This document shows positions 1-64,000 of a stretch of 64,000 bases of DNA, piece after piece; within the stretch, counting starts at the first letter, position 1, and each line of letters begins with the position of its first letter. A program made the position numbers and the translations under genes. This stretch comes from a virus: positions 1-64,000 of IMG/VR virus record IMGVR_UViG_3300020404_002650; one strand, 5' to 3'. A model generated the notes under the pieces. That model was given only the letters and a program-made list of their open reading frames with translations. It was not told the origin of the DNA and did no database searches.

Positions 1-1526
1 TTGTTTTCTTCTGCCCAAAGGTCAGCATTCCTTGCCATTTCCTCTTCAGTAAGTCCAAGATATCTTTTCAATGCAAATCTTTTTGACATATATGGCAGTT
101 CTGCCACTGCTGTGAATGTGTTTACCCTTGCTTGGTCCATTTCAGTTTGTCTGTACTGTGCAAAGTTCTGTGGAGGATTCAATTTTAGTTCGAACATGCC
201 ATTATCAATGTTATAGCCTTTTGTTTTTATCCATAGTTTGAATTCTTCGTCGAAAGTTTGTGCCAACATGCTTTGTAATCTTGCACAATATTTGTTGAAT
301 CTTAATTCTTGTATGTAAGCAGTACCAACTCTGCCGTCGTTGTACTGTTGCTGACCATCTTCTGCACCAGTAGGCAAGTAAGAACTTGGAATTCTCAGTC
401 CTCTGAACAGTTTGTTTGTGAAATATCTCAAATCATCTATCTCGCCAAGGTTAGTACCACCAGGTAATGTGTCAACTTTAGATCCTCTACCTTCTGCTGT
501 CTGTGGGAAGAAGTAATCTTCGTTAATGGACATCGGGTTGTAGGTTGCGTCTATAAAGTTTGCACCACCTGATGCACTAGGAATTCTTCTCTGGTTGATC
601 TCGTTCTTGACTCTCTCAACGAATTGCATGGCCAAGTGTGTAGGCATGTTACCCACGTCTATGTAGAATACTCTTCTTTCAGGTGCTCTCTGTACCCTGT
701 AAATTATAATTGCGTCTTCTAATAATTCTTTTTGTTTGTAAACTTTGAAAACTTGTTCCAATACTGACTGTCCAAATGGGAATAGGTTGTCCAAGCCATC
801 TGACATTGACATATGAATGACGTGTTCTGCATTTATGTTGTACGCATTCATTGTTTTGTAGAATCTTCCACCTGCGTTTCCGCCTGCAAAGCCTGACATG
901 TTGTTTGTAGCACCGGCGTTCGCATAACTTGAACCATATGCCGCTGTTCCACCGCCAGTGGTTCCGCCACCACCATATGTTTGGTTAGGTGTGATCTGTG
1001 TCGCACTTAATCTCTGTAGGTTTGGATTTATATCTCTGATTACATATTGTTCAGGTTTCTTGCCTTCGGATTCATTTACAACAATCCTGTCAACTTTTGC
1101 GTTGTCAACATACAGCCATTTCATTGTTTCTGGATCTCTGACAAAGAAACAGTCTCCATATTTCAGTGCGTTCCTGAATATCCTGAAAATTCTTTTGTTG
1201 AACATGTTTGATCTTGTCCATTGTTGCAAAGCCTTCTTAAGAAGTTTTACTTCGTGTTCTGTTGTTTCATCTTTGAACACAAGATCAAATGGTGTTTCGT
1301 TCTCGGTGTTCTTCTGTGTTGAAAATTCTGCAAGTATGTCCAGCGCCGCATTTATTTCAGAGTCTGAATCCATTTGGTCATACTGGAAGTATCTCTGTAT
1401 CCTGTTAGGATGTCCTGTGTAAACATCGGGTAGATAAGATGAGTAGTTCCTTTTCGCGAAGTTGGGAACTTTCTCACCACTTATGGGCGACATGTTTGCG
1501 TCTTTAAAATATTTTTTCCAAGCCAT
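1..1526 (-). CDS. 20: Portal vertex protein, gp20-like (3' end outside window)
   Basis: Portal of the T4-like head: a dodecameric ring through which DNA is packaged and to which the neck and tail attach. The reading frame runs from an ATG at 1526 (MAWKKYFKDAN) to the left edge without a stop, 508 codons, so only the C-terminus is missing (T4 gp20 is about 520 aa). Conserved portal stretches include the DSDSEINAALDILAEF region near the N-terminus, VFYIDVGNMP, and the block GRGSKVDTLPGGTNLGEIDD followed by LFRGLRIPSSYLP. A Gly/Ala/Thr/Tyr-rich low-complexity loop lies at about residues 183-222. The start is 7 bases beyond the end of the tape-measure-like gene, so both probably share the late promoter at 3549-3556. 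Head genes 21-23 would be expected beyond the left edge. Confidence 0.95.
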   Translation of the reverse strand, partial: MAWKKYFKDANMSPISGEKVPNFAKRNYSSYLPDVYTGHPNRIQRYFQYDQMDSDSEINAALDILAEFSTQKNTENETPFDLVFKDETTEHEVKLLKKALQQWTRSNMFNKRIFRIFRNALKYGDCFFVRDPETMKWLYVDNAKVDRIVVNESEGKKPEQYVIRDINPNLQRLSATQITPNQTYGGGGTTGGGTAAYGSSYANAGATNNMSGFAGGNAGGRFYKTMNAYNINAEHVIHMSMSDGLDNLFPFGQSVLEQVFKVYKQKELLEDAIIIYRVQRAPERRVFYIDVGNMPTHLAMQFVERVKNEINQRRIPSASGGANFIDATYNPMSINEDYFFPQTAEGRGSKVDTLPGGTNLGEIDDLRYFTNKLFRGLRIPSSYLPTGAEDGQQQYNDGRVGTAYIQELRFNKYCARLQSMLAQTFDEEFKLWIKTKGYNIDNGMFELKLNPPQNFAQYRQTEMDQARVNTFTAVAELPYMSKRFALKRYLGLTEEEMARNADLWAEEN

Positions 1527-1532
1527 ACTTTA

Positions 1533-3485
1533 TTATACTAGAGAACCAGTTGAATTTGCAACAGCAATTTTGGTTTCTTTTGTATTTTTTTCCGTCATTG
1601 ATCCTATTGTTATTAGCGTATTTAAGTGGTTTGCTATCCTTTCGTTGGAATCTGCCAGTTGTGTGAACACCTGATTCTGGTTATTTGGCGCCGACACGGT
1701 GCTAGACGCCGACGGACTCGTTGTTGCTGTGGTATCTGTAGTCGGCATTGAATTAATTGCCATGGCCAACTGTTTGGCCAATTCGCCAACATTTCTCTCG
1801 GGCAGTACCATCTCTGATCCGTGCAGTGTTGCCCGTGTTCCAGACCCAAAGTCTTGGAACCCCGGAGTGCCGTTAAATGCTTGTGGCCCAAAACCGTCGT
1901 TCTCGTTCATGTCGATGATGCCATCTTCTTTTCTGCCTTTTCCTAATACTGTATTTGTAATACTTTTTAGTTGGTCTGCCAGTGCTTTTGATATGTCGGT
2001 TTCACCGTCGACGAAGGCACTTATGGCCTTGCCACCTATACTTCCCTCGTCAATGACCAATCCCTTGATCAAGTTTATGTTAACACTCTGTAGTTCTGCC
2101 TGTACCAGTTCTAGTTGATCACCCACAGCAACCAATTTCTTGGTGTTGCCTTCTTGTGCTTCTAGACTTTTCTGTTGGAATGATGCCATGTCTGCCTGTT
2201 GACCCGCCATCTCGCTGAACACGTTCAATGTTTGTGCCGCTAAATCGTTTCCAGCCAAGGCCGCACTTGCTATTGCATCACCACCCTGTATGCCTGTGGT
2301 ACCTATCGATTTGAATACACCGTCTAGACGTAACAACTCCTCCTCAGTGAACTTGCCTGACCTTCTAGTGAATCCCAATAGTGCTTCTTCGAACTTACCG
2401 CCTGAGAACACAGATAGACCTTTACCTAGATCTCCTATCGGTACACCTAAACCTATGAATTCTTTTGCCGCCTGCTTTGCCGAATCTGGCAATAGTTTAA
2501 GGGCCGCAAGTACTCTCTGTTGTTGGTCCGCGTCCATCTGTGCCATTTTGGCCGCAAACACACCGTCCGCCGCCAGTTGTCTGTTTCTCTTGTCAAGTTC
2601 TCGTACACTTTCACCGGTCAGTCTGCTCAATGTCGTTAAATTTTTAGCATACTCCTTAGTGCCTGCTAGAAGTGTTGCCTGTGTAAGTTGTCCCGCTCGA
2701 CCCCTTGCCCTCTCTATTTCAGCAAAAGTGGTCAAGAACTCTGTGGTCTCTTCCATTGTGATACCAAATCCGGACAGTTCTTCCATTGTGAATCTTTTCA
2801 GTTCTCTGGCAAGTCCTGTGATCTGAGGTATTCCTGCATTCACCGAACCAAACAGTTTTGCTAAAGTTGTTGAGTTGTCCTGTATCAGTTTCTGAAAATT
2901 CACCAACGACAGTCCTGACTCATATGCGAAGTTGCCCATGGTGGTCAGCGAACTTCCAAAAGTGGCACCTGACTGTGCAAGACCCTTGAACATCATTGTT
3001 TGGTCATCCAACTCCTTGCCGAACACACTCATTATTCTGCCTATACCTGGAATTTCGTCCAGTCCGGCATCTAAGGCATCACCGAAAGTTTTGATGTTTG
3101 AGGACGTCTTGGCAAATTCAACACCTGTCTTTGCAACTGCCATAGCAGTCTTTAAGAAAAATTTACCAATCTCTACGAGAATTTTTTTGAAACTGAAAAC
3201 ACCCTTTGATGCTCTCTTGGTCTCGTCGCTGTGTTTTTTGATTACTTTAATGTTGTCGTCTATAACTTCGTTTTGCTCTTCCGTCAACACGTTATTGGCT
3301 TTGAGATGGTCCCTTAACTTTTCATTACGCTTGATTAATTCTTTTACAACTGCCTCTTGCTTCTTGGCTGTGTCTGTATTTTTGATCAAAGCCTTACTAC
3401 TACCCTGAAGGGCCTCCCTTATCTTGGTGATGTCTTTACCAGCACCTTCCAGTATCTTTCTTAGATCGTCATCAATGTCGGCCAT
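1533..3485 (-). CDS. Tail tape-measure-like structural protein
   Basis: 650 aa, the first gene of the minus-strand late unit ending in the portal. The first ~90 residues are charged and predicted coiled coil (DLRKILEGAGKDITKIREAL). A hydrophobic helix follows at about 105-130 (ILVEIGKFFLKTAMAVAKTG), then long Ala/Gly/Leu-rich helices. Near residues 547-566 is GSGTRATLHGSEMVLPERN, the kind of motif found near the C-terminus of many phage tape-measure proteins; a Thr/Ser/Ala linker and a final helix follow. The length is close to T4 gp29 (590 aa), which sets tail length and plugs the hub. The gp26/gp51-like frameshift pair, which looks like a tail-assembly chaperone, is divergently transcribed next door. 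That context supports the call, but no direct gp29 similarity can be shown here. A different internal virion or neck-associated protein remains possible. Confidence 0.6.
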   Translation of the reverse strand: MADIDDDLRKILEGAGKDITKIREALQGSSKALIKNTDTAKKQEAVVKELIKRNEKLRDHLKANNVLTEEQNEVIDDNIKVIKKHSDETKRASKGVFSFKKILVEIGKFFLKTAMAVAKTGVEFAKTSSNIKTFGDALDAGLDEIPGIGRIMSVFGKELDDQTMMFKGLAQSGATFGSSLTTMGNFAYESGLSLVNFQKLIQDNSTTLAKLFGSVNAGIPQITGLARELKRFTMEELSGFGITMEETTEFLTTFAEIERARGRAGQLTQATLLAGTKEYAKNLTTLSRLTGESVRELDKRNRQLAADGVFAAKMAQMDADQQQRVLAALKLLPDSAKQAAKEFIGLGVPIGDLGKGLSVFSGGKFEEALLGFTRRSGKFTEEELLRLDGVFKSIGTTGIQGGDAIASAALAGNDLAAQTLNVFSEMAGQQADMASFQQKSLEAQEGNTKKLVAVGDQLELVQAELQSVNINLIKGLVIDEGSIGGKAISAFVDGETDISKALADQLKSITNTVLGKGRKEDGIIDMNENDGFGPQAFNGTPGFQDFGSGTRATLHGSEMVLPERNVGELAKQLAMAINSMPTTDTTATTSPSASSTVSAPNNQNQVFTQLADSNERIANHLNTLITIGSMTEKNTKETKIAVANSTGSLV

Positions 3486-3515
3486 ACGGTTTTAAATCCT
3501 ACCTTTTTCTACGCA

Positions 3516-3523
3516 TATAAATA
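3516..3523 (+). promoter_or_regulatory. T4-type late promoter, plus strand
   Basis: Exact TATAAATA, the -10 element read by the T4 late sigma gp55, which needs no -35 box. It is 43 bases before the ATG of the gp26-like gene, with a Shine-Dalgarno-like AGGATAAAG between. The opposing box at 3549-3556 lies between this promoter and its gene. Confidence 0.75.
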
Positions 3524-3548
3524 TTGACACTCACATGCAATTAGTGTA

Positions 3549-3556
3549 TATTTATA
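3549..3556 (-). promoter_or_regulatory. T4-type late promoter, minus strand
   Basis: TATTTATA on the plus strand is TATAAATA on the minus strand. It is 63 bases upstream of the tape-measure-like start at 3485, with an AGGTAGGA-like ribosome binding site in the leader. It probably drives the tape-measure and portal genes. Confidence 0.75.
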
Positions 3557-3566
3557 GGATAAAGAA

Positions 3567-4424
3567 ATGACAGAAAACACAAACCCACTAGGCAAGTACT
3601 ACCGTCAACCGCAGGTGTACATCAAACTACCCAGCAAGGGCAAATACTACTCTCCGGATGTATTCACACCTTCTGAGACAGGTGAGATACCTATACTGCC
3701 CATGACTGCCAAGGACGAATTAGCATTTAAAACACCTGATGCAATGATGAACGGACAGGCGACAGTCGACGTGATTAAATCGTGTGTGCCAAATATTAAG
3801 AATCCGTGGAAAATGGTCAACTACGACACAGACACAGTGCTTTTGGCCATAAGGATTGCCACATATGGCGAAACAATGGACATCACTTATGTAGTGCCTG
3901 AAATAAACCAATCAGCATCGACCACTGTCAACTTACCGGCTATGCTCGAAGGTGTATCAAACATAGATCCACAGGATTACGCCACTACAAAATCAGGATT
4001 TAAAATTAAGATTGATCCACTTACCTATGACAAACTGAGTAAGATACAAGTGGCACAGTTCGAACAACAGAAGATATATTCGAACGTGGCAGAAAGTGGA
4101 TTGACAGAAGCACAGAAGTCAGAAAGGTTTGCAGAAAGTTATAGAAAAATGCAAAACATAAATGTCGAATTACTGATCGACAGTATAGCAGAGATAACCA
4201 CACCTGAAGGACAAACAGTCAAAGATGGTAAACAGATATTTGATTTCATATCAAACTGTGACACGAAGATCACAAAAGAGATAGAAATTGTTTTAGGAGA
4301 ATTAAGATCACAATGTTCAATGAAGCCATTACAAGTTAAGGCAACGGAAGAACAGATTAAGAAGGGTGTACCTGCCTCGTATGAGGTTCCTGTTACATTT
4401 GATACTGCAAATTTTTTCGGATAG
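3567..4424 (+). CDS. 26: Baseplate hub subunit, gp26-like
   Basis: 285 aa. The N-terminus NPLGKYYRQPQVYIKLPSKG (residues 6-25) is the hallmark of the T4 baseplate gp26 family (Pfam T4_baseplate) in marine T4-like phages. gp26 takes part in assembly of the central baseplate hub. The rest is a mixed alpha/beta domain with a helical second half (about 165-250). The gene has its own late promoter and a good ribosome binding site (AGGATAAAG). Its last sense codons read GCA AAT TTT TTC GGA, so a T TTT TTC slippery heptamer lies two codons before the TAG stop. A -1 shift there would extend the protein by 76 residues into the adjacent gp51-like frame, giving about 360 aa. In T4, gene 51 is the neighbour of gene 26. 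Confidence 0.75.
   Translation: MTENTNPLGKYYRQPQVYIKLPSKGKYYSPDVFTPSETGEIPILPMTAKDELAFKTPDAMMNGQATVDVIKSCVPNIKNPWKMVNYDTDTVLLAIRIATYGETMDITYVVPEINQSASTTVNLPAMLEGVSNIDPQDYATTKSGFKIKIDPLTYDKLSKIQVAQFEQQKIYSNVAESGLTEAQKSERFAESYRKMQNINVELLIDSIAEITTPEGQTVKDGKQIFDFISNCDTKITKEIEIVLGELRSQCSMKPLQVKATEEQIKKGVPASYEVPVTFDTANFFG
4412..4418 (+). other. Putative -1 ribosomal frameshift site (T TTT TTC)
   Basis: In the gp26 frame the heptamer is T TTT TTC, a canonical X XXY YYZ slip site, directly preceded by an overlapping A AAT TTT (4409-4415). The gp26 stop codon is at 4422-4424. The downstream frame has a stop at 4400-4402 and no ATG, GTG or TTG until an internal ATG at 4508, so a slip is the simplest way to translate it. 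P2 E/E' uses the very similar T TTT TTG. No strong downstream stem was identified by eye. Confidence 0.6.
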
Positions 4425-4648
4425 CGTTACTTTCAAAGTCGGATTCTGACATTATAAAATACCTTAAAGATTTCGAAAATGCCTCAAAAAATCTCAAACT
4501 TGAAATAATGAAGATATGCTGGTTCATGAGGGGCGGAATGAATTGGCAAGAAGCCTTGAATCTTTCGCCTGAGGAACGTCAGATCGTGTCGCAACTGGTA
4601 AAAGAAAACATGGATACTACCAAGAAAACAGGTCAACCTTTCTTTTAG
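4418..4648 (+). CDS. gp51-like baseplate hub assembly ORF, expressed by -1 frameshift from gp26
   Basis: This frame has no usual start codon. After slipping at TTT TTC it reads on through RIALLSKSDSDIIKYLKDFE to a TAG at 4646-4648. The conserved-looking core is MKICWFMRGGMNWQEAL, then LSPEERQIVSQLVKEN and DTTKKTGQPFF. I recall a short protein of this type next to gp26 in T4-like marine phages, annotated as gp51, the hub-assembly catalyst; the name is tentative. The continuous coding quality between 4418 and 4508 argues against independent initiation at the internal ATG (4508), which would give only 46 aa. A short protein plus a frameshifted longer form is the usual architecture of tail-assembly chaperones, which act with the tape-measure protein. 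Such a protein is encoded divergently next door. Confidence 0.55.
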   Translation, partial: RIALLSKSDSDIIKYLKDFENASKNLKLEIMKICWFMRGGMNWQEALNLSPEERQIVSQLVKENMDTTKKTGQPFF

Positions 4649-4699
4649 AATATAGTATACTATAATGGTGTTTGAAAAAGCAGATAATTACAGAACATT

Positions 4700-5017
4700 A
4701 TGTCAGAACGAGATCTAGTTCGAGAACTTAAAGAAAACATCAAGGAACTTACGCAGGACCGTGATGATGCCTTGGCGAAATGCAAGTCCAAGGAGAGTCG
4801 TATGCGTCAGGTCATGATCAAATTGGAACACGCCACCGACGACGTGCAGAGCATGGGACACAAGATAGGTGAGCAGAACAAGAAAATGGCAGATCTCGAG
4901 GCCAAACTGGAGACCAAAGAACGACTGCTTGAACAGGCACTGGAAAGGATCAAATCACTGACTGATGACTCAACAGAAAAAACAGAACCCCACACAGACG
5001 ATAAAGAACTGGATTAA
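4700..5017 (+). CDS. Small coiled-coil protein, unknown function
   Basis: 105 aa, almost wholly charged helix with heptad-like spacing (about residues 5-95: LVRELKENIKELTQDRDDAL, then KMADLEAKLETKERLLEQAL), ending in an acidic tail. No signal peptide and no recognised domain. The ATG is preceded by a TATAAT at 4661-4666 without a convincing -35 box. The 3' end overlaps the next gene by 53 bases, suggesting coupled translation. A scaffold, chaperone or fibre-associated role is possible, but nothing in the sequence decides. Confidence 0.6.
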   Translation: MSERDLVRELKENIKELTQDRDDALAKCKSKESRMRQVMIKLEHATDDVQSMGHKIGEQNKKMADLEAKLETKERLLEQALERIKSLTDDSTEKTEPHTDDKELD

Positions 5018-5483
5018 GGATTTCGTAACCAAACCCAATCCGGTGTTCGGCAACCTACCGCCTTGTCCGTTTGCACAGAAGGCCATAATAGATGACAAGG
5101 TGGAGTTCGTGGAAGTGCCTCGCGACGCAGACTGGCGACAGGTGTACAGGCACATATGCACGTTCGACAGCACAGAGAAAGATGTGCTGTGCATCATATG
5201 TGAACAGGACACGTTCACTGCCCAGCAGACCATCAGCATGGCGGAAGAATGGTTCAACGAGAAGCAGATGTCACGTGATGTCGTGATACTGGAGGATCAT
5301 CCCGACATAGACGAACACGTCAAGCAGGTCAAACTCAACAACGGGCATTACACACTCTTCCTGGTGCAGAGCCTGAGCAAGTTGAACAAGTTTTCAAAAA
5401 TGTTGGAGTCAGGACCCTACTACAAGAATTGGTCTAGTTCTTATCTGGAATCAGTGAAAGGTTTCCGAGCTCGGAAAACGTAG
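4965..5483 (+). CDS. Unknown conserved-looking protein with LPPCPFAQKA motif
   Basis: 172 aa, soluble, no membrane segment. Near the N-terminus is NPVFGNLPPCPFAQKAII (about 26-43); further Cys residues occur in HICTF and VLCIICEQ. The rest alternates strands and helices (VLCIICEQDTFTAQQTISMA; GHYTLFLVQSLSKLNKF), a plausible compact alpha/beta fold. The first ~18 residues are shared with the previous gene's 3' end in another frame, so a later start is possible. The gene is visibly richer in G and C than the baseplate genes. It converges with the minus-strand gene 5434-6201, overlapping it by 50 bases, so the two cannot be transcribed fully without antisense overlap. I do not recognise the family. 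Confidence 0.65.
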   Translation: MTQQKKQNPTQTIKNWIKDFVTKPNPVFGNLPPCPFAQKAIIDDKVEFVEVPRDADWRQVYRHICTFDSTEKDVLCIICEQDTFTAQQTISMAEEWFNEKQMSRDVVILEDHPDIDEHVKQVKLNNGHYTLFLVQSLSKLNKFSKMLESGPYYKNWSSSYLESVKGFRARKT

Positions 5484-6201
5484 TCAGTTTGGAATCTCGC
5501 CTGCACAGTCGCTTGTACATCCTGCGATTGTTGGTCCACTCCACTCCCGTCCACCATTCGAATCCACGCCACGACGCCTTGTACTCCGACGACCGCTCGT
5601 AGCCGGAACCCAGGTAGTAGAACGGCACGTAGTTTTCCCTGGCCCATTGCAGTTCGAGGTCCAGCGTCATTGCGCCTATGGGTGCTATGTTGGCGTGTAT
5701 GCAACTCTCCACTCCCGAGTACTCCACGTGCGGATCGCCGATCTGTTGGTAGTCCTGGTCCTCGGCGCTGTACAACTTCTGTTTGGTGAAACCCACTATG
5801 TTGTCAGCGGTGCCGGTGTAGAACACCATGAACCTGTCACGTGCATGATGGTGACGGAACGGTGTGTAGTCCGCGCCAAATTTTTTGCGTTTCATGTATC
5901 GTTCGTATATGTGCGGCAGTCCCAACAGCCTCACCATGTCGGAGGCCTCGATTATCTTGTACTGTATCTGTTTGCCGTTGAGTTTGTGTTCACGGAACCT
6001 GGGACGGTATTTCCGCATGTTTATCCGGGTCACACGTGATTGGTAGAACACCTCCTTGCCGTGCACCGGCTCGTCCAGCGCCAGCCATCCGTGATCTATG
6101 GCACCCTGTTCCTCGTCCGGTTCGAATATGCACATGGGTTTGGCCACAACAAGGTCCTGTTGTTCCTGTTTGCCGAACGTGTGGTCGAATAGCATCTGCA
6201 T
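5434..6201 (-). CDS. Arginyl/leucyl-tRNA-protein transferase-like (Ate/Bpt-type) protein
   Basis: 255 aa. The C-terminal half carries LQWARENYVPFYYLGSGYER, then SSEYKASWRGFEWWTGVEW. This resembles the YLGYW...YKA.F.P/G..E.. core of the GNAT-fold aminoacyl-tRNA-protein transferases (Ate1, Bpt, Aat) and related phage proteins. Such enzymes add an amino acid to protein N-termini and can mark them for degradation. The N-terminal Cys cluster of true Ate is not evident (C24 and C167 only), so this could be a diverged acyltransferase. The gene stands alone on the minus strand behind a hairpin-rich leader (6202-6480). Its 3' end overlaps the opposing gene by 50 bases. By eye it is around half G+C, clearly above most of the window, a possible sign of separate origin. 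Confidence 0.65.
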   Translation of the reverse strand: MQMLFDHTFGKQEQQDLVVAKPMCIFEPDEEQGAIDHGWLALDEPVHGKEVFYQSRVTRINMRKYRPRFREHKLNGKQIQYKIIEASDMVRLLGLPHIYERYMKRKKFGADYTPFRHHHARDRFMVFYTGTADNIVGFTKQKLYSAEDQDYQQIGDPHVEYSGVESCIHANIAPIGAMTLDLELQWARENYVPFYYLGSGYERSSEYKASWRGFEWWTGVEWTNNRRMYKRLCRRDSKLTTFSELGNLSLIPDKN

Positions 6202-6275
6202 GGTGTTAATACTTAATGAGATTCAACAGCCGGCTTACGCCATCTGAAACTTCGCTTACGCTCGTTTATTTTTTT

Positions 6276-6377
6276 AATTACGCTTCGCGTAATTTTGCGT
6301 CCCCTGTGGTAGATGAGCAGTCACAATTCGGCTATTTCTAGCCGAACCGACTTGAACCCTGTGGTGAGTTCGCAGTC
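6276..6377 (-). ncRNA. Candidate structured RNA or structured 5' leader
   Basis: Read on the minus strand there are two copies of a GACTGC...ACCACAGGG motif. Between them is an 8-bp hairpin TTCGGCTA-GAAA-TAGCCGAA (6327-6346) closed by a GNRA tetraloop, and after the second copy a hairpin AATTACGC-GAA-GCGTAATT (6276-6294). The GNRA loop forms only on this strand, which favours minus transcription. It would then be the leader of the gene starting at 6201, or a separate small RNA. No known riboswitch class was recognised. Confidence 0.35.
6302..6377. repeat. Imperfect 21-base direct repeat, two copies 55 bases apart
   Basis: Copy 1 (6302-6322) and copy 2 (6357-6377) share CCCTGTGGT at one end and GCAGTC at the other, followed in both by A, with the same internal spacing and about five differences in between. 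The GNRA-type hairpin lies between them. Confidence 0.6.
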
Positions 6378-6682
6378 ATCATACAATGCTGTCTTAACTG
6401 GGCGGTTGTGCTGTACCCATTCGCTTATTCATCCAACGCGAGCCTATCATATCTTTGTATAATAATCTATGATAGACCTGGGGTTGCTTTTTCTCAGAGC
6501 CCCGATCATTTTTGCCATTTGCATCAACGGATTCACCTGTCGCATTTCTGCCGCATTTCCGTGCTCACTTCATGGATGCTATGTTTGCCTTTGAGATTTT
6601 TTAAGAGTTGTTTGTGTGCCTATCGCACTTGTTTATATGAGTTTTATTTTAAGGTCAATCTTTTTGGCTTTAAATATTGGCA

Positions 6683-7084
6683 ATGTGGATTTACGAGCAA
6701 AAAGAAGTTGATGAATTACCAGAAGGAGTTGTAGGTTTTGTTTACCAAATCACAAATACAACTAATGGTAGGATGTACATAGGAAAGAAGTTGGCACGTT
6801 TCAAGCGTAGCAGGCCTCCTTTAAAGGGCAGGAAAAACAAGAGACGGTTCAGTGTAGATTCCGACTGGCGTGAATATTATGGATCAAGTGACGAACTGAC
6901 ATTGGATATTTTAAAATTAGGAAAAGAAAAATTTACTCGTGAAATATTATTCTACTGTAGGTCAAAGGCTCAACTGTCCTACATTGAGGCCAGGGAACAG
7001 TTTGCTAGAAAAGTACTTGAGTCTAACGATTATTACAATGGTCATATCAGGGTGCGTGTACATGGCAAAGGAATCTTAAAATGA
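6683..7084 (+). CDS. GIY-YIG-type endonuclease-like protein
   Basis: 133 aa from the ATG at 6683; a TTG six bases earlier is the alternative. GVVGFVYQITN...GRMYIGKK (about 16-36) is the GIY-YIG signature in its FVY/YIG form. PPLKGRKNKRR, DWREYYGSS, a plausible catalytic Glu in SYIEAREQF (E102) and the final NDYYNG match a family of short stand-alone proteins common in T4-like phages. The family cleaves DNA through a metal-dependent single domain. Lacking a separate DNA-recognition domain, this member may be a repair or structure-specific nuclease rather than a homing enzyme. The stop overlaps the next start (ATGA at 7081), so it is coupled to the amidinotransferase gene. Confidence 0.75.
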   Translation: MWIYEQKEVDELPEGVVGFVYQITNTTNGRMYIGKKLARFKRSRPPLKGRKNKRRFSVDSDWREYYGSSDELTLDILKLGKEKFTREILFYCRSKAQLSYIEAREQFARKVLESNDYYNGHIRVRVHGKGILK

Positions 7085-8145
7085 TAATTGATTGCCATAC
7101 AGATTTTCAACCTCTACAAGAGGTGTGGTTGGGATCACCATATCCCGTTGGATTCTATGACAACCTCGACACACAACTGCAAGAATGTTTTCATAGGCTA
7201 ACAGAGGACACAATGGCAACACTATCCAAGATGGAAAAGGTGCTTGTTGACCATAATGTCATTGTGCGGAAACCCGAGTTCGACACAGATTCCAGCAATT
7301 ACAGAGACAAGAATGACATGCTGATAAAACCTCCTATGTCTCCTCGAGACTTTGCTATGTGCCTTTCTGACACACTTTATTTCTTGGATCATGGGTGGAA
7401 GATCAATCCATACAAAAAGGTCATAGAAGAATATCAAAGCAAAGGTGAGAACGTACACATGGTAGACCGTAGCAAACCGTATGCTTGGGTAGGGTATGGA
7501 GAGGTCGTCAGGATGGGGCATGATCTGTACTACGATGTCGCCCTCGAGCAAAATTCTCCAAGGCAATTAAGAAATTGCACAGAAGGATTTAAAAATTTAG
7601 GAGAAGGGTATAGGAGGCATTTACTACACTTTGGGGGACACGCAGACGGTGTATTCTGTCCGGTAAAGGAGGGAGTGATAATATCAACACACTACGGAGA
7701 GAAGGAAATATACGACCAAACGTTCCCTGGGTGGCGTGTGCATTGGTTACCCGATGTTACAATACAAAGATTAGAAAATGCAAAGAAATCCAAAGTGATG
7801 CCGGAGTTCCATAAATGGTGGATTCCTGATAATTTTTATCACTCTCCTGTGTTTAACAAACACATAATGGACAAGGTGAGACATTGGACAGGAGATTCTA
7901 CCGAAACTATATTTGACGTAAACTGTTTGGTTATAGACGAAAAAAACGTTATATGTTTTTGTGAGGATGATACAATATTAGAAATACTGCACAAGGAAGG
8001 AATCACACCTCACCTAATTGATCACCCAACCAGAGGATTTTGGGACGCCGGATTCCATTGCATGAGCACAGATGTGCGTAGACTTGGTGGAAAACAAGAT
8101 TACTTTCCAACACGCCCGGTCGGATTAGAAAAGGAATACAAGTGA
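7081..8145 (+). CDS. Pentein-superfamily amidinotransferase-like enzyme
   Basis: 354 aa. The fold family (arginine deiminase, glycine amidinotransferase, dimethylargininase) is shown by PPMSPRDFAMCLSDTLYFLD (about 84-103, the usual PRD...D block), GGHADGVF with catalytic His187, and GFWDAGFHCMSTDVRRLGG with nucleophilic Cys327 and the downstream Arg pair. All three elements are intact, so an active enzyme acting on arginine or another guanidino compound is likely. Length and the WxDAGFHCMSTDVRR ending are closer to amidinotransferases than to arginine deiminase. Substrate unknown. It overlaps both neighbours by a few bases (ATGA upstream, GTGA downstream) and sits in a coupled trio with the nuclease-like and 2OG oxygenase genes. 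Confidence 0.8.
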   Translation: MIIDCHTDFQPLQEVWLGSPYPVGFYDNLDTQLQECFHRLTEDTMATLSKMEKVLVDHNVIVRKPEFDTDSSNYRDKNDMLIKPPMSPRDFAMCLSDTLYFLDHGWKINPYKKVIEEYQSKGENVHMVDRSKPYAWVGYGEVVRMGHDLYYDVALEQNSPRQLRNCTEGFKNLGEGYRRHLLHFGGHADGVFCPVKEGVIISTHYGEKEIYDQTFPGWRVHWLPDVTIQRLENAKKSKVMPEFHKWWIPDNFYHSPVFNKHIMDKVRHWTGDSTETIFDVNCLVIDEKNVICFCEDDTILEILHKEGITPHLIDHPTRGFWDAGFHCMSTDVRRLGGKQDYFPTRPVGLEKEYK

Positions 8146-8726
8146 TCACAGAAAACTTCAAACAAAGCGTAGACTTCGTAGAGCAAACTATAAGGAACAC
8201 ACCTGTCAGAGAACATAAAGGGGTAAGATATCAGATTTACGAAAATTTTTTTGACCCTTTATTTCTAAAAGATTTGCAAGAAGTCAAAAGCAATGAAGTA
8301 AAACTATCGTTGTTACAATGGCAGGAAGATCAAAACAGAAGAAGGGTAGACTACAATGAACCTTCATCAAAAATGTTGCAGATATTTTTCCATTCGTCCA
8401 AGATTATTAATGCATTAAAGGAACAATTTCATTGCGAATCATTACGGCCAAAAACCACAGACATGTGGTTTGACACACAAGGCTATCAGATAGTCCCACA
8501 CATAGATGGTGATTATCAGATGCAATTACAGATATATCTAAATGATGAGGATCAACCTCCTACGGTTTTATGGGAAAAAGATGGTGAGGACTATGTGATG
8601 TATGACAGTGCAAAATACAAAAGCAATTTTGGTTATTGCTTATTCAATGCCGGTCCTTCGTATCATGGAATGTCTGGACCTGTTGTTTCCGGAGAACGTA
8701 AAAGTATATTTGCTAGGTTCGAATAA
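8142..8726 (+). CDS. 2-oxoglutarate/Fe(II) oxygenase-like protein
   Basis: 194 aa, starting at a GTG that overlaps the TGA of the preceding gene (GTGA). The double-stranded beta-helix dioxygenase triad is visible: VPHIDGDYQMQLQIYLND gives His120 and Asp122, SYHGMSGP gives His175, and GERKSIFARF gives Arg186 for 2OG binding. Fe(II) and 2OG would be used to hydroxylate an unknown substrate. Its pairing with an amidinotransferase suggests a small-molecule or arginine-related modification, but that is inference. The 3' end runs into the hairpin at 8731-8754. Confidence 0.75.
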   Translation: MITENFKQSVDFVEQTIRNTPVREHKGVRYQIYENFFDPLFLKDLQEVKSNEVKLSLLQWQEDQNRRRVDYNEPSSKMLQIFFHSSKIINALKEQFHCESLRPKTTDMWFDTQGYQIVPHIDGDYQMQLQIYLNDEDQPPTVLWEKDGEDYVMYDSAKYKSNFGYCLFNAGPSYHGMSGPVVSGERKSIFARFE

Positions 8727-8754
8727 AAAACCCCCGACTAATCCTAGCCGAGGG
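8724..8754 (-). terminator. Rho-independent terminator for the Hc1-like gene, possibly bidirectional
   Basis: On the minus strand a 10-bp stem CCCTCGGCTA / TAGTCGGGGG with two G-U wobbles and a GGAT loop is followed by TTTTTT. On the plus strand the same positions become C-A mismatches and the T run is weaker, so it mainly serves the minus-strand gene 8783-8971. It lies between two convergent genes. Confidence 0.75.
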
Positions 8755-8782
8755 CATTTTGGTTTTGCAAATCCAAAAATCG

Positions 8783-8971
8783 TTACGCAGTTTTTGCCGC
8801 GTTTTTAACTTCTTGAATTTCTTTTCTTCTTGCTTTGATCAATTTTGAAAGATTAGCAAGTGCTTTTCTGGCTCTTGTTGCAGAAGCCTTTACGCCCTTG
8901 TCTACGAACTTTCCATTTTCTTCTGAATAAGTTTGTATTTCTGTCATGATCTGTTCATGTGTTTGTGACAT
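8783..8971 (-). CDS. Histone H1-like Hc1-family small basic protein
   Basis: 62 aa. The GKFVDKGVKASATRARKAL core followed by ANLSKLIKARRKEIQEVKNA matches the pattern of Hc1-type histone H1-like proteins (G.K..A..RARK.L..L.KL.K..RKEIQE.K). The protein is basic, helical and lacks membrane segments. Hc1 condenses DNA in chlamydiae; phage members may compact phage DNA or alter host nucleoid structure. A strong ribosome binding site (AGGAAGG) sits 7-8 bases before the ATG, and a dedicated terminator follows. The gene is therefore a stand-alone minus-strand unit between two plus-strand genes, consistent with high separate expression. Confidence 0.7.
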   Translation of the reverse strand: MSQTHEQIMTEIQTYSEENGKFVDKGVKASATRARKALANLSKLIKARRKEIQEVKNAAKTA

Positions 8972-9071
8972 ATGTTTTTTCCTTCCTATTGTCGTACGAT
9001 ATAATTAATTAACATATGTGTAATTTAAGCACTAAAGAAGTGGTTTGTCAAATGTTTTTTTTGGTAAAGAT

Positions 9072-9899
9072 ATGTTAGATATAGAAAAAATTAAAATTAC
9101 CGATCTTAATTCGGTACAACTGAAGGCTCTCGAAGATAATTTTCTCTATGATCTCAAAACAAAATGGTATACCGAAGAACAAAAACCAATCGGACATGAA
9201 GAGTTTGTGGAAAAAGCCTCTGCTTGGTTCTTGGGTACAAAGGTGAACAATTTACAAGGTATTGAAAAATTTCCCTGTGTTGATATCATAATGGGTTGCA
9301 CACACTTCATAGAAAGTCTTGTAAGCAAACGTAAATGGGAAATTCAAATCCTGGATAAGGAATATGCCTACTATTCTCTAATGGGCAAACAACCTACAAA
9401 GCCGGGCGAACTAAAACCCAACGTTCCTTTGATTGTGTCATTGCCAAATTATTTTTATGGTGATAGACCTGACTGGGAAGCAGTTTTGAAGGAGTGTGAA
9501 CAAAAGAGCATTGATATTCATGTTGATTGTGCGTGGGTAACAGCCGCAAAGGGATTCAATCTAAACTTTGATCATCCAAACATAAAATCTTTTGCAATGA
9601 GCATATCCAAATATAATTTTTCATGGAACAGAATAGGTTTGCGTTGGTCCAGGCAAAGATCTATGGACTCCTGCACACTTATTAGTGCTCAAAAGAAATA
9701 TCCAGAATTAACAACATCTTTTGGTGCTTTTTTAATGGACAATTTGCCCAGAGATTATGGTTGGGAAAAGTATGGCGATGTTGTCGAACAAATTTGTAAA
9801 AAATTAGATCTTACTCCCACTATGTTTTTTTACGTAGTAAAAGATAAATCTGGTAAGTTGTATTCTGTTGGAGAAATTTTAGGAAAAATTAAACTATAA
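9072..9899 (+). CDS. PLP-dependent aminotransferase-like protein (short, fold type I)
   Basis: 275 aa from the ATG at 9072; a TTG at 9045 would add nine residues. IHVDCAWVTAAKGF resembles the Asp that binds the PLP pyridine nitrogen. FAMSISKYNFSWNRIGLRWSR resembles the S.SK active site with its Schiff-base lysine and nearby arginines. NYFYGDRPDWEAVLKECEQ fits the preceding strand-helix. At 275-284 aa it is well under the usual 370-400, so part of the small domain is reduced or missing. It may be a minimal enzyme or a decayed relative. It lies alone between the Hc1-like gene and the convergent gp46 gene, overlapping the latter by 11 bases at the 3' ends. Confidence 0.6.
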   Translation: MLDIEKIKITDLNSVQLKALEDNFLYDLKTKWYTEEQKPIGHEEFVEKASAWFLGTKVNNLQGIEKFPCVDIIMGCTHFIESLVSKRKWEIQILDKEYAYYSLMGKQPTKPGELKPNVPLIVSLPNYFYGDRPDWEAVLKECEQKSIDIHVDCAWVTAAKGFNLNFDHPNIKSFAMSISKYNFSWNRIGLRWSRQRSMDSCTLISAQKKYPELTTSFGAFLMDNLPRDYGWEKYGDVVEQICKKLDLTPTMFFYVVKDKSGKLYSVGEILGKIKL

Positions 9900-11664
9900 T
9901 TTCTACGTCATTTGCGTAGTTTGTGAAGCCATTTTCTTTTACCACTTTTAATACAGAATTAACTCTGCTTACTAATTCGTCTTTGTGTGATATAAGGAAT
10001 ATATTTTTCTTCTGTGTTCTCGACATGTCTTTAAGGACTGCCATAGAACTTTCAACTCCGGATACATCCATACCTGCATCTATAAGTTCGTCAATAAAGA
10101 GCAAGTTGATCTGTTGATATAAACTTTCCCATACATCTCTGAATGCCCAACTCATGCTGAGTATTAGCCTGTTTCTTTCACCTCTGCTCAGATTGTCAAA
10201 ATCTAGTTCTCTGCCTAGTTCCTCAATACGCACACTTAGGTCTGCTTGGAATGTAACTGTGTGTGGCAATTTTACTTTGCCCAAGAAGAATGCTAGTCTT
10301 TGGTTTAGGTAGGTTAAGTTTTGTTCTATAATCCTTGTTCTTATAAAACTGTCTTTTGCAGTTAATAATTTGTAAAGGAAGTCTTGGTGTCTATGTAGAT
10401 CTTCCAATTCGTTTGCCTTTTCATAATCAATTTTTTGTATGGCTTTTTTCTCTAGTTCTTCTATCTGTTCTGCATAGGTGTTCTGTTGTTTTTCCGTTCT
10501 GTCCAACTGTCTTTTTAGATCTTGCAGTGATCCTTTGTGGTTGTATGCCTCGTCTATTGTGTCGTAGTACGTATCGGGTATTTGTCCTATATCGCCTATC
10601 TCGTCTATGCCCTGTTGTATTTTTGCAAGATCGTTTTGTAGTTGTGTAGCGTAGTCGGTAGATTCTGTAAGTTGTTTTTTAAGTTTGTCCTGCAGATGTG
10701 TGTGTTTGTCGTCGTGCAGTTCCTGTTCGCATGTTGGACATTTTTGTTGTTCTGAAAATTGTAGATCTGCTCTTGTTTTTTCAACGTTGCTTTCTGCTTT
10801 AGTCAAACTGTTTTCGTGATATGCTTTTTCTTTTTCTAGACCACGCAGTGCTGTCTGCATTTCGTTGTGTGTCTGTAATTTTTTGTGTGCTTCTAATTCT
10901 TTTTTGATATCAACTTTTTCAAGTTCTGCTATTGCATCTTTGAAATTGGCTACATCGTCATCTTTCTGCTTTATCCATGCATTTGATCTTATTTTCAAAC
11001 TCTCAATTGACTCCTGTATTTTTTCATTGGAAGACATCATTGCATCAAGTTTCAATTTTTCTTCTGTAAGCATTTGTTTGGTTGTTTTCTGTTTTTCTTT
11101 TAGAAGGTCTGCTTTTTGTGAAAGAAGTGTTATTCCTAGTAATTGTTCTATTATTTCTCTTTGCTCTGCTTGTTTTGTTGATAGGAACGGTTGCGTATAT
11201 GTGTTCAGTGCTATGATGTTTTTGAACATGGCATGAGTCATACCCATTAATTTGTTAATTTCCACCTGTGTTTCTCTGTTCTCACCTTGTGCTTCATTAC
11301 TATCTGTTTTTTGTTCTATGTCGTTGGCGTAGAATCTAAATATCTGTGGTTTCCTACCTCTTTCTATTGTGTAGGTTATTCCGTTTTTTATAAACTTAAC
11401 AGCAACTAACATACCTTTTTCGTTAGTCTTGTTTACAAGATTGTCTCTTCTGATGTTTGTGAGTGCTTCGCCAAAGAACACATAACTTAATGCGTTTATA
11501 ATTGTAGTTTTACCTGTTCCGTTTCTGGCACCGGCGTCGTCACCGCCAAGGTCCATGTTTTCACCAATTACGAGGACAAGACTTTTATTTGAGAAGTCAA
11601 TTGCCTGGGCCTGATTGCCCACGCTCATGAAGTTTTTTACTGTAAGTTCTTTAATCGTTAGCAA
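9889..11664 (-). CDS. 46: Recombination endonuclease subunit gp46 (SbcC/Rad50-like)
   Basis: 591 aa. ATPase subunit of the gp46/gp47 complex that resects DNA ends for recombination-dependent replication and degrades host DNA. N-terminal Walker A GARNGTGKTT (about 45-54), long coiled-coil arms, zinc hook CPTCEQEL near the middle, ABC signature LSRGERNRL and Walker B LLFIDEL near the C-terminus are all intact. The start is TTG at 11664: the preceding residues LTIKELTVKNFMSVG match the normal beginning of the family, and GGAAGAAG lies upstream. The start lies inside the 3' end of a 55-aa gene that in turn overlaps gp47, so the three are probably translationally coupled. Confidence 0.95.
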   Translation of the reverse strand: MLTIKELTVKNFMSVGNQAQAIDFSNKSLVLVIGENMDLGGDDAGARNGTGKTTIINALSYVFFGEALTNIRRDNLVNKTNEKGMLVAVKFIKNGITYTIERGRKPQIFRFYANDIEQKTDSNEAQGENRETQVEINKLMGMTHAMFKNIIALNTYTQPFLSTKQAEQREIIEQLLGITLLSQKADLLKEKQKTTKQMLTEEKLKLDAMMSSNEKIQESIESLKIRSNAWIKQKDDDVANFKDAIAELEKVDIKKELEAHKKLQTHNEMQTALRGLEKEKAYHENSLTKAESNVEKTRADLQFSEQQKCPTCEQELHDDKHTHLQDKLKKQLTESTDYATQLQNDLAKIQQGIDEIGDIGQIPDTYYDTIDEAYNHKGSLQDLKRQLDRTEKQQNTYAEQIEELEKKAIQKIDYEKANELEDLHRHQDFLYKLLTAKDSFIRTRIIEQNLTYLNQRLAFFLGKVKLPHTVTFQADLSVRIEELGRELDFDNLSRGERNRLILSMSWAFRDVWESLYQQINLLFIDELIDAGMDVSGVESSMAVLKDMSRTQKKNIFLISHKDELVSRVNSVLKVVKENGFTNYANDVEIIV

Positions 11665-11818
11665 GTTGTTTCTTCTTCCATTCGTTATATCCTTTCAGCC
11701 ACTCTTCCTGTGTCACAGGTTTCGCTAGATATTCTAACAAGGATTTTTTATTCCAAGTTGGCTCCTCATATTCGCCCTTTAATACTTTTATCAATTTCTT
11801 TTTACTAATTCTCGACAT
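11651..11818 (-). CDS. 55-aa protein bridging genes 47 and 46
   Basis: ATG at 11818 reads MSRISKKKLIKVLKGEYEEP, then TWNKKSLLEYLAKPVTQEEW and LKGYNEWKKKQLAND before a TAA. It overlaps the end of gp47 by 14 bases and the TTG start of gp46 by 14 bases, so it exactly fills the gap. The protein is basic and helical with no known domain. Its overlaps make it a likely coupling element, and possibly a small partner of the nuclease complex. Confidence 0.65.
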   Translation of the reverse strand: MSRISKKKLIKVLKGEYEEPTWNKKSLLEYLAKPVTQEEWLKGYNEWKKKQLAND

Positions 11819-12827
11819 CTAAATCATTGTAAATTGCTGTTAATATGTTTTTGTCGTAAACTTCAGAATCAACCCCTTGTAACTGCTTGACAACAATTTG
11901 ATCAACACTGTCAAATTTTTGCACCTCGACCAACGGCTGTTGCGCCTGATCAATCTGTTCTGGTATTAGTTGTAGTTCTCTCAATTGGTATTTGTCCATA
12001 AAAGTTTCACGTATGAAATTTGCCTCTTCATAACTTATTTTTATATCTAGGCTTACACGCACATACATTTTTGGTTTCAGAAATTTGTCTGGATCTTGTA
12101 GCAATTGACTTATCTTCAGTGTCCTGTATCTTGGCATGTCTGGCCAGTTTATGTACTTGGGTTTGCCACCCATCTCAATGATCATCATTCCACGTTCGTC
12201 GTCTCCGGCGTCTGCGTAATTGTGTGGAAATGCATTGCCCATGTATGTGACATTCTTCATTACTTGTCTTTTGTGAAAGTGTCCTGAGAACACCTGTTCG
12301 CAATTAGCAAAATGTTCGGTCTGTATTCCACCCACGTCAGGCATTTCTACCATAGCATTCATTTTGAAATATGGCAGTTCGAAATGACCAAACACATATT
12401 GTTGTTTCATTTTTTGAATCTTTTTATACTCGTCACCTACAATCCACGGGATCAGTGCCACATCATCTTCGACTATCCATTCGTTAACAAGATGTATGTT
12501 TGGAATGTTTCTGATAAACTCCATTGAATTGATTTCTCTTTTCTCTCTGTAAAATAGGTCATGATTACCCATCAACACATAAACTTTTTCAAATGCCTTT
12601 CCTAAACGTTCCATGTTTGACACTGTATAGTTCATTGTTGAAACATTTGTGCTGGCCCTGTGGTGATGCCAATCACCTAAGAATATACATGTTTCGCAAC
12701 CATGTGCTTTGGCCTGTTCTATAAACCAATAGATGAATGCCTCACAGTCGTCATTATGTACACGACTGTTGCCTTTCATTCCGAAATGTATATCTGTAAA
12801 ACACGCTACCTTTTTAAAAAATGCCAT
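11805..12827 (-). CDS. 47: Recombination endonuclease subunit gp47 (SbcD/Mre11-like)
   Basis: 340 aa. Metallophosphoesterase nuclease subunit partnering gp46. The metal-binding motifs are visible in order: FTDIHFG (about 8-14), FLGDWHHHR, LMGNHDLFY and FSGHFHKRQ. The rest forms the capping domain and the C-terminal region that contacts gp46. The length matches T4 gp47 (339 aa). The start lies 3 bases after the stop of the late sigma gene 12831-13811, so the three enzymes and the sigma factor form one minus-strand operon. Confidence 0.95.
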   Translation of the reverse strand: MAFFKKVACFTDIHFGMKGNSRVHNDDCEAFIYWFIEQAKAHGCETCIFLGDWHHHRASTNVSTMNYTVSNMERLGKAFEKVYVLMGNHDLFYREKREINSMEFIRNIPNIHLVNEWIVEDDVALIPWIVGDEYKKIQKMKQQYVFGHFELPYFKMNAMVEMPDVGGIQTEHFANCEQVFSGHFHKRQVMKNVTYMGNAFPHNYADAGDDERGMMIIEMGGKPKYINWPDMPRYRTLKISQLLQDPDKFLKPKMYVRVSLDIKISYEEANFIRETFMDKYQLRELQLIPEQIDQAQQPLVEVQKFDSVDQIVVKQLQGVDSEVYDKNILTAIYNDLDVEN

Positions 12828-12830
12828 TGG

Positions 12831-13811
12831 CTACCATTTCTTTTTTACTATTGGTTTGTGATTGGTCATATCTACTTTTTTGTAGTTGACCTCTTGGAAA
12901 TCGTCAGACTGTAATTTTCCTGTTTTTTTCAACTTTCTATTTAACTTGGCTATGCCTGTCTTGTTAACAATTTTAGCCTCACCGTGTGCAGTCTTCATTC
13001 TTTTTTGATAGGACGGTCCTGCAGTTTCATTTTCGTTTTGCCTTGTGAAACTTGGCATCATGCCGTTGAACTCTAAAAGGTCATCCCTTATCGCCTGATT
13101 CTTCTTCTCAATATTCAATATCCTTGTGAAACTATTTGTTATTGCGGCAGTGTAGTATGCAAATGGATTATCCGATTTTGACTCGTCGAATTGCAAACCT
13201 ATCTGACTCAACTGCATCAACGCTTGTGACTGCATCTCGTCATTGTATGTGTATCCTCTCCAGTTTGCTCTCGTGCCATATCTCTCACACAACTTCATGT
13301 ACATCAGTGCAAGTTGATTTGTCATTTTGCCATGGTCGGCAGAAAAATAACCGTTGTCCATTCCTCCAACCCAATGGCTTTTGCCCACGCATTTTGGCTT
13401 TGCTTTTTTGTCTAACCTGAAATGCTGAAACGGTGGAAAGTTTACTTTTGAATGATGGTCTGCTGTTTGCTTTGGATTCTTCTTACGTGTGTCGTCCATG
13501 GGTATGTGGTCGAACATCATCACACGGAAAACTAGATCAGTCTTGTCTATCTTCCTTGGCGATATTGTGTAATCTGCAAGTTTGATCTTTTTCATGCCAG
13601 CGGCTTTGGCGGCCTCCCATGCTTCTTGTGTCAATCGTTTGGCTTTGTTTTTTTTGGCCTCCGCGATTGTTCTCACATTTATTTTTTTAAGGTTTGGCAC
13701 AATTATATCGTACTGCGAGTCCTCCTGGCTCACGTAGGAGCAGTAGGTGTTTTTGCTGGCGTGTATCTGTGCCAACAGATCTCTGTTATTCAGGTATTTT
13801 ACTCTTTTCAT
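12831..13811 (-). CDS. 55: Late-transcription sigma factor gp55 with a large internal insertion
   Basis: 326 aa from the ATG at 13811, chosen because TTGGAG precedes it by about 7 bases; a GTG at 13844 would add 11 residues. The C-terminal half holds the gp55 sigma-2-like core: MYMKLCERYGTRANWRGYTY, then NDEMQSQALMQLSQIGLQFD and SKSDNPFAYYTAAITNSFTR. It binds RNA polymerase and reads TATAAATA. The first ~20 residues (YLNNRDLLAQIHASK) look like the usual gp55 N-terminus (NNKDL). Between these parts are about 140 residues of unrecognised basic sequence, including LTQEAWEAAKAAGMKKIKLA, KIDKTDLVFRVMMFDHIP and WVGGMDNGYF. T4 gp55 is only 185 aa, so the insertion is notable. A basic Lys/Arg-rich tail follows the core. 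Confidence 0.9.
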   Translation of the reverse strand: MKRVKYLNNRDLLAQIHASKNTYCSYVSQEDSQYDIIVPNLKKINVRTIAEAKKNKAKRLTQEAWEAAKAAGMKKIKLADYTISPRKIDKTDLVFRVMMFDHIPMDDTRKKNPKQTADHHSKVNFPPFQHFRLDKKAKPKCVGKSHWVGGMDNGYFSADHGKMTNQLALMYMKLCERYGTRANWRGYTYNDEMQSQALMQLSQIGLQFDESKSDNPFAYYTAAITNSFTRILNIEKKNQAIRDDLLEFNGMMPSFTRQNENETAGPSYQKRMKTAHGEAKIVNKTGIAKLNRKLKKTGKLQSDDFQEVNYKKVDMTNHKPIVKKKW

Positions 13812-13901
13812 ATTTCTCCAATAATGTGTTGTAAAAGTGACCACAAACAGGTCTGTTGTAATCGTGCCGTATGGGTTATTAAGTGCGCCTAGAATTGTGC
13901 C

Positions 13902-13909
13902 TATAAATA
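13902..13909 (+). promoter_or_regulatory. T4-type late promoter for the baseplate operon
   Basis: Exact TATAAATA 43 bases before the ATG at 13953, with an AGAAGGAAAAG ribosome binding site between. It stands between the divergent gp55 operon and the tail genes and opens the long plus-strand structural block. Confidence 0.75.
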
Positions 13910-13952
13910 TAGTTAAAGTATACGAAATTTTAGAAGGAAAAGCAACCTAAAC

Positions 13953-14786
13953 ATGGTATTCAGAGCAATAGGACAAGCGGTAAAAAAAGTGGCGGGAGGA
14001 GCCATTAACAAGACACTGGCAAGATTGACAGGCGCAGGAATCAGCACAGATTCCAGGATTGTGCAATCACGAGCAAAATGGAGTTCACGTAGTGACAAGA
14101 CTGACTGGCGGGTACGACTACAAGTGCCTAATGGGCCATTAAGGCAGTTTTTTGATTTTGAAAATAATCCATTAATGAAACCTTTGTCAGATTCAAACGG
14201 TATTTTTTGGCCATTGACTCCGGCAATGGTAATACAGCATTCGGCAAACTATAATGCAATGGACATGGTTCACAGTAATTTTCCACACCAGGCATATCAA
14301 AACTCACAAGTAGATCAAATAAACATCATTGGTGAATTTCCTGTTCAAAATTATGAGGATGCCAAACATTGGGTTGCAACGGTAAACTTTTTAAGGACTG
14401 CTACAAAAATGTTTTTTGGAACAGAGGAAGGCAGTTCAGGACTAAAAGGAAATCCGCCACCTATCATGCATTTATATGGTTATGGTGATAATATGTTTAA
14501 CAAGGTTCCGGTTGTAATCAATACTTTCAACGTTGAACTTAGACCAGGCATTGACTACATATCAACAAAACAAGAAGCAAGTCCATATAGACAACTTACA
14601 GGACCAGACGCTGGTTTTTACCTAAACGGTACAGGTGAGTCTCAATCATGGGCACCAACGCTTTCGAACATTTCTGTTCTAGTCACTCCTATCTACTCTA
14701 GAGATAGTGTCAAGAATTTTTCAATGAAAAAATTTGTGAATGGAGAACTTAACGGAAAAGGGACTAACGAAATAGGATTCATCTAA
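13953..14786 (+). CDS. Baseplate/tail-tube cap-like structural protein (gp48-like by position)
   Basis: 277 aa, first gene of the baseplate operon. WRVRLQVPNGPLRQFF and GIFWPLTPAMVIQHSANYNA are followed by IIGEFPVQNYEDAKHWVATV, FLRTATKMFFG, NPPPIMHLYGYG and a C-terminal LSNISVLVTPIYSRDSVKNF. That series recalls the tail-tube cap/initiator proteins placed directly before gp53 in marine T4-like phages. Such proteins join the tail tube to the hub and start tube polymerisation. The N-terminus (residues 1-30) is basic and helical. Similarity to T4 gp48 or gp54 themselves is not visible, so the name rests on position and general pattern. The TAA overlaps the next ATG (TAATG). Confidence 0.55.
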   Translation: MVFRAIGQAVKKVAGGAINKTLARLTGAGISTDSRIVQSRAKWSSRSDKTDWRVRLQVPNGPLRQFFDFENNPLMKPLSDSNGIFWPLTPAMVIQHSANYNAMDMVHSNFPHQAYQNSQVDQINIIGEFPVQNYEDAKHWVATVNFLRTATKMFFGTEEGSSGLKGNPPPIMHLYGYGDNMFNKVPVVINTFNVELRPGIDYISTKQEASPYRQLTGPDAGFYLNGTGESQSWAPTLSNISVLVTPIYSRDSVKNFSMKKFVNGELNGKGTNEIGFI

Positions 14787-15085
14787 TGGCAAAGTATTCT
14801 AACACATCACCTTATTTTGAAACAGCGGAAGTTGGAGACTATTTAGATATTTTAAATCCCAGAACAATAACTGCGGAGCAAGACGATCAAAGTTACACTA
14901 TAGAAAGAACATATGCTTTTAGGCCTGACTTACTTGCATACGACCTATATGGATCACCGAGACTTTTTTGGGTGTTTGCTCAACGTAATCCAGATCAATT
15001 AGAGGATCCAATATACGATTTCAAACCAGGAACAACGATTCAGTTGCCCAAGAAAGAAAACCTACTACGTGATCTAGGAATATAA
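14786..15085 (+). CDS. 53: Baseplate wedge protein, gp53-like
   Basis: 99 aa. TYAFRPDLLAYDLYGSPRLF, then WVFAQRNPDQLEDPIYDFKP and GTTIQLPKKENLL, is the gp53 family pattern (RPDLLAY.LYG...WWVFA.RN...DPI.DF..GT.I.IP), which includes a LysM-like end. gp53 joins neighbouring wedges around the hub. Marine phage versions are often shorter than T4 gp53 (196 aa), as here. Start codon overlaps the upstream stop. Confidence 0.75.
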   Translation: MAKYSNTSPYFETAEVGDYLDILNPRTITAEQDDQSYTIERTYAFRPDLLAYDLYGSPRLFWVFAQRNPDQLEDPIYDFKPGTTIQLPKKENLLRDLGI

Positions 15086-15086
15086 A

Positions 15087-17294
15087 ATGGCGTTTACATC
15101 CTATCAGAATAGAAATGCCAGTTCGTACAGCCAAGATGGTCCTAATGGAAAATTCAAAAAGACTGTAAAAAAAGAAAGAGAAAAGGTTTTCAACCTATCA
15201 GATCAAAACGCCTTACATGACTTTGCATCATACAATGCATTGTTTACTTTGAGTGGCCTCAGTGAGAATGATTTGTCGTCGACTAAAGAACTTTTAAATT
15301 CAAAACCCCATGACATCATAATCAAAAGTGCAGGTATTGGGCCAACGGAAAACGCCAGCGAATCAAGACTAGGGCCTAAAGATAGGAAAATAGTTGAAAG
15401 CAACGAAAGACTGCAAGGCGCAATAGAAAAAAGCCAAGAAGTTTTGAGACGTAATAGAGACCTCTATTTTAGAAGCGTTACAATGAACACGTTACCCGGC
15501 TTGAACGCAAAGCGAAGATTGACATCTGTGACTGAAATAGCAATGGAGGTAATTGAACCAGCAGGAATTACTTTGCTGGAACGTATCAGAGCCGCGGCTA
15601 TAAACAACAACTTCCTAGATCATTTGGATGCCACTTATTTGCTTACTGTTGAATTTCAAGGATATGACGAACTGGGCCAGAAGGCAGATGCAAACACCAA
15701 AACTTACTTAACAAGAAAAATTCCAATAAAATTTACGCAGATGGACATGGACGTTACTGCGGCAGGAACTGTGTATAACATTAGAGCCATTCCACAGACA
15801 GAATATGCCTACTTAAACAGATACAATTACTTGCGTACTGCGGGGACACTGAATCCACCCCAAAGATCTCTAAAATCCGCAATAACAACCTTGGAAGATC
15901 TTTGTAACAAACAGACCGAAGATGAAAAAGCACAAGGACTTTGTGAGATTGCTGACAAATATATTATTAGCGTACACGAAGATCTCAAACCAGAAAAGCC
16001 TTTGACTTTGAGCACAGTTGAAACAATAGGTATGGCAACACAGGAAGGTGCCACAGGAGCAGATGCAGGTTTTTACGTTGCCAATGAAATAGCAGTGCCA
16101 CCGGATGTGATGAAACTTAATAGTAGTGCCAGTATTATAAAAGTGCTCGAGGAACTTATGAAAGGCCATCCCGATTACAGAGAACAAAAATTTAAGGAAT
16201 TCAAACAAAAAGCGGCAAACGTGTTGGGAGATAAAAATACAGGCGGTGCTGATCCGGAAAGTTTTTATTTCAACTATTTCAGAATTAGATCTAATGTTAA
16301 ACTACTACCAGATAAATTTGATAAGATACGGGCAACAAATGCCAAGGAAATTACATTCACAGTAGAACCTTACAAGGTACATGCTTACTCTTTAGCCATT
16401 CCCGGTGTCAGTACGGGGCAAAATTATAAGGCGTTTGTTTACAAAACATACAACTATATCTTCACAGGTGAGAACCTTGATGTCCTGGATTTGAATATAC
16501 AATACCGTGCGGCATACTTCCAAGGCAGATTGAAGGATTTTCAAGCAGACAATGTGAGGAAAAACAAAATTGAAAACCTAGGCACAACATCTGCACAGAG
16601 TACAACTTCACAGGATCATTTCCTCGATCCGCCTTTTATTCATAGACAAGAAGTTACTACTTCAAAATCAGAAGGAACCGGACTTACTGGAGGCACACCC
16701 ACAGAACTAGATGCATTCCTAGATACACTCACCCATCCTTTGGCAGACATGGTCAACATCAGGATGGAAATACTGGGAGATCCTGCATGGTTGGGACAAT
16801 CACAATTCATACCAGCAAACCCGGAACTGTTTGGAGACGGTGTACACAGAGACACAACAGTAGATTATTTCCGTGGCGGTTTTGACAAAATATGGAACGA
16901 AAAGTTGAGATGTTATAATTCAGATCTAGCAGAACCTATTATTCTATTGAACTTCAGGATGCCAACAGATCTTAACAATAACACCGGCGTATACGAACTA
17001 CAGAGTGATCAGTCAGCCACTTTCTCTGGTTTGTTCAGAGTTGTTCAAGTCGAGCACAATTTTGTTGATGGCAAATACACAAATGTGTTACATTTGACAA
17101 GATTTAATAACCAAGGGGTAACAATATCCAATCCTGTGCCTAAAGCGTTTGTGCTTAACAGGAGAGGTGAACCTAGCGAGATAAAAACATTCAGTGAAAT
17201 AAATGAAATCGTAAATCAGGCCAACGGTGTGTACACAGACGTAATTAACATTGGAAGGAAATTTAAAGATCTCTTGAAAGGAATTTTTAGTTAA
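15087..17294 (+). CDS. Large baseplate hub-like structural protein
   Basis: 735 aa, between gp53 and the gp5-like spike gene, the slot of a hub protein. A central beta domain has FLDHLDATYLLTVEFQGYDE, IPIKFTQMDMDVTAAGTVYN and IRAIPQTEYAYLNRYNYLRT. The C-terminal part, ATFSGLFRVVQVEHNFVDGK followed by YTNVLHLTRFNNQG, resembles the barrel ending of gpD/gp27-type hub proteins (GLYRV..VEH.F..G.FTQ.L...R). These form the trimeric ring carrying the spike. It is nearly twice the length of T4 gp27 (391 aa); the N-terminal ~150 residues are charged and helical. No catalytic motif seen. The stop overlaps the next ATG. Confidence 0.6.
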   Translation: MAFTSYQNRNASSYSQDGPNGKFKKTVKKEREKVFNLSDQNALHDFASYNALFTLSGLSENDLSSTKELLNSKPHDIIIKSAGIGPTENASESRLGPKDRKIVESNERLQGAIEKSQEVLRRNRDLYFRSVTMNTLPGLNAKRRLTSVTEIAMEVIEPAGITLLERIRAAAINNNFLDHLDATYLLTVEFQGYDELGQKADANTKTYLTRKIPIKFTQMDMDVTAAGTVYNIRAIPQTEYAYLNRYNYLRTAGTLNPPQRSLKSAITTLEDLCNKQTEDEKAQGLCEIADKYIISVHEDLKPEKPLTLSTVETIGMATQEGATGADAGFYVANEIAVPPDVMKLNSSASIIKVLEELMKGHPDYREQKFKEFKQKAANVLGDKNTGGADPESFYFNYFRIRSNVKLLPDKFDKIRATNAKEITFTVEPYKVHAYSLAIPGVSTGQNYKAFVYKTYNYIFTGENLDVLDLNIQYRAAYFQGRLKDFQADNVRKNKIENLGTTSAQSTTSQDHFLDPPFIHRQEVTTSKSEGTGLTGGTPTELDAFLDTLTHPLADMVNIRMEILGDPAWLGQSQFIPANPELFGDGVHRDTTVDYFRGGFDKIWNEKLRCYNSDLAEPIILLNFRMPTDLNNNTGVYELQSDQSATFSGLFRVVQVEHNFVDGKYTNVLHLTRFNNQGVTISNPVPKAFVLNRRGEPSEIKTFSEINEIVNQANGVYTDVINIGRKFKDLLKGIFS

Positions 17295-19735
17295 TGCTTG
17301 AAAATTATTTAAAAGGTGATGCTTCGACACCCAAAGCACCGGGAGGTGATAAGTCATGGACGGGACAGAATCCAGGGCCGTATCTCGGCATAGTCAAAGG
17401 CAACAAAGATCCTGCAAGGATGGGTAGGCTAAAAGTATTCATACCTACTCTTGCAAAGACTTCAGATCCTAGCGAAGATCAGTTAATCACTTGTGATTAT
17501 CTCGCACCTTTTTATGGTGCTAAAGGTGGACAATTCACAAATGGTGCCAGCAGGGAATACGAAGACAGTCAACACGCTTATGGTTTTTGGGCAGTGCCAC
17601 CGGATCTCGAAACAAAAGTCCTTGTGATATTTGCTGAAGGTAAAATGGAACAGGCCTATTGGATAGGTTGCGTACAAGATCCTTTCACAAATCACATGGT
17701 ACCTGGTATTGCCTCAAGTTCAAATACATGGGACACTGTAACAGGACAAAAATCAGGTCCACCCAGTACCGCCGAACCAAGTTTAGATAAGCAAAAAACT
17801 TACGGCACGGACAACGTTCCTGCGGGAGAGTTGAACAGGAACACACCCGGCGCACTTACTAACAACAATTATGAGTCAACACCAAAGCCAATACACCCAT
17901 TTGCGGATGTCTTATTGAAGCAAGGGTTGATAGCAGATCCCGTAAGAGGCACAACTTCTTCATCGGCTAGACGTGAAACTCCAAGCCAAGTGTTTGGTAT
18001 CAGCACACCAGGCAGGAAAGATAAAGGATCACAGAAGAAAAAAGTAGGCCCGAAAAATGCTACGGCACAAGATTTTGTTTCCAGAGGTACAGGACAAACT
18101 TTTGTTATGGATGATGGTGCGATCGACGGAACAAATCAGTTGACCAGACTAAGAACTGCGTCAGGACACCAATTATTAATGCATGACACAGAAGGTGTGG
18201 TCTATATAGCAAATGGTTCGGGAGATGCATACATAGAAATGCAATCCAACGGAAGGATAGACGTCTACTCTGGGATAGGGGGAATCAATTTAAGGACGGA
18301 AGGAGATTTCAATTTACACTCTGACGCAAACATAAACATGCACGCCAATGGACAAGTGAGATTTAGTGCCGCCAACGAAATGATTCATTCTGCGGACGCA
18401 TTATTAAATTTAGGAGAAAAAGGAATATTCAATAGTTCTCAGTCAGGTACTATAAGAGACTTTGCAAGGGACGGATTAAGTTCGTTCACCAACGGCACTC
18501 AACTTCATGGAGCAGGAGGACAGATTCACCTTGCAGGTGCACAGGTGCATTTCAACTCGGTTGGCGCAAGTTCACAGTGGGGACCAGGTTGGCTTACGCA
18601 GGAAAAGGTCGGTATGCAACTACGAGAAGAAGGCGATGTAGAACTGACACAGAAAGGTATCAAACCTTTAGAGCAGTTTTCGAGGAAAACAAAAACTACC
18701 GTTCATAGATTTGTAACACATGAACCAATGTTTAGGGCCAGCGTAATTACAAATGATGGCATTATACCTATTGCATCGGACGACAAAAAGCAATGGAGCA
18801 AATTGGCAAACCAACCAGGCACTCCGGAATTCCTGAACCAACAGAACAGAATAAGTGAGAATAGTTCGATCAGAGATGCACAGTACCAGGCGGACGCATT
18901 GGAATACGTAAAACAGAAAATGGGAAATAGCACAGATGCTAAAAAAGCCAAAAAATTATTGACCGATTTTGGAACTACTTACAATGACATTTATGGAATC
19001 TCCAAAAAAGCAAATTTACCTTTTGATCTAAAAGATAGTATTTCAGAAAAAATAAAGGGATCTCAATTTGTCACCGACGCCACAACGGTCACTGGCAAAT
19101 TGACAACGCAGGTATTGGAGAACTTTAAAGGTACCAGCACAAAACTTTTCAAAGACAACGTGTTTGTGAACTCTACAGGCGAATTATTTTCATTAGGAGG
19201 AAACACTATTTCCGGAATAACGGAAAATATAAGCATAGTAAACGATAGTTTAAATGTTGTCAAAGGACTGAAAGGAAATCTTTCTACCGATGTCACACCA
19301 ACAATTGGAGCGATCAATAGCATCACGAAAACATATTCTAGTGTGGTTGGAGGCAAAATAGTTGGGATGAACCAAGTCAAGAGCCTGGCATCAAAAACAG
19401 GTTTGTTTAACGCAAGGGAGGCAGGCATAGCAGGACAAAGTTTCCTACAGAATGTTGGAGCCAACTTAGGAACCAAAATAGGAGCAATCGGTGGTGCTGT
19501 AAAAACTTTCTTCAGTGGTTTCAAATTTAGTGACAGAAGACTCAAAGAAGATATAAGATTAATTGGCAAGTCACCGAGTGGAGTTAACATATATTCGTTT
19601 AAATACTATCAAATACCAGGCAGATACATTGGTGTAATGGCACAGGAAGTTCCATGGGCAAGGCACATGACCGACTATGGATATTATGCTGTTGATTACA
19701 GTAAAGTAGATGTTGAATTTAGGAGATTAAACTAA
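17294..19735 (+). CDS. 5: Baseplate hub/central spike protein, gp5-like, with S74-type C-terminal domain
   Basis: 813 aa. The N-terminus holds the gp5/VgrG OB-fold: PGPYLGIVKGNKDPARMGRL, then KVFIPTL and ITCDYLAPFYGAKGG, followed by VLVIFAEGKMEQAYWIGCV. No lysozyme domain is present. A beta-helix-like stretch follows (about 275-420: YIEMQSNGRIDVYSGIGGIN; NLHSDANINMHANGQVRFSA). After a helical, Gly/Thr-rich region the C-terminus reads KFSDRRLKEDIRLIGKSPSG, then YRYIGVMAQEVP-like sequence (GRYIGVMAQEVPWAR). This is the start of an S74 intramolecular-chaperone domain, with its Ser746/Lys751 spacing (S.RRLK). The S74-like part is only ~68 aa, shorter than usual. The protein should form the trimeric membrane-piercing spike. 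Confidence 0.8.
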   Translation: MLENYLKGDASTPKAPGGDKSWTGQNPGPYLGIVKGNKDPARMGRLKVFIPTLAKTSDPSEDQLITCDYLAPFYGAKGGQFTNGASREYEDSQHAYGFWAVPPDLETKVLVIFAEGKMEQAYWIGCVQDPFTNHMVPGIASSSNTWDTVTGQKSGPPSTAEPSLDKQKTYGTDNVPAGELNRNTPGALTNNNYESTPKPIHPFADVLLKQGLIADPVRGTTSSSARRETPSQVFGISTPGRKDKGSQKKKVGPKNATAQDFVSRGTGQTFVMDDGAIDGTNQLTRLRTASGHQLLMHDTEGVVYIANGSGDAYIEMQSNGRIDVYSGIGGINLRTEGDFNLHSDANINMHANGQVRFSAANEMIHSADALLNLGEKGIFNSSQSGTIRDFARDGLSSFTNGTQLHGAGGQIHLAGAQVHFNSVGASSQWGPGWLTQEKVGMQLREEGDVELTQKGIKPLEQFSRKTKTTVHRFVTHEPMFRASVITNDGIIPIASDDKKQWSKLANQPGTPEFLNQQNRISENSSIRDAQYQADALEYVKQKMGNSTDAKKAKKLLTDFGTTYNDIYGISKKANLPFDLKDSISEKIKGSQFVTDATTVTGKLTTQVLENFKGTSTKLFKDNVFVNSTGELFSLGGNTISGITENISIVNDSLNVVKGLKGNLSTDVTPTIGAINSITKTYSSVVGGKIVGMNQVKSLASKTGLFNAREAGIAGQSFLQNVGANLGTKIGAIGGAVKTFFSGFKFSDRRLKEDIRLIGKSPSGVNIYSFKYYQIPGRYIGVMAQEVPWARHMTDYGYYAVDYSKVDVEFRRLN

Positions 19736-20172
19736 TGGCATACGGAAGTGGAGGAGGATCAGGAGGATCGGGATCGGGATCAGGTGCACCTGGTAGCGGA
19801 TCAGTTACATTTAAAGGCTTTAGTTCTCGTGCCAACCAACAGAATTTTAAACTTTATGATTTTGAAGTGGCCAAGCAGGATCTTATCAATAGGTTAAGTG
19901 TGCGTAAGGGTGAACGTGTTGAAAATCCGGAGTTTGGCACAATAATATACGATGCGATATTCGAGCCATTTACCGAAGATTTGAAAAATGCAATAATAGA
20001 TGATGTGACGGATAATCTTAACGCAGATCCAAGGATCTCAACACAAGAAATACTTGTGACAGAAGCGGACAAAGGAATAGCAATCCAAGCCACAATTACA
20101 TATGTGCCGCTGAATATTACAGAGAAATTACGGTTCAATTTCGATGAAAATTCACTATTGCGTCTTTCTTAA
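19735..20172 (+). CDS. 25: Baseplate wedge protein gp25-like with Gly/Ser-rich N-terminus
   Basis: 145 aa. From residue ~40 the gp25/GpW family is clear: LYDFEVAKQDLINRLSVRKG, ERVENPEFGTIIYDAIFEPF and a final YVPLNITEKLRFNFDENS. gp25 belongs to the conserved wedge core with gp6 and gp53 and nucleates the sheath. The first ~25 residues are almost only Gly and Ser (GSGGGSGGSGSGSGAPGSGS), an unusual flexible leader for this family. The ATG overlaps the stop of gp5 (TAATGG). Confidence 0.9.
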   Translation: MAYGSGGGSGGSGSGSGAPGSGSVTFKGFSSRANQQNFKLYDFEVAKQDLINRLSVRKGERVENPEFGTIIYDAIFEPFTEDLKNAIIDDVTDNLNADPRISTQEILVTEADKGIAIQATITYVPLNITEKLRFNFDENSLLRLS

Positions 20173-20192
20173 ACTACGCACTTAATTTAAGT

Positions 20193-20200
20193 TATAAATA
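20193..20200 (+). promoter_or_regulatory. T4-type late promoter before gene 6
   Basis: Exact TATAAATA 14 bases before the ATG of the gp6 gene. A transcript starting 6-7 bases downstream would have a leader of only about 9 bases and no clear ribosome binding site, so it may add to read-through from 13902. Confidence 0.6.
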
Positions 20201-20214
20201 TCCATACAAACAGT

Positions 20215-23200
20215 ATGGCCACAACAGATAGACAGAACAGATTATTAGTAGCCGAAGATTGGCGTAAGATTTATCAAGCGTTTCAACAGGCAGATTTCAA
20301 ATCTTACGATTTTGAAACTTTACGTAGAACAATGGTATCTTATCTACGTGAGAATTATCCAGATGATTTCAATGACTTTGTAGAGAGTTCAGAATATGTT
20401 GCACTTATTGATTTAATTGCCTACATAGCACAGGCACTATCTTTCAGGGTAGATCTTAACGCAAGAGAAAATTTCTTAGAAACTGCCGAAAGAAGAAATT
20501 CAGTATTGAGACTAGCGAGATTAATCAATTACAATGCCAAAAGAAATAGGCCTGCAACTGGACTTTTAAAAGTAGATTCTATATCTACAACACAAACTGT
20601 CAATGATAGTTCAGGAGCCAACCTTGCTGATCAAACTATCATATGGAATGACAGTGCTAATTCTAATTACAGACAGCAATTCACAGCAATTTTAAATGCC
20701 GCTAATCAAACAGGACAACTTTTTGGAAGTCCGAGAGAGAAGAAAACTATTGGGTCAGTGGATACGGAAGTTTACACACTATCGTCCAATCAGTCAGATC
20801 TTCCTATATACCAATTCTCCAAAGACATCGGAGGCACGTCAAGAGTATTTGAAGTTGTGCCAAGTTCGATTAATGATTCTGACAGCATTTACGAGTCAGC
20901 ACCTGTTCCTGGAACAGGCCTTACATACACTTTTAGAAATGACGGAGCAGGCGATAGTTCAAACAACACAGGTTATTTTTTCCTTTTCAAACAAGGTACA
21001 ATGGAAAACACAGAATTTACTGTCGACACTGCCATTACAAATTTTGTTAGAAGTTTCACTACTTCTAATGTCAATGACACGGATGTTTGGTTGTACAAGT
21101 TGGATCAGTTCGGACAAATTTTTGAACAATGGACAAAGGTTCCTTCTTTATCCGGTAACAATGCCATATACAATTCTTTAAGCAAAGACGAAAGAAATAT
21201 TTTTAACGTTGTCAGTAAGGCTGATGACACAATAGATCTTGTCTTTGGAGATGGAAACTTTTCTAACCTGCCTCTTGGCACTTTCAGGACATACTACAGA
21301 GTATCAGACAATGCCAAGTATGCAATACAACCAAGTGACATGCAAGGTATATCTTTGTCAGTGCCATACATTGATGCAAATGGATCACAACAGACATTGA
21401 CAATGGGGATAAGTTTAAAGCAATCAGTTTACAACTCTGCCGCTTCCGAATCCAACGATTCTATTAAGGAAAAAGCAGGACAGGTATATTATTCACAGAA
21501 CAGGATGATTACAGCAGAGGATTATCAAGTAGTGCCATTATCTGCTTCACAGGAAATTGTTAAAGTTAGATCTGTAAACAGAAGTGCTTCAGGTATATCA
21601 AGGGCAAAAGAAATACTTGATCCAACTGGTGCTTATTCTAATGTAAGTGTTTTTGCAGAAGACGGCATACTTTACAAAGAAGAAAGTGCTCCAACTTTTA
21701 CTTTCACATTCAAAAATAAAAATGACATTAAGTCTACTATTGATAATTCTGTCGAAACGAAAACAAAAACTGCATACGCTAGACAATTTTTCTATGACAA
21801 ATATGCACAAAAAGATTTGTCAACACTTACAGCGACATGGAGTTCGTCTACTACAGGCACTAATACAAATACCGGCTTTTTCACATCGGGCGGTGCACTT
21901 GCTATAGGAGATTCGGCAACTAGTAATTTTAAATTCGCAAAAGTTGGCTCATTAATCAAATTTACTTCTCCAGACACTAGAGAATTCTTAAATGGAAAAT
22001 TAGTTACCGCAGGTACAGAAAACGCAGAAGACAGAGCATGGGCAAAGATTGGTGCTGTGGTTGGAGATGGTTCAAACAGTGGACAAGGCAATCTTGATTC
22101 TGGTGCAGGTCCTGTTACGTTGAATGACATAGTGCCAGACGGTGCAGTAGTAAATGCTGTGATTCCAAACTACACAACTTCATTTAGTACTACACTGGAA
22201 AATGACATGATTGATAGAATTGAAAATTACGAAGACTTTGGTTTACGATACGACATCGACAGTGAATCTTGGAAGGTAATCACAACAAATAATTTAAGTG
22301 CAAGTTCTACTTTTAGTTTGACAGCCACAGGAAGCACGGCAGGAACAAATTTAGATGCAAGTTGGTGGTTCAAATTCACCACAGACGGAAACACATATAC
22401 AGTTACGTACAGGAAATTAGATTACATATTTGAATCAGAAGGACAAAACAAATTTCATTTTGATGTAGAAGAAAAAATTTATGATTACAAAACCGGCAAG
22501 AGCGTTAAAGATTCTGTAAAAATTTTAAAAACAAATAGCATTGTATCAACTGGAAATGCAATTGGTTATCCAATTATGTGGCAAGTAGTCGACACGGTCA
22601 CAGAAGCAGACGGATTCAGAGATAACAGGAAAGTGCAGGTTGGGTTTTTTGACGACGATGACGACGGGGTAGTAGACAATCCCGAAATATTTGATATTGT
22701 AGTAGAGCCAACTCTTTCGGTCACTACTAAATTTGTTTTCTTTGAAAAGTATGTAAGTTATGATGACATCGAAAGATTCAGACCTTACGCGGCATCTAAT
22801 TTTGTTGTAACCGAAAATGAAACAGATATAAATCTTGCAACAACAACTTACACAGATGGACAACTATTTTATTTCTACGCTGACACAGAAAACGTTATTA
22901 AGAAATATGACTCAAGCACTAATTCATTGACTACAAGCACAGATTACTATGCACGTAGGGGAAGAAGTAATATAGACTTTCAATACAAGCATCATGCAGG
23001 ACAAGAGACAAGAATTGACCCAAGCGTTAGTAATATTGTTGATGTGTATATGCTTGAAAGAACTTATGATAATTTGTTTAGAATATGGTTACAGGACGGC
23101 GGAGTGAAGCCGTCAGTTTCAACATCAGACCAGATGAGAATCAATTACTCTGGTGTGCTTAACCCACTGAAATCATTATCAGATCAGATAATTTACCATC

Positions 23201-23703
23201 CTGTCAAATACAAAATTTTATTTGGATCCAACGCCCCTGAGCCACTACAGGCAACTTTTAAGGTTGTTAAAAATCCTAAAACAAATGTTACTGACGCTGT
23301 AATCAAAACAAGAGTGATTGCCGCAATTAACGAGTTTTTTGCACTGGATAATTGGGACTTTGGAGATACTTTTTATTTTACAGAACTTGCCGCATACATT
23401 CACAAAGAACTTGCACCAGACTTGTTGACTGCTGTGATTGTGCCTAACGAATCAGAACAGAGTTTTGGGTCTCTGTTTCAAATTAATTCAGCGGCAGACG
23501 AAATTTTCATCAGTGGGGCCACCGTTGATGATGTATCGATTATATCAGCACTAGGAGCCAATCAACTTGCGGCTTCTGGCACTGTGGTTACATCAACATC
23601 AACCACGTCAACGAACACAACTACGGGTTCAGCAGTATCAGGCTCTACTACATCAGGATCGGGATCAAGTTCAAGTTCCGGCAGTAGTGGGGCAGGTTAC
23701 TAA
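20215..23703 (+). CDS. 6: Baseplate wedge protein gp6-like
   Basis: 1162 aa. The N-terminal gp6/gpJ family block is clear: [45 protein letters not shown] and [20 protein letters not shown]. The middle carries the [18 protein letters not shown] strand pattern and [20 protein letters not shown], both typical. gp6 dimers form the continuous inner ring of the baseplate that switches during sheath contraction. It is much longer than T4 gp6 (660 aa), with beta-rich insertions in the second half. The last ~45 residues are Ser/Thr/Gly-rich and end in GAGY, resembling the tail of the 36360-37085 protein. Stop and next ATG overlap (TAATGG). Confidence 0.9.
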
Positions 23704-26700
23704 TGGCTGACACACCAATCAATTCACAAGCAAATCAGGAAGTTGTAAAACAAGGTGACAACGAGTACAGAAGATCAGTACAACACCTTCCGGCATTCTA
23801 CAGGACAGATACCAACCAACGTTTCTTGTCTAGCACTTTAGATTCTCTAATACAAAAAGGATCTCTAGAGAGATTAGACGGATTTATCGGACGGCAGGAC
23901 GCCTACACAAGGGAGGTCACAGATAGGTATCTTGGTGCAACCAGTAGAGATAGATTTGCATATCAACTGGAACCTGCAGTAACCTATATTGATAACGATA
24001 CAACATCTATCAATCCAGAAGACCAAGTTAAGTTCACTGGCACATATGATGACTATATCAATCAACTTAAATATTTTGGAGCCAATGTTGACAACCATGA
24101 TAGATTAAACAAAGAAACTGCATACTCGTGGAACCCAGCAGTTGATTATGACAAACTTGTTAATTACAGGGAATACTATTGGGTGTCGGATGGACCAAGT
24201 GCTATAGAAATAGATTCAGTTGGGACAGGAGCAGAAGTTGAATTCAAAGTAGAAGCACTGGCGGACGACGGAACCACAGGCAGAGCATACAGTTTCCCAC
24301 ATAAGGAAAATTTACGTAATCCAGAAATTACGCTTTATAGAGGAAACACATACAAATTTACAAAAAGTGAAACAGGACATCCTTTCTACATAATGTCCGA
24401 GCCAATATCAGGCGGGATAGCCGCGGACGGATCAACATCGGTACATTACAACGAAGGTGTCACAAACAACGGTGTGCAAAAAGGTACACTAACATTTGTT
24501 GTTCCAACAGATGCCCCTAATACGTTATACTATCAATGTAGCAGTCATGAAAACATGTACGGGGTGCTGAATATCAAGACTGTTGCTTCTAATTCACAGA
24601 TTGAGGTAGAAGATGACATCGTAGGTGTAAAAAATTACAGCCTTAGAACACTTGCCCTATCAAACGGTATGAAGATAAAATTTAAAACCGATCTGGTTGC
24701 AAGTGCATATAAAAACAAAGAATATTATGTAGAAGGTGTAGGTGATGCTATATCATTGACAGATGTCACATCTTTAGTAACACCAGAATCGTATTCCGAT
24801 GACGGAACGCCGAAAGATAAAGATTACATTACAATCAAAAGGGACAGCAGAGATCAAAACCCTTGGTCACGTTACAATAGGTGGTTCCATAGAGATAATA
24901 TTGACAAAGCGGCTACCGTTAATGGCACTCCAAAAGTGCTTGATGAGAATGATCGAGCAAAAAGACCCATTATAGAATTTGATTCTGGATTGGCTTTATA
25001 CAATCATGGAACAGTTGCAAAGGATCCTGTCGATCTATTTGACACAACTATTACTGATGCTTTGAGTGTAGTTCCTAGAGCAACAGGTTATTTTATAGAC
25101 GGTGTTGAACTTACACAAGGAATGAGGGTAGTTTTTTCCGCGGACACAGATATCGCAGTAAAAAATAGGATTTACACTGTAAATTTTGTTACAGCAGGAG
25201 ATTCAACGCAAGTGATTGCATTGGTAGAGACCAACATTGTCGGCGATAATGAAAACATTTATGTCAAACAAGGCACACTAGGTAAAGGCAAGAATTATTA
25301 TTACGACGATACAAACAAAGTATGGAAGACTGCTCAATCTAAAACAAAATTAAATCAGCAACCTCTTTTTGGTATGTGGGACAATGACCATGTATCTTTT
25401 GATGACGCAACGACTTATCCCAATTCGACTTTCGCGGGGGCAAAAGTTTTATCATTTGCAACTTCTGACAGTGCCACGGAGGATACCGTGCTGGGCATCA
25501 AAGTCAAATATAGAACAATTAACAATGTTGGAGATATTGTTTTTGAGTCAGATCACACGTCGGGTACTTTTACATACAAGACAGGTAAAAAAACAATTAC
25601 AAAAAATTTAGCAGAAGGTCATTTACATTACACTACAAGTAGGACAACACACAATTCTCGTAGTGCATGGATCAAAAGATCTGCATCTAGTAAACAAAGG
25701 GTGATAAGGACTTTTATAGTAGACGCAACTGAAAAACAACTTTTTCCTATAGATTTTTTCAAAAATTCTGCCAGCCTAACAGATCTAGATATTTCCGTAC
25801 AGGTTAACGGCGCAAGGAAGACTGTAACAACTGACTACACACTAGTAGATGGCAGTACCAACAAGTACGTAAAGTTTAACGCAGAACTTAAGGTTGATGA
25901 TCAAATAAGGATCGCGGGCCATAGCAGTGCTGACAAAGTCGCCAACAAAGGAATATACGAAGTACCTGAAAATCTTTCAGTAAACGGTTTGAACACAGCA
26001 ACTAATGAATTTACTTTTGGACAAATTGTTAATCATGTAAAAGATATACTAGACAAAAACAGTGCGGTTACAGGATCAATACCAGGGCAGTCAAATTTGC
26101 GAGACAAACCAGATGCAAGGTTGTTAGGCGGATCTATTCAGCAACACGAAGCATCTATTGTACCGGCAATATTTGGTCTAACAGATCAAGAAACCAATGT
26201 ACTAACAGCAATAGATTATGTAAACCTACAATACGAACAATGGTACAATAGTTTCCTTACAAATGCAGTTGGCACTGCTTATGAAGGAGTTGCCAGAGAC
26301 AGGGTTGACGAAATTATTGAAACAATATCGGTAGGCAAAAACAGTAAGTTTCCTTTCTTTTATGAGGACATGATTGGATATGGGCAGAACGTGTCTACAA
26401 GAAGTTACACTGTCCAGGGAACATCGCAAAAGGATTACGCGATTGATTCTTTGCACGATATCACAAAATTAAGCAATAGAGCAGTCTACGTATATCTTAA
26501 TGATGTGCAGTTGGTGTTGGGTTCAGAATATACATTCAGCACAACAGATGATAGCATTAATATTTCAAAAGCACTGACCGTGGGTGACAAAATAGTAATT
26601 AAGGATTACGCTGACACAACAGGAAGTTATGTTCCTCCAACTCCGACAAAATTAGGAATCTATCCTAAGTTTAAGCCTGAGTCATACACTGATGACAGTT

Positions 26701-29700
26701 ATACCACATCTACAAATGTCATAAGAAGACACGACGGTTCTATTATCAAGGCCTATGGCGACGAACGCGATGATCTTATTTTAGAATTGGAAAAAAGAAT
26801 ATACAACAACTGTAAGACAGCATACGACAGTACAAACCTTGCATGGGGAGATGTGATGCCAAGTGTGTTTACATCAACAGAGTATACACGTAAACAAGTT
26901 GACGACACAATGGCCGCTGATTTTTATGTATGGGCAGGCAGGAACAAAGTTCAATACATAAACAATACAGCGTTTTCGGAAGGATCTCCTTTCACATACA
27001 ACTATTCGCTATCAACGGACAGGGTGACAGGACAAAACCTACCTGGTTACTGGCGTGCCATTTACAAATTTTTCTATGACACAGATACACCACATTTGAC
27101 ACCGTGGGAGATGTTGGGTCATTCAGAGAAGCCAAGCACTTGGGAGGCAACGTATGGTGCGGCACCGTACACTGCTGGGAACGATGTCTTATGGAATGAC
27201 ATTGCATCTCATCAGGGTAGATACGGCAAGCCTGACGTAAGGACATATCTTCCTGTAGACGCATCTGGTAACCTATTAGATCCACTGGCTATCGGTATTG
27301 TTAATTTCTTTGACATTCCTGGCAGGGGACTACCATGGAAGTTTGGTGATCATGCACCAGCGGAGACTGCCTGGAGGCGTTCTAGTGCATATCCGTTCAG
27401 TGTTTTAAAAACTTTGGCTATTACAAAACCTGCAAAATTCTTTGAGAACCTATTTGACGTATCTCGATTATCTATAAACTCGGCAGGTAACAAAATATCA
27501 TCCGATACTGGAATAAGATTTAATCTTAATAAAGCCAAATATCATTTAGAAACAGAAACAGACGTAACGACAGGAGTCACTACGAGATTTATGACAGCAG
27601 GATATCAAGTTTTTGTAGTAAATTATTTGACAGGCAAAGGGTTGGATCCTAAGGCATTCTATTACGACAAGATGAAGAATCTTGATATTCAATTGGTTTA
27701 CAAACTGGGAGGTTTTACAGACAAGGATAATATTAAAGTTTTGACTGATTCTGTTTCGCCGGGTTCAACAGCAGGATCAAAATTTATACCGGACGAAAAC
27801 TATAAAATAAACTTTAGGACATCAAACCCAGTTGAAAGTTTTCAGTATTCTGGTGTGTTGATAGAAAAAAATACTGATACATCACTTGACGGGTCGTCAC
27901 TACTTGGTGGGTTTAAAGTTTTAGGATATTCAACAACAAAACCATTTTTCAACTTCAATTATCCAGTAAAAACATCGACCAAATCTTCTTTGAAAGTTGA
28001 AGGTTCGGTTGGGGTAGATCAATTCACAAATTATCAAGAAACAGTACAGACTATTCCATATGGATATGTTTTCACTACTGTACAAGACGTTGCAGATTTC
28101 TTGTTGGGATACGGAAATTATCTAGAATCAGAAGGCTTTAAATTTAATAAATTTTCAAAAGAGATAAAAGAAACATTAAACTGGACAAATGCTGTTAGAG
28201 AGTTTTTATTCTGGACCACACAGGAATGGGCACCTGGATCGGCAATAACAGTTTCACCTGCCGCGGACGGATTTGAATTAGACACCAACAACAGCATTGT
28301 TGGCAAGTTGAGGAACCTGGCAGGAGATTATAGCATTGTTGATGCAGGCGGAAGAAAAATTGACATCAGAGAGATAAGCACAAAACGTTTAGGAAAAACT
28401 TTTGATCTTACAATGAAGTCGGCAGATATTGGTTTATATAACATCGAATTAAACACTGTTCAGAAAGAACATATTCTAATATTTGATAACAACACAGTGT
28501 TCTCCGATGTGATATATGATCCATTTACAGGGTTCAGGCAACAAAGATTAAAAGTGGTTGGTTGGAAGACAGGTAACTGGGATGGCGATTATTATGCACC
28601 TGGGTTTGTATTTGATGCGGCGCAAGTTACATACTGGATCGCAAATACAGATTACAGAATAGGCGACGCAGTTGAATATCAAGGTAAGTTTTATGTTGCG
28701 TCCGTCAATCATAATGCAGGCGATAAGTTTATTAGCGATAATTGGGTGCTTAAAAATGACAAACCGGCGCCGCAACTTATTCCTAACTTCGAATACAAGA
28801 TTGCACAGTTTAATGACTTCTATAATCTTGAGACAAATAATTTTGATGAATCTCAACAGCAACTTGCACAGAGATTAATAGGTTATCAGAGCAGGGACTA
28901 CCTAGAAAACTTATTTGTAAATGATGTTTCGCAATACAAATTCTATCAAGGCTACATTAGAGAGAAAGGCACACAGAGTGCAATAGACAAAATTCTTAAA
29001 GCCAAGTATGAAAACTCAGATATTACTTTAAATTTTTATCCAGACTGGATGATAAGAACAGGACAATTTGGTAACCTTGACAGTATAGAAAATATACAAG
29101 TTACCTTAGACGACAAAACTATCAACACAGACCCTTTAAGTTTAGAATTTTTTGACACAGAAAGTTTTTCAAAAGATTATGTGAGATCGGTAGGAGTGTT
29201 CAAGGATAATTTTTACTACAAACCGTTAGAATATACAGCGTCAGACACTTTCAAGCGTTATGACTTCACACAACCAGGCAAAGACAGGGACAATGTGCAG
29301 ATTTACAAGACAGCAGGTTATCCTCAGGTCCAACAAGTGCAACATACAGCATTTTACATTCAGGATCTGTTGTCACTTGATGTTGAGTCAGTATCAAGAA
29401 ATGATCTTATTTGGGTAGCCAGCAAAGAAAATGCAGACTGGGACGTTCTTAGAATGACGTTTTCAGGATTTAAGATTGACTCGTTACAACCAAACATCAA
29501 TAACACACAAATGTTAATTAAATTTACAGATTCACATGGATTGACCGCGGGCAGTGCCACAACAACGGCGGACTATTTTGCAATAACAAATAGTGAAAGC
29601 ACAACATTAAACAGAGTCTACCGTGTTGCTAGTGTTCCTACCCACGATAGTGTGTTGGTGGAATACGACGACGATACAACTTTTATTCCTACATTAGCAG

Positions 29701-32700
29701 ATGGTTCGACGGCAGACAGTTACGGCAACATTTACAAATTTATTTCAGTAAGAATCAATTCGATGGACAATGTAAATGACAGGCTGGCATATTCAGAATA
29801 TAAGGATAAAAACGACACACTTGAAATTCCCGGCGATAAGGTATTTGCAGATGCTGACACATCTGGTTTGTGGCGTGTTTACGAAAAACAAGATCCATAT
29901 ACTGAAAAAATTATCAATTCGCCAAACACTACCACAAGTAACCAAGAGTTTGGATATCGTGTTGTGGCTAGGAACGATGGTAGGACAGTTGTTGTATCGG
30001 CACCTGGCAAAGGGCAAGGAGAAGTACACTTCCTATTCAGGACGTCACACAACGCAGGGACATCTTTTTCGACGCAGGCAACTGCAACAATGACAGAGAA
30101 CGATGACAATACAAGCAGATTGGGAGAGTCATTATCAATAAGCACAGATGAAAACTTTGTTGTTGCTGGTGCACCATATACAAACACACTGGACAATGAC
30201 GGCAGTACACGGCAGATAGATGCAGGACTGATCAAGGTGTACGTATGGAATCCTGACAGATATCAATATGGAATACTAAACACGTTGACACCTCCAACTG
30301 ATGGTTCGACCGAAAATGAAAATTTAAATTTTGGTTGGTCGCACAAGATTGCCGAACCGACTGATGCATCAACAAGAAGCACAGCAAGGAAATACTTGTT
30401 TGTTTCTGCCCCTGGACATTCAAATGACACAGGTGTGGTTTATATGTACACATGGGGAATAGGTGCTGATGGATCGACTTATGATACTTGGACGCAGGAC
30501 GCATCGATAATGTCGCCAGCGGGCGGGTCGGCTCAGAGATTTGGACACAGGCTTGAAACAAATGATAATGGTGATATATTGGCAGTGAGTTCAATAGCAC
30601 CTGGCAACGCTGGAAAAGTAGAAATATTTGTTAGGCAAGGTGCTTCAGACGGTGACAGCACACAAAACACATTTACGCATGTGCAAACATTGACAGGAGT
30701 AACATCAGATGGTTCAACGCTGAACACTGCATTTGGTGAGTCAATTGCTATGAGCAAAGACGGAACAACACTTATAATTGGTGCAACAGGAGTTGACGAC
30801 GTACAAGTGGACGCAGGAGCAGTTTACACATACAAATGGAACGCGGATGGTTCTACTAACACATATACGCTACAACAAACAATTAATGCTCCTGATAAAC
30901 TAGACAACGTAAGATTTGGATCAAGTGTGTCGTTGACACAAGACGGAACAAGGTTAGCAATTGGCGCCGAAAAATCTGCAAACCCTAGAGAAATGAAATT
31001 CGATTCAGGAGAAACAACTTTTGATTTACAAGACACAAGGATTGTGGACACAAACGAAGGTTCGGGTGCTGTTTATACTGCTACAATATACAATTCACAG
31101 TATGTGTTAGACGATAGGTTAGTATCAACAAAAGTGTCCTCGTTTGACGATTTTGGAAGAGGCGTCAGCATGTCTGCCAACAATCTCTTTATTGGTTCTC
31201 CGAACGATGAAGGCAATCCTGATCTAACTAATGACGGAACAGTACATCAGTACGATTGTAACACAGACGGAGAGTATGCTTGGAAAAATTTAACAACAGA
31301 AACAAACTTTATCGACATTGAAAAATTAGGACAGGTATTTGACTTCAATAACGGTACAAAACAAATAGGAAATTACTACGATCTTTATGATCCAATAAAA
31401 GGCAGAATACTTGGACAGGCAGATAGAGAAATAAATTACAGATCACCTTGGGATCCTGCCACTTACAACACAGGAGATCAAAGCAATATTAAAACACCTT
31501 GGCTTGAAGATCATATAGGGGAAGTATGGTGGGATCTAACAAAAATAAAATATATCTGGTACGAGCAAGACGATCAGCAATACAAAGTCAACAACTGGGG
31601 TAAATTATTTCCTGGCTCAAGCGTTGATGTGTATGAATGGACAGAATCTAGCCTTTTACCTGAGGATTGGAATGGCCTAGTTGGTTCGGAAACCGGCAAC
31701 AATAATAGTATATCAGGAATAGCAAACCTACAATACAGTGTGGCACAAAGGTATGACTCCAGGTTGGACGCTTTGGTTGATGTTTATTATTATTGGGTAA
31801 AAAACAAAAACACGCTACCGAGAAACAGCGTGGTTCATAGGAAAAATACTACAGGTTATGTTGCCAATCTAATTTCTAATCCTAGATCTGGTGCAGTGCA
31901 ATGGTATGCGGCAACAGATACTAATAAAATAATGATTAATAAATTATCTCCATTAATTAATTCTGATGTCGTTTTGAATATTGACATAAGGAAGAATGAC
32001 TTCGAGGGAGATGCACACAGCGTATGGAAACTTGCAAGAGAGGGCGATAAGGATTGGAGGCCTAATGCCGAAATCGAAACCAAGTGGTGGGATTCATTGT
32101 GCGGACAAAACAGTGCAGGTGATGTTGTGCCTGATGTCAATTTACCTATATACAACAGGTATGGAAACAGCATTAGACCAAGACAAAGTTGGTACGTTGA
32201 CAGGCTTGAAGCACTCAAAGAAATTATTGACTACGCTAACAGCGTAATAAAGAAAACTCAATTGGCAGGACAAGTCAGCCTCGATAATTTGAACAGTGAA
32301 GACCCTGAGCCTACAGTAGAGAGTGGAGAGTGGGACGCATCTGTCGACACATACGCAGACCTAACTTACATCAATACTGCTGATATATCGGGCTCGGTAA
32401 ACTATCTGGTCAAAGCAGACGAGACTGCCAATGACTTATGGGCGATATACCAATGGGATGGCACACAGTTTAATAGAACAAAAATTCAAACTTACAATAC
32501 TTCGAAATATTGGAGTTACACAGACTGGTACGGCACTGATCCTGCTATCCATGAGATGATCCATAGTGAAAATACTCCTATCGATAAACAGGTAACTTTT
32601 GAATACGAACTAGACGCACTTGACCTTGCTGTAGGTAAGCATGTCAAAGTGACAAACGCCGACACAGGCGGATGGAAACTGTTCATGAAAACAAGTACAG

Positions 32701-35700
32701 GTTGGACAAACGTTGGAACAGAAAATGGAACTTTCAAATTAAGCACAAAATTATATGATTACAGCCAGGACGCAACAGGATTCGCAGGCGAGGATAATTT
32801 TGATGACAACACTTTTGACCAAGAGCCCAACCAAGAAACTAGACAAGTATTGAAAGCATTGAAAGAAGATTTCTTCAAAGGCGATCTGTCTATCGAATAC
32901 AACAATCTGTTCTTTGTGGGTTTAAGAAAAGTTCTTGAGGAACAGACTTATGTGGATTGGATGTTCAAGACTAGTTTCATAACTGCTGTTAACAGTGTCC
33001 GATCATTGGATACCAGAAAAACATATACAAAAGGCACTGACACTTGGATAGAAAGTTACATAAATGAAGTAAAACCTTTCCATACAAAATTAAGGAATTA
33101 CAAATTGGGTTACTATGCACCAGAACAACACGATGGTGTTATCACTGATTTTGACAATCCACCATTCTATGACGAGACGACTGGCAAGATACGTAAGTTT
33201 AACCCAACATACGACACAGCAAAACGCACAACGTATCCATGGCAATTGTGGTACGATTATTACACTAAACACGTGAAATCAATCACAGTGTTTGCAGGTG
33301 GCTCTGGTTACGAGACAGCACCAACAGTCACAATCAGCGGCGGAGGTGCAACCACACAGGCCACTGCCACTGCTACTATCACTGGAGGAGTGGTCACTTC
33401 TATCACATTGACAGGTATAGGTTTTGGTTATACATCCACACCAACTGTGACGCTTACTGGCGGTATGAACGATGGCACGGCACCAAGTGATGCCGCAAAA
33501 GCCTACGCAAACCTGGACAATGACCTTGTCAGGGATTTTGATACAACTATAAAATTTGACAGGATAACAAGCACATCGACTGTGGTTGACTGGGCGGCGA
33601 ACACAACTTACAAGTATGGCGCTAAAATTAGATACCAGAATGAATTATACAAAGCAGTGAACGAGTTTACATCTACTACAGACTTTGATGACAACGAAGG
33701 TGCAGTGACAAAATATTACGGCGACGAGACAGGATTAACAGCGGCTGATAGGATAAAAGGATTCTACACACCAACAGATGGCATGCCAGGCAATGAGTTG
33801 TCACAGGTCATGTCAGGAGTTGACTATGGTGGCACGATGGTAACGGGACTACTTTTCAAACAGAGTCAAGGCTGGGATGAATCTGCATGGTACGACTATC
33901 CATGGGACAACTATGGAGTATCTAGGGTAAGAGCATTTTACGCCGACGGTACTACAAAAGCATTTACTTTCGCAGGCGAAACGTCAGTGGTATATCATGT
34001 TTATAAGACAGAAAGTGATGAACGTACAAAACTTTCAGATACATTTATTGGAACAGGCAGTGAGGCAACTTACACCTTGACTGGCGCAACACCAAACGAG
34101 AATGCTTTGATAGAATTCATACCTGCAGACGACGATGGTGTGTTGACGCCTACTGATGATAGAACTTTAGACAGCATTATCAAAGGTGGTTTGTTCACCA
34201 AGAACGGATTGTATGGCAGTGCATTGGGTACAGCACCAAGTGACATTAACGTTGACGGAGATGCTTTTGTTTCATCCACAACAAGTTACGCACCTGAAGA
34301 AGTTGTGCCGGGACAAATATTTGACACAGTGGACATAAAGGTTTATACTGCACCTGAAAGTGGTGTGCCTTTGATCACTGACAGAAATTATCATGGCGAT
34401 GGTAGCACAACAACATTTGCATTGGGTGATCATCCTGGAACGTTGGCGTCGGTCAAAGTCTCAGTAGATGGAGTGACTAAAAAAGCACAGATAGATGGGT
34501 CAACAGTAGAGGATTACACAATTGATGTAGGTGCAAAAACAATTACATTTACAACTGCACCAGGAAGCGGTGCTTTAGTATCAACAAAAGTTTTTGCAAT
34601 ATCTGGTGTAAATTACAGAGTGCTGGACACATTCACAGGTGACGGTTCTACAACTGTGTACACAACATCGGCAAGACAAGACTTCAATATAGATTCCACT
34701 AACTCTGAGATCTATGTGACAGTAGATGGTGTGCCTACTACGGACCTCACAATAACATATACAGATCCTGAACACGCAGATGGATCTACAACAATAATTG
34801 GCAATACTGCTATTGTTACTTTTACAACAGCACCGACGTCGGGACAGTTTATACAGATTGCAGGATTCCAAAGTTCAAGTACCACAAGGAGTGTGGCACA
34901 GATCAGATCAGAAGACTTCACTTATGATGAGTCAACTACCAATTATGCATTGACGTTCCCGCCAGGGTCTATTACACCAATGCACGGTTTGTGCATAATC
35001 GAACTTGATGGCAAAGTTTTGAGAGGACCTGACACAACTTATTACAAAGGCGACGGAAGCACATACACCTACGGTGTTGCATCTTCATTGAGCGATGGTT
35101 CAACAGTTGACCCTGCGAAAATTATTACGAACACAAACCAAATAGAAGTTCACTACAACGGTAGAAAATTATCTGAAGGTGCCTTACCAAACGGCAACTA
35201 CACTGTTGACCTGGCCGCACAAACTGTAAGTACAAACGCACCTGCAAATCCAGGCGACATTGTTGCAATAACAACTTTAGTTGACAAACACTACCAGATA
35301 GACAATCAGCCTAGTTCACCTGTGTTGGTATTAGACACGGCACAAATGCATACAGACGGCTTCAACAAGTCAGGCACTATGAGAGTTACAACTTTTAATA
35401 ATGCACTTGGCATGAAATATCGTAGGGAAGTATTAGAAGGCAGACCAAATGGAGAATTCTTCTTGCATGACGAGCCGTTGAATTCAACTTACATGTATGT
35501 TTGGTTGAACGGAATTCAACTTACGCAGAATGTTGACTTTGCGTTCAACTTTGCGTTGGATGGACCAAAAATTACAGTCCATGGCAAGACTATTACAACA
35601 AGTGACAGACTAGATGTGATGTTCTTTGCATTGCAATCGGCAACAGATTCAATTGGATACAGAATATTCAAGGATATGTTGAACAGAACTTTTTATAGAA

Positions 35701-36350
35701 GAATATCTAAAACACACACTACAATATTGACCGAGACACTGCAAACCACAGACACAACAATTACTGTGGCAGATGGCACAAAACTTGCAGAACCTGGATT
35801 CACTATATCAACTGACGGAAGCACGATCAGTGACAGGACGCCAGGTGTGGTGTTTATAGGCAAAGAAAGAATAGAATATTTTACCAAATCAGGTAACACG
35901 TTGGGACAATTACAGCGTGGTACTCTTGGAACAGGAATTAAGGAGCATGGATCAGGTGCAGAAGTGGTAGACGCATCTGGAACTCAAACCATACCTTATG
36001 TGGACACAGTACATACCAATACCTTTACGGGTGATGGTAGCACGGCAGTGTTCACTTTATCACAAACACCGGCTTCTGCTAGTGAGTTAGACATATTCAT
36101 TGGTGGCCAACGAGTGTTGCTCACTAGCGAGGACGGTTCAACAATCAACTATTCTGTGGACGGAAGCACAACTGCTGTGACATTCACAACAGCACCTGCT
36201 GACGCTGAACAGATCAAAATACTACACAAGAGAGGACAGGTATGGACAACAGCGGCTGATGGTAATCCTGGCGACGGCAAGGGATTACAAGGATCAACTA
36301 CTGCACAGGCTAAATTCATAGCGGATGAGCCTACAAATGCACCTGAATAA
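23703..36350 (+). CDS. Giant multidomain baseplate wedge/virion protein (gp7-type)
   Basis: 4215 aa, a fifth of the window. Residues 1-175 ([40 protein letters not shown]) match the start of the large wedge-type structural protein of marine T4-like phages. About 200-293 is a cupredoxin-like domain with His226, Cys279, His282 and Met285. About 1642-1685 and 3293-3333 resemble short chitin-binding-like modules (W.....Y..GD.V.Y.G..Y.A). About 2080-2520 is an FG-GAP type beta-propeller ([60 protein letters not shown]). About 3193-3256 holds paired GSGY..PTVT..GG repeats. From 3560 to 4183 come GDGST-type beta repeats ending in FTTAP...I.I. T4 gp7 has 1032 aa. It is followed after 9 bases by the next structural gene. 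Confidence 0.8.
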
Positions 36351-36359
36351 ATACACTAG

Positions 36360-37085
36360 ATGACACAGGACAACAAACAGACAGAATCAAAAGAAGATAC
36401 TAAAAAGCCTAACGAGCACACAGGTGTTATGATGACAGGGCATATCAAAATTTTCGATCCTGAAACAGGTGAAGTTTTAGTAGACAAAAGAAACGCAATA
36501 CACTACGAAAACATGTCACAGGCAATGGCAAACAGCCTTGCAAATAAGTCAAACGGATTTATTCATGAGATGGCTTTTGGAAATGGTGGAACATCAGTTG
36601 ACCCAACAGGTATTATTACGTACTTGACGCCAAACTCAACAGGTACTAATGCATCTCTTTATAACCAGACTTACTACAAAGTGATTGATGACAATTCAAG
36701 CACTAACAAGGACACAACACGTAACAAAATGGAAGTAAGACATGTGACAGGAAACAAGTTTACTGACATAGTTTGTACTTGTACATTGGACTACGGTGAG
36801 CCAACAGGGCAGGAGTCTTTTGACAACACAACAAATTTCAACGGTGATTTTGTGTTTGATGAACTAGGATTGAAATCATTTGAAGGTTCTGAAAACAGTG
36901 CTTCTAATAAATTATTGACACACGTTATATTTCACCCTGTGCAAAAATCTCTAAACAGATTAATTCAAATAGATTACACTTTAAGAATTCAAAGTTTGAC
37001 AACATTCACTGAAACAAGTTCGACTAACTTGACAACATCGAACACAGTCAGTGGAACGACGTCAGGCGGCAACACAGGATACTAG
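36360..37085 (+). CDS. Virion structural protein, unknown role (baseplate-associated)
   Basis: 241 aa. After a charged N-terminus comes a beta domain: TGVMMTGHIKIFDPETGEVL, VDKRNAIHYENMSQAMANSL and FIHEMAFGNGGTSVDPTGII. A second part contains FVFDELGLKS and LTHVIFHPVQKSLNRLIQID. This pattern occurs in structural proteins next to wedge genes in marine T4-like phages, but I cannot assign a T4 number. The last ~30 residues are Thr/Ser/Gly-rich (TSNTVSGTTSGGNTGY), like the end of gp6. The ATG directly follows the giant gene; the next gene starts 4 bases after the stop. Confidence 0.65.
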   Translation: MTQDNKQTESKEDTKKPNEHTGVMMTGHIKIFDPETGEVLVDKRNAIHYENMSQAMANSLANKSNGFIHEMAFGNGGTSVDPTGIITYLTPNSTGTNASLYNQTYYKVIDDNSSTNKDTTRNKMEVRHVTGNKFTDIVCTCTLDYGEPTGQESFDNTTNFNGDFVFDELGLKSFEGSENSASNKLLTHVIFHPVQKSLNRLIQIDYTLRIQSLTTFTETSSTNLTTSNTVSGTTSGGNTGY

Positions 37086-37088
37086 TAA

Positions 37089-38306
37089 ATGGCATACACA
37101 GTAAACAAAAGTAACAACTCTGCGTCACCTAACCAGTACACAGTACAGGATGGTGTTGTTAATACACAGACTGACTTATCATTCATAGGTAAGGGATATG
37201 CAGGATATGGTGAACTTATAGCAGAAAACTTTTTACATCTTTTAGAAAATTTCAGTTCTGACACTGAACCATCTAAACCCATACAAGGACAACTTTACTA
37301 CGATTCAACAAACAATAGATTAAAAGTGTACACAGGAACGCTTTTTGTTCCTGCAGGTGGTAACGTACCTTATCAAGCAAACACACCTTCGGGAATACAA
37401 CAAGGTGACCTTTGGATTGACTCTGACCTGGGACAACTTTTTTACTGGGACGGATCACAGAACGTGTTGGTCGGTCCACCATCTACCACAGGAACACTAA
37501 ATGGTTTTGTTTTCGAAGCAATTACGGATTCCACTGCGACAAGTAGAAATATTACAAAATGGTACAGTGACGGTACACTGATTGCAATCATTTCTGACAT
37601 AGAATTTACTCCGCAAAGCAGTATCACAGGCTTTGCCACAGTCAAAAAAGGAATTACTTTTACAACAAATCCTACAGGAGTTAAACTACACGGCACTGCC
37701 ACAGATGCTGATGCTTTAGGTGGAGTTGCGGCGGCGTCTTTCTTAAGGTCAGACCAGAACGACACAACAACAGGAACGCTAGGTATTGTTACAGACTCTG
37801 GTATGACAGTTGGTGCTGACAATGACCTATCTATCACAGTCGACGGAACAGGTATCAACATACAAAACACAGTAAACAACACAGACATAACTTTCAAAGT
37901 AAACGATGGCTCAGTGACAACCACTGTAATGACAATCGACGGCGCTGAAAGCAGAGTTGGTATAGGAACAACTTCGCCTACAACTAAACTGGATGTATCA
38001 GGTACAGTGAATGCAACAGCGTTTACAGGACCAATTACAGGTGCTGTAACAAGTTCCGGCATCACACTAACACAAAGTGGTACTATCATATTCGAAGGTT
38101 CCTCAGATGACGACTTCGAAACAACACTTACTGTTGCAGACCCAACAGCCGACAGAACAATTACCATACCAAACGTGTCTGGTACAGTTGTAACAACAGG
38201 TGATTCAGGCACTGTGACGGCGGCGATGATGGCCACACCAACACAATTACAAATTTTAAGCAGTGCAGGAGCGGTATTAAAGACCATCAACGGCGCAGGA
38301 GCGTAG
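37089..38306 (+). CDS. Tail fibre-like protein, first of two paralogues
   Basis: 405 aa. DLSFIGKGYAGYGELIAENF, then LHLLENFSS and GQLYYDSTNNRLKVYTG, is the N-terminal module typical of marine myovirus fibres. Next come GDLWIDSDLGQLFYWDGS and TATDADALGGVAAASFLRSD. The shaft has RVGIGTTSPTTKLDVSGTVN, a frequent fibre motif. The end (TITIPNVSGTVVTTGDSGTV) is short, with no chaperone or receptor domain. All three early modules recur in order in 48609-50231, showing duplication. Likely a distal virion appendage or a short fibre that trimerises. Confidence 0.75.
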   Translation: MAYTVNKSNNSASPNQYTVQDGVVNTQTDLSFIGKGYAGYGELIAENFLHLLENFSSDTEPSKPIQGQLYYDSTNNRLKVYTGTLFVPAGGNVPYQANTPSGIQQGDLWIDSDLGQLFYWDGSQNVLVGPPSTTGTLNGFVFEAITDSTATSRNITKWYSDGTLIAIISDIEFTPQSSITGFATVKKGITFTTNPTGVKLHGTATDADALGGVAAASFLRSDQNDTTTGTLGIVTDSGMTVGADNDLSITVDGTGINIQNTVNNTDITFKVNDGSVTTTVMTIDGAESRVGIGTTSPTTKLDVSGTVNATAFTGPITGAVTSSGITLTQSGTIIFEGSSDDDFETTLTVADPTADRTITIPNVSGTVVTTGDSGTVTAAMMATPTQLQILSSAGAVLKTINGAGA

Positions 38307-38313
38307 TAAATGG

Positions 38314-38342
38314 TTGAATATATCCTTAATATAGCGTATACT
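38314..38342 (+). promoter_or_regulatory. Possible sigma70-type promoter
   Basis: TTGAAT, a 17-base spacer, then TATACT. The predicted start (about 38349) would fall 4 bases before the ATG at 38353 and after the AGGGAG ribosome binding site, so the message would be leaderless. That lowers confidence. Confidence 0.3.
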
Positions 38343-38352
38343 AGGGAGACAT

Positions 38353-39288
38353 ATGGCAGTTAGAAAACCTTTATTATACAACGGCGCACAACTTCAACAA
38401 GCAAAGACATCAGACCTTGAGAACCTTTACACTTTGGGTGCATATTACTATTCTTTATCACCTTCAAGAACTTTGACAGTGGCTGGTTCTGGAGGAAACC
38501 TAACCAGCATAGACGATACAAGATTGCAGGCAGGTGCGGCTTCAACGGCATCAGGCAGTTTTCCAAGTGAATCCACAACAGCAGAGCCATCGGAAGTGAC
38601 TGTGAGTTATCAAAGAATTACTCAAGTAACAGGCACAGCAAATATTACCACATCAGATTCGGGTAAAACTTTTCCAGTTTATTGGAACGGAACGCAGGTT
38701 CAGGCAATGACCGAACAAGATTTCATAGACACTTTTGTGCATCCAACTATCGATCAATTAGTATTAGGTACAACAACTTCGGATCAGGCAGGCACATACC
38801 ATATAGCGACATCAACATCAGTTACTGGTTCGACTTTAGTGTCATCCACTCCGATATTCACAGACACAAGGGCAGACACTTCGGCATATTCTGCCAGTGA
38901 GATTGAGGAAACACTTGATCAACCAACCACTATTACAAATTACTACTTGCACATTATTGATGGAGTGGAACCAACATACAATCCACCTATATTCATTGAC
39001 TCATCAAACAACCTAAAACAGTATTCGACAGCAGAGATAGGAGCACTACTTCAAGAATACATTAAGAACAAGGTAGTGAACTCTTCTGATGGTTACCAAT
39101 TGTCCTACAACATAGACGGTAGTATCGGTAACGCAAGGGGAAGTGCAATAGTAAACACAAGATTGACAGGCGGCAGTGGTAATTACCAGACACGATTTGT
39201 TGGATCTAGTGATTACAGGGCACAGGAATTCCCAGACGGAACGCCAAACACTGTGAATACCTACACTTTTAAAATACAGAAATCTTAA
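38353..39288 (+). CDS. Structural/fibre-associated protein, unknown
   Basis: 311 aa, Ser/Thr-rich and mostly beta. The N-terminus MAVRKPLLYNGAQLQQAKTS resembles the start of short structural proteins found beside fibres in marine myoviruses. A central stretch includes ANITTSDSGKTFPVYWNGTQ, and the C-terminal domain SYNIDGSIGNARGSAIVNTR ends in YTFKIQKS. AGGGAG stands 5 bases before the ATG. Placed immediately after the first fibre gene, it may be a fibre partner or the first accessory structural gene of the cassette. I do not recognise a named family. Confidence 0.6.
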   Translation: MAVRKPLLYNGAQLQQAKTSDLENLYTLGAYYYSLSPSRTLTVAGSGGNLTSIDDTRLQAGAASTASGSFPSESTTAEPSEVTVSYQRITQVTGTANITTSDSGKTFPVYWNGTQVQAMTEQDFIDTFVHPTIDQLVLGTTTSDQAGTYHIATSTSVTGSTLVSSTPIFTDTRADTSAYSASEIEETLDQPTTITNYYLHIIDGVEPTYNPPIFIDSSNNLKQYSTAEIGALLQEYIKNKVVNSSDGYQLSYNIDGSIGNARGSAIVNTRLTGGSGNYQTRFVGSSDYRAQEFPDGTPNTVNTYTFKIQKS

Positions 39289-39317
39289 TTGACTTTTTTC
39301 CAGTGTTTTGTTACAAT
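39289..39317 (+). promoter_or_regulatory. Consensus sigma70-type promoter at the head of the first cargo cassette
   Basis: TTGACT, a 17-base spacer, then TACAAT. A start near 39324 leaves a leader of about 17 bases carrying AAGGA before the ATG at 39341. Both hexamers are one base from consensus and the geometry is right. It could let host RNA polymerase transcribe 39341-48598 before late expression. Confidence 0.55.
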
Positions 39318-39340
39318 AAGACAACAAAAAAGGATTTACA

Positions 39341-39811
39341 ATGGCTATATTCAGCGGAAAAATTATAGAGGCATACTTTGCCAATTCAGAAAACAACACT
39401 GTTGAGATAATTTACGAGGATGGCAAGAGAGCAATCAATCATTATCTACCTGTTGACTACAACAATCCAGATTTCAAAGATCTTATAGCAGAGTACAGCA
39501 CTGACAAAATTGCCGAAGCCACGATAGCCAGGAACAGGAGATACGCACAGCAGTTAAGTGATGTGGTTGATGCAGGCATCAAGGCCAAAACTGATTTGAA
39601 ACAACGTGTATCAGTAGAAGATTTCGTGAAAAGTATTCTTAATTTTGACCCTAATGATCCGCAGTGCAAAGAAATGTTGTTTACAACAAAGGTTGAAATT
39701 TTTGAAACAGAGAAAGTAAAAGGATCAACAGACAAAGCAAAGAAATCCAAGTTGAGATCTGCACAGACTCCTCTTGAATTGTTGGTTACCTACAACGAGT
39801 TTGATGATTGA
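39341..39811 (+). CDS. Small conserved phage protein, unknown function
   Basis: 156 aa. MAIFSGKIIEAYFANSENNT, then VEIIYEDGKRAINHYLPVDY, is a beta-rich N-terminal part. A helical, basic second half follows (IAEATIARNRRYAQQLSDVV; KGSTDKAKKSKLRSAQ). Similar short proteins stand near fibres in marine T4-like genomes; a fibre assembly or adaptor role is a guess. It has its own AAGGA site and the sigma70-like promoter. The stop lies within the start region of the next gene (overlap of 8 bases). Confidence 0.6.
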   Translation: MAIFSGKIIEAYFANSENNTVEIIYEDGKRAINHYLPVDYNNPDFKDLIAEYSTDKIAEATIARNRRYAQQLSDVVDAGIKAKTDLKQRVSVEDFVKSILNFDPNDPQCKEMLFTTKVEIFETEKVKGSTDKAKKSKLRSAQTPLELLVTYNEFDD

Positions 39812-40379
39812 TGTTTATTGTGTTAATGTTGGAACAAAATACACCAGAGACTTTGACAGCAAGTTAAAGGATTCTGTCGCAAAACATCTTACACTCGAAC
39901 ACAAATTCCATTGCTTAACGGATAGACCAGAAAAGGATTACGACACACCTGTTACACACCCAGAACTACGAGGTGTGTTCCATAAATTGTCTTTGTTCCA
40001 GAACACAGGCAAGTGTCTATTTTTTGATCTAGATATTGTCATCAACGATAACATAGATTTTCTAGCAAATGATTTTGACGGACTTACTCTAGTCAACAGC
40101 AGTGCTTGGAAACAGGAATCGCTGAAGACACCTGTTAAATTTAGGATTACGCAGAACACATTGGTTAATTCATCGATAATGAGATGGAGTGACCAAAGGC
40201 ATGTGTTTGAAAAATTCATTAAACATCGTGATCTTTACGTGAGATTGTATTCTGGCATAGATAGATATATCTACAATGAAAGCGTCAAGTACAATTATTT
40301 TATGGGTGATCAAATTTCTAGTTGGCAGGAGGGTGTGAAACACAATACAATAGTGTTACACAATCAAAAATATGTTTGA
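39804..40379 (+). CDS. Glycosyltransferase-like protein (DxD, GT-A type)
   Basis: 191 aa from the ATG at 39804, which overlaps the upstream stop. IDVYCVNVGTKYTRDFDSKL, then HKFHCLTDRPE, forms the nucleotide-binding start of a GT-A fold. GKCLFFDLDIVINDNID carries the DLD metal-binding motif, and a late conserved-looking SSWQEGV closes the domain. The pattern resembles small GT8/GT-A glycosyltransferases common in marine phages. Donor and acceptor unknown; virion fibres or host surface glycans are candidates given the neighbours. It overlaps the next gene by 8 bases. Confidence 0.65.
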   Translation: MIDVYCVNVGTKYTRDFDSKLKDSVAKHLTLEHKFHCLTDRPEKDYDTPVTHPELRGVFHKLSLFQNTGKCLFFDLDIVINDNIDFLANDFDGLTLVNSSAWKQESLKTPVKFRITQNTLVNSSIMRWSDQRHVFEKFIKHRDLYVRLYSGIDRYIYNESVKYNYFMGDQISSWQEGVKHNTIVLHNQKYV

Positions 40380-41028
40380 TAGAGATACATTACAGACTTT
40401 CAAAAGACTTTTGTCCAAGTGCCCTGACAGAATTGTTGATGCTATGGACAGTCTTAGTGAGAACCAATTTGCCAGTAAGGATTGGCTTGTAGAAAAACTG
40501 AATGAATACCCACATCATTATAGATATAAAACTTTAGACAAAAAAATTGATATTTGTATACTTGCAAGTTGGTATGGCCTACTTGCATATAGGTTGATAG
40601 AGAACTTCAAACTAAAAAAAATTAACAACATAGACTGTATGGATTATGATCCAGAAGCAAAAACAGTTGCAAAAACAATATGGCATCAACTACACGCTGA
40701 AAATTTGAAACAAGGTCGATTGTCGTATGTGAAATTTATTGAACAAGATATAGAAAAGATTGAATCTTTGAATTATCCTGTTGTAATCTGCACATCCTGT
40801 GAACATCTAAAGCAAGACACAATTTATAACACCATGGATAAAATGGAAGAACACACTTTGGTTGTTCTACAGAGTAACAATTACAAGGAAATTAGCCAAC
40901 ACGTAAATTGTGTAGACAGTGTCGAGGATTTTGCTAATCAATATGTATCCAAACTGCGAAACATGAAGTTTTATGAAAAAGATTTTGGCAAATACAAAAG
41001 ATTTATGATAATAGGAACCAAGATATGA
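40372..41028 (+). CDS. SAM-dependent methyltransferase-like protein
   Basis: 218 aa. A Rossmann-type core is suggested by KIDICILASWYGLLAYRLIE (motif I, with ASWYG in place of GxGxG), NNIDCMDYDPEAKTVAKTIW (acidic residue of motif II) and YPVVICTSCEHLKQDTIYNT (motif IV region). The N-terminal ~55 residues are helical. A degenerate glycine loop makes activity uncertain, but cyanophage methyltransferases of this kind share it. Overlaps both neighbours by 4-8 bases, so it is part of the coupled cassette. Confidence 0.55.
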   Translation: MFDRDTLQTFKRLLSKCPDRIVDAMDSLSENQFASKDWLVEKLNEYPHHYRYKTLDKKIDICILASWYGLLAYRLIENFKLKKINNIDCMDYDPEAKTVAKTIWHQLHAENLKQGRLSYVKFIEQDIEKIESLNYPVVICTSCEHLKQDTIYNTMDKMEEHTLVVLQSNNYKEISQHVNCVDSVEDFANQYVSKLRNMKFYEKDFGKYKRFMIIGTKI

Positions 41029-41744
41029 TCGAAGACACATTAAAGAAAAGAACCAACATTACATTCTTCAGCAAGAAGGTCCCAGAGAAGCAAGTAATAA
41101 AAGATATATTGGAAAAAGCACAGCAACTAACGCCACACAAGAATAATTTTTGGCATTATGAATTAGCAGTGTACGGTCCAGAACATGCGGAGCAAAAAAA
41201 GATGTTGGCACTTTCGACTGTCTGCAATGAACACCTGAAATACTACAGGCAAGATAATCTTAAGGACGAGGATTGGAGAAAATTAAAGCAGGCTTACAAT
41301 GATTGGATAGATTACCACAATGGTGACCAATCAAAAGATTATGTCATGAAAGATAAATGGCACTTCAATGAGCAGGTTACTGCACCTTATCTTCTGGCCT
41401 ACTATCCTTCACCAATAAAGATTAGGGAGTCACAAACACAGGACAAGTATTTCACAAGTGGCAGAGCAAAAAAAGTATTCCGTAGTGTCACAAGTGTAAG
41501 CACCGATGAATTTAACCAGCAATCGGGTATGAATGCAATGGTAATCACAATGTTGGCAATAGAAAAAGGCCTGGACGTATCTTACACCAAATGTTATTTT
41601 TACAACCAGGCAATACACACAGATATAATGGCAAGGGGAAAACCTGCGTTCCTGTTGGGAATCGGGTACGAAGACAAAACCAAGAGGCATTACAAAACTA
41701 AACTTAAAAAACCTACAATAGACGAGGTTATAAAATGGCAATGA
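41025..41744 (+). CDS. Nitroreductase-like flavoprotein
   Basis: 239 aa. The N-terminal KKRTNITFFSKKVPEKQVIK, then DILEKAQQLTPHKNNFWHYE, resembles the RRS.R.F....V....I..IL..A...PS..N.Q.W pattern of the FMN-binding nitroreductase superfamily. QQSGMNAMVITMLAIEKGLD is the usual later helix. The family uses FMN and NAD(P)H to reduce nitro groups, quinones or other substrates; some members process flavins or peptides. The basic N-terminus that would bind FMN phosphate is retained. Substrate unknown. It starts with ATGA over the upstream stop and overlaps the next gene by 10 bases. Confidence 0.6.
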   Translation: MIEDTLKKRTNITFFSKKVPEKQVIKDILEKAQQLTPHKNNFWHYELAVYGPEHAEQKKMLALSTVCNEHLKYYRQDNLKDEDWRKLKQAYNDWIDYHNGDQSKDYVMKDKWHFNEQVTAPYLLAYYPSPIKIRESQTQDKYFTSGRAKKVFRSVTSVSTDEFNQQSGMNAMVITMLAIEKGLDVSYTKCYFYNQAIHTDIMARGKPAFLLGIGYEDKTKRHYKTKLKKPTIDEVIKWQ

Positions 41745-42445
41745 AGATTATAGCAGTGAGAATAGGTGACAGGTACGGTCCCGAGTACGAGAAATATTTG
41801 GAAGAAAAACTGCCGGAGTATGAATTTGTATGGGTGCGTAAGCCGATCAAGGAGGGTGTGCTGTTACAATGGAATAAAATGTATGGAATGGGACTCGACA
41901 TAGATGAGCCAATATGTGTAATGGACATAGATGTGTTGTTGATCAACAACTACAAAGAACTTTTTGAATATCCAATCAAAAAAGGACAGTTTGTTTCGAT
42001 ACCAGGTTGGTGGAGAGACACCGAAAACAAGAGATACAAAATCAACGGAGGCTTCTTCAAATACTATCCAAAAGACTGTCGATACATTTACGACAAGTTC
42101 ATGCAGGATCCGGACTTCTGGCAGAATTATTACATCAAAAGAGGCATAGCGAGGGGGCCGGTGAACGGCGAACAATACTTTGTGGAGGACAATGTGAACG
42201 AGGAACTTGAACTGATCACTGTCCCAGAAAGTTGGGTTGCAAGATGGTGTGCAAAAGAAGACATAGGAGTGAAGAATTTTGATTTAAATAAGTGGAAAGT
42301 CAAGGTTAGTCAGTTGTACCACAAAGTGACCGGAAATGATTACGTATATTTGGGTGGAGAATTTCATCCAGACATCAAAATGGTGCACTTTACTCATGCA
42401 ACAAACAAACCGCATGACTGGGAGGATTATAGGAACTTTGTATGA
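41735..42445 (+). CDS. Glycosyltransferase-like protein (DxD)
   Basis: 236 aa. MKIIAVRIGDRYGPEYEKYL opens a GT-A-like domain; EPICVMDIDVLLINNYKELF holds the DID metal motif. PINGG-like RYKINGGFFKYYPKDCRYIY follows, and the C-terminal EFHPDIKMVHFTHATNKPHD contains a His pair like those ending GT8-type enzymes. Related in plan to 39804-40379 and 51599-52351. Likely transfers a sugar in the cytoplasm; acceptor unknown. It overlaps the next gene by 4 bases (ATGA). Confidence 0.65.
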   Translation: MAMKIIAVRIGDRYGPEYEKYLEEKLPEYEFVWVRKPIKEGVLLQWNKMYGMGLDIDEPICVMDIDVLLINNYKELFEYPIKKGQFVSIPGWWRDTENKRYKINGGFFKYYPKDCRYIYDKFMQDPDFWQNYYIKRGIARGPVNGEQYFVEDNVNEELELITVPESWVARWCAKEDIGVKNFDLNKWKVKVSQLYHKVTGNDYVYLGGEFHPDIKMVHFTHATNKPHDWEDYRNFV

Positions 42446-43005
42446 TAGTATTGTATGGATATATGACATATTGGGTGATAGCCGCTATAGGTATTACCTA
42501 TGGATATCATAGGTATTTCTCACACAGCGATTACAAGGCAAATTCATTAGTTGAAATAATTCTATTATATTTCGGATTGTTATGTGGTGGAAGGAGTGCT
42601 TTGACATGGGCAGGTGTGCATAGGATTCATCACGCACACGCCGACACTGATAAGGATCCACACAGTCCAAAAAACCATCCTTGGTACGTGATACTTTTTA
42701 GTTTATGGAAGGTAAAACAAATACCAAGAAAGTATCTTATAGATCTAATGCGAAATCCAAGAGTGATGTTTTTCCACAAGTATGGCAAATTTATTTTAGC
42801 CGCTCACTGGATCATAACACCATTGCTTTTTGGCGTAAATGCAGTTATAATTAACCTAATGTTATTCATTCTTTCATATGTGGGTTTTGGTATACTGAAC
42901 TTTTACGGACATGATGCCAAAGGCCCAGCAAACAATTTACTGATTAATTTAGTTGCACCGTTTGAGGGAAACCATAAGGATCATCATGAGTACTCAAAAA
43001 TTTGA
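42442..43005 (+). CDS. Fatty-acid desaturase, short acyl-CoA delta-9 type
   Basis: 187 aa. All three histidine boxes of membrane di-iron desaturases are present: HRYFSH (about 23-28), HRIHHAH (about 60-66) and NHKDHH near the C-terminus (about 178-183). The hydrophobic segments TYWVIAAIGITYG, LVEIILLYFGLLCGG and AHWIITPLLFGVNAVIINLM are in the right places. It should place a double bond in host acyl chains at the inner membrane. Bacterial relatives are usually 260-320 aa. This version begins just before the first box and ends directly after the third, so it is a minimal core. The gene overlaps both neighbours. Confidence 0.8.
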   Translation: MIVLYGYMTYWVIAAIGITYGYHRYFSHSDYKANSLVEIILLYFGLLCGGRSALTWAGVHRIHHAHADTDKDPHSPKNHPWYVILFSLWKVKQIPRKYLIDLMRNPRVMFFHKYGKFILAAHWIITPLLFGVNAVIINLMLFILSYVGFGILNFYGHDAKGPANNLLINLVAPFEGNHKDHHEYSKI

Positions 43006-43570
43006 TAGAAACAGCAGTGTAGAGTATGTGCAGATGGATTTCGAAGTCCCTGTAAAGCAAATTCTTACAGAATACGAACTAATCAAAGATCAATTAGTAG
43101 TTCACAGGCCCGAAGACGGGCATAAAGATTGGTGTGCTGTAACTTTGTATGGTTTCGATTCTGACAAAACAAACAGTCATTGGGAATACGATAGAAGAAA
43201 GCAAAGGCCTGGAATAACAGATGTCGGCGAACGTTGTCCTCGCACAATAGAATGGGTAAAAGGTCTGCCGTACGCAAGGATTGATGACATAAGGTTTCTT
43301 GTGATCAAACCAAATGGTTATATTGCAAAGCACATAGACGTTCCAGAACGCAATTGGTTGGAACCGCTTAATATTTGTTTAAGTTATCCTAAAGGGAATA
43401 AGTTTGTGCTGAATAACAAGCAGGTCGATTATGTGCCTGGCATGCCGCTTGTATTGAATATACATTATGAGCATTACGTTGAAAACAATTCGGATCAAGA
43501 AAGAGTGCATTTATTAGTGCATGGGAAAAAGAAACAGGAGTTTTGGAACAATGTTCACAGTTGGAGATAA
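42986..43570 (+). CDS. 2OG-Fe(II) oxygenase-like (aspartyl/asparaginyl beta-hydroxylase type)
   Basis: 194 aa from the ATG at 42986, preceded by AAGGA; an upstream in-frame start at 42953 would lie inside the desaturase. VIKPNGYIAKHIDVPERNWL supplies His116 and Asp118, VLNIHYEHYVENNSDQERVH supplies His163 and Arg173. The pattern IKPNG.I..H.D..E.NW.EPLN resembles the beta-hydroxylase family acting on Asp/Asn or Pro side chains or on lipids. The long N-terminal part (1-100) has WCAVTLYGFDSDKTNSHWEY. First of seven oxygenase-like genes within 5.6 kb. Confidence 0.7.
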   Translation: MSTQKFDRNSSVEYVQMDFEVPVKQILTEYELIKDQLVVHRPEDGHKDWCAVTLYGFDSDKTNSHWEYDRRKQRPGITDVGERCPRTIEWVKGLPYARIDDIRFLVIKPNGYIAKHIDVPERNWLEPLNICLSYPKGNKFVLNNKQVDYVPGMPLVLNIHYEHYVENNSDQERVHLLVHGKKKQEFWNNVHSWR

Positions 43571-44099
43571 AAATTTTGCAAACAAAAACAGCGAATGTGA
43601 TGTACTGACTTTTGCACCTGAGGATAGGACTGATTTGCTGAAACGTCTCAAAGGTATAGATTTTGCCAATGAAGAAATTGCCAACAATTATGAAGGCATA
43701 GATTGGTTTGCTTTTGACTGCGTGACAGTGTTGATGAAAGATGATGAAATTTTAGGATTCAGTTCTGTGTGGCATAGGCCGGAATATTATGAACCTGGAG
43801 AAGCAAGGATATTAAATAGGTATTGGGAACATCCAAAATTGAGAATGAACGGCAGAATCATTGCACGACCACACTTGATTGCGACTGTTGAGCATCAGTT
43901 GAAGTTTGCCAAGGATGCAGGCTACAAAAAAGTGTTCATCAGTAGATGTCGTAACCCAGGATTTATGAAAAGACTTTTTATTGAATTAGGACAAAAAACA
44001 AACACACAGTGGAAATTGCACGATGGTAAGGTAGCAGTGTGTGATCCAAAACACGATTCATGTTGGCAACACAAAGGAACTTATGAAATTAAAAACTAG
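43551..44099 (+). CDS. GNAT-like acetyltransferase, putative
   Basis: 182 aa from the ATG at 43551 (AGGAG about 10 bases upstream), overlapping the previous gene by 20 bases. DCVTVLMKDDEILGFSSVWH resembles GNAT strands 2-4. ARPHLIATVEHQLKFAKDAG followed by YKKVFISRCRNPGFMKRLFI resembles the acetyl-CoA pyrophosphate-binding helix and later strand of GNAT enzymes. The RxxGxG/A loop itself is not obvious (RIIARPHL), so function is tentative. It may acetylate or otherwise acylate a sugar, peptide or small molecule. Confidence 0.5.
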   Translation: MFTVGDKNFANKNSECDVLTFAPEDRTDLLKRLKGIDFANEEIANNYEGIDWFAFDCVTVLMKDDEILGFSSVWHRPEYYEPGEARILNRYWEHPKLRMNGRIIARPHLIATVEHQLKFAKDAGYKKVFISRCRNPGFMKRLFIELGQKTNTQWKLHDGKVAVCDPKHDSCWQHKGTYEIKN

Positions 44100-44907
44100 A
44101 TACGAATTGCCACCGTTTGTAAAACTTGATCAAACTTTTGACGTAGATAAAATGATCAAGGTTGTACAGGACATGCCTGTGGCCGAGGATGACCTGAAAA
44201 CAAAATACGGATATGGAGTGAAAGTAGGAGGCAAATCACCAAAATTGCAGAAAGCATTTGGATTGAAATTTGATTCTATTGAGGACGCATACAAGTTCTT
44301 GCAGGACAACGATGTTGCTGAATCTGAATTACGTGAAGGGTTGGGCAATAAAAGGATGGCGTGGGACTACAGAAACTATGTCAAACCATTTGAGAACTAC
44401 ATTCAGAAAGATGATAATGGCAAGTATGAAGTAAACGGATCGCCATACAAACAGATAGCACTTACACAATACAATCCGGAGGAAGAGAAAAGGGTATATG
44501 AGAAGAAAATACCAAAGAGTAGACTAGACGAGCGTCATTATAACAAAATCAAGGACTGGGTAAAAGGAACTTACCTTGAAGAAGTAATAACATCTTTCAA
44601 AGCAGAAACAACAAGGGCCAGAATAGCAATCATGGATCCTGGCGCCTACGTTGCAGAACATATTGATTACAACACAGACTATTCTGTGCGTTTCCACATA
44701 CCAATTACAACAAATGACAAGTGCGGATTTTATTGTGTTGACAAGTCGGGAGAAAAAGTTTATCAGACAATGGAACCTGGCAGTTGCTGGTTTTTAAACC
44801 AGGGCATGAGGCACAGTGCTTGGAACAAAGGACCGACAACACGATCGCACATAATAATATCATTACAAGGACAACAGGATTTAGATGAGATCATCAGTAG
44901 ACAGTAA
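44083..44907 (+). CDS. 2OG-Fe(II) oxygenase-like protein
   Basis: 274 aa; the ATG at 44083 follows AAAGGAACTT. The catalytic half has IAIMDPGAYVAEHIDYNTDY (His193, Asp195), FHIPITTNDKCGF, then CWFLNQGMRHSAWNKGPTTR (His244, Arg254) and IIISLQ. That is the complete HxD...H...R set of the aspartyl beta-hydroxylase/phytanoyl-type fold. The N-terminal ~160 residues are unrelated to known domains by eye and contain YGYGVKVGGKSPKLQKAFG. The next gene starts 23 bases before its stop. Confidence 0.75.
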   Translation: MKLKTRYELPPFVKLDQTFDVDKMIKVVQDMPVAEDDLKTKYGYGVKVGGKSPKLQKAFGLKFDSIEDAYKFLQDNDVAESELREGLGNKRMAWDYRNYVKPFENYIQKDDNGKYEVNGSPYKQIALTQYNPEEEKRVYEKKIPKSRLDERHYNKIKDWVKGTYLEEVITSFKAETTRARIAIMDPGAYVAEHIDYNTDYSVRFHIPITTNDKCGFYCVDKSGEKVYQTMEPGSCWFLNQGMRHSAWNKGPTTRSHIIISLQGQQDLDEIISRQ

Positions 44908-45712
44908 TGGGTGGACACTCACAATTGACGAAGATATCAAAACCTTATCAACAGACCAATTGCACGAAGTAGCCAAACTTTGCAACAGGCATTTTGTTGT
45001 TATTTTTAGGAATCAAGATCTTACTGTAAAAGATCAAATGCGTATTGCATCAAGCATCGGCACTGTAAAAATGGATCATGGCCGAGATGACGCCGAGCGT
45101 GAACGTATATTGTTAGAGCCAGGCGTGATAAGGGTCACAGGAGAACTGAATAGCAAAGGCGAAAAAGGACTTTTTGGACATGACGAAGAACTTGACTGGC
45201 ACACGCATCATGCCAATGCAAAGAAAAGGTTCCCGTTTGTTTGGCTTTATTCCGTCAAAGGCAGTGCTGGATCACGCACTAGTTGGATAAATCAAGCAAT
45301 GGCATTCAATGACCTGTCAGTGAACATGCAAAAGGAACTGGAAGGCATCAAGTATGCAAGTGGTTACAAGGTTGGCTCATTCAGCGACATGGCAGTTGCT
45401 AAAGAAAAAATAAATTATGAAAATCCAATTAATCTTGTGCATACTAACATAGAAGGCAAAAAAGGACTTTACTTTCCATTCCAACAAGTGTATGATATAG
45501 TGGAAGGAGCAACAAAACAGCAATGGAATGAATTGCACACATTTTTGAAAGGACACTGCACAAAAGAAAAGTATATCTATCATCATGACTGGCGAGATAA
45601 GGATCTTGTGATATCTGAGCAATGGTTAAGCATTCACAAAAGATGGCAGTTTGATGGCATGAAGGAGAGGCTATTACACCGGATAGCATTAGATTATGAC
45701 AAAGCATATTAA
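44885..45712 (+). CDS. TauD/TfdA-family oxygenase-like protein with HxH in place of HxD
   Basis: 275 aa. The TauD fold order is visible: HFVVIFRNQDLTVKDQMRIA, DEELDWHTHHANAKKRFPFV, LYSVKGSAGSRTSWINQAMA, NLVHTNIEGKKGLYFP, then EQWLSIHKRWQFDGMKERLL with His251 and HRIALDY with Arg266. In normal family members the first metal pair is His-x-Asp; here it is His106-Thr107-His108. The codons are CAC ACG CAT, so this is not a reading error at one base (Asp would need GAT). A three-histidine site or altered chemistry is possible, as is loss of activity. AGGA precedes the ATG; the gene overlaps both neighbours. Confidence 0.7.
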   Translation: MRSSVDSNGWTLTIDEDIKTLSTDQLHEVAKLCNRHFVVIFRNQDLTVKDQMRIASSIGTVKMDHGRDDAERERILLEPGVIRVTGELNSKGEKGLFGHDEELDWHTHHANAKKRFPFVWLYSVKGSAGSRTSWINQAMAFNDLSVNMQKELEGIKYASGYKVGSFSDMAVAKEKINYENPINLVHTNIEGKKGLYFPFQQVYDIVEGATKQQWNELHTFLKGHCTKEKYIYHHDWRDKDLVISEQWLSIHKRWQFDGMKERLLHRIALDYDKAY

Positions 45713-46217
45713 AAAGAAATGGCATAAGGATTTCTTTATCGAAACCGATTACAAGGTTCCTGTGGATTTTTGGAGTGATTACTTCAACGGCAAATGGGAA
45801 GACAGCAACAAATTATATTCTGAGTATGTTGATGAAGCCACAGGCGGCAAAGAAATGAATAAATTTTATGTGCAAGAGATACACAATTTTGACCGGAAAT
45901 TACTTAGATTAATCAAAAGCATATGGAATGAATTTGGTTTCAGACCTAAAGAATTTAGATGTAATTTTTTCCGAGTGCTGGAAGGTGGCGAACTGCCAAT
46001 ACACGTTGACAACAAAAGCAAGTGTTCTTTCGTTATTCCGATTACGGAAAACACCGGCGAATTGTATTTTGACGACGGAACAGACAGTGCAAGTATTTTA
46101 TATGATTCGATGGTTGTGCTTAACACCAAGAAACCACACGGGGTAAGATCTCCGTTAAAAGAAAGAATTGTTTTTCACATGGGGGTCCACGATGTCGGGT
46201 TTGAAAACCTATCTTGA
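45696..46217 (+). CDS. 2OG-Fe(II) oxygenase-like protein (small)
   Basis: 173 aa. RVLEGGELPIHVDNKSKCSF gives His103 and Asp105; VIPITENTGELYFDDG is the following beta pair; VVLNTKKPHGVRSPLKERIV gives His148 and Arg157. A compact member of the beta-hydroxylase-like oxygenases with a helical N-terminus. Substrate unknown. The ATG lies 17 bases before the upstream stop and the 3' end overlaps the methyltransferase gene by 26 bases. Confidence 0.7.
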   Translation: MTKHIKKKWHKDFFIETDYKVPVDFWSDYFNGKWEDSNKLYSEYVDEATGGKEMNKFYVQEIHNFDRKLLRLIKSIWNEFGFRPKEFRCNFFRVLEGGELPIHVDNKSKCSFVIPITENTGELYFDDGTDSASILYDSMVVLNTKKPHGVRSPLKERIVFHMGVHDVGFENLS

Positions 46218-46803
46218 GTATGACGTAAGGGCATACTTTGAACAGTTCACACAGTTCGAAGGAAAGACTGTGTTGGACTTTGGGTGCAACCACGCTAATT
46301 TTGTGCGATACAAGCCGCATGGAAATTATACAGGAATCGACATCAAGGAACACAAAATTAACAAAAATAAATTTGACTTCCCACACTATAAATTTGAATA
46401 CTATAATGGATACAATTACATGTACAATCCTAAAGGTGATGCGGAACTTGAATTGAAAAATCATTATGATGTGTGTGTTGCGTTTTCTGTATTCACACAC
46501 CATACATTCGAGGAAACCAAAGATATATTAGAAAAATTAAAGGAGAAGTGTGGAGAGGTCTATCTGTCATATTTTTCTAACAAGGACAAATTTTCATATG
46601 AAAGCATATGTTGGTTCAGACACCTCGAGCCTACAATGTGGGATCAAATATCAAATCATGATGTTTTCTATCTTAAAACAGACAAGTGGTTATGGACGTT
46701 TTATGACGACGAATGGTTGGCTGATAAATTAAAAGGAAAGTGGATGGCTACAAGTTTTCCACAGAATGACGTGAGAGGAATGCAAAGATGCCTAGTGATC
46801 TAA
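46192..46803 (+). CDS. Class I SAM-dependent methyltransferase
   Basis: 203 aa from the ATG at 46192 (GGGGG-type site upstream); a TTG at 46168 would add eight residues. KTVLDFGCNHANFVRYKPHG is motif I, NYTGIDIKEHKI carries the ribose-binding acid of motif II, and YDVCVAFSVFTHHTFEETKD is motif IV/V as in small-molecule or sugar methyltransferases. EVYLSYFSNK and CWFRHLEPTMWDQI follow. Intact motifs suggest an active enzyme. It sits between oxygenase genes and overlaps both. Confidence 0.75.
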   Translation: MSGLKTYLEYDVRAYFEQFTQFEGKTVLDFGCNHANFVRYKPHGNYTGIDIKEHKINKNKFDFPHYKFEYYNGYNYMYNPKGDAELELKNHYDVCVAFSVFTHHTFEETKDILEKLKEKCGEVYLSYFSNKDKFSYESICWFRHLEPTMWDQISNHDVFYLKTDKWLWTFYDDEWLADKLKGKWMATSFPQNDVRGMQRCLVI

Positions 46804-47270
46804 GTCATTACGAACTGCCAGAATTTCTTGACAGCGACACAAAAAGTAGACTTTTGCAGATAGGCCTAAGCCTCAAGGACGATGATTGGACAGTTCACAA
46901 ATCTACCAGGACCGGCAAACCTAGTGTGTTGAATTTCTACGACCTTAACATGACTTTCCATGGCAGAAACTGTTATCTACTGATGATACGTCCGCAGGCT
47001 ATCCAAGACTGGCATACAGACGGCGGCAAAAGAAACACAGCCTTGATATATCCGTTGAGCGAAAATTACGCACCTTGTAGTTTCGAGCAAGGACAGACTG
47101 ACAGACCGATGTTTCTTAACACGCAATCGAAACATGCAGTATTCAATAATGATGAAAAACGCATAAACCTTAACATATCATTTGAGGAAGACATCGACGA
47201 TTGCATAGAATTTTTTAAATGCTTGAAATTTTTCAAGGGAAACACAGCATATGAATTTGATCCATCTTAA
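46788..47270 (+). CDS. 2OG-Fe(II) oxygenase-like protein (small)
   Basis: 160 aa. LMIRPQAIQDWHTDGGKRNT supplies His76 and Asp78; MFLNTQSKHAVFNNDEKRIN supplies His116 and Arg125; the central strand is ALIYPLSENYAPCSFE. The short double-stranded beta-helix is complete. A basic N-terminal helix and a Phe-rich C-terminal tail flank it. The ATG is 16 bases before the methyltransferase stop. Confidence 0.7.
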   Translation: MPSDLSHYELPEFLDSDTKSRLLQIGLSLKDDDWTVHKSTRTGKPSVLNFYDLNMTFHGRNCYLLMIRPQAIQDWHTDGGKRNTALIYPLSENYAPCSFEQGQTDRPMFLNTQSKHAVFNNDEKRINLNISFEEDIDDCIEFFKCLKFFKGNTAYEFDPS

Positions 47271-47733
47271 TTATAAAATTGATAAAGAGAAATACAGGAA
47301 AATATTTTTTGATATACATCAGCGTGGGGAATGGTATCAATGGAAAAAGTTTGAACCAAAACTATCTTGGTGGAAAGTTTATTTGCCAGACGGATCTGAC
47401 CTAAGGCACTTGACCAAAGAAGTAGAGGAGCATTTGGGTATATGGGGAATGAACACGTATCCAAGATTTGCATACCTGTTCGCCAACAACAACGTGCCAC
47501 CACATGTCGATGAGGACGACATGACAAGCATACAGATAAACCTGTTCGACAAGCAACCGGTGATGGTTGTAGAGGATCAACAAGTGCCATACGAGTGTGT
47601 GCTGTTAGAGAATGGAAAACTAAAGCATTGGGTTGAGCCTGTCAATTACGACAGACTGATGCTTAAATTTTGCATAAGGCATCCATGGCATGAAATTGTA
47701 GAGAGGATTCCAAATGAAATTCAAAACAGATAG
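47251..47733 (+). CDS. 2OG-Fe(II) oxygenase-like protein (small)
   Basis: 160 aa. LFANNNVPPHVDEDDMTSIQ gives His85 and Asp87; LLENGKLKHWVEPVNYDRLM gives His126 and Arg135; INLFDKQPVMVVEDQQVPYE lies between. Same general plan as the gene before it, but with little obvious sequence identity, so not a recent tandem duplicate. The N-terminus is Trp/Lys-rich (RGEWYQWKKFEPKLSWWKVY). It overlaps both neighbours by 20 bases. Confidence 0.65.
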   Translation: MNLIHLNYKIDKEKYRKIFFDIHQRGEWYQWKKFEPKLSWWKVYLPDGSDLRHLTKEVEEHLGIWGMNTYPRFAYLFANNNVPPHVDEDDMTSIQINLFDKQPVMVVEDQQVPYECVLLENGKLKHWVEPVNYDRLMLKFCIRHPWHEIVERIPNEIQNR

Positions 47734-48598
47734 GCCGTTCACGCAGGACGAATTAAAAGCAATGGACGTGATACATGATCCTGCTACTAGCCTATTTCAA
47801 GACCAAAATGATAAAAGTTATATTTTGCCAAACTTTATCAATGATGACGAATGTGATTTCCTTGCAAAGTTCTTTAATGATAATTTTGATAGGATAGGAT
47901 TAAACATTAACGATCACGTTTTGCATATCACTTATCCAATGGCTATCAAAGACATTGACGATATTGTGCGTCCAAAGATCTATGAGCACTTTGGCGACGA
48001 TGTGATATTTTATAGCGATGTGGCAGTTGATGATCCAATGAGTGTTGGGGACCAATTTTTTAAGAGTGTAAGGCCGTATGGTTTACACACTGACTCAGTG
48101 ACACACATAAATGGATACAGGCCATACAAAGACATCATCATCCCGATCGAGTTAGATAAAATTGTTAGCACTCAATACGTCACTTTCAACCAAAGATACA
48201 GAGGCAGGGCCACACACTTCATGAAAGGCAGAGACATAGGAAGTTTTGCCAATTATGCAAATGTAATTAGGCACCAGGACTACAAAGACTATGGGGTAGA
48301 AAACGTAGAGCATAATACAAGGGACATGGAAATACTAGGAAAAATTATGCCCAAACATATTCCCATGTCAATATACGAAGGACTATCAATTGAAAATATA
48401 TTTGAATGGAAGCCAAAAAATGCTATTGTACATGATGCAAGTGTCTTACATGCACCCACTGATTTCAGGGAACATGGCGCAAAATACAAGACAGGACTTA
48501 CACTGCACCTTATGAAGGCAGATGCCACATACAATAACAGATTAGAAGGATATTACACTCCGTTTAGCCGGTACACAAAGCCTTTAATCGAAGCATAA
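47714..48598 (+). CDS. 2OG-Fe(II) oxygenase-like protein, last of the run
   Basis: 294 aa. FFKSVRPYGLHTDSVTHING supplies His125 and Asp127; DIIIPIELDKIVSTQYVTFN follows; NAIVHDASVLHAPTDFREHG supplies His246; YKTGLTLHLM gives Lys/Thr at the usual Arg position. Residues 36-60 (YILPNFINDDECDFLAKFFN) resemble the helical start of prolyl-hydroxylase-like enzymes. The stop is followed after 10 bases by the second fibre gene. Confidence 0.7.
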   Translation: MKFKTDRPFTQDELKAMDVIHDPATSLFQDQNDKSYILPNFINDDECDFLAKFFNDNFDRIGLNINDHVLHITYPMAIKDIDDIVRPKIYEHFGDDVIFYSDVAVDDPMSVGDQFFKSVRPYGLHTDSVTHINGYRPYKDIIIPIELDKIVSTQYVTFNQRYRGRATHFMKGRDIGSFANYANVIRHQDYKDYGVENVEHNTRDMEILGKIMPKHIPMSIYEGLSIENIFEWKPKNAIVHDASVLHAPTDFREHGAKYKTGLTLHLMKADATYNNRLEGYYTPFSRYTKPLIEA

Positions 48599-48608
48599 AT
48601 ATGGTATA

Positions 48609-50231
48609 ATGGCGTATAAAATAAACAACACATTCGGCACCCTTCTGGTAACACTTGCTGACGGCACCATTGACACGGCCAAAACCGATATTACACTAAT
48701 CGGAAAAGGCTATGCAGGGTTCGGAGAAAGACTGAATGAAAACTTCGTAAAATTATTAGAGAATTTCAACAACACAACAGCACCTGCAAACAAGCAACAA
48801 GGCCAGTTATGGTTTGATAAAACCAACAAACAACTGAATGTTTACACAGGAGATAAATTCAAACCGGTAGGATCTACAACCAATTCTGCTACATCTCCCA
48901 CAAACGCTGTATTAGGTGACCTATGGTTCGATACTGCAAACAGCCAAATGTATGTGTATGATGGAACGGCATTCACACTTATAGGTCCAACAACGGTTAC
49001 AGGTTCTGGAGTTACACAGGTTGTCACAGAAGTTGTTCAAGACAACACAGGTGTAAACAGAAGTATTTTAAAATTAGTCACAAATGACACAGTAGTAGGA
49101 ATAATCTCAAACCTAGCATTTACGCCTAGTGGATCTGAAACAAATGCAGTGGCACTGACTGCCGCTGGATTCTCTTCAGTTGCACAAGGACTGCAACTTT
49201 CAACATCAGTTTCAAACAATAAATTTAGAGGCACTGCAACAGACTCAGATGCACTTGGAGGCATTGCAGTAGCAAATTTCTTAAGGTCTGATCAAAACGA
49301 CAGTACCACAGGACATTTAGAGATTCTTAATGACAACGGACTTAGAATTGGTGCTGGATCAGACATACAGATGACAATGTCTGGTGATAACTTCACCATT
49401 GCCAATGTTACAGAAAACGGTGATATTGCATTCACAGTAAATGATGGAGGCAGTACCAAGTCTGTAATCACTATGCATGGTGATTCAGGAGATGTAAGAA
49501 TTCATGGAAACTTGACTATCGATGGAGATACAGTAACTTCCAATACATCTACACTTACGGTAGAGGACAACATCATAGAATTAAACAGAAATGTATCATC
49601 CAATTCTGGAATGCCAAACCACACAGGACTGAAAGTCAACAGAGGCTCTGTATCAACAGCAACTGAACAAAATTTGTACTGGGTATGGGACGAAACGTTT
49701 GCAGATGACGGAACTACAATACATGGAAATGCGGGAGGAGCCTGGACAGCATTTAAGGCTTCAGAGACAGACACAGAACTAGAAGCACCCACACTGGTGG
49801 ACATTCGAGCAAATGTTGTACATGCGACATCGACATCGGCACAGTACGCTGACTTGGCGGAAAGGTATGCAACGGATGTTGCCCTGGAAGTTGGTGATGT
49901 TGTTGTGCTTGGTGGATCGCAGGAAATAACAAAATGCAACGACGAAATGAGCACCGCGGTGTTTGGTGTTGTATCCAAATCCCCGGCATTCTTAATGAAT
50001 GCAGAAGCGGGTGATGATGTCACACACCCAATGATAGCACTCAAAGGGCGTGTTTTGGTGAAAATCAAAGGTACGGCAAATCCAGGTGATCGCATTGTGA
50101 GTGCAGGTAATGGAGAGGCCAAAGTGGCTGATCTGGGTGACTGTACCGCTTTTAACGTGCTGGGCCGAGTTATCAAGCATAAATATTCACAAGAAACAGC
50201 ACTTACAGAGTGCGTGATAGGAGTCAAATAA
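48609..50231 (+). CDS. Tail fibre-like protein, second paralogue, with C-terminal processing-type domain
   Basis: 540 aa. Modules GKGYAGFGERLNENFVKLLE, GQLWFDKTNKQLNVYTG, GDLWFDTANSQMYVYDG and TATDSDALGGIAVANFLRSD match those in 37089-38306 in the same order. The middle adds GDVRIHGNLTIDGDTVTSNT and VEDNIIELNRNVSSNSGMPN. The C-terminal ~130 residues (SAQYADLAERYATDVALEVG, DVVVLGGSQ, VFGVVSKSPAFLMN, MIALKGRVLVKIKG) match the fibre C-terminal domain common in marine myoviruses and resemble peptidase-type intramolecular chaperone domains (AE.Y......GDVV..G). The first paralogue lacks this domain. Confidence 0.75.
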   Translation: MAYKINNTFGTLLVTLADGTIDTAKTDITLIGKGYAGFGERLNENFVKLLENFNNTTAPANKQQGQLWFDKTNKQLNVYTGDKFKPVGSTTNSATSPTNAVLGDLWFDTANSQMYVYDGTAFTLIGPTTVTGSGVTQVVTEVVQDNTGVNRSILKLVTNDTVVGIISNLAFTPSGSETNAVALTAAGFSSVAQGLQLSTSVSNNKFRGTATDSDALGGIAVANFLRSDQNDSTTGHLEILNDNGLRIGAGSDIQMTMSGDNFTIANVTENGDIAFTVNDGGSTKSVITMHGDSGDVRIHGNLTIDGDTVTSNTSTLTVEDNIIELNRNVSSNSGMPNHTGLKVNRGSVSTATEQNLYWVWDETFADDGTTIHGNAGGAWTAFKASETDTELEAPTLVDIRANVVHATSTSAQYADLAERYATDVALEVGDVVVLGGSQEITKCNDEMSTAVFGVVSKSPAFLMNAEAGDDVTHPMIALKGRVLVKIKGTANPGDRIVSAGNGEAKVADLGDCTAFNVLGRVIKHKYSQETALTECVIGVK

Positions 50232-50232
50232 A

Positions 50233-51207
50233 ATGGCATATGCATCAGGAGATACAATTACTGCGGCGCAGTATAATATCTTTGTAAACAATTCAACTAG
50301 TCCTTTTGGATACAACCACTTCGCAGGCACAGGAGCATCACAGTATGGCCTAGGCCAAACACACATAGAACAAGTGTCAGCAAGTGCTGGTAACATTACA
50401 GCGGCACAGTTCAACACATTATTCACAGGCATGACAAACATTGCCAATCATACAAACGACTCAATCACTTCAGCGGCAGAGGTATCCGCAGGAACGAATA
50501 TATCAGCAAGAGCCAATCTAGAGGCCAACCTGGCAACACTGGCGGCATCGGTCGCTGGCGGATGTGTCAATGCAACAGCAGTTTCAGAGTCATCAGAATT
50601 ACAAAGTTCACAGTCTAGCACAAGATGGACAGGCTCGCACACAGTTGAACACTCAATCACTTTTTCCAACAACAACGATCTAAGGCACTTCTTCAACGCA
50701 GGTGGCAAGATGAGGATGAAGTTTACAAGGACAGGAAATGGTGGAGGTTCTGCCACATCCAAAGACAGTTCAATGGATGAATTGATCACAGCAATCGGAA
50801 ACTTTGACCTAGGTTCAAATGTTTCAACAAGATCAGGGTCTGGTGAAACACTTACAACTGACGGTCTAGCAAACGGTACGCAAGACCTAGACAGTTCATA
50901 TACAGTTTTAATAAGTTTAACACAGGCTTCAGGCACATACACTTCAATGAATGTGAAGGTTGAGGCTAAACTCAACAACACTGACATCACAGACGCAACA
51001 GTTGTAACAATGAAGACAACACTGACTGATGCAGACTCAGGTGACAGTGAATTTACCAATGGTAACACATCTGGTGTTGACCAATACGCAAACTTCATCG
51101 GACAAACTGACATTGCTTTACACACAGTGAACCCAACGACAGCACAGGGTTTGGCAAGTGTGGCGGCAATCGCAAGTAGCGCCGAAGTCAGCAACAACAC
51201 AGCCTAA
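50233..51207 (+). CDS. Virion structural or fibre protein, unknown
   Basis: 324 aa, starting 1 base after the fibre stop. MAYASGDTITAAQYNIFVNN and SASAGNITAAQFNTLFTGMT are internal repeats of one pattern. The rest is Ser/Thr/Asn/Ala-rich beta sequence, with HTVEHSITFSNNNDLRHFFN, then AGGKMRMKFTRTG. The phrase F.N...LR.FFNAGG is frequent in marine phage structural proteins. Probably a fibre-associated or adhesin-like virion protein. A 250-aa frame on the opposite strand is a shadow caused by ACA/TGT codon composition. Confidence 0.6.
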   Translation: MAYASGDTITAAQYNIFVNNSTSPFGYNHFAGTGASQYGLGQTHIEQVSASAGNITAAQFNTLFTGMTNIANHTNDSITSAAEVSAGTNISARANLEANLATLAASVAGGCVNATAVSESSELQSSQSSTRWTGSHTVEHSITFSNNNDLRHFFNAGGKMRMKFTRTGNGGGSATSKDSSMDELITAIGNFDLGSNVSTRSGSGETLTTDGLANGTQDLDSSYTVLISLTQASGTYTSMNVKVEAKLNNTDITDATVVTMKTTLTDADSGDSEFTNGNTSGVDQYANFIGQTDIALHTVNPTTAQGLASVAAIASSAEVSNNTA

Positions 51208-51264
51208 TAATAATAACTATTCGCACTGCCAAATTTCTATCTGCTGTCTGGCGGCACAAATAAT

Positions 51265-51282
51265 TAACTGTATTAACAGTTA
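51265..51282 (+). promoter_or_regulatory. Perfect hairpin overlapping a start codon
   Basis: TAACTGT-ATTA-ACAGTTA, a perfect 7-bp inverted repeat whose last base is the A of the ATG at 51282. It could hide the start site, bind a regulator, or be a weak terminator after the structural block; no T run follows. Confidence 0.35.
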
Positions 51283-51602
51283 TGGATATTGGCAATATCA
51301 AAAAACAGGCAGACCTAAACTTCAAGGCATCACAGGCCAAGAAGAATGCATTGGAACGAATGCACTCTCGGCAACTAATGGCCTACAATGAAAGATTGCT
51401 CAAGGCCGATGCACAAACAATAAATCTGGTAAACAACCTAAAAGACAAGCACGATTGTTTCATGATCATGGACGTGAACGACAATCCATGTGAAGTGAAA
51501 GATCCTGACGATTTATTGTTCAAGTTGATTGAGAGAAATCAAGAGTCGCTAAACACCTACAAAGAAATACATGAGGATATCGCCAACAGAAAGTTTAAAT
51601 GA
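51282..51602 (+). CDS. Small helical protein, unknown
   Basis: 106 aa, no signal peptide or membrane segment. DIGNIKKQADLNFKASQAKK, then NALERMHSRQLMAYNERLL, is a long charged helix; CFMIMDVNDNPCEVKDPDDL looks like a short beta hairpin; ERNQESLNTYKEIHEDIANR is a second helix. No obvious ribosome binding site: the hairpin at 51265-51282 occupies that position. It overlaps the glycosyltransferase-like gene by 4 bases (ATGA), linking it to the second cargo block. Not recognised. Confidence 0.55.
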   Translation: MDIGNIKKQADLNFKASQAKKNALERMHSRQLMAYNERLLKADAQTINLVNNLKDKHDCFMIMDVNDNPCEVKDPDDLLFKLIERNQESLNTYKEIHEDIANRKFK

Positions 51603-52351
51603 ACGCTGGCGTATTAATATATTGTTTTGATACTCCGCAGGTCAAATATCATAAATTGGCCGAAAGGTGTGTGCAACAAATCAAAACAAAACTTAAACTT
51701 CCTATTACTATAATCACTGACATCGATACTTTCAAAAAATTCAGTCCCATGGGAATGATTAATTACAAGATTGTTGAGCCAAGCACAACAAATACAAGAG
51801 CATACCGCGGCAACAACATTGCGTGGTACAACAAAGAACGTGTTTTGGCCTTCGAACACTCACCTTATGATAAAACAATCCTGATGGATTGTGACTATTT
51901 TGTTTTTAGTGACAAACTTTTAGAACTGTTGAACACACAGTTCGATGTATTGTTGCACGATAAAGTTAGCGACATGACAGGCCTCGATAGCATAAGTGGG
52001 GATCAAGAAAGCACTTTGCCTTTGGTCTGGGCAACCGTAACATTGTTTGCTAAAACGGAACAGGCAAAAAAAGTTTTTGAACTTATTAAACATATACAAA
52101 AAAATTACGTGCATTACATGAATTTGTACAGAATAAAATACACAAACTATCGCAACGATTTTGCGTTTGCAATAGCCTTACATCAAATGGGAATAAATCA
52201 AAGGATACCTACTCCGATGAGCATGTTGTCAGATAATGCTTTGATAATAGAAAGCGACCAGCAAGGAGTGATGTTTAAACAAGGCGACACTGTGAACATT
52301 GTGAACCAACAAGACATACACATAATGGACAAGGAGTGGTGTAATGGATAG
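51599..52351 (+). CDS. Glycosyltransferase-like protein (DxD)
   Basis: 250 aa. MNAGVLIYCFDTPQVKYHKL begins a GT-A-like fold; PITIITDIDTFKKF is the next strand; YDKTILMDCDYFVFSDKLLE carries the DCD metal motif; PLVWATVTLFAKTEQAKKVF matches the later helix. C-terminal HIMDKEW completes the domain. Likely a cytoplasmic sugar transferase, of the same broad class as 39804-40379 and 52344-53129. ATGA coupling upstream, 8-base overlap downstream. Confidence 0.65.
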   Translation: MNAGVLIYCFDTPQVKYHKLAERCVQQIKTKLKLPITIITDIDTFKKFSPMGMINYKIVEPSTTNTRAYRGNNIAWYNKERVLAFEHSPYDKTILMDCDYFVFSDKLLELLNTQFDVLLHDKVSDMTGLDSISGDQESTLPLVWATVTLFAKTEQAKKVFELIKHIQKNYVHYMNLYRIKYTNYRNDFAFAIALHQMGINQRIPTPMSMLSDNALIIESDQQGVMFKQGDTVNIVNQQDIHIMDKEWCNG

Positions 52352-53129
52352 AGGATTTGTTTGGTTTGCTATCAATAACAGCACAACGGACTACGTTGAG
52401 ATCAGCAGAACACTGTCAAAGAGTATTAAGAAATACAACAAGCATAACAAAGTGTGCGTGATCACCGACAAGCCATTACAGGATCCTCTTTTTGATCATG
52501 TGGTTGTTCTTAAGCACGATGACAGCACAGGGCATGAATGGAAACTACACAACGAGCACAAGGTATTTCAACTTACGCCTTTTACTCACACTATAAAACT
52601 TGAGGCGGACATGGTGTTTACGCAAAACACCGATTGGTGGTGGTATTATCTCTGGCAACACGATCAAGTGTTTTCTTATAACTGCAGATCATACAAAGAT
52701 GATATTGTCACAGACAAGCATTACAGAAAACTTTTTGTCAGGAATGATCTACCAAATGTGTATAATGGATTGCACTATTTCCGTAGAAGCGTAGTTGCAA
52801 AAGAATTTTACGATATTTGCAGGACGATAACACAGAACTGGGAAGATATTAAAAAAGATGTTCTCATAAACTGCCACGACGATCAGCCAACTACCGATGT
52901 GGTTTATGCCCTCGCAAACAAATTGCAAGATCCGTTGCAATTGAAAAAAATAGATTACGAATGGTTCAAATTTATGCACAACAAACAATACATAAATGGT
53001 GTCGCATATGAAAATGACAACTATCTCAATCCTATTGCACTAGTCGACAGATTATACATAGGCGCACACAGGCAGAACCGTATTGTCCACTACCACAACA
53101 AAAAATTAAGGAAAATTTTAGATGTCTGA
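52344..53129 (+). CDS. Glycosyltransferase-like protein
   Basis: 261 aa. GFVWFAINNSTTDYVEISRT, then NKVCVITDKPLQDPLFDHVV, resembles the donor-binding region. FTHTIKLEADMVFTQNTDWW has EAD in the DxD position. YNGLHYFRRSVVAKEFYDIC and NCHDDQPTTDVVYALANKLQ match the acceptor-side part of this family, which is common in marine phages. A C-terminal HYHNKKLRK gives the final metal-binding-like His. Overlaps both neighbours by 8 bases. Confidence 0.65.
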   Translation: MDRGFVWFAINNSTTDYVEISRTLSKSIKKYNKHNKVCVITDKPLQDPLFDHVVVLKHDDSTGHEWKLHNEHKVFQLTPFTHTIKLEADMVFTQNTDWWWYYLWQHDQVFSYNCRSYKDDIVTDKHYRKLFVRNDLPNVYNGLHYFRRSVVAKEFYDICRTITQNWEDIKKDVLINCHDDQPTTDVVYALANKLQDPLQLKKIDYEWFKFMHNKQYINGVAYENDNYLNPIALVDRLYIGAHRQNRIVHYHNKKLRKILDV

Positions 53130-53433
53130 TATATTTGCAAGTTGGAGAAACTACAAGCCACCGGTCAAAAAGCATTTCGTCACTATAGATGGCAAAAAGA
53201 TACAAGTGAATCTTGAAAAGAAATTAGAAATAATGCGGCATGGTGAGGAGAAGTACATGATCAAGCCTGCAAAGTTTGGACCCGAGATCAAGTTACGTCC
53301 CAGGCAAAAAACCAAACGTGTCTTTACTACACTTGCTAACAAAAAAAACGGAATGAACTTTTTAGACAACGATCCGTGTTGGGTCGAAGGCACCACAGAG
53401 GAAGGATACGAATGGCAGATAGAGTCAGAATAA
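53122..53433 (+). CDS. Small basic protein, unknown
   Basis: 103 aa, very Lys-rich at residues 12-80 (YKPPVKKHFVTIDGKKIQVN; IKPAKFGPEIKLRPRQKTKR), then NDPCWVEGTTEEGYEW. No known domain, no membrane segment. It lies between two glycosyltransferase-like genes, overlapping them by 8 and 22 bases. A nucleic-acid or virion-binding role is conceivable from charge only. Confidence 0.5.
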   Translation: MSDIFASWRNYKPPVKKHFVTIDGKKIQVNLEKKLEIMRHGEEKYMIKPAKFGPEIKLRPRQKTKRVFTTLANKKNGMNFLDNDPCWVEGTTEEGYEWQIESE

Positions 53434-54311
53434 GCGATTTGGATTTTGTTTATATCTCTTTCAAAGAGCCAAACAAAGAACAGAACTGGATCGACCTTAA
53501 GAACAAAGTGCCATGGGCAAAACGTGTGGATGGTGTTGTTGGGTTCGACAACGCCCACAAGGCCGCGGCGGACAAAGCGGAAACTGATTTTTTCATTAGT
53601 GTGGACGGTGACAACATAATCGACGAAAGTTTTTTATTGCAAACACTTGACTGGTCAAAAACCAACAAAGATGCAGTACACAGATGGCGGGCAAGGAACA
53701 ACATCAATGGCCTTGTGTATGGCAATGGCGGTTTGGTGGGGTGGAACAAAAAGACGTGCATGGAAATGAAGACCCATGAGAACGCTGACGCAGATGAAAA
53801 CCAAATAGATTTCTGTTGGGGTGTGCCACACGAAAACCTGCACAACTGCTACTCCGAGACAGTGATAAACGCCACGCCACAGCAGGCTTTTGTGGCCGGA
53901 TACAGGGAAGGCGTAAAGATGAGCACGGACAAAGGCAAGCCTATCACTGCCAAAAACTACTCTCGAACAATATGGAGGAACAATCTCAACATACTCAGTA
54001 CCTGGTGCACGATCGGTGCAGATGTGGAGAATGGCAAGTATGCAATGTTGGGAGCGAGGATGGGGTGCTTCTATACGGTGCTGGAACCAAACAACGAATT
54101 TTTTAAGATAAGGGACCTCGATGAAATGCAGAACTATTTCAACGAGATAGACAAGGATAACATTGACGAACAACTACATGCATTTGGCAATAGCCTGCGA
54201 CAGCAATTGGACATACCAATTGCAGATTACAGCGAAGAGGACAGCAGGTTCTATAGATTCATCATGCCAAGGCATATCAACAAGGGAGTGCAAGATCGTG
54301 AGTACCAGTGA
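53412..54311 (+). CDS. GT2-like glycosyltransferase family protein
   Basis: 299 aa from the ATG at 53412 (GAAGGA upstream); a start at 53376 would lie deep in the previous gene. LDFVYISFKEPNKEQNWIDL and AKRVDGVVGFDNAHKAAADK resemble the GT2 N-terminus. ETDFFISVDGDNIIDESFLL holds the DGD metal motif. NGLVYGNGGLVGWNKKTCME fits the acceptor loop. The C-terminal third is helical. Together with the three other sugar-transferase-like genes it may build or decorate a glycan. The next gene starts inside its last 14 bases. Confidence 0.65.
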   Translation: MADRVRISDLDFVYISFKEPNKEQNWIDLKNKVPWAKRVDGVVGFDNAHKAAADKAETDFFISVDGDNIIDESFLLQTLDWSKTNKDAVHRWRARNNINGLVYGNGGLVGWNKKTCMEMKTHENADADENQIDFCWGVPHENLHNCYSETVINATPQQAFVAGYREGVKMSTDKGKPITAKNYSRTIWRNNLNILSTWCTIGADVENGKYAMLGARMGCFYTVLEPNNEFFKIRDLDEMQNYFNEIDKDNIDEQLHAFGNSLRQQLDIPIADYSEEDSRFYRFIMPRHINKGVQDREYQ

Positions 54312-55668
54312 TTACAAAGCAGACGCACTGAAGGCCAAGGATAAATTAAAGCAAATTTCTCCCACGATGTGTCTGGCAAAATGGAACCAGACGTCACTGC
54401 ATCTGCCAACAGGCATGACCAACTCCTGTTATCATCCACCACTGCACAACATTGACGCAAGGCAACTGGAGAGGAATCCGGCCGCACTGCACAACACAGT
54501 GGAAAAACTGGAACAAAGATTTCAAATGCTACAAGGCGAACGTCCCAAAGGATGTTCATACTGCTGGAAACTGGAGGACACCGGTGAGATGTCGGACAGG
54601 CACTACAGGTCCGGGGAGCCATGGGCCATGCAGGACTTCGAGCAGATCAAACAGAATCCAATGACAACAAGTTGGACACCGAGGTATGTGGAGGTAAACT
54701 TTAACAACGCTTGTAACTTCAAGTGTAGTTACTGTTCTCCGCAATTCTCAACAACGTGGGGCAAGGAGGTGGAACGTTATGGCCAATATCCGACCACCCC
54801 TCCCCACAATGCACCAGAGCACTTTCAGGGCAGGAGACGTCCGATACCGAACAGGGAGGAAAACCCCTATGTGACAGCGTTCTGGAAATGGTGGCCCACA
54901 TTGTACAAGAATCTTAAACACTTCCGCATGACCGGAGGCGAACCCATGATGGACAAAAACACCTACAAGGTGTTCCAATACATAATAGATCATCCAAAAG
55001 CGGACCTACACCTTAACGTCACAAGCAACATGTGTCCACCGGACAAGAAGTTAAAAGAGAAGTATTTCAACATGGCACAGACGATTTGTATGCAGGAGAA
55101 AGTGGAACACATGATGCAGTTTGTTAGCGTTGATGCATTTGGTAAACGTGCAGAATACATACGTGACGGCCTGGATTTCAATTACATGATGGACAACGTC
55201 GAGGAATTCCTAGATAGAATACCTGTGCGTAATTCGATAACATTTATCTGCACATACAACAATCTCAGCATCACAAGTATGGATAAACTGCTGGAGAAGA
55301 TACTTGAACTGCGAACAAAGTACAGCAAGACCTATCAGCGTGTATGGTTCGATGTGCCACTGTTGCGGCAACCTGCTTGGCAACAGATCACACTTTTGCC
55401 CGAGTCCTATCAGAGCATACATGAGGCCAACATAGAATACATGAAAAATAATTCTGGCGAGGACAACGGGTTGCACATATTCAAGGATTTTGAAATTCAG
55501 AAGATGCAGAGGAATCTCGCATATTGGCGCGAAAACGCTGACGCAAGTACGCAAAATAAAAAAAACTTTTACGCTTTTTTTACTGAACACGATCGCAGAC
55601 GTACTACAAGATTTTTAAACACATTTCCAGAAATGGAAGATTTTTGGGCGGAGTGCAGTAATATATGA
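54298..55668 (+). CDS. Radical SAM protein with Cys-rich N-terminal region, type A
   Basis: 456 aa from a GTG at 54298, chosen because AAGGGAG lies ~10 bases upstream and a longer frame would sit in the previous gene. CNFKCSYC (Cys139, 143, 146) is the CxxxCxxC that binds the radical-generating 4Fe-4S cluster; FRMTGGEPMMD is the GGEP SAM motif. The N-terminus has Cys25, Cys44 and GCSYCW (Cys86, Cys89), a twitch/SPASM-like auxiliary cluster region placed before the core. Such proteins use a 5'-deoxyadenosyl radical to modify peptides, sugars or nucleic acids; the substrate is unknown. Most like 56248-57591. Confidence 0.8.
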   Translation: MSTSDYKADALKAKDKLKQISPTMCLAKWNQTSLHLPTGMTNSCYHPPLHNIDARQLERNPAALHNTVEKLEQRFQMLQGERPKGCSYCWKLEDTGEMSDRHYRSGEPWAMQDFEQIKQNPMTTSWTPRYVEVNFNNACNFKCSYCSPQFSTTWGKEVERYGQYPTTPPHNAPEHFQGRRRPIPNREENPYVTAFWKWWPTLYKNLKHFRMTGGEPMMDKNTYKVFQYIIDHPKADLHLNVTSNMCPPDKKLKEKYFNMAQTICMQEKVEHMMQFVSVDAFGKRAEYIRDGLDFNYMMDNVEEFLDRIPVRNSITFICTYNNLSITSMDKLLEKILELRTKYSKTYQRVWFDVPLLRQPAWQQITLLPESYQSIHEANIEYMKNNSGEDNGLHIFKDFEIQKMQRNLAYWRENADASTQNKKNFYAFFTEHDRRRTTRFLNTFPEMEDFWAECSNI

Positions 55669-56267
55669 AAAGTATAGGATTTTTTGGAGACAGTTTTTGT
55701 GCAAGTAATCAACCCGAGAGTTGGTGCAATATACTTCAGGAAAAACTAGGCGCCAATCGAATAAGGTGGTTCGGTGAGCCTGGGAGAAGCATATGGAGTG
55801 CAATGTTTAGATTCAATAGATTAATACAACAAGATAGGGTACCGGATATATCTATATTTTGCTGGACAGAGCCTTACAGATTGTACCATCCCAATTTAAT
55901 TTTGAGTGCAAATACACAACCATTGGAGGGAGTAGATCCAAAAGTATATGAGACCTTAGACAACTATTGGAAATATCTACACAACTACGATAAAGACGAA
56001 ATGGCATACGAATATGCCCTAAAGTATTACGATCAAAATGTGCTGTCAAAAGTTAAAAGTGAGATAGTACAGATGTGGAGTTTCCGCCCTTTTGAAACCG
56101 CTGACAAAGATGCAGGAATAAAATTATCCACAGGCACATTCATAGACGAAAGCATATTCGAATTTAGTGGGGGTAACGACAACTGGGGCAAAGGCACTAT
56201 CAACCATATGACAGTGGAACAGAATCAACAATGGGCAGAAAAGATTTATGGACGACTTACAATTTAA
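55665..56267 (+). CDS. SGNH/GDSL-like hydrolase
   Basis: 200 aa. MKSIGFFGDSFCASNQPESW has the block-I GDS with nucleophilic Ser (residue 10). WFGEPGRSIWSAMFRFN fits block II (Gly), and GKGTINHMTVEQNQQWAEKI gives the late His (block V, HMT in place of DxxH, with preceding N). The block-III GxND Asn is not obvious. SGNH enzymes remove or transfer acyl groups on sugars or peptides. It lies between two type A radical SAM genes, coupled by ATGA upstream and a 20-base overlap downstream. Confidence 0.6.
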   Translation: MKSIGFFGDSFCASNQPESWCNILQEKLGANRIRWFGEPGRSIWSAMFRFNRLIQQDRVPDISIFCWTEPYRLYHPNLILSANTQPLEGVDPKVYETLDNYWKYLHNYDKDEMAYEYALKYYDQNVLSKVKSEIVQMWSFRPFETADKDAGIKLSTGTFIDESIFEFSGGNDNWGKGTINHMTVEQNQQWAEKIYGRLTI

Positions 56268-57591
56268 AAAGCAAAAGTTAGATACTAAATCCGCAAGTTT
56301 TTGTGCGGCCAAGTGGTACAACGCAACTATCTGGTTGGGCAGTGGTATGACCACAAGTTGCCACCATCCTTTACCTCACAAAATTGATCTTGAGGAGATC
56401 AAGACAAATCCGAGCGCCATACACAACACACGGCAAAAGAAAGAGCAACGTAGGCAAATGCAGTGTGGTGATAGGCCTGCAGGATGTGAATATTGCTGGA
56501 AGATAGAGGACATCGGCAGAGACGCAATCAGTGACAGGGTATATAAATCAAAAATTTACACTGATAAGGAATTGGACGACGCATACAAATCAGATCATAA
56601 CAGAAATTTTAATTTAAGGACCTTGGAAATTGCTTTTGATAGAGTGTGTCAGTTTGCCTGCACATATTGTAATCCTGCTTTTAGTACAACATGGGCAAAC
56701 AACATTAAAAATCAAGGACCATATATGAGCCTAATGTCTGATGGACGTAACCACTTCACTCATGCACATGATTCAGCGGAACCATACAAAAAAGATGAGA
56801 CCAATCCTTATGTCGAGGCATTTTATAAATGGTGGGAGAGCGATCTGCATAAAACACTAGACGAATTGCGTATCACGGGAGGAGAACCAATGATGTCTCC
56901 TAACCTATGGAGACTGCTTGATTGGATAGAAACGCAAGGTGACAAAATGAGACCTGGTATGCGTATTGCAATAAATTCAAATCTTGGCGCCAAACAAAGT
57001 ATTATTGATAGATTCAAAAACAAACTGAAAGGATTTAAAAACTTTCATTTGTATACAAGTTGTGAAGCAACATTTAAACAAGCAGAGTATATCAGAGATG
57101 GACTCAATTATGGAGAATGGCACTCTAATCTGTTACATATGATGGTTGATAAAGTTCCATCTGAAATTCATAATATGTGTACCATAAATGCCTTGTGTTT
57201 AGAATCATTGCCTGAATTTTTAGAGAAAATGGTTTGGTTTAAAACAGCAAGTGCAATATATGGACCAACCATCAATTACACACTTAACATTTTGAGATTT
57301 CCTAGTTTTCAATCGCCGCTAGTACTACCGGATGACTTAAGGAATAAATTTAAAATGGACCTGGTAAAGTTTTTAAGTAAGAATGAAAAATATTTAGAAC
57401 AAATGGAAGTGAATCATACACAAAGATTAATAGATTATTTAGATGTAGTGAAGACACCACACGCAGGTGCGGCCGAACAAAGCAAACTGCAAAAGGATTT
57501 CAAGGCATTTTACAGCCAATATGACAAACGACAAGGAAAGGACTTTGAAAAGACTTTCCCAATTATAGGAGAATGGTACCGTGGCATATGA
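56248..57591 (+). CDS. Radical SAM protein with Cys-rich N-terminal region, type A
   Basis: 447 aa. CQFACTYC (Cys134, 138, 141) binds the 4Fe-4S cluster; LRITGGEPMMSP is the SAM motif. The N-terminus has FCAAKW (Cys19), TTSCHHPLPH (Cys38) and GCEYCWKIED (Cys80, Cys83). The same order and wording appear in 54298-55668 (MCLAKW, NSCYHPPLH, GCSYCWKLED, FSTTW after the core Cys), so the two are paralogues. The C-terminal DKRQGKDFEKTFPIIGEWY parallels HDRRRTTRFLNTFPEMEDFW of the other. Likely heterologous partners or successive enzymes of one pathway. Confidence 0.8.
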   Translation: MDDLQFKKQKLDTKSASFCAAKWYNATIWLGSGMTTSCHHPLPHKIDLEEIKTNPSAIHNTRQKKEQRRQMQCGDRPAGCEYCWKIEDIGRDAISDRVYKSKIYTDKELDDAYKSDHNRNFNLRTLEIAFDRVCQFACTYCNPAFSTTWANNIKNQGPYMSLMSDGRNHFTHAHDSAEPYKKDETNPYVEAFYKWWESDLHKTLDELRITGGEPMMSPNLWRLLDWIETQGDKMRPGMRIAINSNLGAKQSIIDRFKNKLKGFKNFHLYTSCEATFKQAEYIRDGLNYGEWHSNLLHMMVDKVPSEIHNMCTINALCLESLPEFLEKMVWFKTASAIYGPTINYTLNILRFPSFQSPLVLPDDLRNKFKMDLVKFLSKNEKYLEQMEVNHTQRLIDYLDVVKTPHAGAAEQSKLQKDFKAFYSQYDKRQGKDFEKTFPIIGEWYRGI

Positions 57592-58870
57592 TTACGGGGC
57601 AAAAGAGCCTGAAAAATTAAAAATTAAGGACATGACGGACCGTCAGAAGGAACTCCTGATAGAAAGTGACACTTTCTGTATGCTTCCTTGGATGCATCTC
57701 CATGCATACCCTGATGGCAGGGCATACCCTTGTTGTTTTAGTTTTGATCGCTATCCGGTTGGAGACTTCAACAAAAACAGTATGAAGGAAGTTTTCAACA
57801 ATGATAAAATGAAGGAAATGCGTAGGAACATGTTGTCAGGTAAGAAATGCAAACAGTGTGTGAAGTGTTATGACCAAGAAGACTCAGGGTTCTTTTCATT
57901 GCGTTTAAGTTCAAACAAGCATTTTGGACACAACATTGATTTAGTAGATTCAACCCAAGCAGACGGTACCGCAGACTTTGTAATGAAATATTGGGATATA
58001 AGATTTAGCAATATATGTAATTTTGCATGTAGAAGTTGTGGAACATGGTTTAGTTCTAATTGGTATGAGGATCATATTAAAATAAATGGTGGCCCACCTA
58101 ACCATGCCAAGATAATAAAAGTTGGCAGGAAAGCAGACGATATGTGGGAACAGGTTTTGGAAAATATCGATCATGCTGAACAATTTTATTTTGCAGGTGG
58201 AGAACCATTGATAATGGAAGAGCATTATAGGATTTTAAAAGAATTAGATAGAAGAAAGGCATATCATATTAGATTGATATACAATACTAATTTTTCACGC
58301 CTTAAATTCAAAGACATGGATGTATTAGAATTATGGAATAAATTTGATTCTGTATCTGTTGGTGCCAGTCTTGACGCTGAAGGGCCACGTGCAGAGTTGA
58401 TGCGTACCGGCACTAAATGGGAACAGACTATTGCCAATAGAAAAAGAATGATGGAAGTATGTCCAAAGGTCGACTTTTATATTTCTTCGACTGTGAGTCT
58501 TCCAAATGCATTTCACGTTGCAGACTTTCATAGGAGTTGGGTAGAGCAAGGCCTAATCAAACCACAGGATTTTAACTATAACCTTTTACAAATGCCAACT
58601 TGGCAAAGAATGGACATTCTTCCATTAGAATTTAAAGAACAGATCAAAGAAAAATATACAACACATTTAAAATGGTTAAAGGAACAGGATCATCTTACTC
58701 GTGCTAGTAAGGGATATGAATCTGCTTTGGATTGGATGTTCAAGAAAGATAATACTAGGCATCTTCCATGGTTTTTTGAAAGAACGAAGAAGTATGACGA
58801 AGTAAGAAATGAAAAATTTATAGAGGTGTTCCCTGAATGGAAGGAACTTTTTGACAAATATGACAAATAG
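57581..58870 (+). CDS. Radical SAM protein with twitch/SPASM-like N-terminus, type B
   Basis: 429 aa from a GTG at 57581 with AGGAG 9 bases upstream. The N-terminal domain FCMLPWMHLHAYPDGRAYPC, C (Cys33, 51, 52) and then CKQCVKC (Cys90, 93, 96) follows the C.LPW.H......G...PCC plan. The core is ICNFACRSCG (Cys146, 150, 153), with FYFAGGEPLIMEEHY as SAM motif. All cluster ligands are intact. The C-terminus ends in EVFPEWKEL, a motif also seen in the type A proteins. It overlaps the upstream gene by 11 bases. Confidence 0.8.
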   Translation: MAYDYGAKEPEKLKIKDMTDRQKELLIESDTFCMLPWMHLHAYPDGRAYPCCFSFDRYPVGDFNKNSMKEVFNNDKMKEMRRNMLSGKKCKQCVKCYDQEDSGFFSLRLSSNKHFGHNIDLVDSTQADGTADFVMKYWDIRFSNICNFACRSCGTWFSSNWYEDHIKINGGPPNHAKIIKVGRKADDMWEQVLENIDHAEQFYFAGGEPLIMEEHYRILKELDRRKAYHIRLIYNTNFSRLKFKDMDVLELWNKFDSVSVGASLDAEGPRAELMRTGTKWEQTIANRKRMMEVCPKVDFYISSTVSLPNAFHVADFHRSWVEQGLIKPQDFNYNLLQMPTWQRMDILPLEFKEQIKEKYTTHLKWLKEQDHLTRASKGYESALDWMFKKDNTRHLPWFFERTKKYDEVRNEKFIEVFPEWKELFDKYDK

Positions 58871-60197
58871 GATCAAACCTAATGAGGGCAATAAAACATT
58901 TTGCATGGCCCCGTGGACACACACTTACCTATCCCCACAGATGGAGAGAAGGTTGTGTTGCAGTTCTAGAGAGTCATCGGAAAACTTCAAGCAATACATA
59001 GACACGATAGATCCAAAAGGACACAATGATAAGATAAATCTTACCTCACTAGAACAACACTGGAATTCAGACTATATGAAAAGCGTGAGGTTAAAGTTAT
59101 TAGCAGGCGAAGAAATACCGCAGTGTGCTGTGTGCAATCACAAACTATTAAATGAACAGGTATATAGGCAACACTTCAATTGGCTGTATAGAAATAAAAT
59201 TGACGAAGCATTTGACAGCACAGACGAAACAGGTGCCACGACTATGCAGACAGAAAGTTTTGATTATAGATTTTCTAACCTGTGCAACTTCAGTTGTAGG
59301 ATGTGTGGCGATATGTTAAGCAGTAGTTGGGAAACTGAAAACAAAAAACACGGAAAAGGCGACTACGAAAATTATAGGATCTGGGGCAGGAAAGATATCA
59401 AAGAACAATTATCTAAATTCCACGATCAACAAATAGTAAAAGAATTTACACAGGCAGTTGAGCAAAAACGTATCACAGAATTATATTGGTGCGGAGGAGA
59501 ACCGTTGATGTGGAAAATACATTGGGAAGCAATGAAGAGGATCATTGAACTAGGCTATCAGGACCAAGTACTAGCAAGGTACAACTCAAACATGAGTAGA
59601 ATACATTTTTACAAATACAACTTGTTTGATGATATATTGAAACACTTTCCAAAATTCCAAATATGTGCTTCCATCGATGGCACTGGGGAAATTGGAGAAT
59701 ACATCAGGACAGGATTGAAGTATGACGAATGGTTGTCAAACATGAAGTACGGTCTGCAATTTGTCAAACAGGAACAACAGAGAATGCAGTTGGACTTAAC
59801 AATTACGTTGCCAGGTTTGTTCGACCTAGAAAACATGGTATTGTTAAGCAACGAATTGAACATTGAATTGCTTACAAAACAAGTGTTCAATTTCTCGCAT
59901 GACAACGCAATGGCGCCACTGTTCATGCCTTATGATATTATGAGTGAGATAATAGATGACGCAAGAGAAAAAACTATCAAATACAAAAACTGGAAGTTGA
60001 ACAACTTTTTTGGCCAATTGGAAGAAATGCAAAAACAAAAAAGGAATAATGAACTGGTATATGACGAACAAACTTATAAGCAAGGTCAAAAACAAGGCAA
60101 AGCAGAAGTCGAAAGATTAGATAAAATTAGAGGCACAGATATCAAAAAGATACTGTCTAAAAACAAAAGGGCATTGGAGTGGTGGACAAGTATCTAA
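58860..60197 (+). CDS. Radical SAM protein with twitch/SPASM-like N-terminus, type B
   Basis: 445 aa from the ATG at 58860; a TTG at 58851 lies closer to AAGGAA and may be used instead. FCMAPWTHTYLSPQMERRLC, C (Cys15, 33, 34) and CAVC (Cys89, 92) form the N-terminal cluster region; HWNSDYMKSVRLKLLAGEEI is the usual helix before it. The core LCNFSCRMCG has Cys142, 146 and 149, and LYWCGGEPLMWKIHW the SAM motif. The C-terminal ~80 residues are highly charged helix (EEMQKQKRNNELVYDEQTYK). Overlaps both neighbours. Confidence 0.8.
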   Translation: MTNRIKPNEGNKTFCMAPWTHTYLSPQMERRLCCSSRESSENFKQYIDTIDPKGHNDKINLTSLEQHWNSDYMKSVRLKLLAGEEIPQCAVCNHKLLNEQVYRQHFNWLYRNKIDEAFDSTDETGATTMQTESFDYRFSNLCNFSCRMCGDMLSSSWETENKKHGKGDYENYRIWGRKDIKEQLSKFHDQQIVKEFTQAVEQKRITELYWCGGEPLMWKIHWEAMKRIIELGYQDQVLARYNSNMSRIHFYKYNLFDDILKHFPKFQICASIDGTGEIGEYIRTGLKYDEWLSNMKYGLQFVKQEQQRMQLDLTITLPGLFDLENMVLLSNELNIELLTKQVFNFSHDNAMAPLFMPYDIMSEIIDDAREKTIKYKNWKLNNFFGQLEEMQKQKRNNELVYDEQTYKQGQKQGKAEVERLDKIRGTDIKKILSKNKRALEWWTSI

Positions 60198-61345
60198 AAT
60201 CAAACATTTGTCCATTGCCATGGACGCATCTCGAGGTGGATGTAAATGGAGGTGCATCTCCTTGTTGTCTATACAAGGGAAGTGTACCTGGTGTAAAGGT
60301 CTATGAGCAGAGTTTGAAATCCATTCAAGACAGTGAGTATATGGACAAACTTCGAGAAAAATTCCGTAAGGGCGAGAGACCAAGTGGCTGTGCAAACTGT
60401 TGGGCGGAAGAGGACGCAGGCAAGACAAGTAAAAGGCAAAATTCATTGTACAAGATGTCAAAAACTTTGAAAGACTGGACACCTAGTAGCGAGCCAAATC
60501 TCAAATTCATAGACTTTAAGTTAGGCAACGTGTGTAATTTAAAGTGCAGAATCTGTGGATCGTGGAGTTCGTCTAAATGGGCTCAAGAAGAAATGGACTA
60601 TGGCGACAATCCTGTGGCACTAAAAAATTTACGTGAGGGCGGCTGGCCAAAACGTAATCCGCAATTTTTTGAGGAGTTACAGGAAGACCTCAAGCACGTG
60701 GAGTATTTTGAATTCACTGGAGGCGAACCTTTCATGATCAAGGACCATTTCAAGATACTGATGCACTGCGTTGAGAAGGGATATGCAAAGAACATCGATA
60801 TACATTACAATACCAACGGAACGCAACTTCCACCACAGGAAATTTTTGATCTGTGGTCATACTTTAAGCACGTCGAAATAGCATTTTCGATAGACGACAT
60901 AGGACCTGCTTTTGAATATCAGAGGCATCCTGCCAATTGGCGTGAGGTAAGTGCAAACCTGGTCAAGTTCAAGGAACGCAAAACAGAAAACATGGATTTC
61001 CAGATATGCACAACTGTATCAATATTCAATGTGTTCAATTGGGCCAAGATAGCATTGTGGGTCGCCCAGTATCAGCCAAAATTTTTCTATGTAAACACCT
61101 GCTTCGATCCGGATGTGTTTAACATACAAACTCTGCCACAGCAAATAAAAGACATCGTTGATACGAGATATCATATGTTGACGGATTTCCAACCATCATT
61201 GAGGTACATGAATGCGGCTGACAGAGATACACCGGAAATACGTGAACAAAGGAAAGCAAGGATATTGCAGACTGACAAGTACAGGAAAGAAAATTTTGGA
61301 GATACGTTTCCACTTTTAAATAAGGTTTTACAAATATATGAATAA
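60179..61345 (+). CDS. Radical SAM protein with twitch/SPASM-like N-terminus, type B
   Basis: 388 aa from GTG at 60179 (a second GTG follows at 60182). ICPLPWTHLEVDVNGGASPC, C (Cys11, 29, 30) and SGCANCWAEED (Cys71, 74) form the N-terminal region. The core VCNLKCRICGSWSSSKW has Cys119, 123 and 126, and FEFTGGEPFMIKDHF the SAM motif. VEIAFSIDDIGPAFEYQRHP is the typical substrate-side strand. It is the shortest of the five and closest to stand-alone twitch-domain radical SAM proteins. The 3' end RKENFGDTFPLLNKVL parallels the ends of the others. Overlaps the next gene by 8 bases. Confidence 0.8.
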   Translation: MVDKYLKSNICPLPWTHLEVDVNGGASPCCLYKGSVPGVKVYEQSLKSIQDSEYMDKLREKFRKGERPSGCANCWAEEDAGKTSKRQNSLYKMSKTLKDWTPSSEPNLKFIDFKLGNVCNLKCRICGSWSSSKWAQEEMDYGDNPVALKNLREGGWPKRNPQFFEELQEDLKHVEYFEFTGGEPFMIKDHFKILMHCVEKGYAKNIDIHYNTNGTQLPPQEIFDLWSYFKHVEIAFSIDDIGPAFEYQRHPANWREVSANLVKFKERKTENMDFQICTTVSIFNVFNWAKIALWVAQYQPKFFYVNTCFDPDVFNIQTLPQQIKDIVDTRYHMLTDFQPSLRYMNAADRDTPEIREQRKARILQTDKYRKENFGDTFPLLNKVLQIYE

Positions 61346-62108
61346 AAAACTTTTGATATCGGGTTGCAGTTATGGGGTGGTGTATTCAGAGATACAGGAT
61401 GATCTTAAAAAGATTTTCAACGTAGATGAAGTTGTGAATTTGTCACAGAATGGCGGATCTCCGGACAGGGCAATCAGGGTAGCAATAGAATGGATAGCAC
61501 AAAACGGCAAACCTGACATGTTGATACTGCCCGTAAGTCATTACAATAGATTTGATTTGCCAATCGCAGAACGGATGGATCCTTTACACAATTTGCATTT
61601 TAGGTCTACCTGGCATATGGATCTTAGCAAAAATTATGGTTCTGCTACGCCTATCGATCCAAAATTTGATAGAGATAATCTACAAACATTTTTAAAGACG
61701 GGAGTGCTAGTTCATCAAAATGATTACCCGGCACACGATTATTTGTTCGTAAAACTAATAACATTCCAATCATTTTTACAACTTAACAAAATTAAGCACT
61801 TGATTTTTGATACAGGAAACTATTATGAAAAGTTATGGAATACACAACAACCAGGAATGCAAAAAAGAAAATTGATTGAGAACTGCAAAGGCATTTACAA
61901 ACTATTTTCTTTTTGTTCTAATGTGTGGATGTATAACCAACTGACAGATAAAGAAAAAATAGATTACATACCCTGGTGGAAGCCACAGGGGAAAAAGCCA
62001 TTGGGTAAGATAGTACCAGATACCGTTGCCGCGACAATACATTTCCAAAAGCAAGAAGTGGTAAAACTTATGCAACATCTGAAAAAGGAAGGAGCAGTGC
62101 ATGAGTAA
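61338..62108 (+). CDS. SGNH-hydrolase-like protein with GCS in place of GDS
   Basis: 256 aa. LLISGCSYGVVYSEIQDDLK occupies the block-I position with Gly-Cys-Ser; VVNLSQNGGSPDRAIRVAIE matches block II (G); PDMLILPVSHYNRFDLPIA matches the strand before block III. The C-terminal VPDTVAATIHFQKQEVVKLM gives a plausible block-V His. The family typically acts on O-acyl groups of glycans. The Asp to Cys change does not affect the nucleophile itself. It forms a pair with the next gene (GGCSFTFG) and is coupled to it by an 8-base overlap. Confidence 0.55.
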   Translation: MNKKLLISGCSYGVVYSEIQDDLKKIFNVDEVVNLSQNGGSPDRAIRVAIEWIAQNGKPDMLILPVSHYNRFDLPIAERMDPLHNLHFRSTWHMDLSKNYGSATPIDPKFDRDNLQTFLKTGVLVHQNDYPAHDYLFVKLITFQSFLQLNKIKHLIFDTGNYYEKLWNTQQPGMQKRKLIENCKGIYKLFSFCSNVWMYNQLTDKEKIDYIPWWKPQGKKPLGKIVPDTVAATIHFQKQEVVKLMQHLKKEGAVHE

Positions 62109-62916
62109 TAAAAAATTTATAGCAGGCGGTTGTAGTTTTACTTTCGGGCATGAACTTGGAGACGAGCAGGACGGCAAAGTGCCATCTAAGAAATCATGGG
62201 CCTATAGACTGTATGACCAAATTCCAGATAAAGACAAAACATTCATTAACACCGCATGCGGTGGCATAGGCAACTGTGGAATAGCAAGGAGGGTATTTCA
62301 GGAAGTATCAAAGCATCCGCCAATGGACATAGGCGGCGTGTTTGTGATGTGGACATTTGCTTCAAGGTATGACTGGGCATTTCCTAGGTATGCAGGGTTG
62401 GAAAACAGCAGGTGGGCATCTATCACTCCATGGGACACAAAGATGGGTTTTGAGGAGAGGCACAAGGCACTTGCAAATTCTGAAATTCAACAACAGCAAT
62501 ATGACAGTAGATCTCAAAAATACCAAAAGGCAGGTGTGGCGCCATTTGCAGATGCATTGTACAGGTACGCCGCAAACCAGTTCCATGAACTATATCTAAC
62601 CTACAACGCTATTATTTGGTTACAGAATCTTTTACAAAAAAAGAAAATACCATTTATGTTTACTCTGGCCGACAATAGCCTGTTCTACGATAAGATGGAG
62701 GAACACAGGAAACACGAGCCGTTGTTGAATGCACTACACAACGAAATTGATTTTACCAGATGGGCAAGTTTTGGTGAAAGAATGATGGGATTCAACCAAT
62801 GGTCTTTGTTGAATGATTACGAAAGAGGGACAACACATCCACTAGACAAAGCACACAGAGATGCTATAATGTTATTGTTACCAAAGTTTAAAGAATACAT
62901 AGGAGAAAAGAAATGA
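62101..62916 (+). CDS. SGNH-hydrolase-like protein
   Basis: 271 aa. KKFIAGGCSFTFGHELGDEQ is the block-I equivalent; FINTACGGIGNCGIARRVFQ matches block II; FVMWTFASRYDW the following strand. THPLDKAHRDAIMLLLPKFK ends with a Pro-Leu-Asp-x-x-His arrangement like the catalytic D..H of SGNH enzymes. Overall plan is shared with phage proteins annotated as SGNH/GDSL hydrolases. Large Trp/Tyr/Arg-rich middle region (about 85-170). The stop overlaps the start of a 34-aa gene. Confidence 0.6.
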   Translation: MSNKKFIAGGCSFTFGHELGDEQDGKVPSKKSWAYRLYDQIPDKDKTFINTACGGIGNCGIARRVFQEVSKHPPMDIGGVFVMWTFASRYDWAFPRYAGLENSRWASITPWDTKMGFEERHKALANSEIQQQQYDSRSQKYQKAGVAPFADALYRYAANQFHELYLTYNAIIWLQNLLQKKKIPFMFTLADNSLFYDKMEEHRKHEPLLNALHNEIDFTRWASFGERMMGFNQWSLLNDYERGTTHPLDKAHRDAIMLLLPKFKEYIGEKK

Positions 62917-63017
62917 TTGCATGGTTCAAAAAAATGATTAACAAGTTAAGAGAAGAGATCAAGTACAGGAAAAGATTAAAAGAACTTAAGAAAAAAGACC
63001 CGTTTATATACAAGTAA
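62913..63017 (+). CDS. 34-aa conserved-looking small phage protein
   Basis: MIAWFKKMINKLREEIKYRK, then RLKELKKKDPFIYK. ATGA overlap with the upstream stop and GGAGAAAAG before the ATG. Short basic helical proteins ending in K(R)DPFIY(K) are frequent in marine T4-like phages. An N-terminal amphipathic helix could touch the membrane. Function unknown. Confidence 0.6.
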   Translation: MIAWFKKMINKLREEIKYRKRLKELKKKDPFIYK

Positions 63018-63018
63018 A

Positions 63019-63696
63019 ATGGAAATTCTGAATAGAGAGAAACTGAAAGAAGTTTTGCAAAGATGGAAAGAGCATCCATCTATTACAGGACTTATGGAAA
63101 AATTTTCACAGTTGCAATCATACACAAACAAAAATTACAAAAATTTAGAATTATATACTAAACAGAAAATCAAAGAATCAAAATACGAACTGGTCGAATT
63201 GCCATACATTGATGTCTCGGAAGATCCTGTGCGACCTGAACTAGACTTGGCTTTTAGGCAATCTTATGGTAGAAAGATTTACGGTTTGAAAGACGATGTT
63301 GGAGAAATATCTGCTGTGATGTGTTTTGCATTTACTAATGAAGTACCAAAAACAATAGAAGAAATGGATAGTTTAAGTTATGACGCCGCTTTACAATCAG
63401 TACACAGGGCAGGTATACAAGGTTCAATAGCCATAGCCTACACTGTGTGGGCAAAGAAAAAAGGCGGTGGTAGGGCCATAGTCAACGAGGTGTATAAAAT
63501 GGTCAAAAAGTCAAATCATTTAAATCGATTGGTTACACTATCTCCTCTTACAAAAATGGCAAGGAATTTTCATATTAAAAATGGTGCTAAAGAATTACAA
63601 GTAAATGAAAAATCACAAAATTTTGAATATGATATTACATTAGAAGATTGGGAAACAGCACTAGTAAAAGCAAAAGGATTTCTAAAAGTCAAATGA
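63019..63696 (+). CDS. GNAT-like acetyltransferase, putative
   Basis: 225 aa. After a helical N-terminus comes GEISAVMCFAFTNEVPKTIE, then GSIAIAYTVWAKKKGGGRAI followed by VNEVYKMVKKSNHLNRLVTL. The GGGRAI stretch before a helix resembles the acetyl-CoA-binding Q/RxxGxG/A loop. SPLTKMARNFHIKNGAKELQ fits the final GNAT helix and strand. I recall similar proteins in marine phage genomes. Acceptor unknown. Starts 1 base after the previous stop; stop overlaps the next ATG. Confidence 0.6.
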   Translation: MEILNREKLKEVLQRWKEHPSITGLMEKFSQLQSYTNKNYKNLELYTKQKIKESKYELVELPYIDVSEDPVRPELDLAFRQSYGRKIYGLKDDVGEISAVMCFAFTNEVPKTIEEMDSLSYDAALQSVHRAGIQGSIAIAYTVWAKKKGGGRAIVNEVYKMVKKSNHLNRLVTLSPLTKMARNFHIKNGAKELQVNEKSQNFEYDITLEDWETALVKAKGFLKVK

Positions 63697-64000
63697 ATTG
63701 TCTAGGATTATTTTTAGCAGTGTCCATGCACGTGGGCCTCGAAGCAAATTACAACAACATACATCCTCACGCAAGATGCACAGTAGATAACAAAATAGCA
63801 GGTGTGTTTTATAATTCAGAAGATAAAGCAAGTGCCTATGTGGGTCGACAGTTTGAGTTGGACGAATATTGGAATTTGGAATTAGGACTTGTTACAGGAT
63901 ATGATCACGGCACAGTGGTACCAATGGTAAGATACAAAGCAGGTGGCCTCTTTATATCTCCTGCATATGAACGTCATAACGGTGATGAAAATTACGGAAT
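63693..64000 (+). CDS. Exported beta-barrel-like protein (PagP-like pattern), 3' end outside window
   Basis: At least 102 codons, open at the right edge; ATGA overlap with the upstream stop. The N-terminus NCLGLFLAVSMHVGLEA is short and hydrophobic, like a signal peptide or first strand. Then come NNIHPHARCTVDNKIAGVFY, NSEDKASAYVGRQFELDEYW and LELGLVTGYDHGTVVPMVRY. This alternating aromatic beta pattern with N..HP......G.FYNS is found in small phage and bacterial outer-membrane-type proteins resembling PagP. It may act on lipids of the outer membrane, which would suit the desaturase and SGNH genes, but this is inference. Confidence 0.5.
   Translation, partial: MNCLGLFLAVSMHVGLEANYNNIHPHARCTVDNKIAGVFYNSEDKASAYVGRQFELDEYWNLELGLVTGYDHGTVVPMVRYKAGGLFISPAYERHNGDENYG

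Follow-up and report, generated by a model that had tools for sequence, protein, structure and literature searches.

Short and long forms of a gp26-type tail assembly chaperone from a predicted programmed −1 frameshift in jumbo, uncultured marine and other T4-like phages

We analyzed a 64,000-nucleotide stretch of DNA from an uncultured marine T4-like phage (hereafter the window; positions 1 to 64,000 of IMG/VR record IMGVR_UViG_3300020404_002650), in which a gp26-like gene occupies positions 3567–4424 of the plus strand and encodes a 285-aa product, referred to here as the short form (TAC-N). This product matched PF12322 (T4_baseplate) over the gathering score in a Pfam profile search (E = 3e-12) and the baseplate hub family phrog_150 in PHROGs (E = 6e-15); the record holds one copy of a PF12322 gene. 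The AlphaFold model of the short form (pLDDT 84) gave T4-like baseplate hub assembly proteins as its top fold matches, and PDB sequence and fold searches with the short form returned no significant match. Outside the T4-like group, Foldseek gave weak matches to the tail assembly chaperone of Arthrobacter phage Molivia (E = 0.05 and 0.08).

The neighboring open reading frame (1533–3485, minus strand) is divergent from the gp26-like gene, 81 bases apart, and encodes a 650-aa tape-measure-like virion protein, which is the probable client of the chaperone. In 67 loci this ORF is conserved with minus-strand orientation, and in a profile comparison its product matched (98.5%) the virion structural proteins encoded beside gp26 in jumbo phages; the PA5oct homolog has been detected by mass spectrometry, and the annotation of the RaK2 homolog notes similarity to a tail tape measure protein. 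An earlier reading of this DNA, made from its letters alone (the sequence-only reading), had placed a tape-measure-like gene next door. The two genes do adjoin, but on opposite strands; the jumbo-phage homologs are distant only, and since the product showed no detectable similarity to T4 gp29, the "tape measure" label derives from position. The intergenic region carries a divergent pair of late promoter boxes of T4 type, TATAAATA, at 3516–3556 (plus strand, 3516–3523; minus strand, 3549–3556); of 79 loci, 60 keep the forward box and 70 the reverse one. The window also has a gene for a late sigma factor (12834–13844). Elsewhere in the window, positions 23703–36347 form one 4215-aa open reading frame directly 3′ of a baseplate wedge gene, and several radical SAM domain proteins are clustered at 54163–60194 of this phage genome.

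The gp26-like gene ends with the codons GCA AAT TTT TTC GGA TAG, the zero-frame stop lying at 4422–4424. Within this end, AAATTTTTTC (4409–4418) consists of two overlapping canonical −1 slip heptamers on the plus strand, A AAT TTT (4409–4415) and T TTT TTC (4412–4418), both in register and inside the frame overlap. The coordinates and letters agree with the sequence-only reading, which had put the site two codons before the stop; a single codon (GGA) separates the second heptamer from it. The −1 frame is open from 4403 to 4645 and closes with TAG at 4646–4648, and the +1 frame is soon closed. Slippage at either heptamer would give the identical fusion, in which DTANFF is joined to RIALLSK and 284 residues are followed by 76, for a total of 360 aa. 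In-frame heptamers of the XXXYYYZ type occurred at 54 of the 10,015 codons of the window's genes, and when the region was shuffled 20,000 times, a 76-codon open −1 frame arose 53 times. In 59 sequences, the RNA 3′ of the slip site showed no consensus structure (mean fold z near 0), and the 25 nt preceding the site contained no 4-mer resembling a Shine-Dalgarno sequence. Thus, no stimulator of either kind was detected for the predicted −1 frameshift. A stimulator is not obligatory for frameshifting in phage tail genes.

Conservation of the site among close relatives was evaluated by scanning IMG/VR with the 285-aa protein as the query, which yielded 80 related loci at 49–81% protein identity. 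The 12 bases CAAATTTTTTCG were identical in 80/80 relatives, at a constant distance from the stop; with the window included, the 10-mer, and with it both heptamers, was identical in 81/81 sequences, and the −1 frame was uninterrupted in all 81. The −1 stop fell exactly at +224 in all 77 relatives not cut by a contig end (78/78 with the window). Comparison of these 80 relatives, a check of the kind that the sequence-only reading had proposed, revealed no loss of either the heptamers or the frame offset. These data also bear on the suspicion that the gene is decayed or that the arrangement reflects an error of sequencing or assembly. The homopolymer run, and nothing else, speaks for it; the same site and frame offset recur across 80 independent contigs as well as finished genomes of isolates, and the extension is under strong purifying selection. 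An artefact or decayed gene, of vanishingly small probability, is refuted by these comparisons.

We then compared codons in 60 non-redundant sequences (below 90% nucleotide identity, median pairwise identity 60%). Amino acids were invariant in 40 columns of the short form, among which only AAT, TTT and TTC were also invariant as codons; over the amino-acid-invariant columns, two-fold codons had a mean identical-codon rate of 0.57. Furthermore, the base preceding AAT TTT TTC, which is the third base of a four-fold degenerate codon, was always A (TCA or GCA) and completes the first heptamer. With overall usage at 45% for AAT and 44% for TTT, the invariance of the slip codons is not explained by codon bias. 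These results indicate that the slip site is kept beyond protein-coding needs.

The −1-frame extension at the C terminus (TAC-C; 4418–4648, plus strand; 76 codons and a stop) aligned without gaps in 59 sequences, in which codon periodicity was compatible with the −1 frame only (positional entropy of 0.71, 0.39 and 1.37 at −1 codon positions 1, 2 and 3) and the median pairwise dN/dS was 0.17. The extension is thus coding and under purifying selection, in line with the earlier description of 76 coding, conserved-looking codons. Fourteen of its residues are invariant, including R, W, RGG and a terminal FF, and AlphaFold modeled it as an all-helical domain (pLDDT 75). Pfam and PHROGs searches with the −1 ORF gave nothing significant, and a PDB sequence search with the extension found no match. 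Comparison by hhalign showed the window extension to be homologous to the −1 extensions of jumbo phages (99.5%); the jumbo-phage extensions were in turn weakly linked to those of cyanophage type (66%), and the cyanophage-type −1 ORFs were similar to the tail of T4 gp51 (88%). The direct comparison of the window TAC-C with the T4 gp51 tail was not significant (hhalign 1.1%).

The distribution of start codons allowed us to evaluate whether the downstream ORF might instead encode a separate protein, initiated independently through coupling or reinitiation once ribosomes have terminated at the gp26 stop. The first ATG, GTG or TTG of the window's −1 frame is the ATG at 4508, as expected from the claim that no start codon lies near the beginning of this ORF; this claim fails in some relatives, in which a TTG at +5 (35 sequences, including two truncated by a contig end) or an ATG at +14 (13 relatives, one with a 50-aa frame left at the contig end) is present. 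Such early starts, together with jumbo-phage annotations of a separate hypothetical protein with internal starts, are what an independent protein would predict. However, the starts shift in place, and several relatives, like the window, have none before +86, so a separate start is not conserved. Moreover, initiation at 4508 would drop the conserved first 30 residues with their invariant R and L, and a codon-invariant slip site in the upstream frame would be left unexplained. A separately initiated protein is therefore very unlikely.

The arrangement extends well beyond close relatives. A T TTT TTY heptamer followed by a −1 ORF of 57–80 codons was found in 14 jumbo phages and in six other T4-like isolates (S-PM2, HTVC008M, Cr30, phiM12, phiW-14 and KVP40). 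Isolates at 25–35% identity, e.g., Atu_ph07, Phosso, PA5oct, Vibrio phage 2.275.O, PBECO4, RaK2 and GAP32, kept the site, the gene ending in T TTT TTC or T TTT TTT before the −1 extension. The nearest isolates to the window gene were the gp26 genes of the jumbo phages Atu_ph07, Phosso, PA5oct, RaK2, PBECO4 and GAP32 (25–32% identity), which resemble it in having T TTT TTC or TTT followed by a −1 extension homologous to its own, and most of the jumbo phages also carry the divergent structural-protein neighbor. They differ in that the zero frame may continue for up to ~11 further codons before its stop, and in their annotation the extension is either a separate ORF or missing: after gp26, the conserved −1 extension is absent from the annotation of PA5oct and RaK2, and it is given as a separate hypothetical protein in PBECO4, BF and GAP32. 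Each frameshift-type record tested for copy number contained one PF12322 gene, some of these records being fragments. At the end of the PF12322 gene of Rhodothermus phage RM378, a C-domain-like open frame lies in the +1/−2 frame (TCC TTT TTT TGG) rather than in −1, an offset that suggests a different direction of shift.

T TTT TTY is missing from two contigs of cyanophage type (L126 and L127), whose sole heptamer is an A AAT TTT in the right place. These contigs are informative about a second alternative, in which RNA polymerase slips on the six-T run and produces −1-frame mRNAs. Homopolymer runs longer than A3T6 are known sites of transcriptional slippage, and A3T6 is itself a short tract of this kind. 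Nevertheless, L126 and L127 retain the −1 C-domain with A AAT TTT only and a run of just four T residues (AAATTTTACC), a sequence that is a slip heptamer for ribosomes but a poor place for polymerase to slip, and slip codon spacing is always in the ribosomal register. We consider polymerase slippage highly improbable.

Because the slip site is invariant, the −1 frame is constrained as coding sequence and the arrangement is widely conserved, a −1 frameshift is very probable. Our confidence is high that this gp26-type gene gives rise to short and long forms of a tail assembly chaperone by a predicted programmed −1 frameshift, and this proposal of the sequence-only reading gains strong support from the comparative evidence. 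The sequences themselves show the slip site, its invariance at codon level, the constraint on the −1 frame and the broad conservation; actual slippage by ribosomes, its rate and the chaperone role are inferred. Most ribosomes would stop at 4422–4424 and release the 285-aa short form, equivalent to gp26, and a minority would slip by −1 on AAATTTTTTC, at T TTT TTC and/or A AAT TTT, to produce a 360-aa long form (TAC-NC, equivalent to gp51) whose C-terminal domain would be helical. In the simplest account, the paired tRNAs (Asn/Phe or Phe/Phe) would slip in tandem.

T4 provides the closest comparison, since it also has a short and a long PF12322 protein, gp26 (208 aa) and gp51 (249 aa; PF12322 at residues 1–201), both listed as hub assembly chaperones (PMC3004832). 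The sequence-only reading described genes 26 and 51 as separate and adjacent; they are adjacent, but divergent, and there is no slip site at the 3′ end of T4 gene 26. It also called the second ORF gp51-like. As gp51 comprises a complete PF12322 protein followed by a tail at the C terminus, it corresponds to the entire long form, so that gp26 appears, by sequence, to be the counterpart of the short form and gp51 that of the whole frameshifted product. The long form would thus come from a single PF12322 gene with a slip site in the window, whereas T4 uses a second, separate PF12322 gene. Vladimirov and colleagues reportedly described, in 2022, frameshifting in several T4-like groups and separate genes 26 and 51 in T4.

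The arrangement is therefore already known for T4-like phages, as far as it is credited to that work by later papers, although the sequence-only reading knew of no description of it. The identification of T4-like tail chaperone genes is attributed to Vladimirov, Gautam and Davidson (Virology 2022, 566:9–15) by PMC10885494 and PMC12846349; citing that study, PMC12846349 mentions polyT slippery sequences in T4-like TAC-N genes, and PMC10885494 mentions that some T4-like phages have separate short and long genes in place of frameshifting. We checked the likeness directly in S-PM2, KVP40, HTVC008M, Cr30, phiM12 and phiW-14, which share with the window a PF12322 short form, a polyT slip site at the 3′ end and a −1 C-domain. 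The window's marine clade differs from these in the length of the C-domain (76 versus ~57–63 codons) and in the fixed pair of overlapping heptamers. Possibly new, then, are the double heptamer fixed in a large uncultured marine clade, the heptamer switch in L126/L127, and the site in jumbo phages. Tentatively, and with somewhat less than even confidence, we suggest that AAATTTTTTC is a compound two-heptamer signal with no need of an RNA stimulator, fixed in this clade, that would set the ratio of short to long chaperone, with family members switching heptamer (mostly T TTT TTY, A AAT TTT alone in L126/L127).

Frameshifts in tail assembly chaperones are classical. Lambda gpG/gpGT, P2 E/E′ and the Vandenendeviridae TAC share with the window gene short and long forms made by a −1 frameshift near the 3′ end, and lambda-type loci likewise lie beside a tape-measure-type gene; no significant sequence similarity was shown between the lambda-type chaperones and the window gene. 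The lambda G/GT layout, in which the chaperone gene is flanked on its own strand by the tail tube and tape measure genes, is not found in the window: the tape-measure-like gene is divergent here and downstream in the lambda type. By analogy with lambda gpG/gpGT, both forms would coat the tape measure protein until tail tube assembly, and the coated protein is probably the product of the divergent gene at 1533–3485, which is under the paired late promoters.

Among the T4-like phages sampled, including jumbo and uncultured marine phages, tail chaperones made by frameshifting would accordingly appear, from their sequences, to be the common arrangement, and the separate genes 26 and 51 of T4 the exception. 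Because the long form is currently split or missed in annotation, tail-chaperone genes are wrongly described in many genomes.

Follow-up and report, generated by a model that had tools for sequence, protein, structure and literature searches.

Pelagimyophages have been described as carrying cassettes of radical SAM (rSAM) genes together with GT8 enzymes in their host-recognition cluster, and surface modification was proposed for the equivalent region (PMC7029224). The available text of a second report lists 12 rSAM genes in the T4-like viral genome TARA_ERS488813_N000010 (PMC5332604). Among twitch rSAM enzymes BtrN carries out aminocyclitol oxidation (PMC9012708), and no N-terminal twitch (N-twitch) rSAM with an established reaction was found in the literature consulted. 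Marine T4-like phages are already reported to have cassettes that combine rSAM genes and GT8 enzymes, and the array described here is a variant of them. In view of the first two precedents, the second as far as the available text of its report goes, the original prediction that no described system had this content was too strong.

The window, the whole 64,000-nucleotide stretch analysed here (positions 1 to 64,000 of IMG/VR record IMGVR_UViG_3300020404_002650), contains five intact rSAM genes and three SGNH-like genes in one overlapping run behind two glycosyltransferase (GT) genes and a putative third (Table 1). Every gene junction from 51599 to 62916 overlaps, as had been predicted, by 4-22 bp each, the 22 bp overlap being that of GT3, which starts at ATG 53412, with the preceding gene. 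Genes on the record for a baseplate hub and a baseplate wedge, together with SbcCD-like genes and late sigma genes, make its phage origin clear, in agreement with the original prediction, and the virus is best read as a large marine bacterial virus of a T4-related (jumbo-type) lineage. Assignment to the pelagimyophages was dropped because the isolates nearest by baseplate wedge and SbcC-like proteins were jumbo phages; across the baseplate and SbcC-like proteins these were PA5oct, Atu_ph07, SCTP-2 and Phosso. All array proteins were predicted to be soluble and no TM-like segment was found in any protein encoded within 48609-63696. An island upstream of the array includes two Asp/Asn beta-hydroxylase-like genes, and the next genes of the record past the window, a small AAA/APS-kinase-like one and a carbamoyltransferase, were both recognised by family matches.

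Table 1. Features of the fibre, glycosyltransferase and rSAM region of the window
Feature	Position	Strand	Evidence or remark
Tail-fibre-like virion protein, Peptidase_G2 domain (self-cleaving chaperone)	48609..50231	+	Pfam PF11962; phrog_19602 tail fibre
fib320, putative second fibre-like protein, first gene of invariant core	50233..51207	+	
s105, small conserved protein	51282..51602	+	alignment
GT1, GT8-like glycosyltransferase with DxD	51599..52351	+	
GT2, GT8-like (glycogenin-related) glycosyltransferase	52344..53129	+	
Small slot protein between GT2 and GT3	53122..53433	+	slot kept, sequence diverges
GT3, divergent GT-A-like protein	53412..54311	+	invariant DGDN in alignment
rSAM A1, N-terminal twitch rSAM, GTG start	54298..55668	+	NF033640 326.2 bits
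SGNH-like protein 1, variable slot	55665..56267	+	GDSF motif
rSAM A2	56248..57591	+	NF033640 294.7 bits
rSAM B1, GTG start	57581..58870	+	NF033640 413.4 bits
rSAM B2	58860..60197	+	NF033640 309.8 bits
rSAM B3, GTG start	60179..61345	+	NF033640 372.6 bits
SGNH-like protein 2	61338..62108	+	weak DUF6071
SGNH-like protein 3	62101..62916	+	profile + predicted fold
Gene often behind array	63019..63696	+	family in 59 loci

All five rSAM proteins exceeded the 170-bit cut-off of NF033640 (N_Twi_rSAM, twitch domain-containing radical SAM protein, an NCBIfam subfamily), scoring 294.7-413.4 bits with near full-length coverage, which excludes a chance match. Their reading frames are open, and CxxxCxxC and GGEP occur once in each protein beside four to six N-terminal cysteines, as the original prediction had read them; this N-terminal set would fit one auxiliary cluster. 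In A1, Cys 25, 44, 86 and 89 together with 139, 143 and 146 were invariant across 15 relatives. B1 exceeded the Pfam cut-offs of both SPASM and Radical_SAM, and its comparison with solved structures gave nothing at 0.001. The proposed division into subtypes A (54298 and 56248) and B (57581, 58860 and 60179) was recovered with a support of 100 in a tree of 175 proteins. Omega is given for the SGNH genes and the rSAM genes other than B3 because dN/dS was saturated for B3 and the GTs, and the rSAM values of 0.01-0.07 (A2, 0.02-0.03) indicate strong purifying selection.

Sugar-transferase-like genes do lead into the array. GT2 matched the glycogenin-1 profile (E 2.8e-8) and carries EADM, and GT1, with invariant D97 and D99, is a relative of GT2 by profile-profile comparison (99.5% probability); a GT8 match and a DxD were found together, for GT1 by way of GT2. 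The AF2 model of GT3 (pLDDT 87) gave weak fold matches, the best of them to GT-A enzymes and nucleotidyltransferases (lowest E 0.0096), PF00535 also matched weakly, and solved structures gave chance matches only. No match to fib320 was found in PHROG, and its sequence and position suggest a fibre-like protein.

Three SGNH-like genes had been claimed. The predicted SGNH fold was recovered for the 62101 gene only, whose AF2 model (pLDDT 87.6) matched an acetylxylan esterase / GDSL fold in the PDB (E 3.9e-5) in addition to its profile, and the 55665 and 61338 genes joined it through profile-profile matches alone to the SGNH-like protein 3 family (E 1.6e-7 and 1.3e-8, respectively). The block I nucleophile serine is invariant (S12) and the C-terminal histidine nearly invariant (H246). 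The GxND of block III is missing, with WTxPxR in its place, and the HPL motif lacks the canonical Asp of DxxH, so that the proteins are named SGNH-like, that is, putative hydrolases.

Among fifty-eight uncultured viral loci with distinct sequences, exactly five rSAM genes were present in 47, the exact gene order of the window was kept in 34, and A1 was accompanied by GT1-GT2-GT3 in 57-58. The SGNH genes were the least conserved component, protein 1 occurring in 8 of the 58 loci and protein 2 having no relative among the fetched loci. Co-conservation of gene order, proposed as a sign of one pathway, held for GT1-3, A1, A2 and B1-B3. The family of the 48609 fibre gene was present in 83 of 93 relative loci and that of fib320 in 90 of the 93. 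GT3-anchored scans, for which rSAM presence was not a selection criterion, showed the tail fibre, s105, GT1, GT2, small slot and GT3 to be invariant (113/118 loci), with fib320 present and s105 upstream of GT3 in 56/56 loci each, and N-twitch rSAMs followed GT3 in 45/55 and 20/51 loci. In certain viral clades the GT core is present and the rSAMs are absent. The five rSAM and three SGNH-like genes are thus not the evolutionary unit; the invariant unit is fibre-s105-GT1-GT2-slot-GT3, and the rSAM genes that follow it form a variable zone. Genes downstream of the array encode sugar enzymes, including a Nol-like carbamoyltransferase, an NAD epimerase, a DegT aminotransferase and a PIG-L deacetylase. 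A search of 50,697 isolate-phage records returned no match to A1, GT2 or GT3, and distant B-like proteins were found only in Vibrio phages K566/K567 and one single-cell contig.

All five rSAM types have relatives in the predatory Bdellovibrionota, whose genomes hold up to 26 N-twitch rSAM genes each, and same-subfamily arrays on their chromosomes show that the set is not peculiar to phages. For the phage contigs L170-L173, L177 and L178 the MAG labels were excluded as host evidence. A family-2 GT gene lay within 10 kb of 10 of 34 Bdellovibrionota N-twitch clusters where 2.6 were expected (about four times chance), and the other 24 clusters (e.g. L212 and L222) had no GT nearby. The A1 genes sit in GT2, GDP-mannose dehydratase, nucleotidyltransferase and GDSL loci, so that sugar genes are located with these rSAMs in bacteria as well as phages. 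The fibre-s105-GT1-GT2 core was never seen in the bacterial loci examined, and the reading as one host cassette of known function was rejected, the bacterial relatives having the rSAMs without the fibre-GT core. Flagellin genes were noted near A1 genes or loci at L176, L179 and G064:C2; this linkage is a hint only, as most of the rSAM clusters are far from flagellin.

We favour, with modest confidence, the reading that this is a fibre-linked cassette of T4-related jumbo-type phages that assembles a glycan and tailors its sugars by radical chemistry, and we infer the sugar substrate, type of chemistry, target and benefit as follows. A short glycan would be put together by GT1-GT3. From its sugars, or from their activated precursors, the five twitch rSAMs would abstract hydrogen, leaving them oxidised, epimerised or deoxygenated, and the SGNH proteins with the downstream carbamoyltransferase, epimerase and aminotransferase would attach, take off or provide side groups. 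The finished glycan would alter recognition by masking, by the use of receptors or by keeping rivals out. Its target is most likely the virion's own fibre or the host surface, the fibre being slightly the more likely of the two, and the linkage to fibre genes may reflect late expression alone. A broader version, which we hold to be doubtful, is a general, so far undescribed 'radical glycan' system common to predatory Bdellovibrionota and jumbo-type phages. N-twitch rSAM sets would serve there as interchangeable tailoring modules on the glycan of a surface filament (the tail fibre and perhaps flagellin), and the many sugar variants so produced would act in recognition or masking.

It is possible, if tentatively so, that the cassette remodels the host surface (LPS or O-chain) during infection, mainly excluding competitor phages, with a fibre linkage that is merely positional. 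This is the published reading for the GT8-rich pelagimyophage host-recognition clusters (PMC7029224) and the cyanophage LPS clusters (PMC2984593, PMC3037559), and carbamoyltransferase, DegT, SDR and PIG-L genes typically serve surface sugars. However, LPS work needs no strict linkage to s105 and a single fibre gene such as was seen across more than 100 loci examined, and the array, since its proteins have no TM-like segment, encodes no flippase, polymerase or ligase and would require the host to supply them.

The rSAMs may alternatively act directly on protein or peptide, by RiPP-like maturation or fibre side-chain chemistry, while the GTs glycosylate the same protein. Peptides are the commoner substrates of SPASM/twitch rSAMs, which counts against a glycan, and the weak matches of the rSAMs to peptide maturases, the two beta-hydroxylase-like genes upstream and the several Bdellovibrionota A1 genes or loci near flagellin genes favour this view. 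It nevertheless appears unlikely, as no PqqD/RRE domain and no peptide-maturation family above cut-off was found in the array proteins, the sole small genes (s105 and the slot gene) have no leader/core pattern, and the overlap of all array junctions leaves no space for a precursor gene. A RiPP cluster was rejected with RRE, precursor gene and protease all missing; of the glycan or peptide pathway originally suggested, the glycan part is supported by the genes that lie nearby in phages and in bacteria, and the peptide part is not supported. Mixtures of GTs, rSAMs and 2OG-oxygenases are known in base-modification systems, a point for decoration of the phage DNA bases by these GTs and rSAMs. Such DNA hypermodification is highly improbable here, the array lying in the late structural region behind the fibres with a fixed linkage to fibre genes, two of the GTs being glycogenin-like, and no base-synthesis gene being seen in the scanned parts.

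The fibre-GT core is kept in many uncultured viral contigs and is often followed by several rSAM copies of one family to which no reaction has been assigned. Should the rSAMs act on sugars, as in the glycan-tailoring reading that we favour, they would open up a large and as yet unexploited field of radical carbohydrate chemistry and add a new layer to the recognition between phage and host. The arrays of predatory bacteria offer genomes for testing the rSAM family, and the rSAM-free viral clades are a natural control.

Compared with known systems, TARA_ERS488813_N000010 is likewise a T4-like marine viral genome rich in rSAMs, as far as the available text of its report describes it, and that text treats the rSAMs only as iron-sulfur proteins and says nothing of the order or neighbours of their genes (PMC5332604). 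The LPS clusters of cyanophages P-SSM2, S-SM2 and S-SSM7 are also T4-like phage sugar genes including a carbamoyltransferase, although no rSAM is named there (PMC2984593, PMC3037559). The Bdellovibrionota arrays share the same five subtypes in tandem, and sometimes the GT3, SGNH-like and c11 families, but are chromosomal and in many cases without GTs. The pelagimyophage region is described as having variable cassettes (PMC7029224), whereas the lineage of the window, whose baseplate and SbcC-like proteins are nearest those of jumbo phages, has a fixed GT core and five-gene order. NF033640 is a subfamily model without an assigned reaction, and within it the window keeps five ancient subtypes in a fixed order.

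The window, 64,000 bases of a linear viral record of 65,727 bases in total, belongs to a T4-related myovirus, judging by its genes for baseplate hub and wedge, SbcC- and SbcD-like proteins, a late sigma factor and virion proteins. The nearest isolates (34-48% identity in the SbcC-like and baseplate wedge proteins) were jumbo phages, among them PA5oct, Atu_ph07, SCTP-2 and Phosso, and relatives of the array sit on contigs as long as 607,744 bases. Two fibre-like genes (48609 and fib320) and then a small gene (s105) precede the array, which forms an unbroken overlapping run from GT1 to SGNH3 in the order tabulated, with overlaps of 4-22 bp when the GT3 start is taken as the ATG at 53412. Genes of an island ahead of the fibre genes also overlap one another, and a virion structural gene of 4,215 aa elsewhere in the window matches phrog_10938.

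Genes of the array and other features of the window
Feature	Position	Strand	Description
	23703-36350		virion structural gene
island	42442-48598		fatty-acid desaturase, two Asp/Asn beta-hydroxylase-like genes, TauD-type dioxygenase, methyltransferase
fib320	50233-51207		fibre-like
s105	51282-51602		small gene
GT1	51599-52351	+	glycosyltransferase
GT2	52344-53129	+	glycosyltransferase
	53122-53433		small gene
GT3	53412-54311	+	putative glycosyltransferase (GT-A-like)
A1	54298-55668	+	radical SAM
SGNH1	55665-56267	+	SGNH-like protein
A2	56248-57591	+	radical SAM
B1	57581-58870	+	radical SAM
B2	58860-60197	+	radical SAM
B3	60179-61345	+	radical SAM
SGNH2	61338-62108	+	SGNH-like protein
SGNH3	62101-62916	+	SGNH-like protein

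All five radical SAM (rSAM) proteins exceeded the cut-off (170 bits) of NF033640, the N-terminal twitch (N-twitch) family. Four N-terminal Cys and the three Cys of CxxxCxxC were invariant among 15 A1 sequences, and B1 relatives kept F32-C33, C51, C52, C93, C96 and C146, C150, C153. GT2, of which GT1 is a relative, matched glycogenin. In GT3 the DGDN region is invariant and the predicted fold is GT-A-like, with weak structural matches. The predicted fold of SGNH3 resembles acetylxylan and GDSL esterases, with Ser and His retained and GxND absent; the link of SGNH1 and SGNH2 to SGNH3 came from profile comparison alone.

With A1 and B1 as anchors, scans recovered 158 viral loci. Long flanks were available for 93, and 58 of these had distinct A1 sequences. 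Each of the three GT and five rSAM genes was found in 56-58 of the 58 distinct loci, the anchor genes being present by construction and the remaining genes not. Exactly five N-twitch rSAMs occurred in 47, the gene order of the window in 34 with B2 and B3 exchanged in 13 further, the SGNH3 family in 49 and SGNH1 in eight. Where measurable, rSAM omega was 0.01-0.07. Downstream, relatives encoded a carbamoyltransferase (77/93 loci), an SDR epimerase (42/93), a DegT aminotransferase (31/93) and in some cases PIG-L; the window's record has a small kinase-like gene and then a carbamoyltransferase that runs off its end. Two families without a Pfam match, c11 (~337 aa) and c13 (~359 aa), recurred with the rSAM zone of viral loci (e.g. 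L163:4844-5857, L125:15710-16789), and c11 also adjoins bacterial rSAM genes.

An independent test was provided by two GT3-anchored scans without selection for rSAM; some contigs were shared between scans. Among loci with sufficient upstream sequence, fib320, s105, GT1 and GT2 preceded GT3 in 56/56 and 57/62, while N-twitch rSAMs lay downstream in 45/55 and 20/51. Loci lacking them mostly had just one more GT3-like gene, and eight in the first scan had no recognised rSAM at all. What stays fixed is therefore the fibre with the GT core, behind which the rSAMs form a tailoring zone of varying number and kind.

When 84,980 species genomes were scanned, A1 relatives were nearly confined to Bdellovibrionota, apart from phage contigs binned into MAGs. 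The cut-off was exceeded in 16 of 59 sampled Bdellovibrionota genomes, and seven genomes had 7-26 N-twitch matches each. In a FastTree phylogeny the subtypes B1 (support 99), B2 (100), B3 (99), A2 (95) and A1 (87) each mixed phage and bacterial-record proteins; some of these records are misbinned phage, and chromosomal members were supplied by L175, L206 and L207. Bdellovibrionota genomes with 22-26 matches (L212, L213, L214, L222, G003, G006, G007) had tandem arrays interspersed with other rSAM and B12-rSAM families. Many bacterial arrays, such as L212 and L222, had no nearby GT, and L179, L181, L192 and L216 are sugar loci. A GT2-family gene lay within 10 kb of 10 of 34 N-twitch clusters versus 2.6 expected; GT3 relatives occurred in three of seven genomes, most copies close to N-twitch genes. 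Flagellin genes lay about 10 kb or less from N-twitch rSAMs in three Bdellovibrionota genomes (L176:11577-18273, L179:1896-2780, G064:C2:257824-261500), the remaining clusters being mostly distant from flagellin.

Glycan assembly combined with radical sugar chemistry is the most economical reading, in which we infer the substrate, reaction and benefit. GT1-3 would assemble a glycan, on whose sugars the rSAM set would then perform radical C-H chemistry, and changes of O-substituents would also follow assembly. BtrN is a twitch rSAM with a sugar-like ring substrate (PMC9012708). The target favoured in the literature is the host surface (PMC7029224; PMC2984593); because linkage to one fibre gene is fixed and the array is without membrane proteins, we tilt slightly towards the virion fibre.

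Vibrio phage K566 (L210), a 255 kb isolate in which three or four distantly related B-type rSAMs form one cluster, could be a cultivable model. On the marine single-cell viral contig MH319727.1, two genes of the SGNH-like kind stand in a row with genes for a carbamoyltransferase and a B-type rSAM. In the open-licence literature we found no description of a fibre-GT core that stays fixed, of the set of five subtypes and its order, or of the parallel Bdellovibrionota arrays, though earlier ones may exist. For marine T4-like phages, published work already describes rSAM cassettes alongside GT8 enzymes in the host-recognition cluster (PMC7029224) and one T4-like genome carrying 12 rSAMs (PMC5332604).
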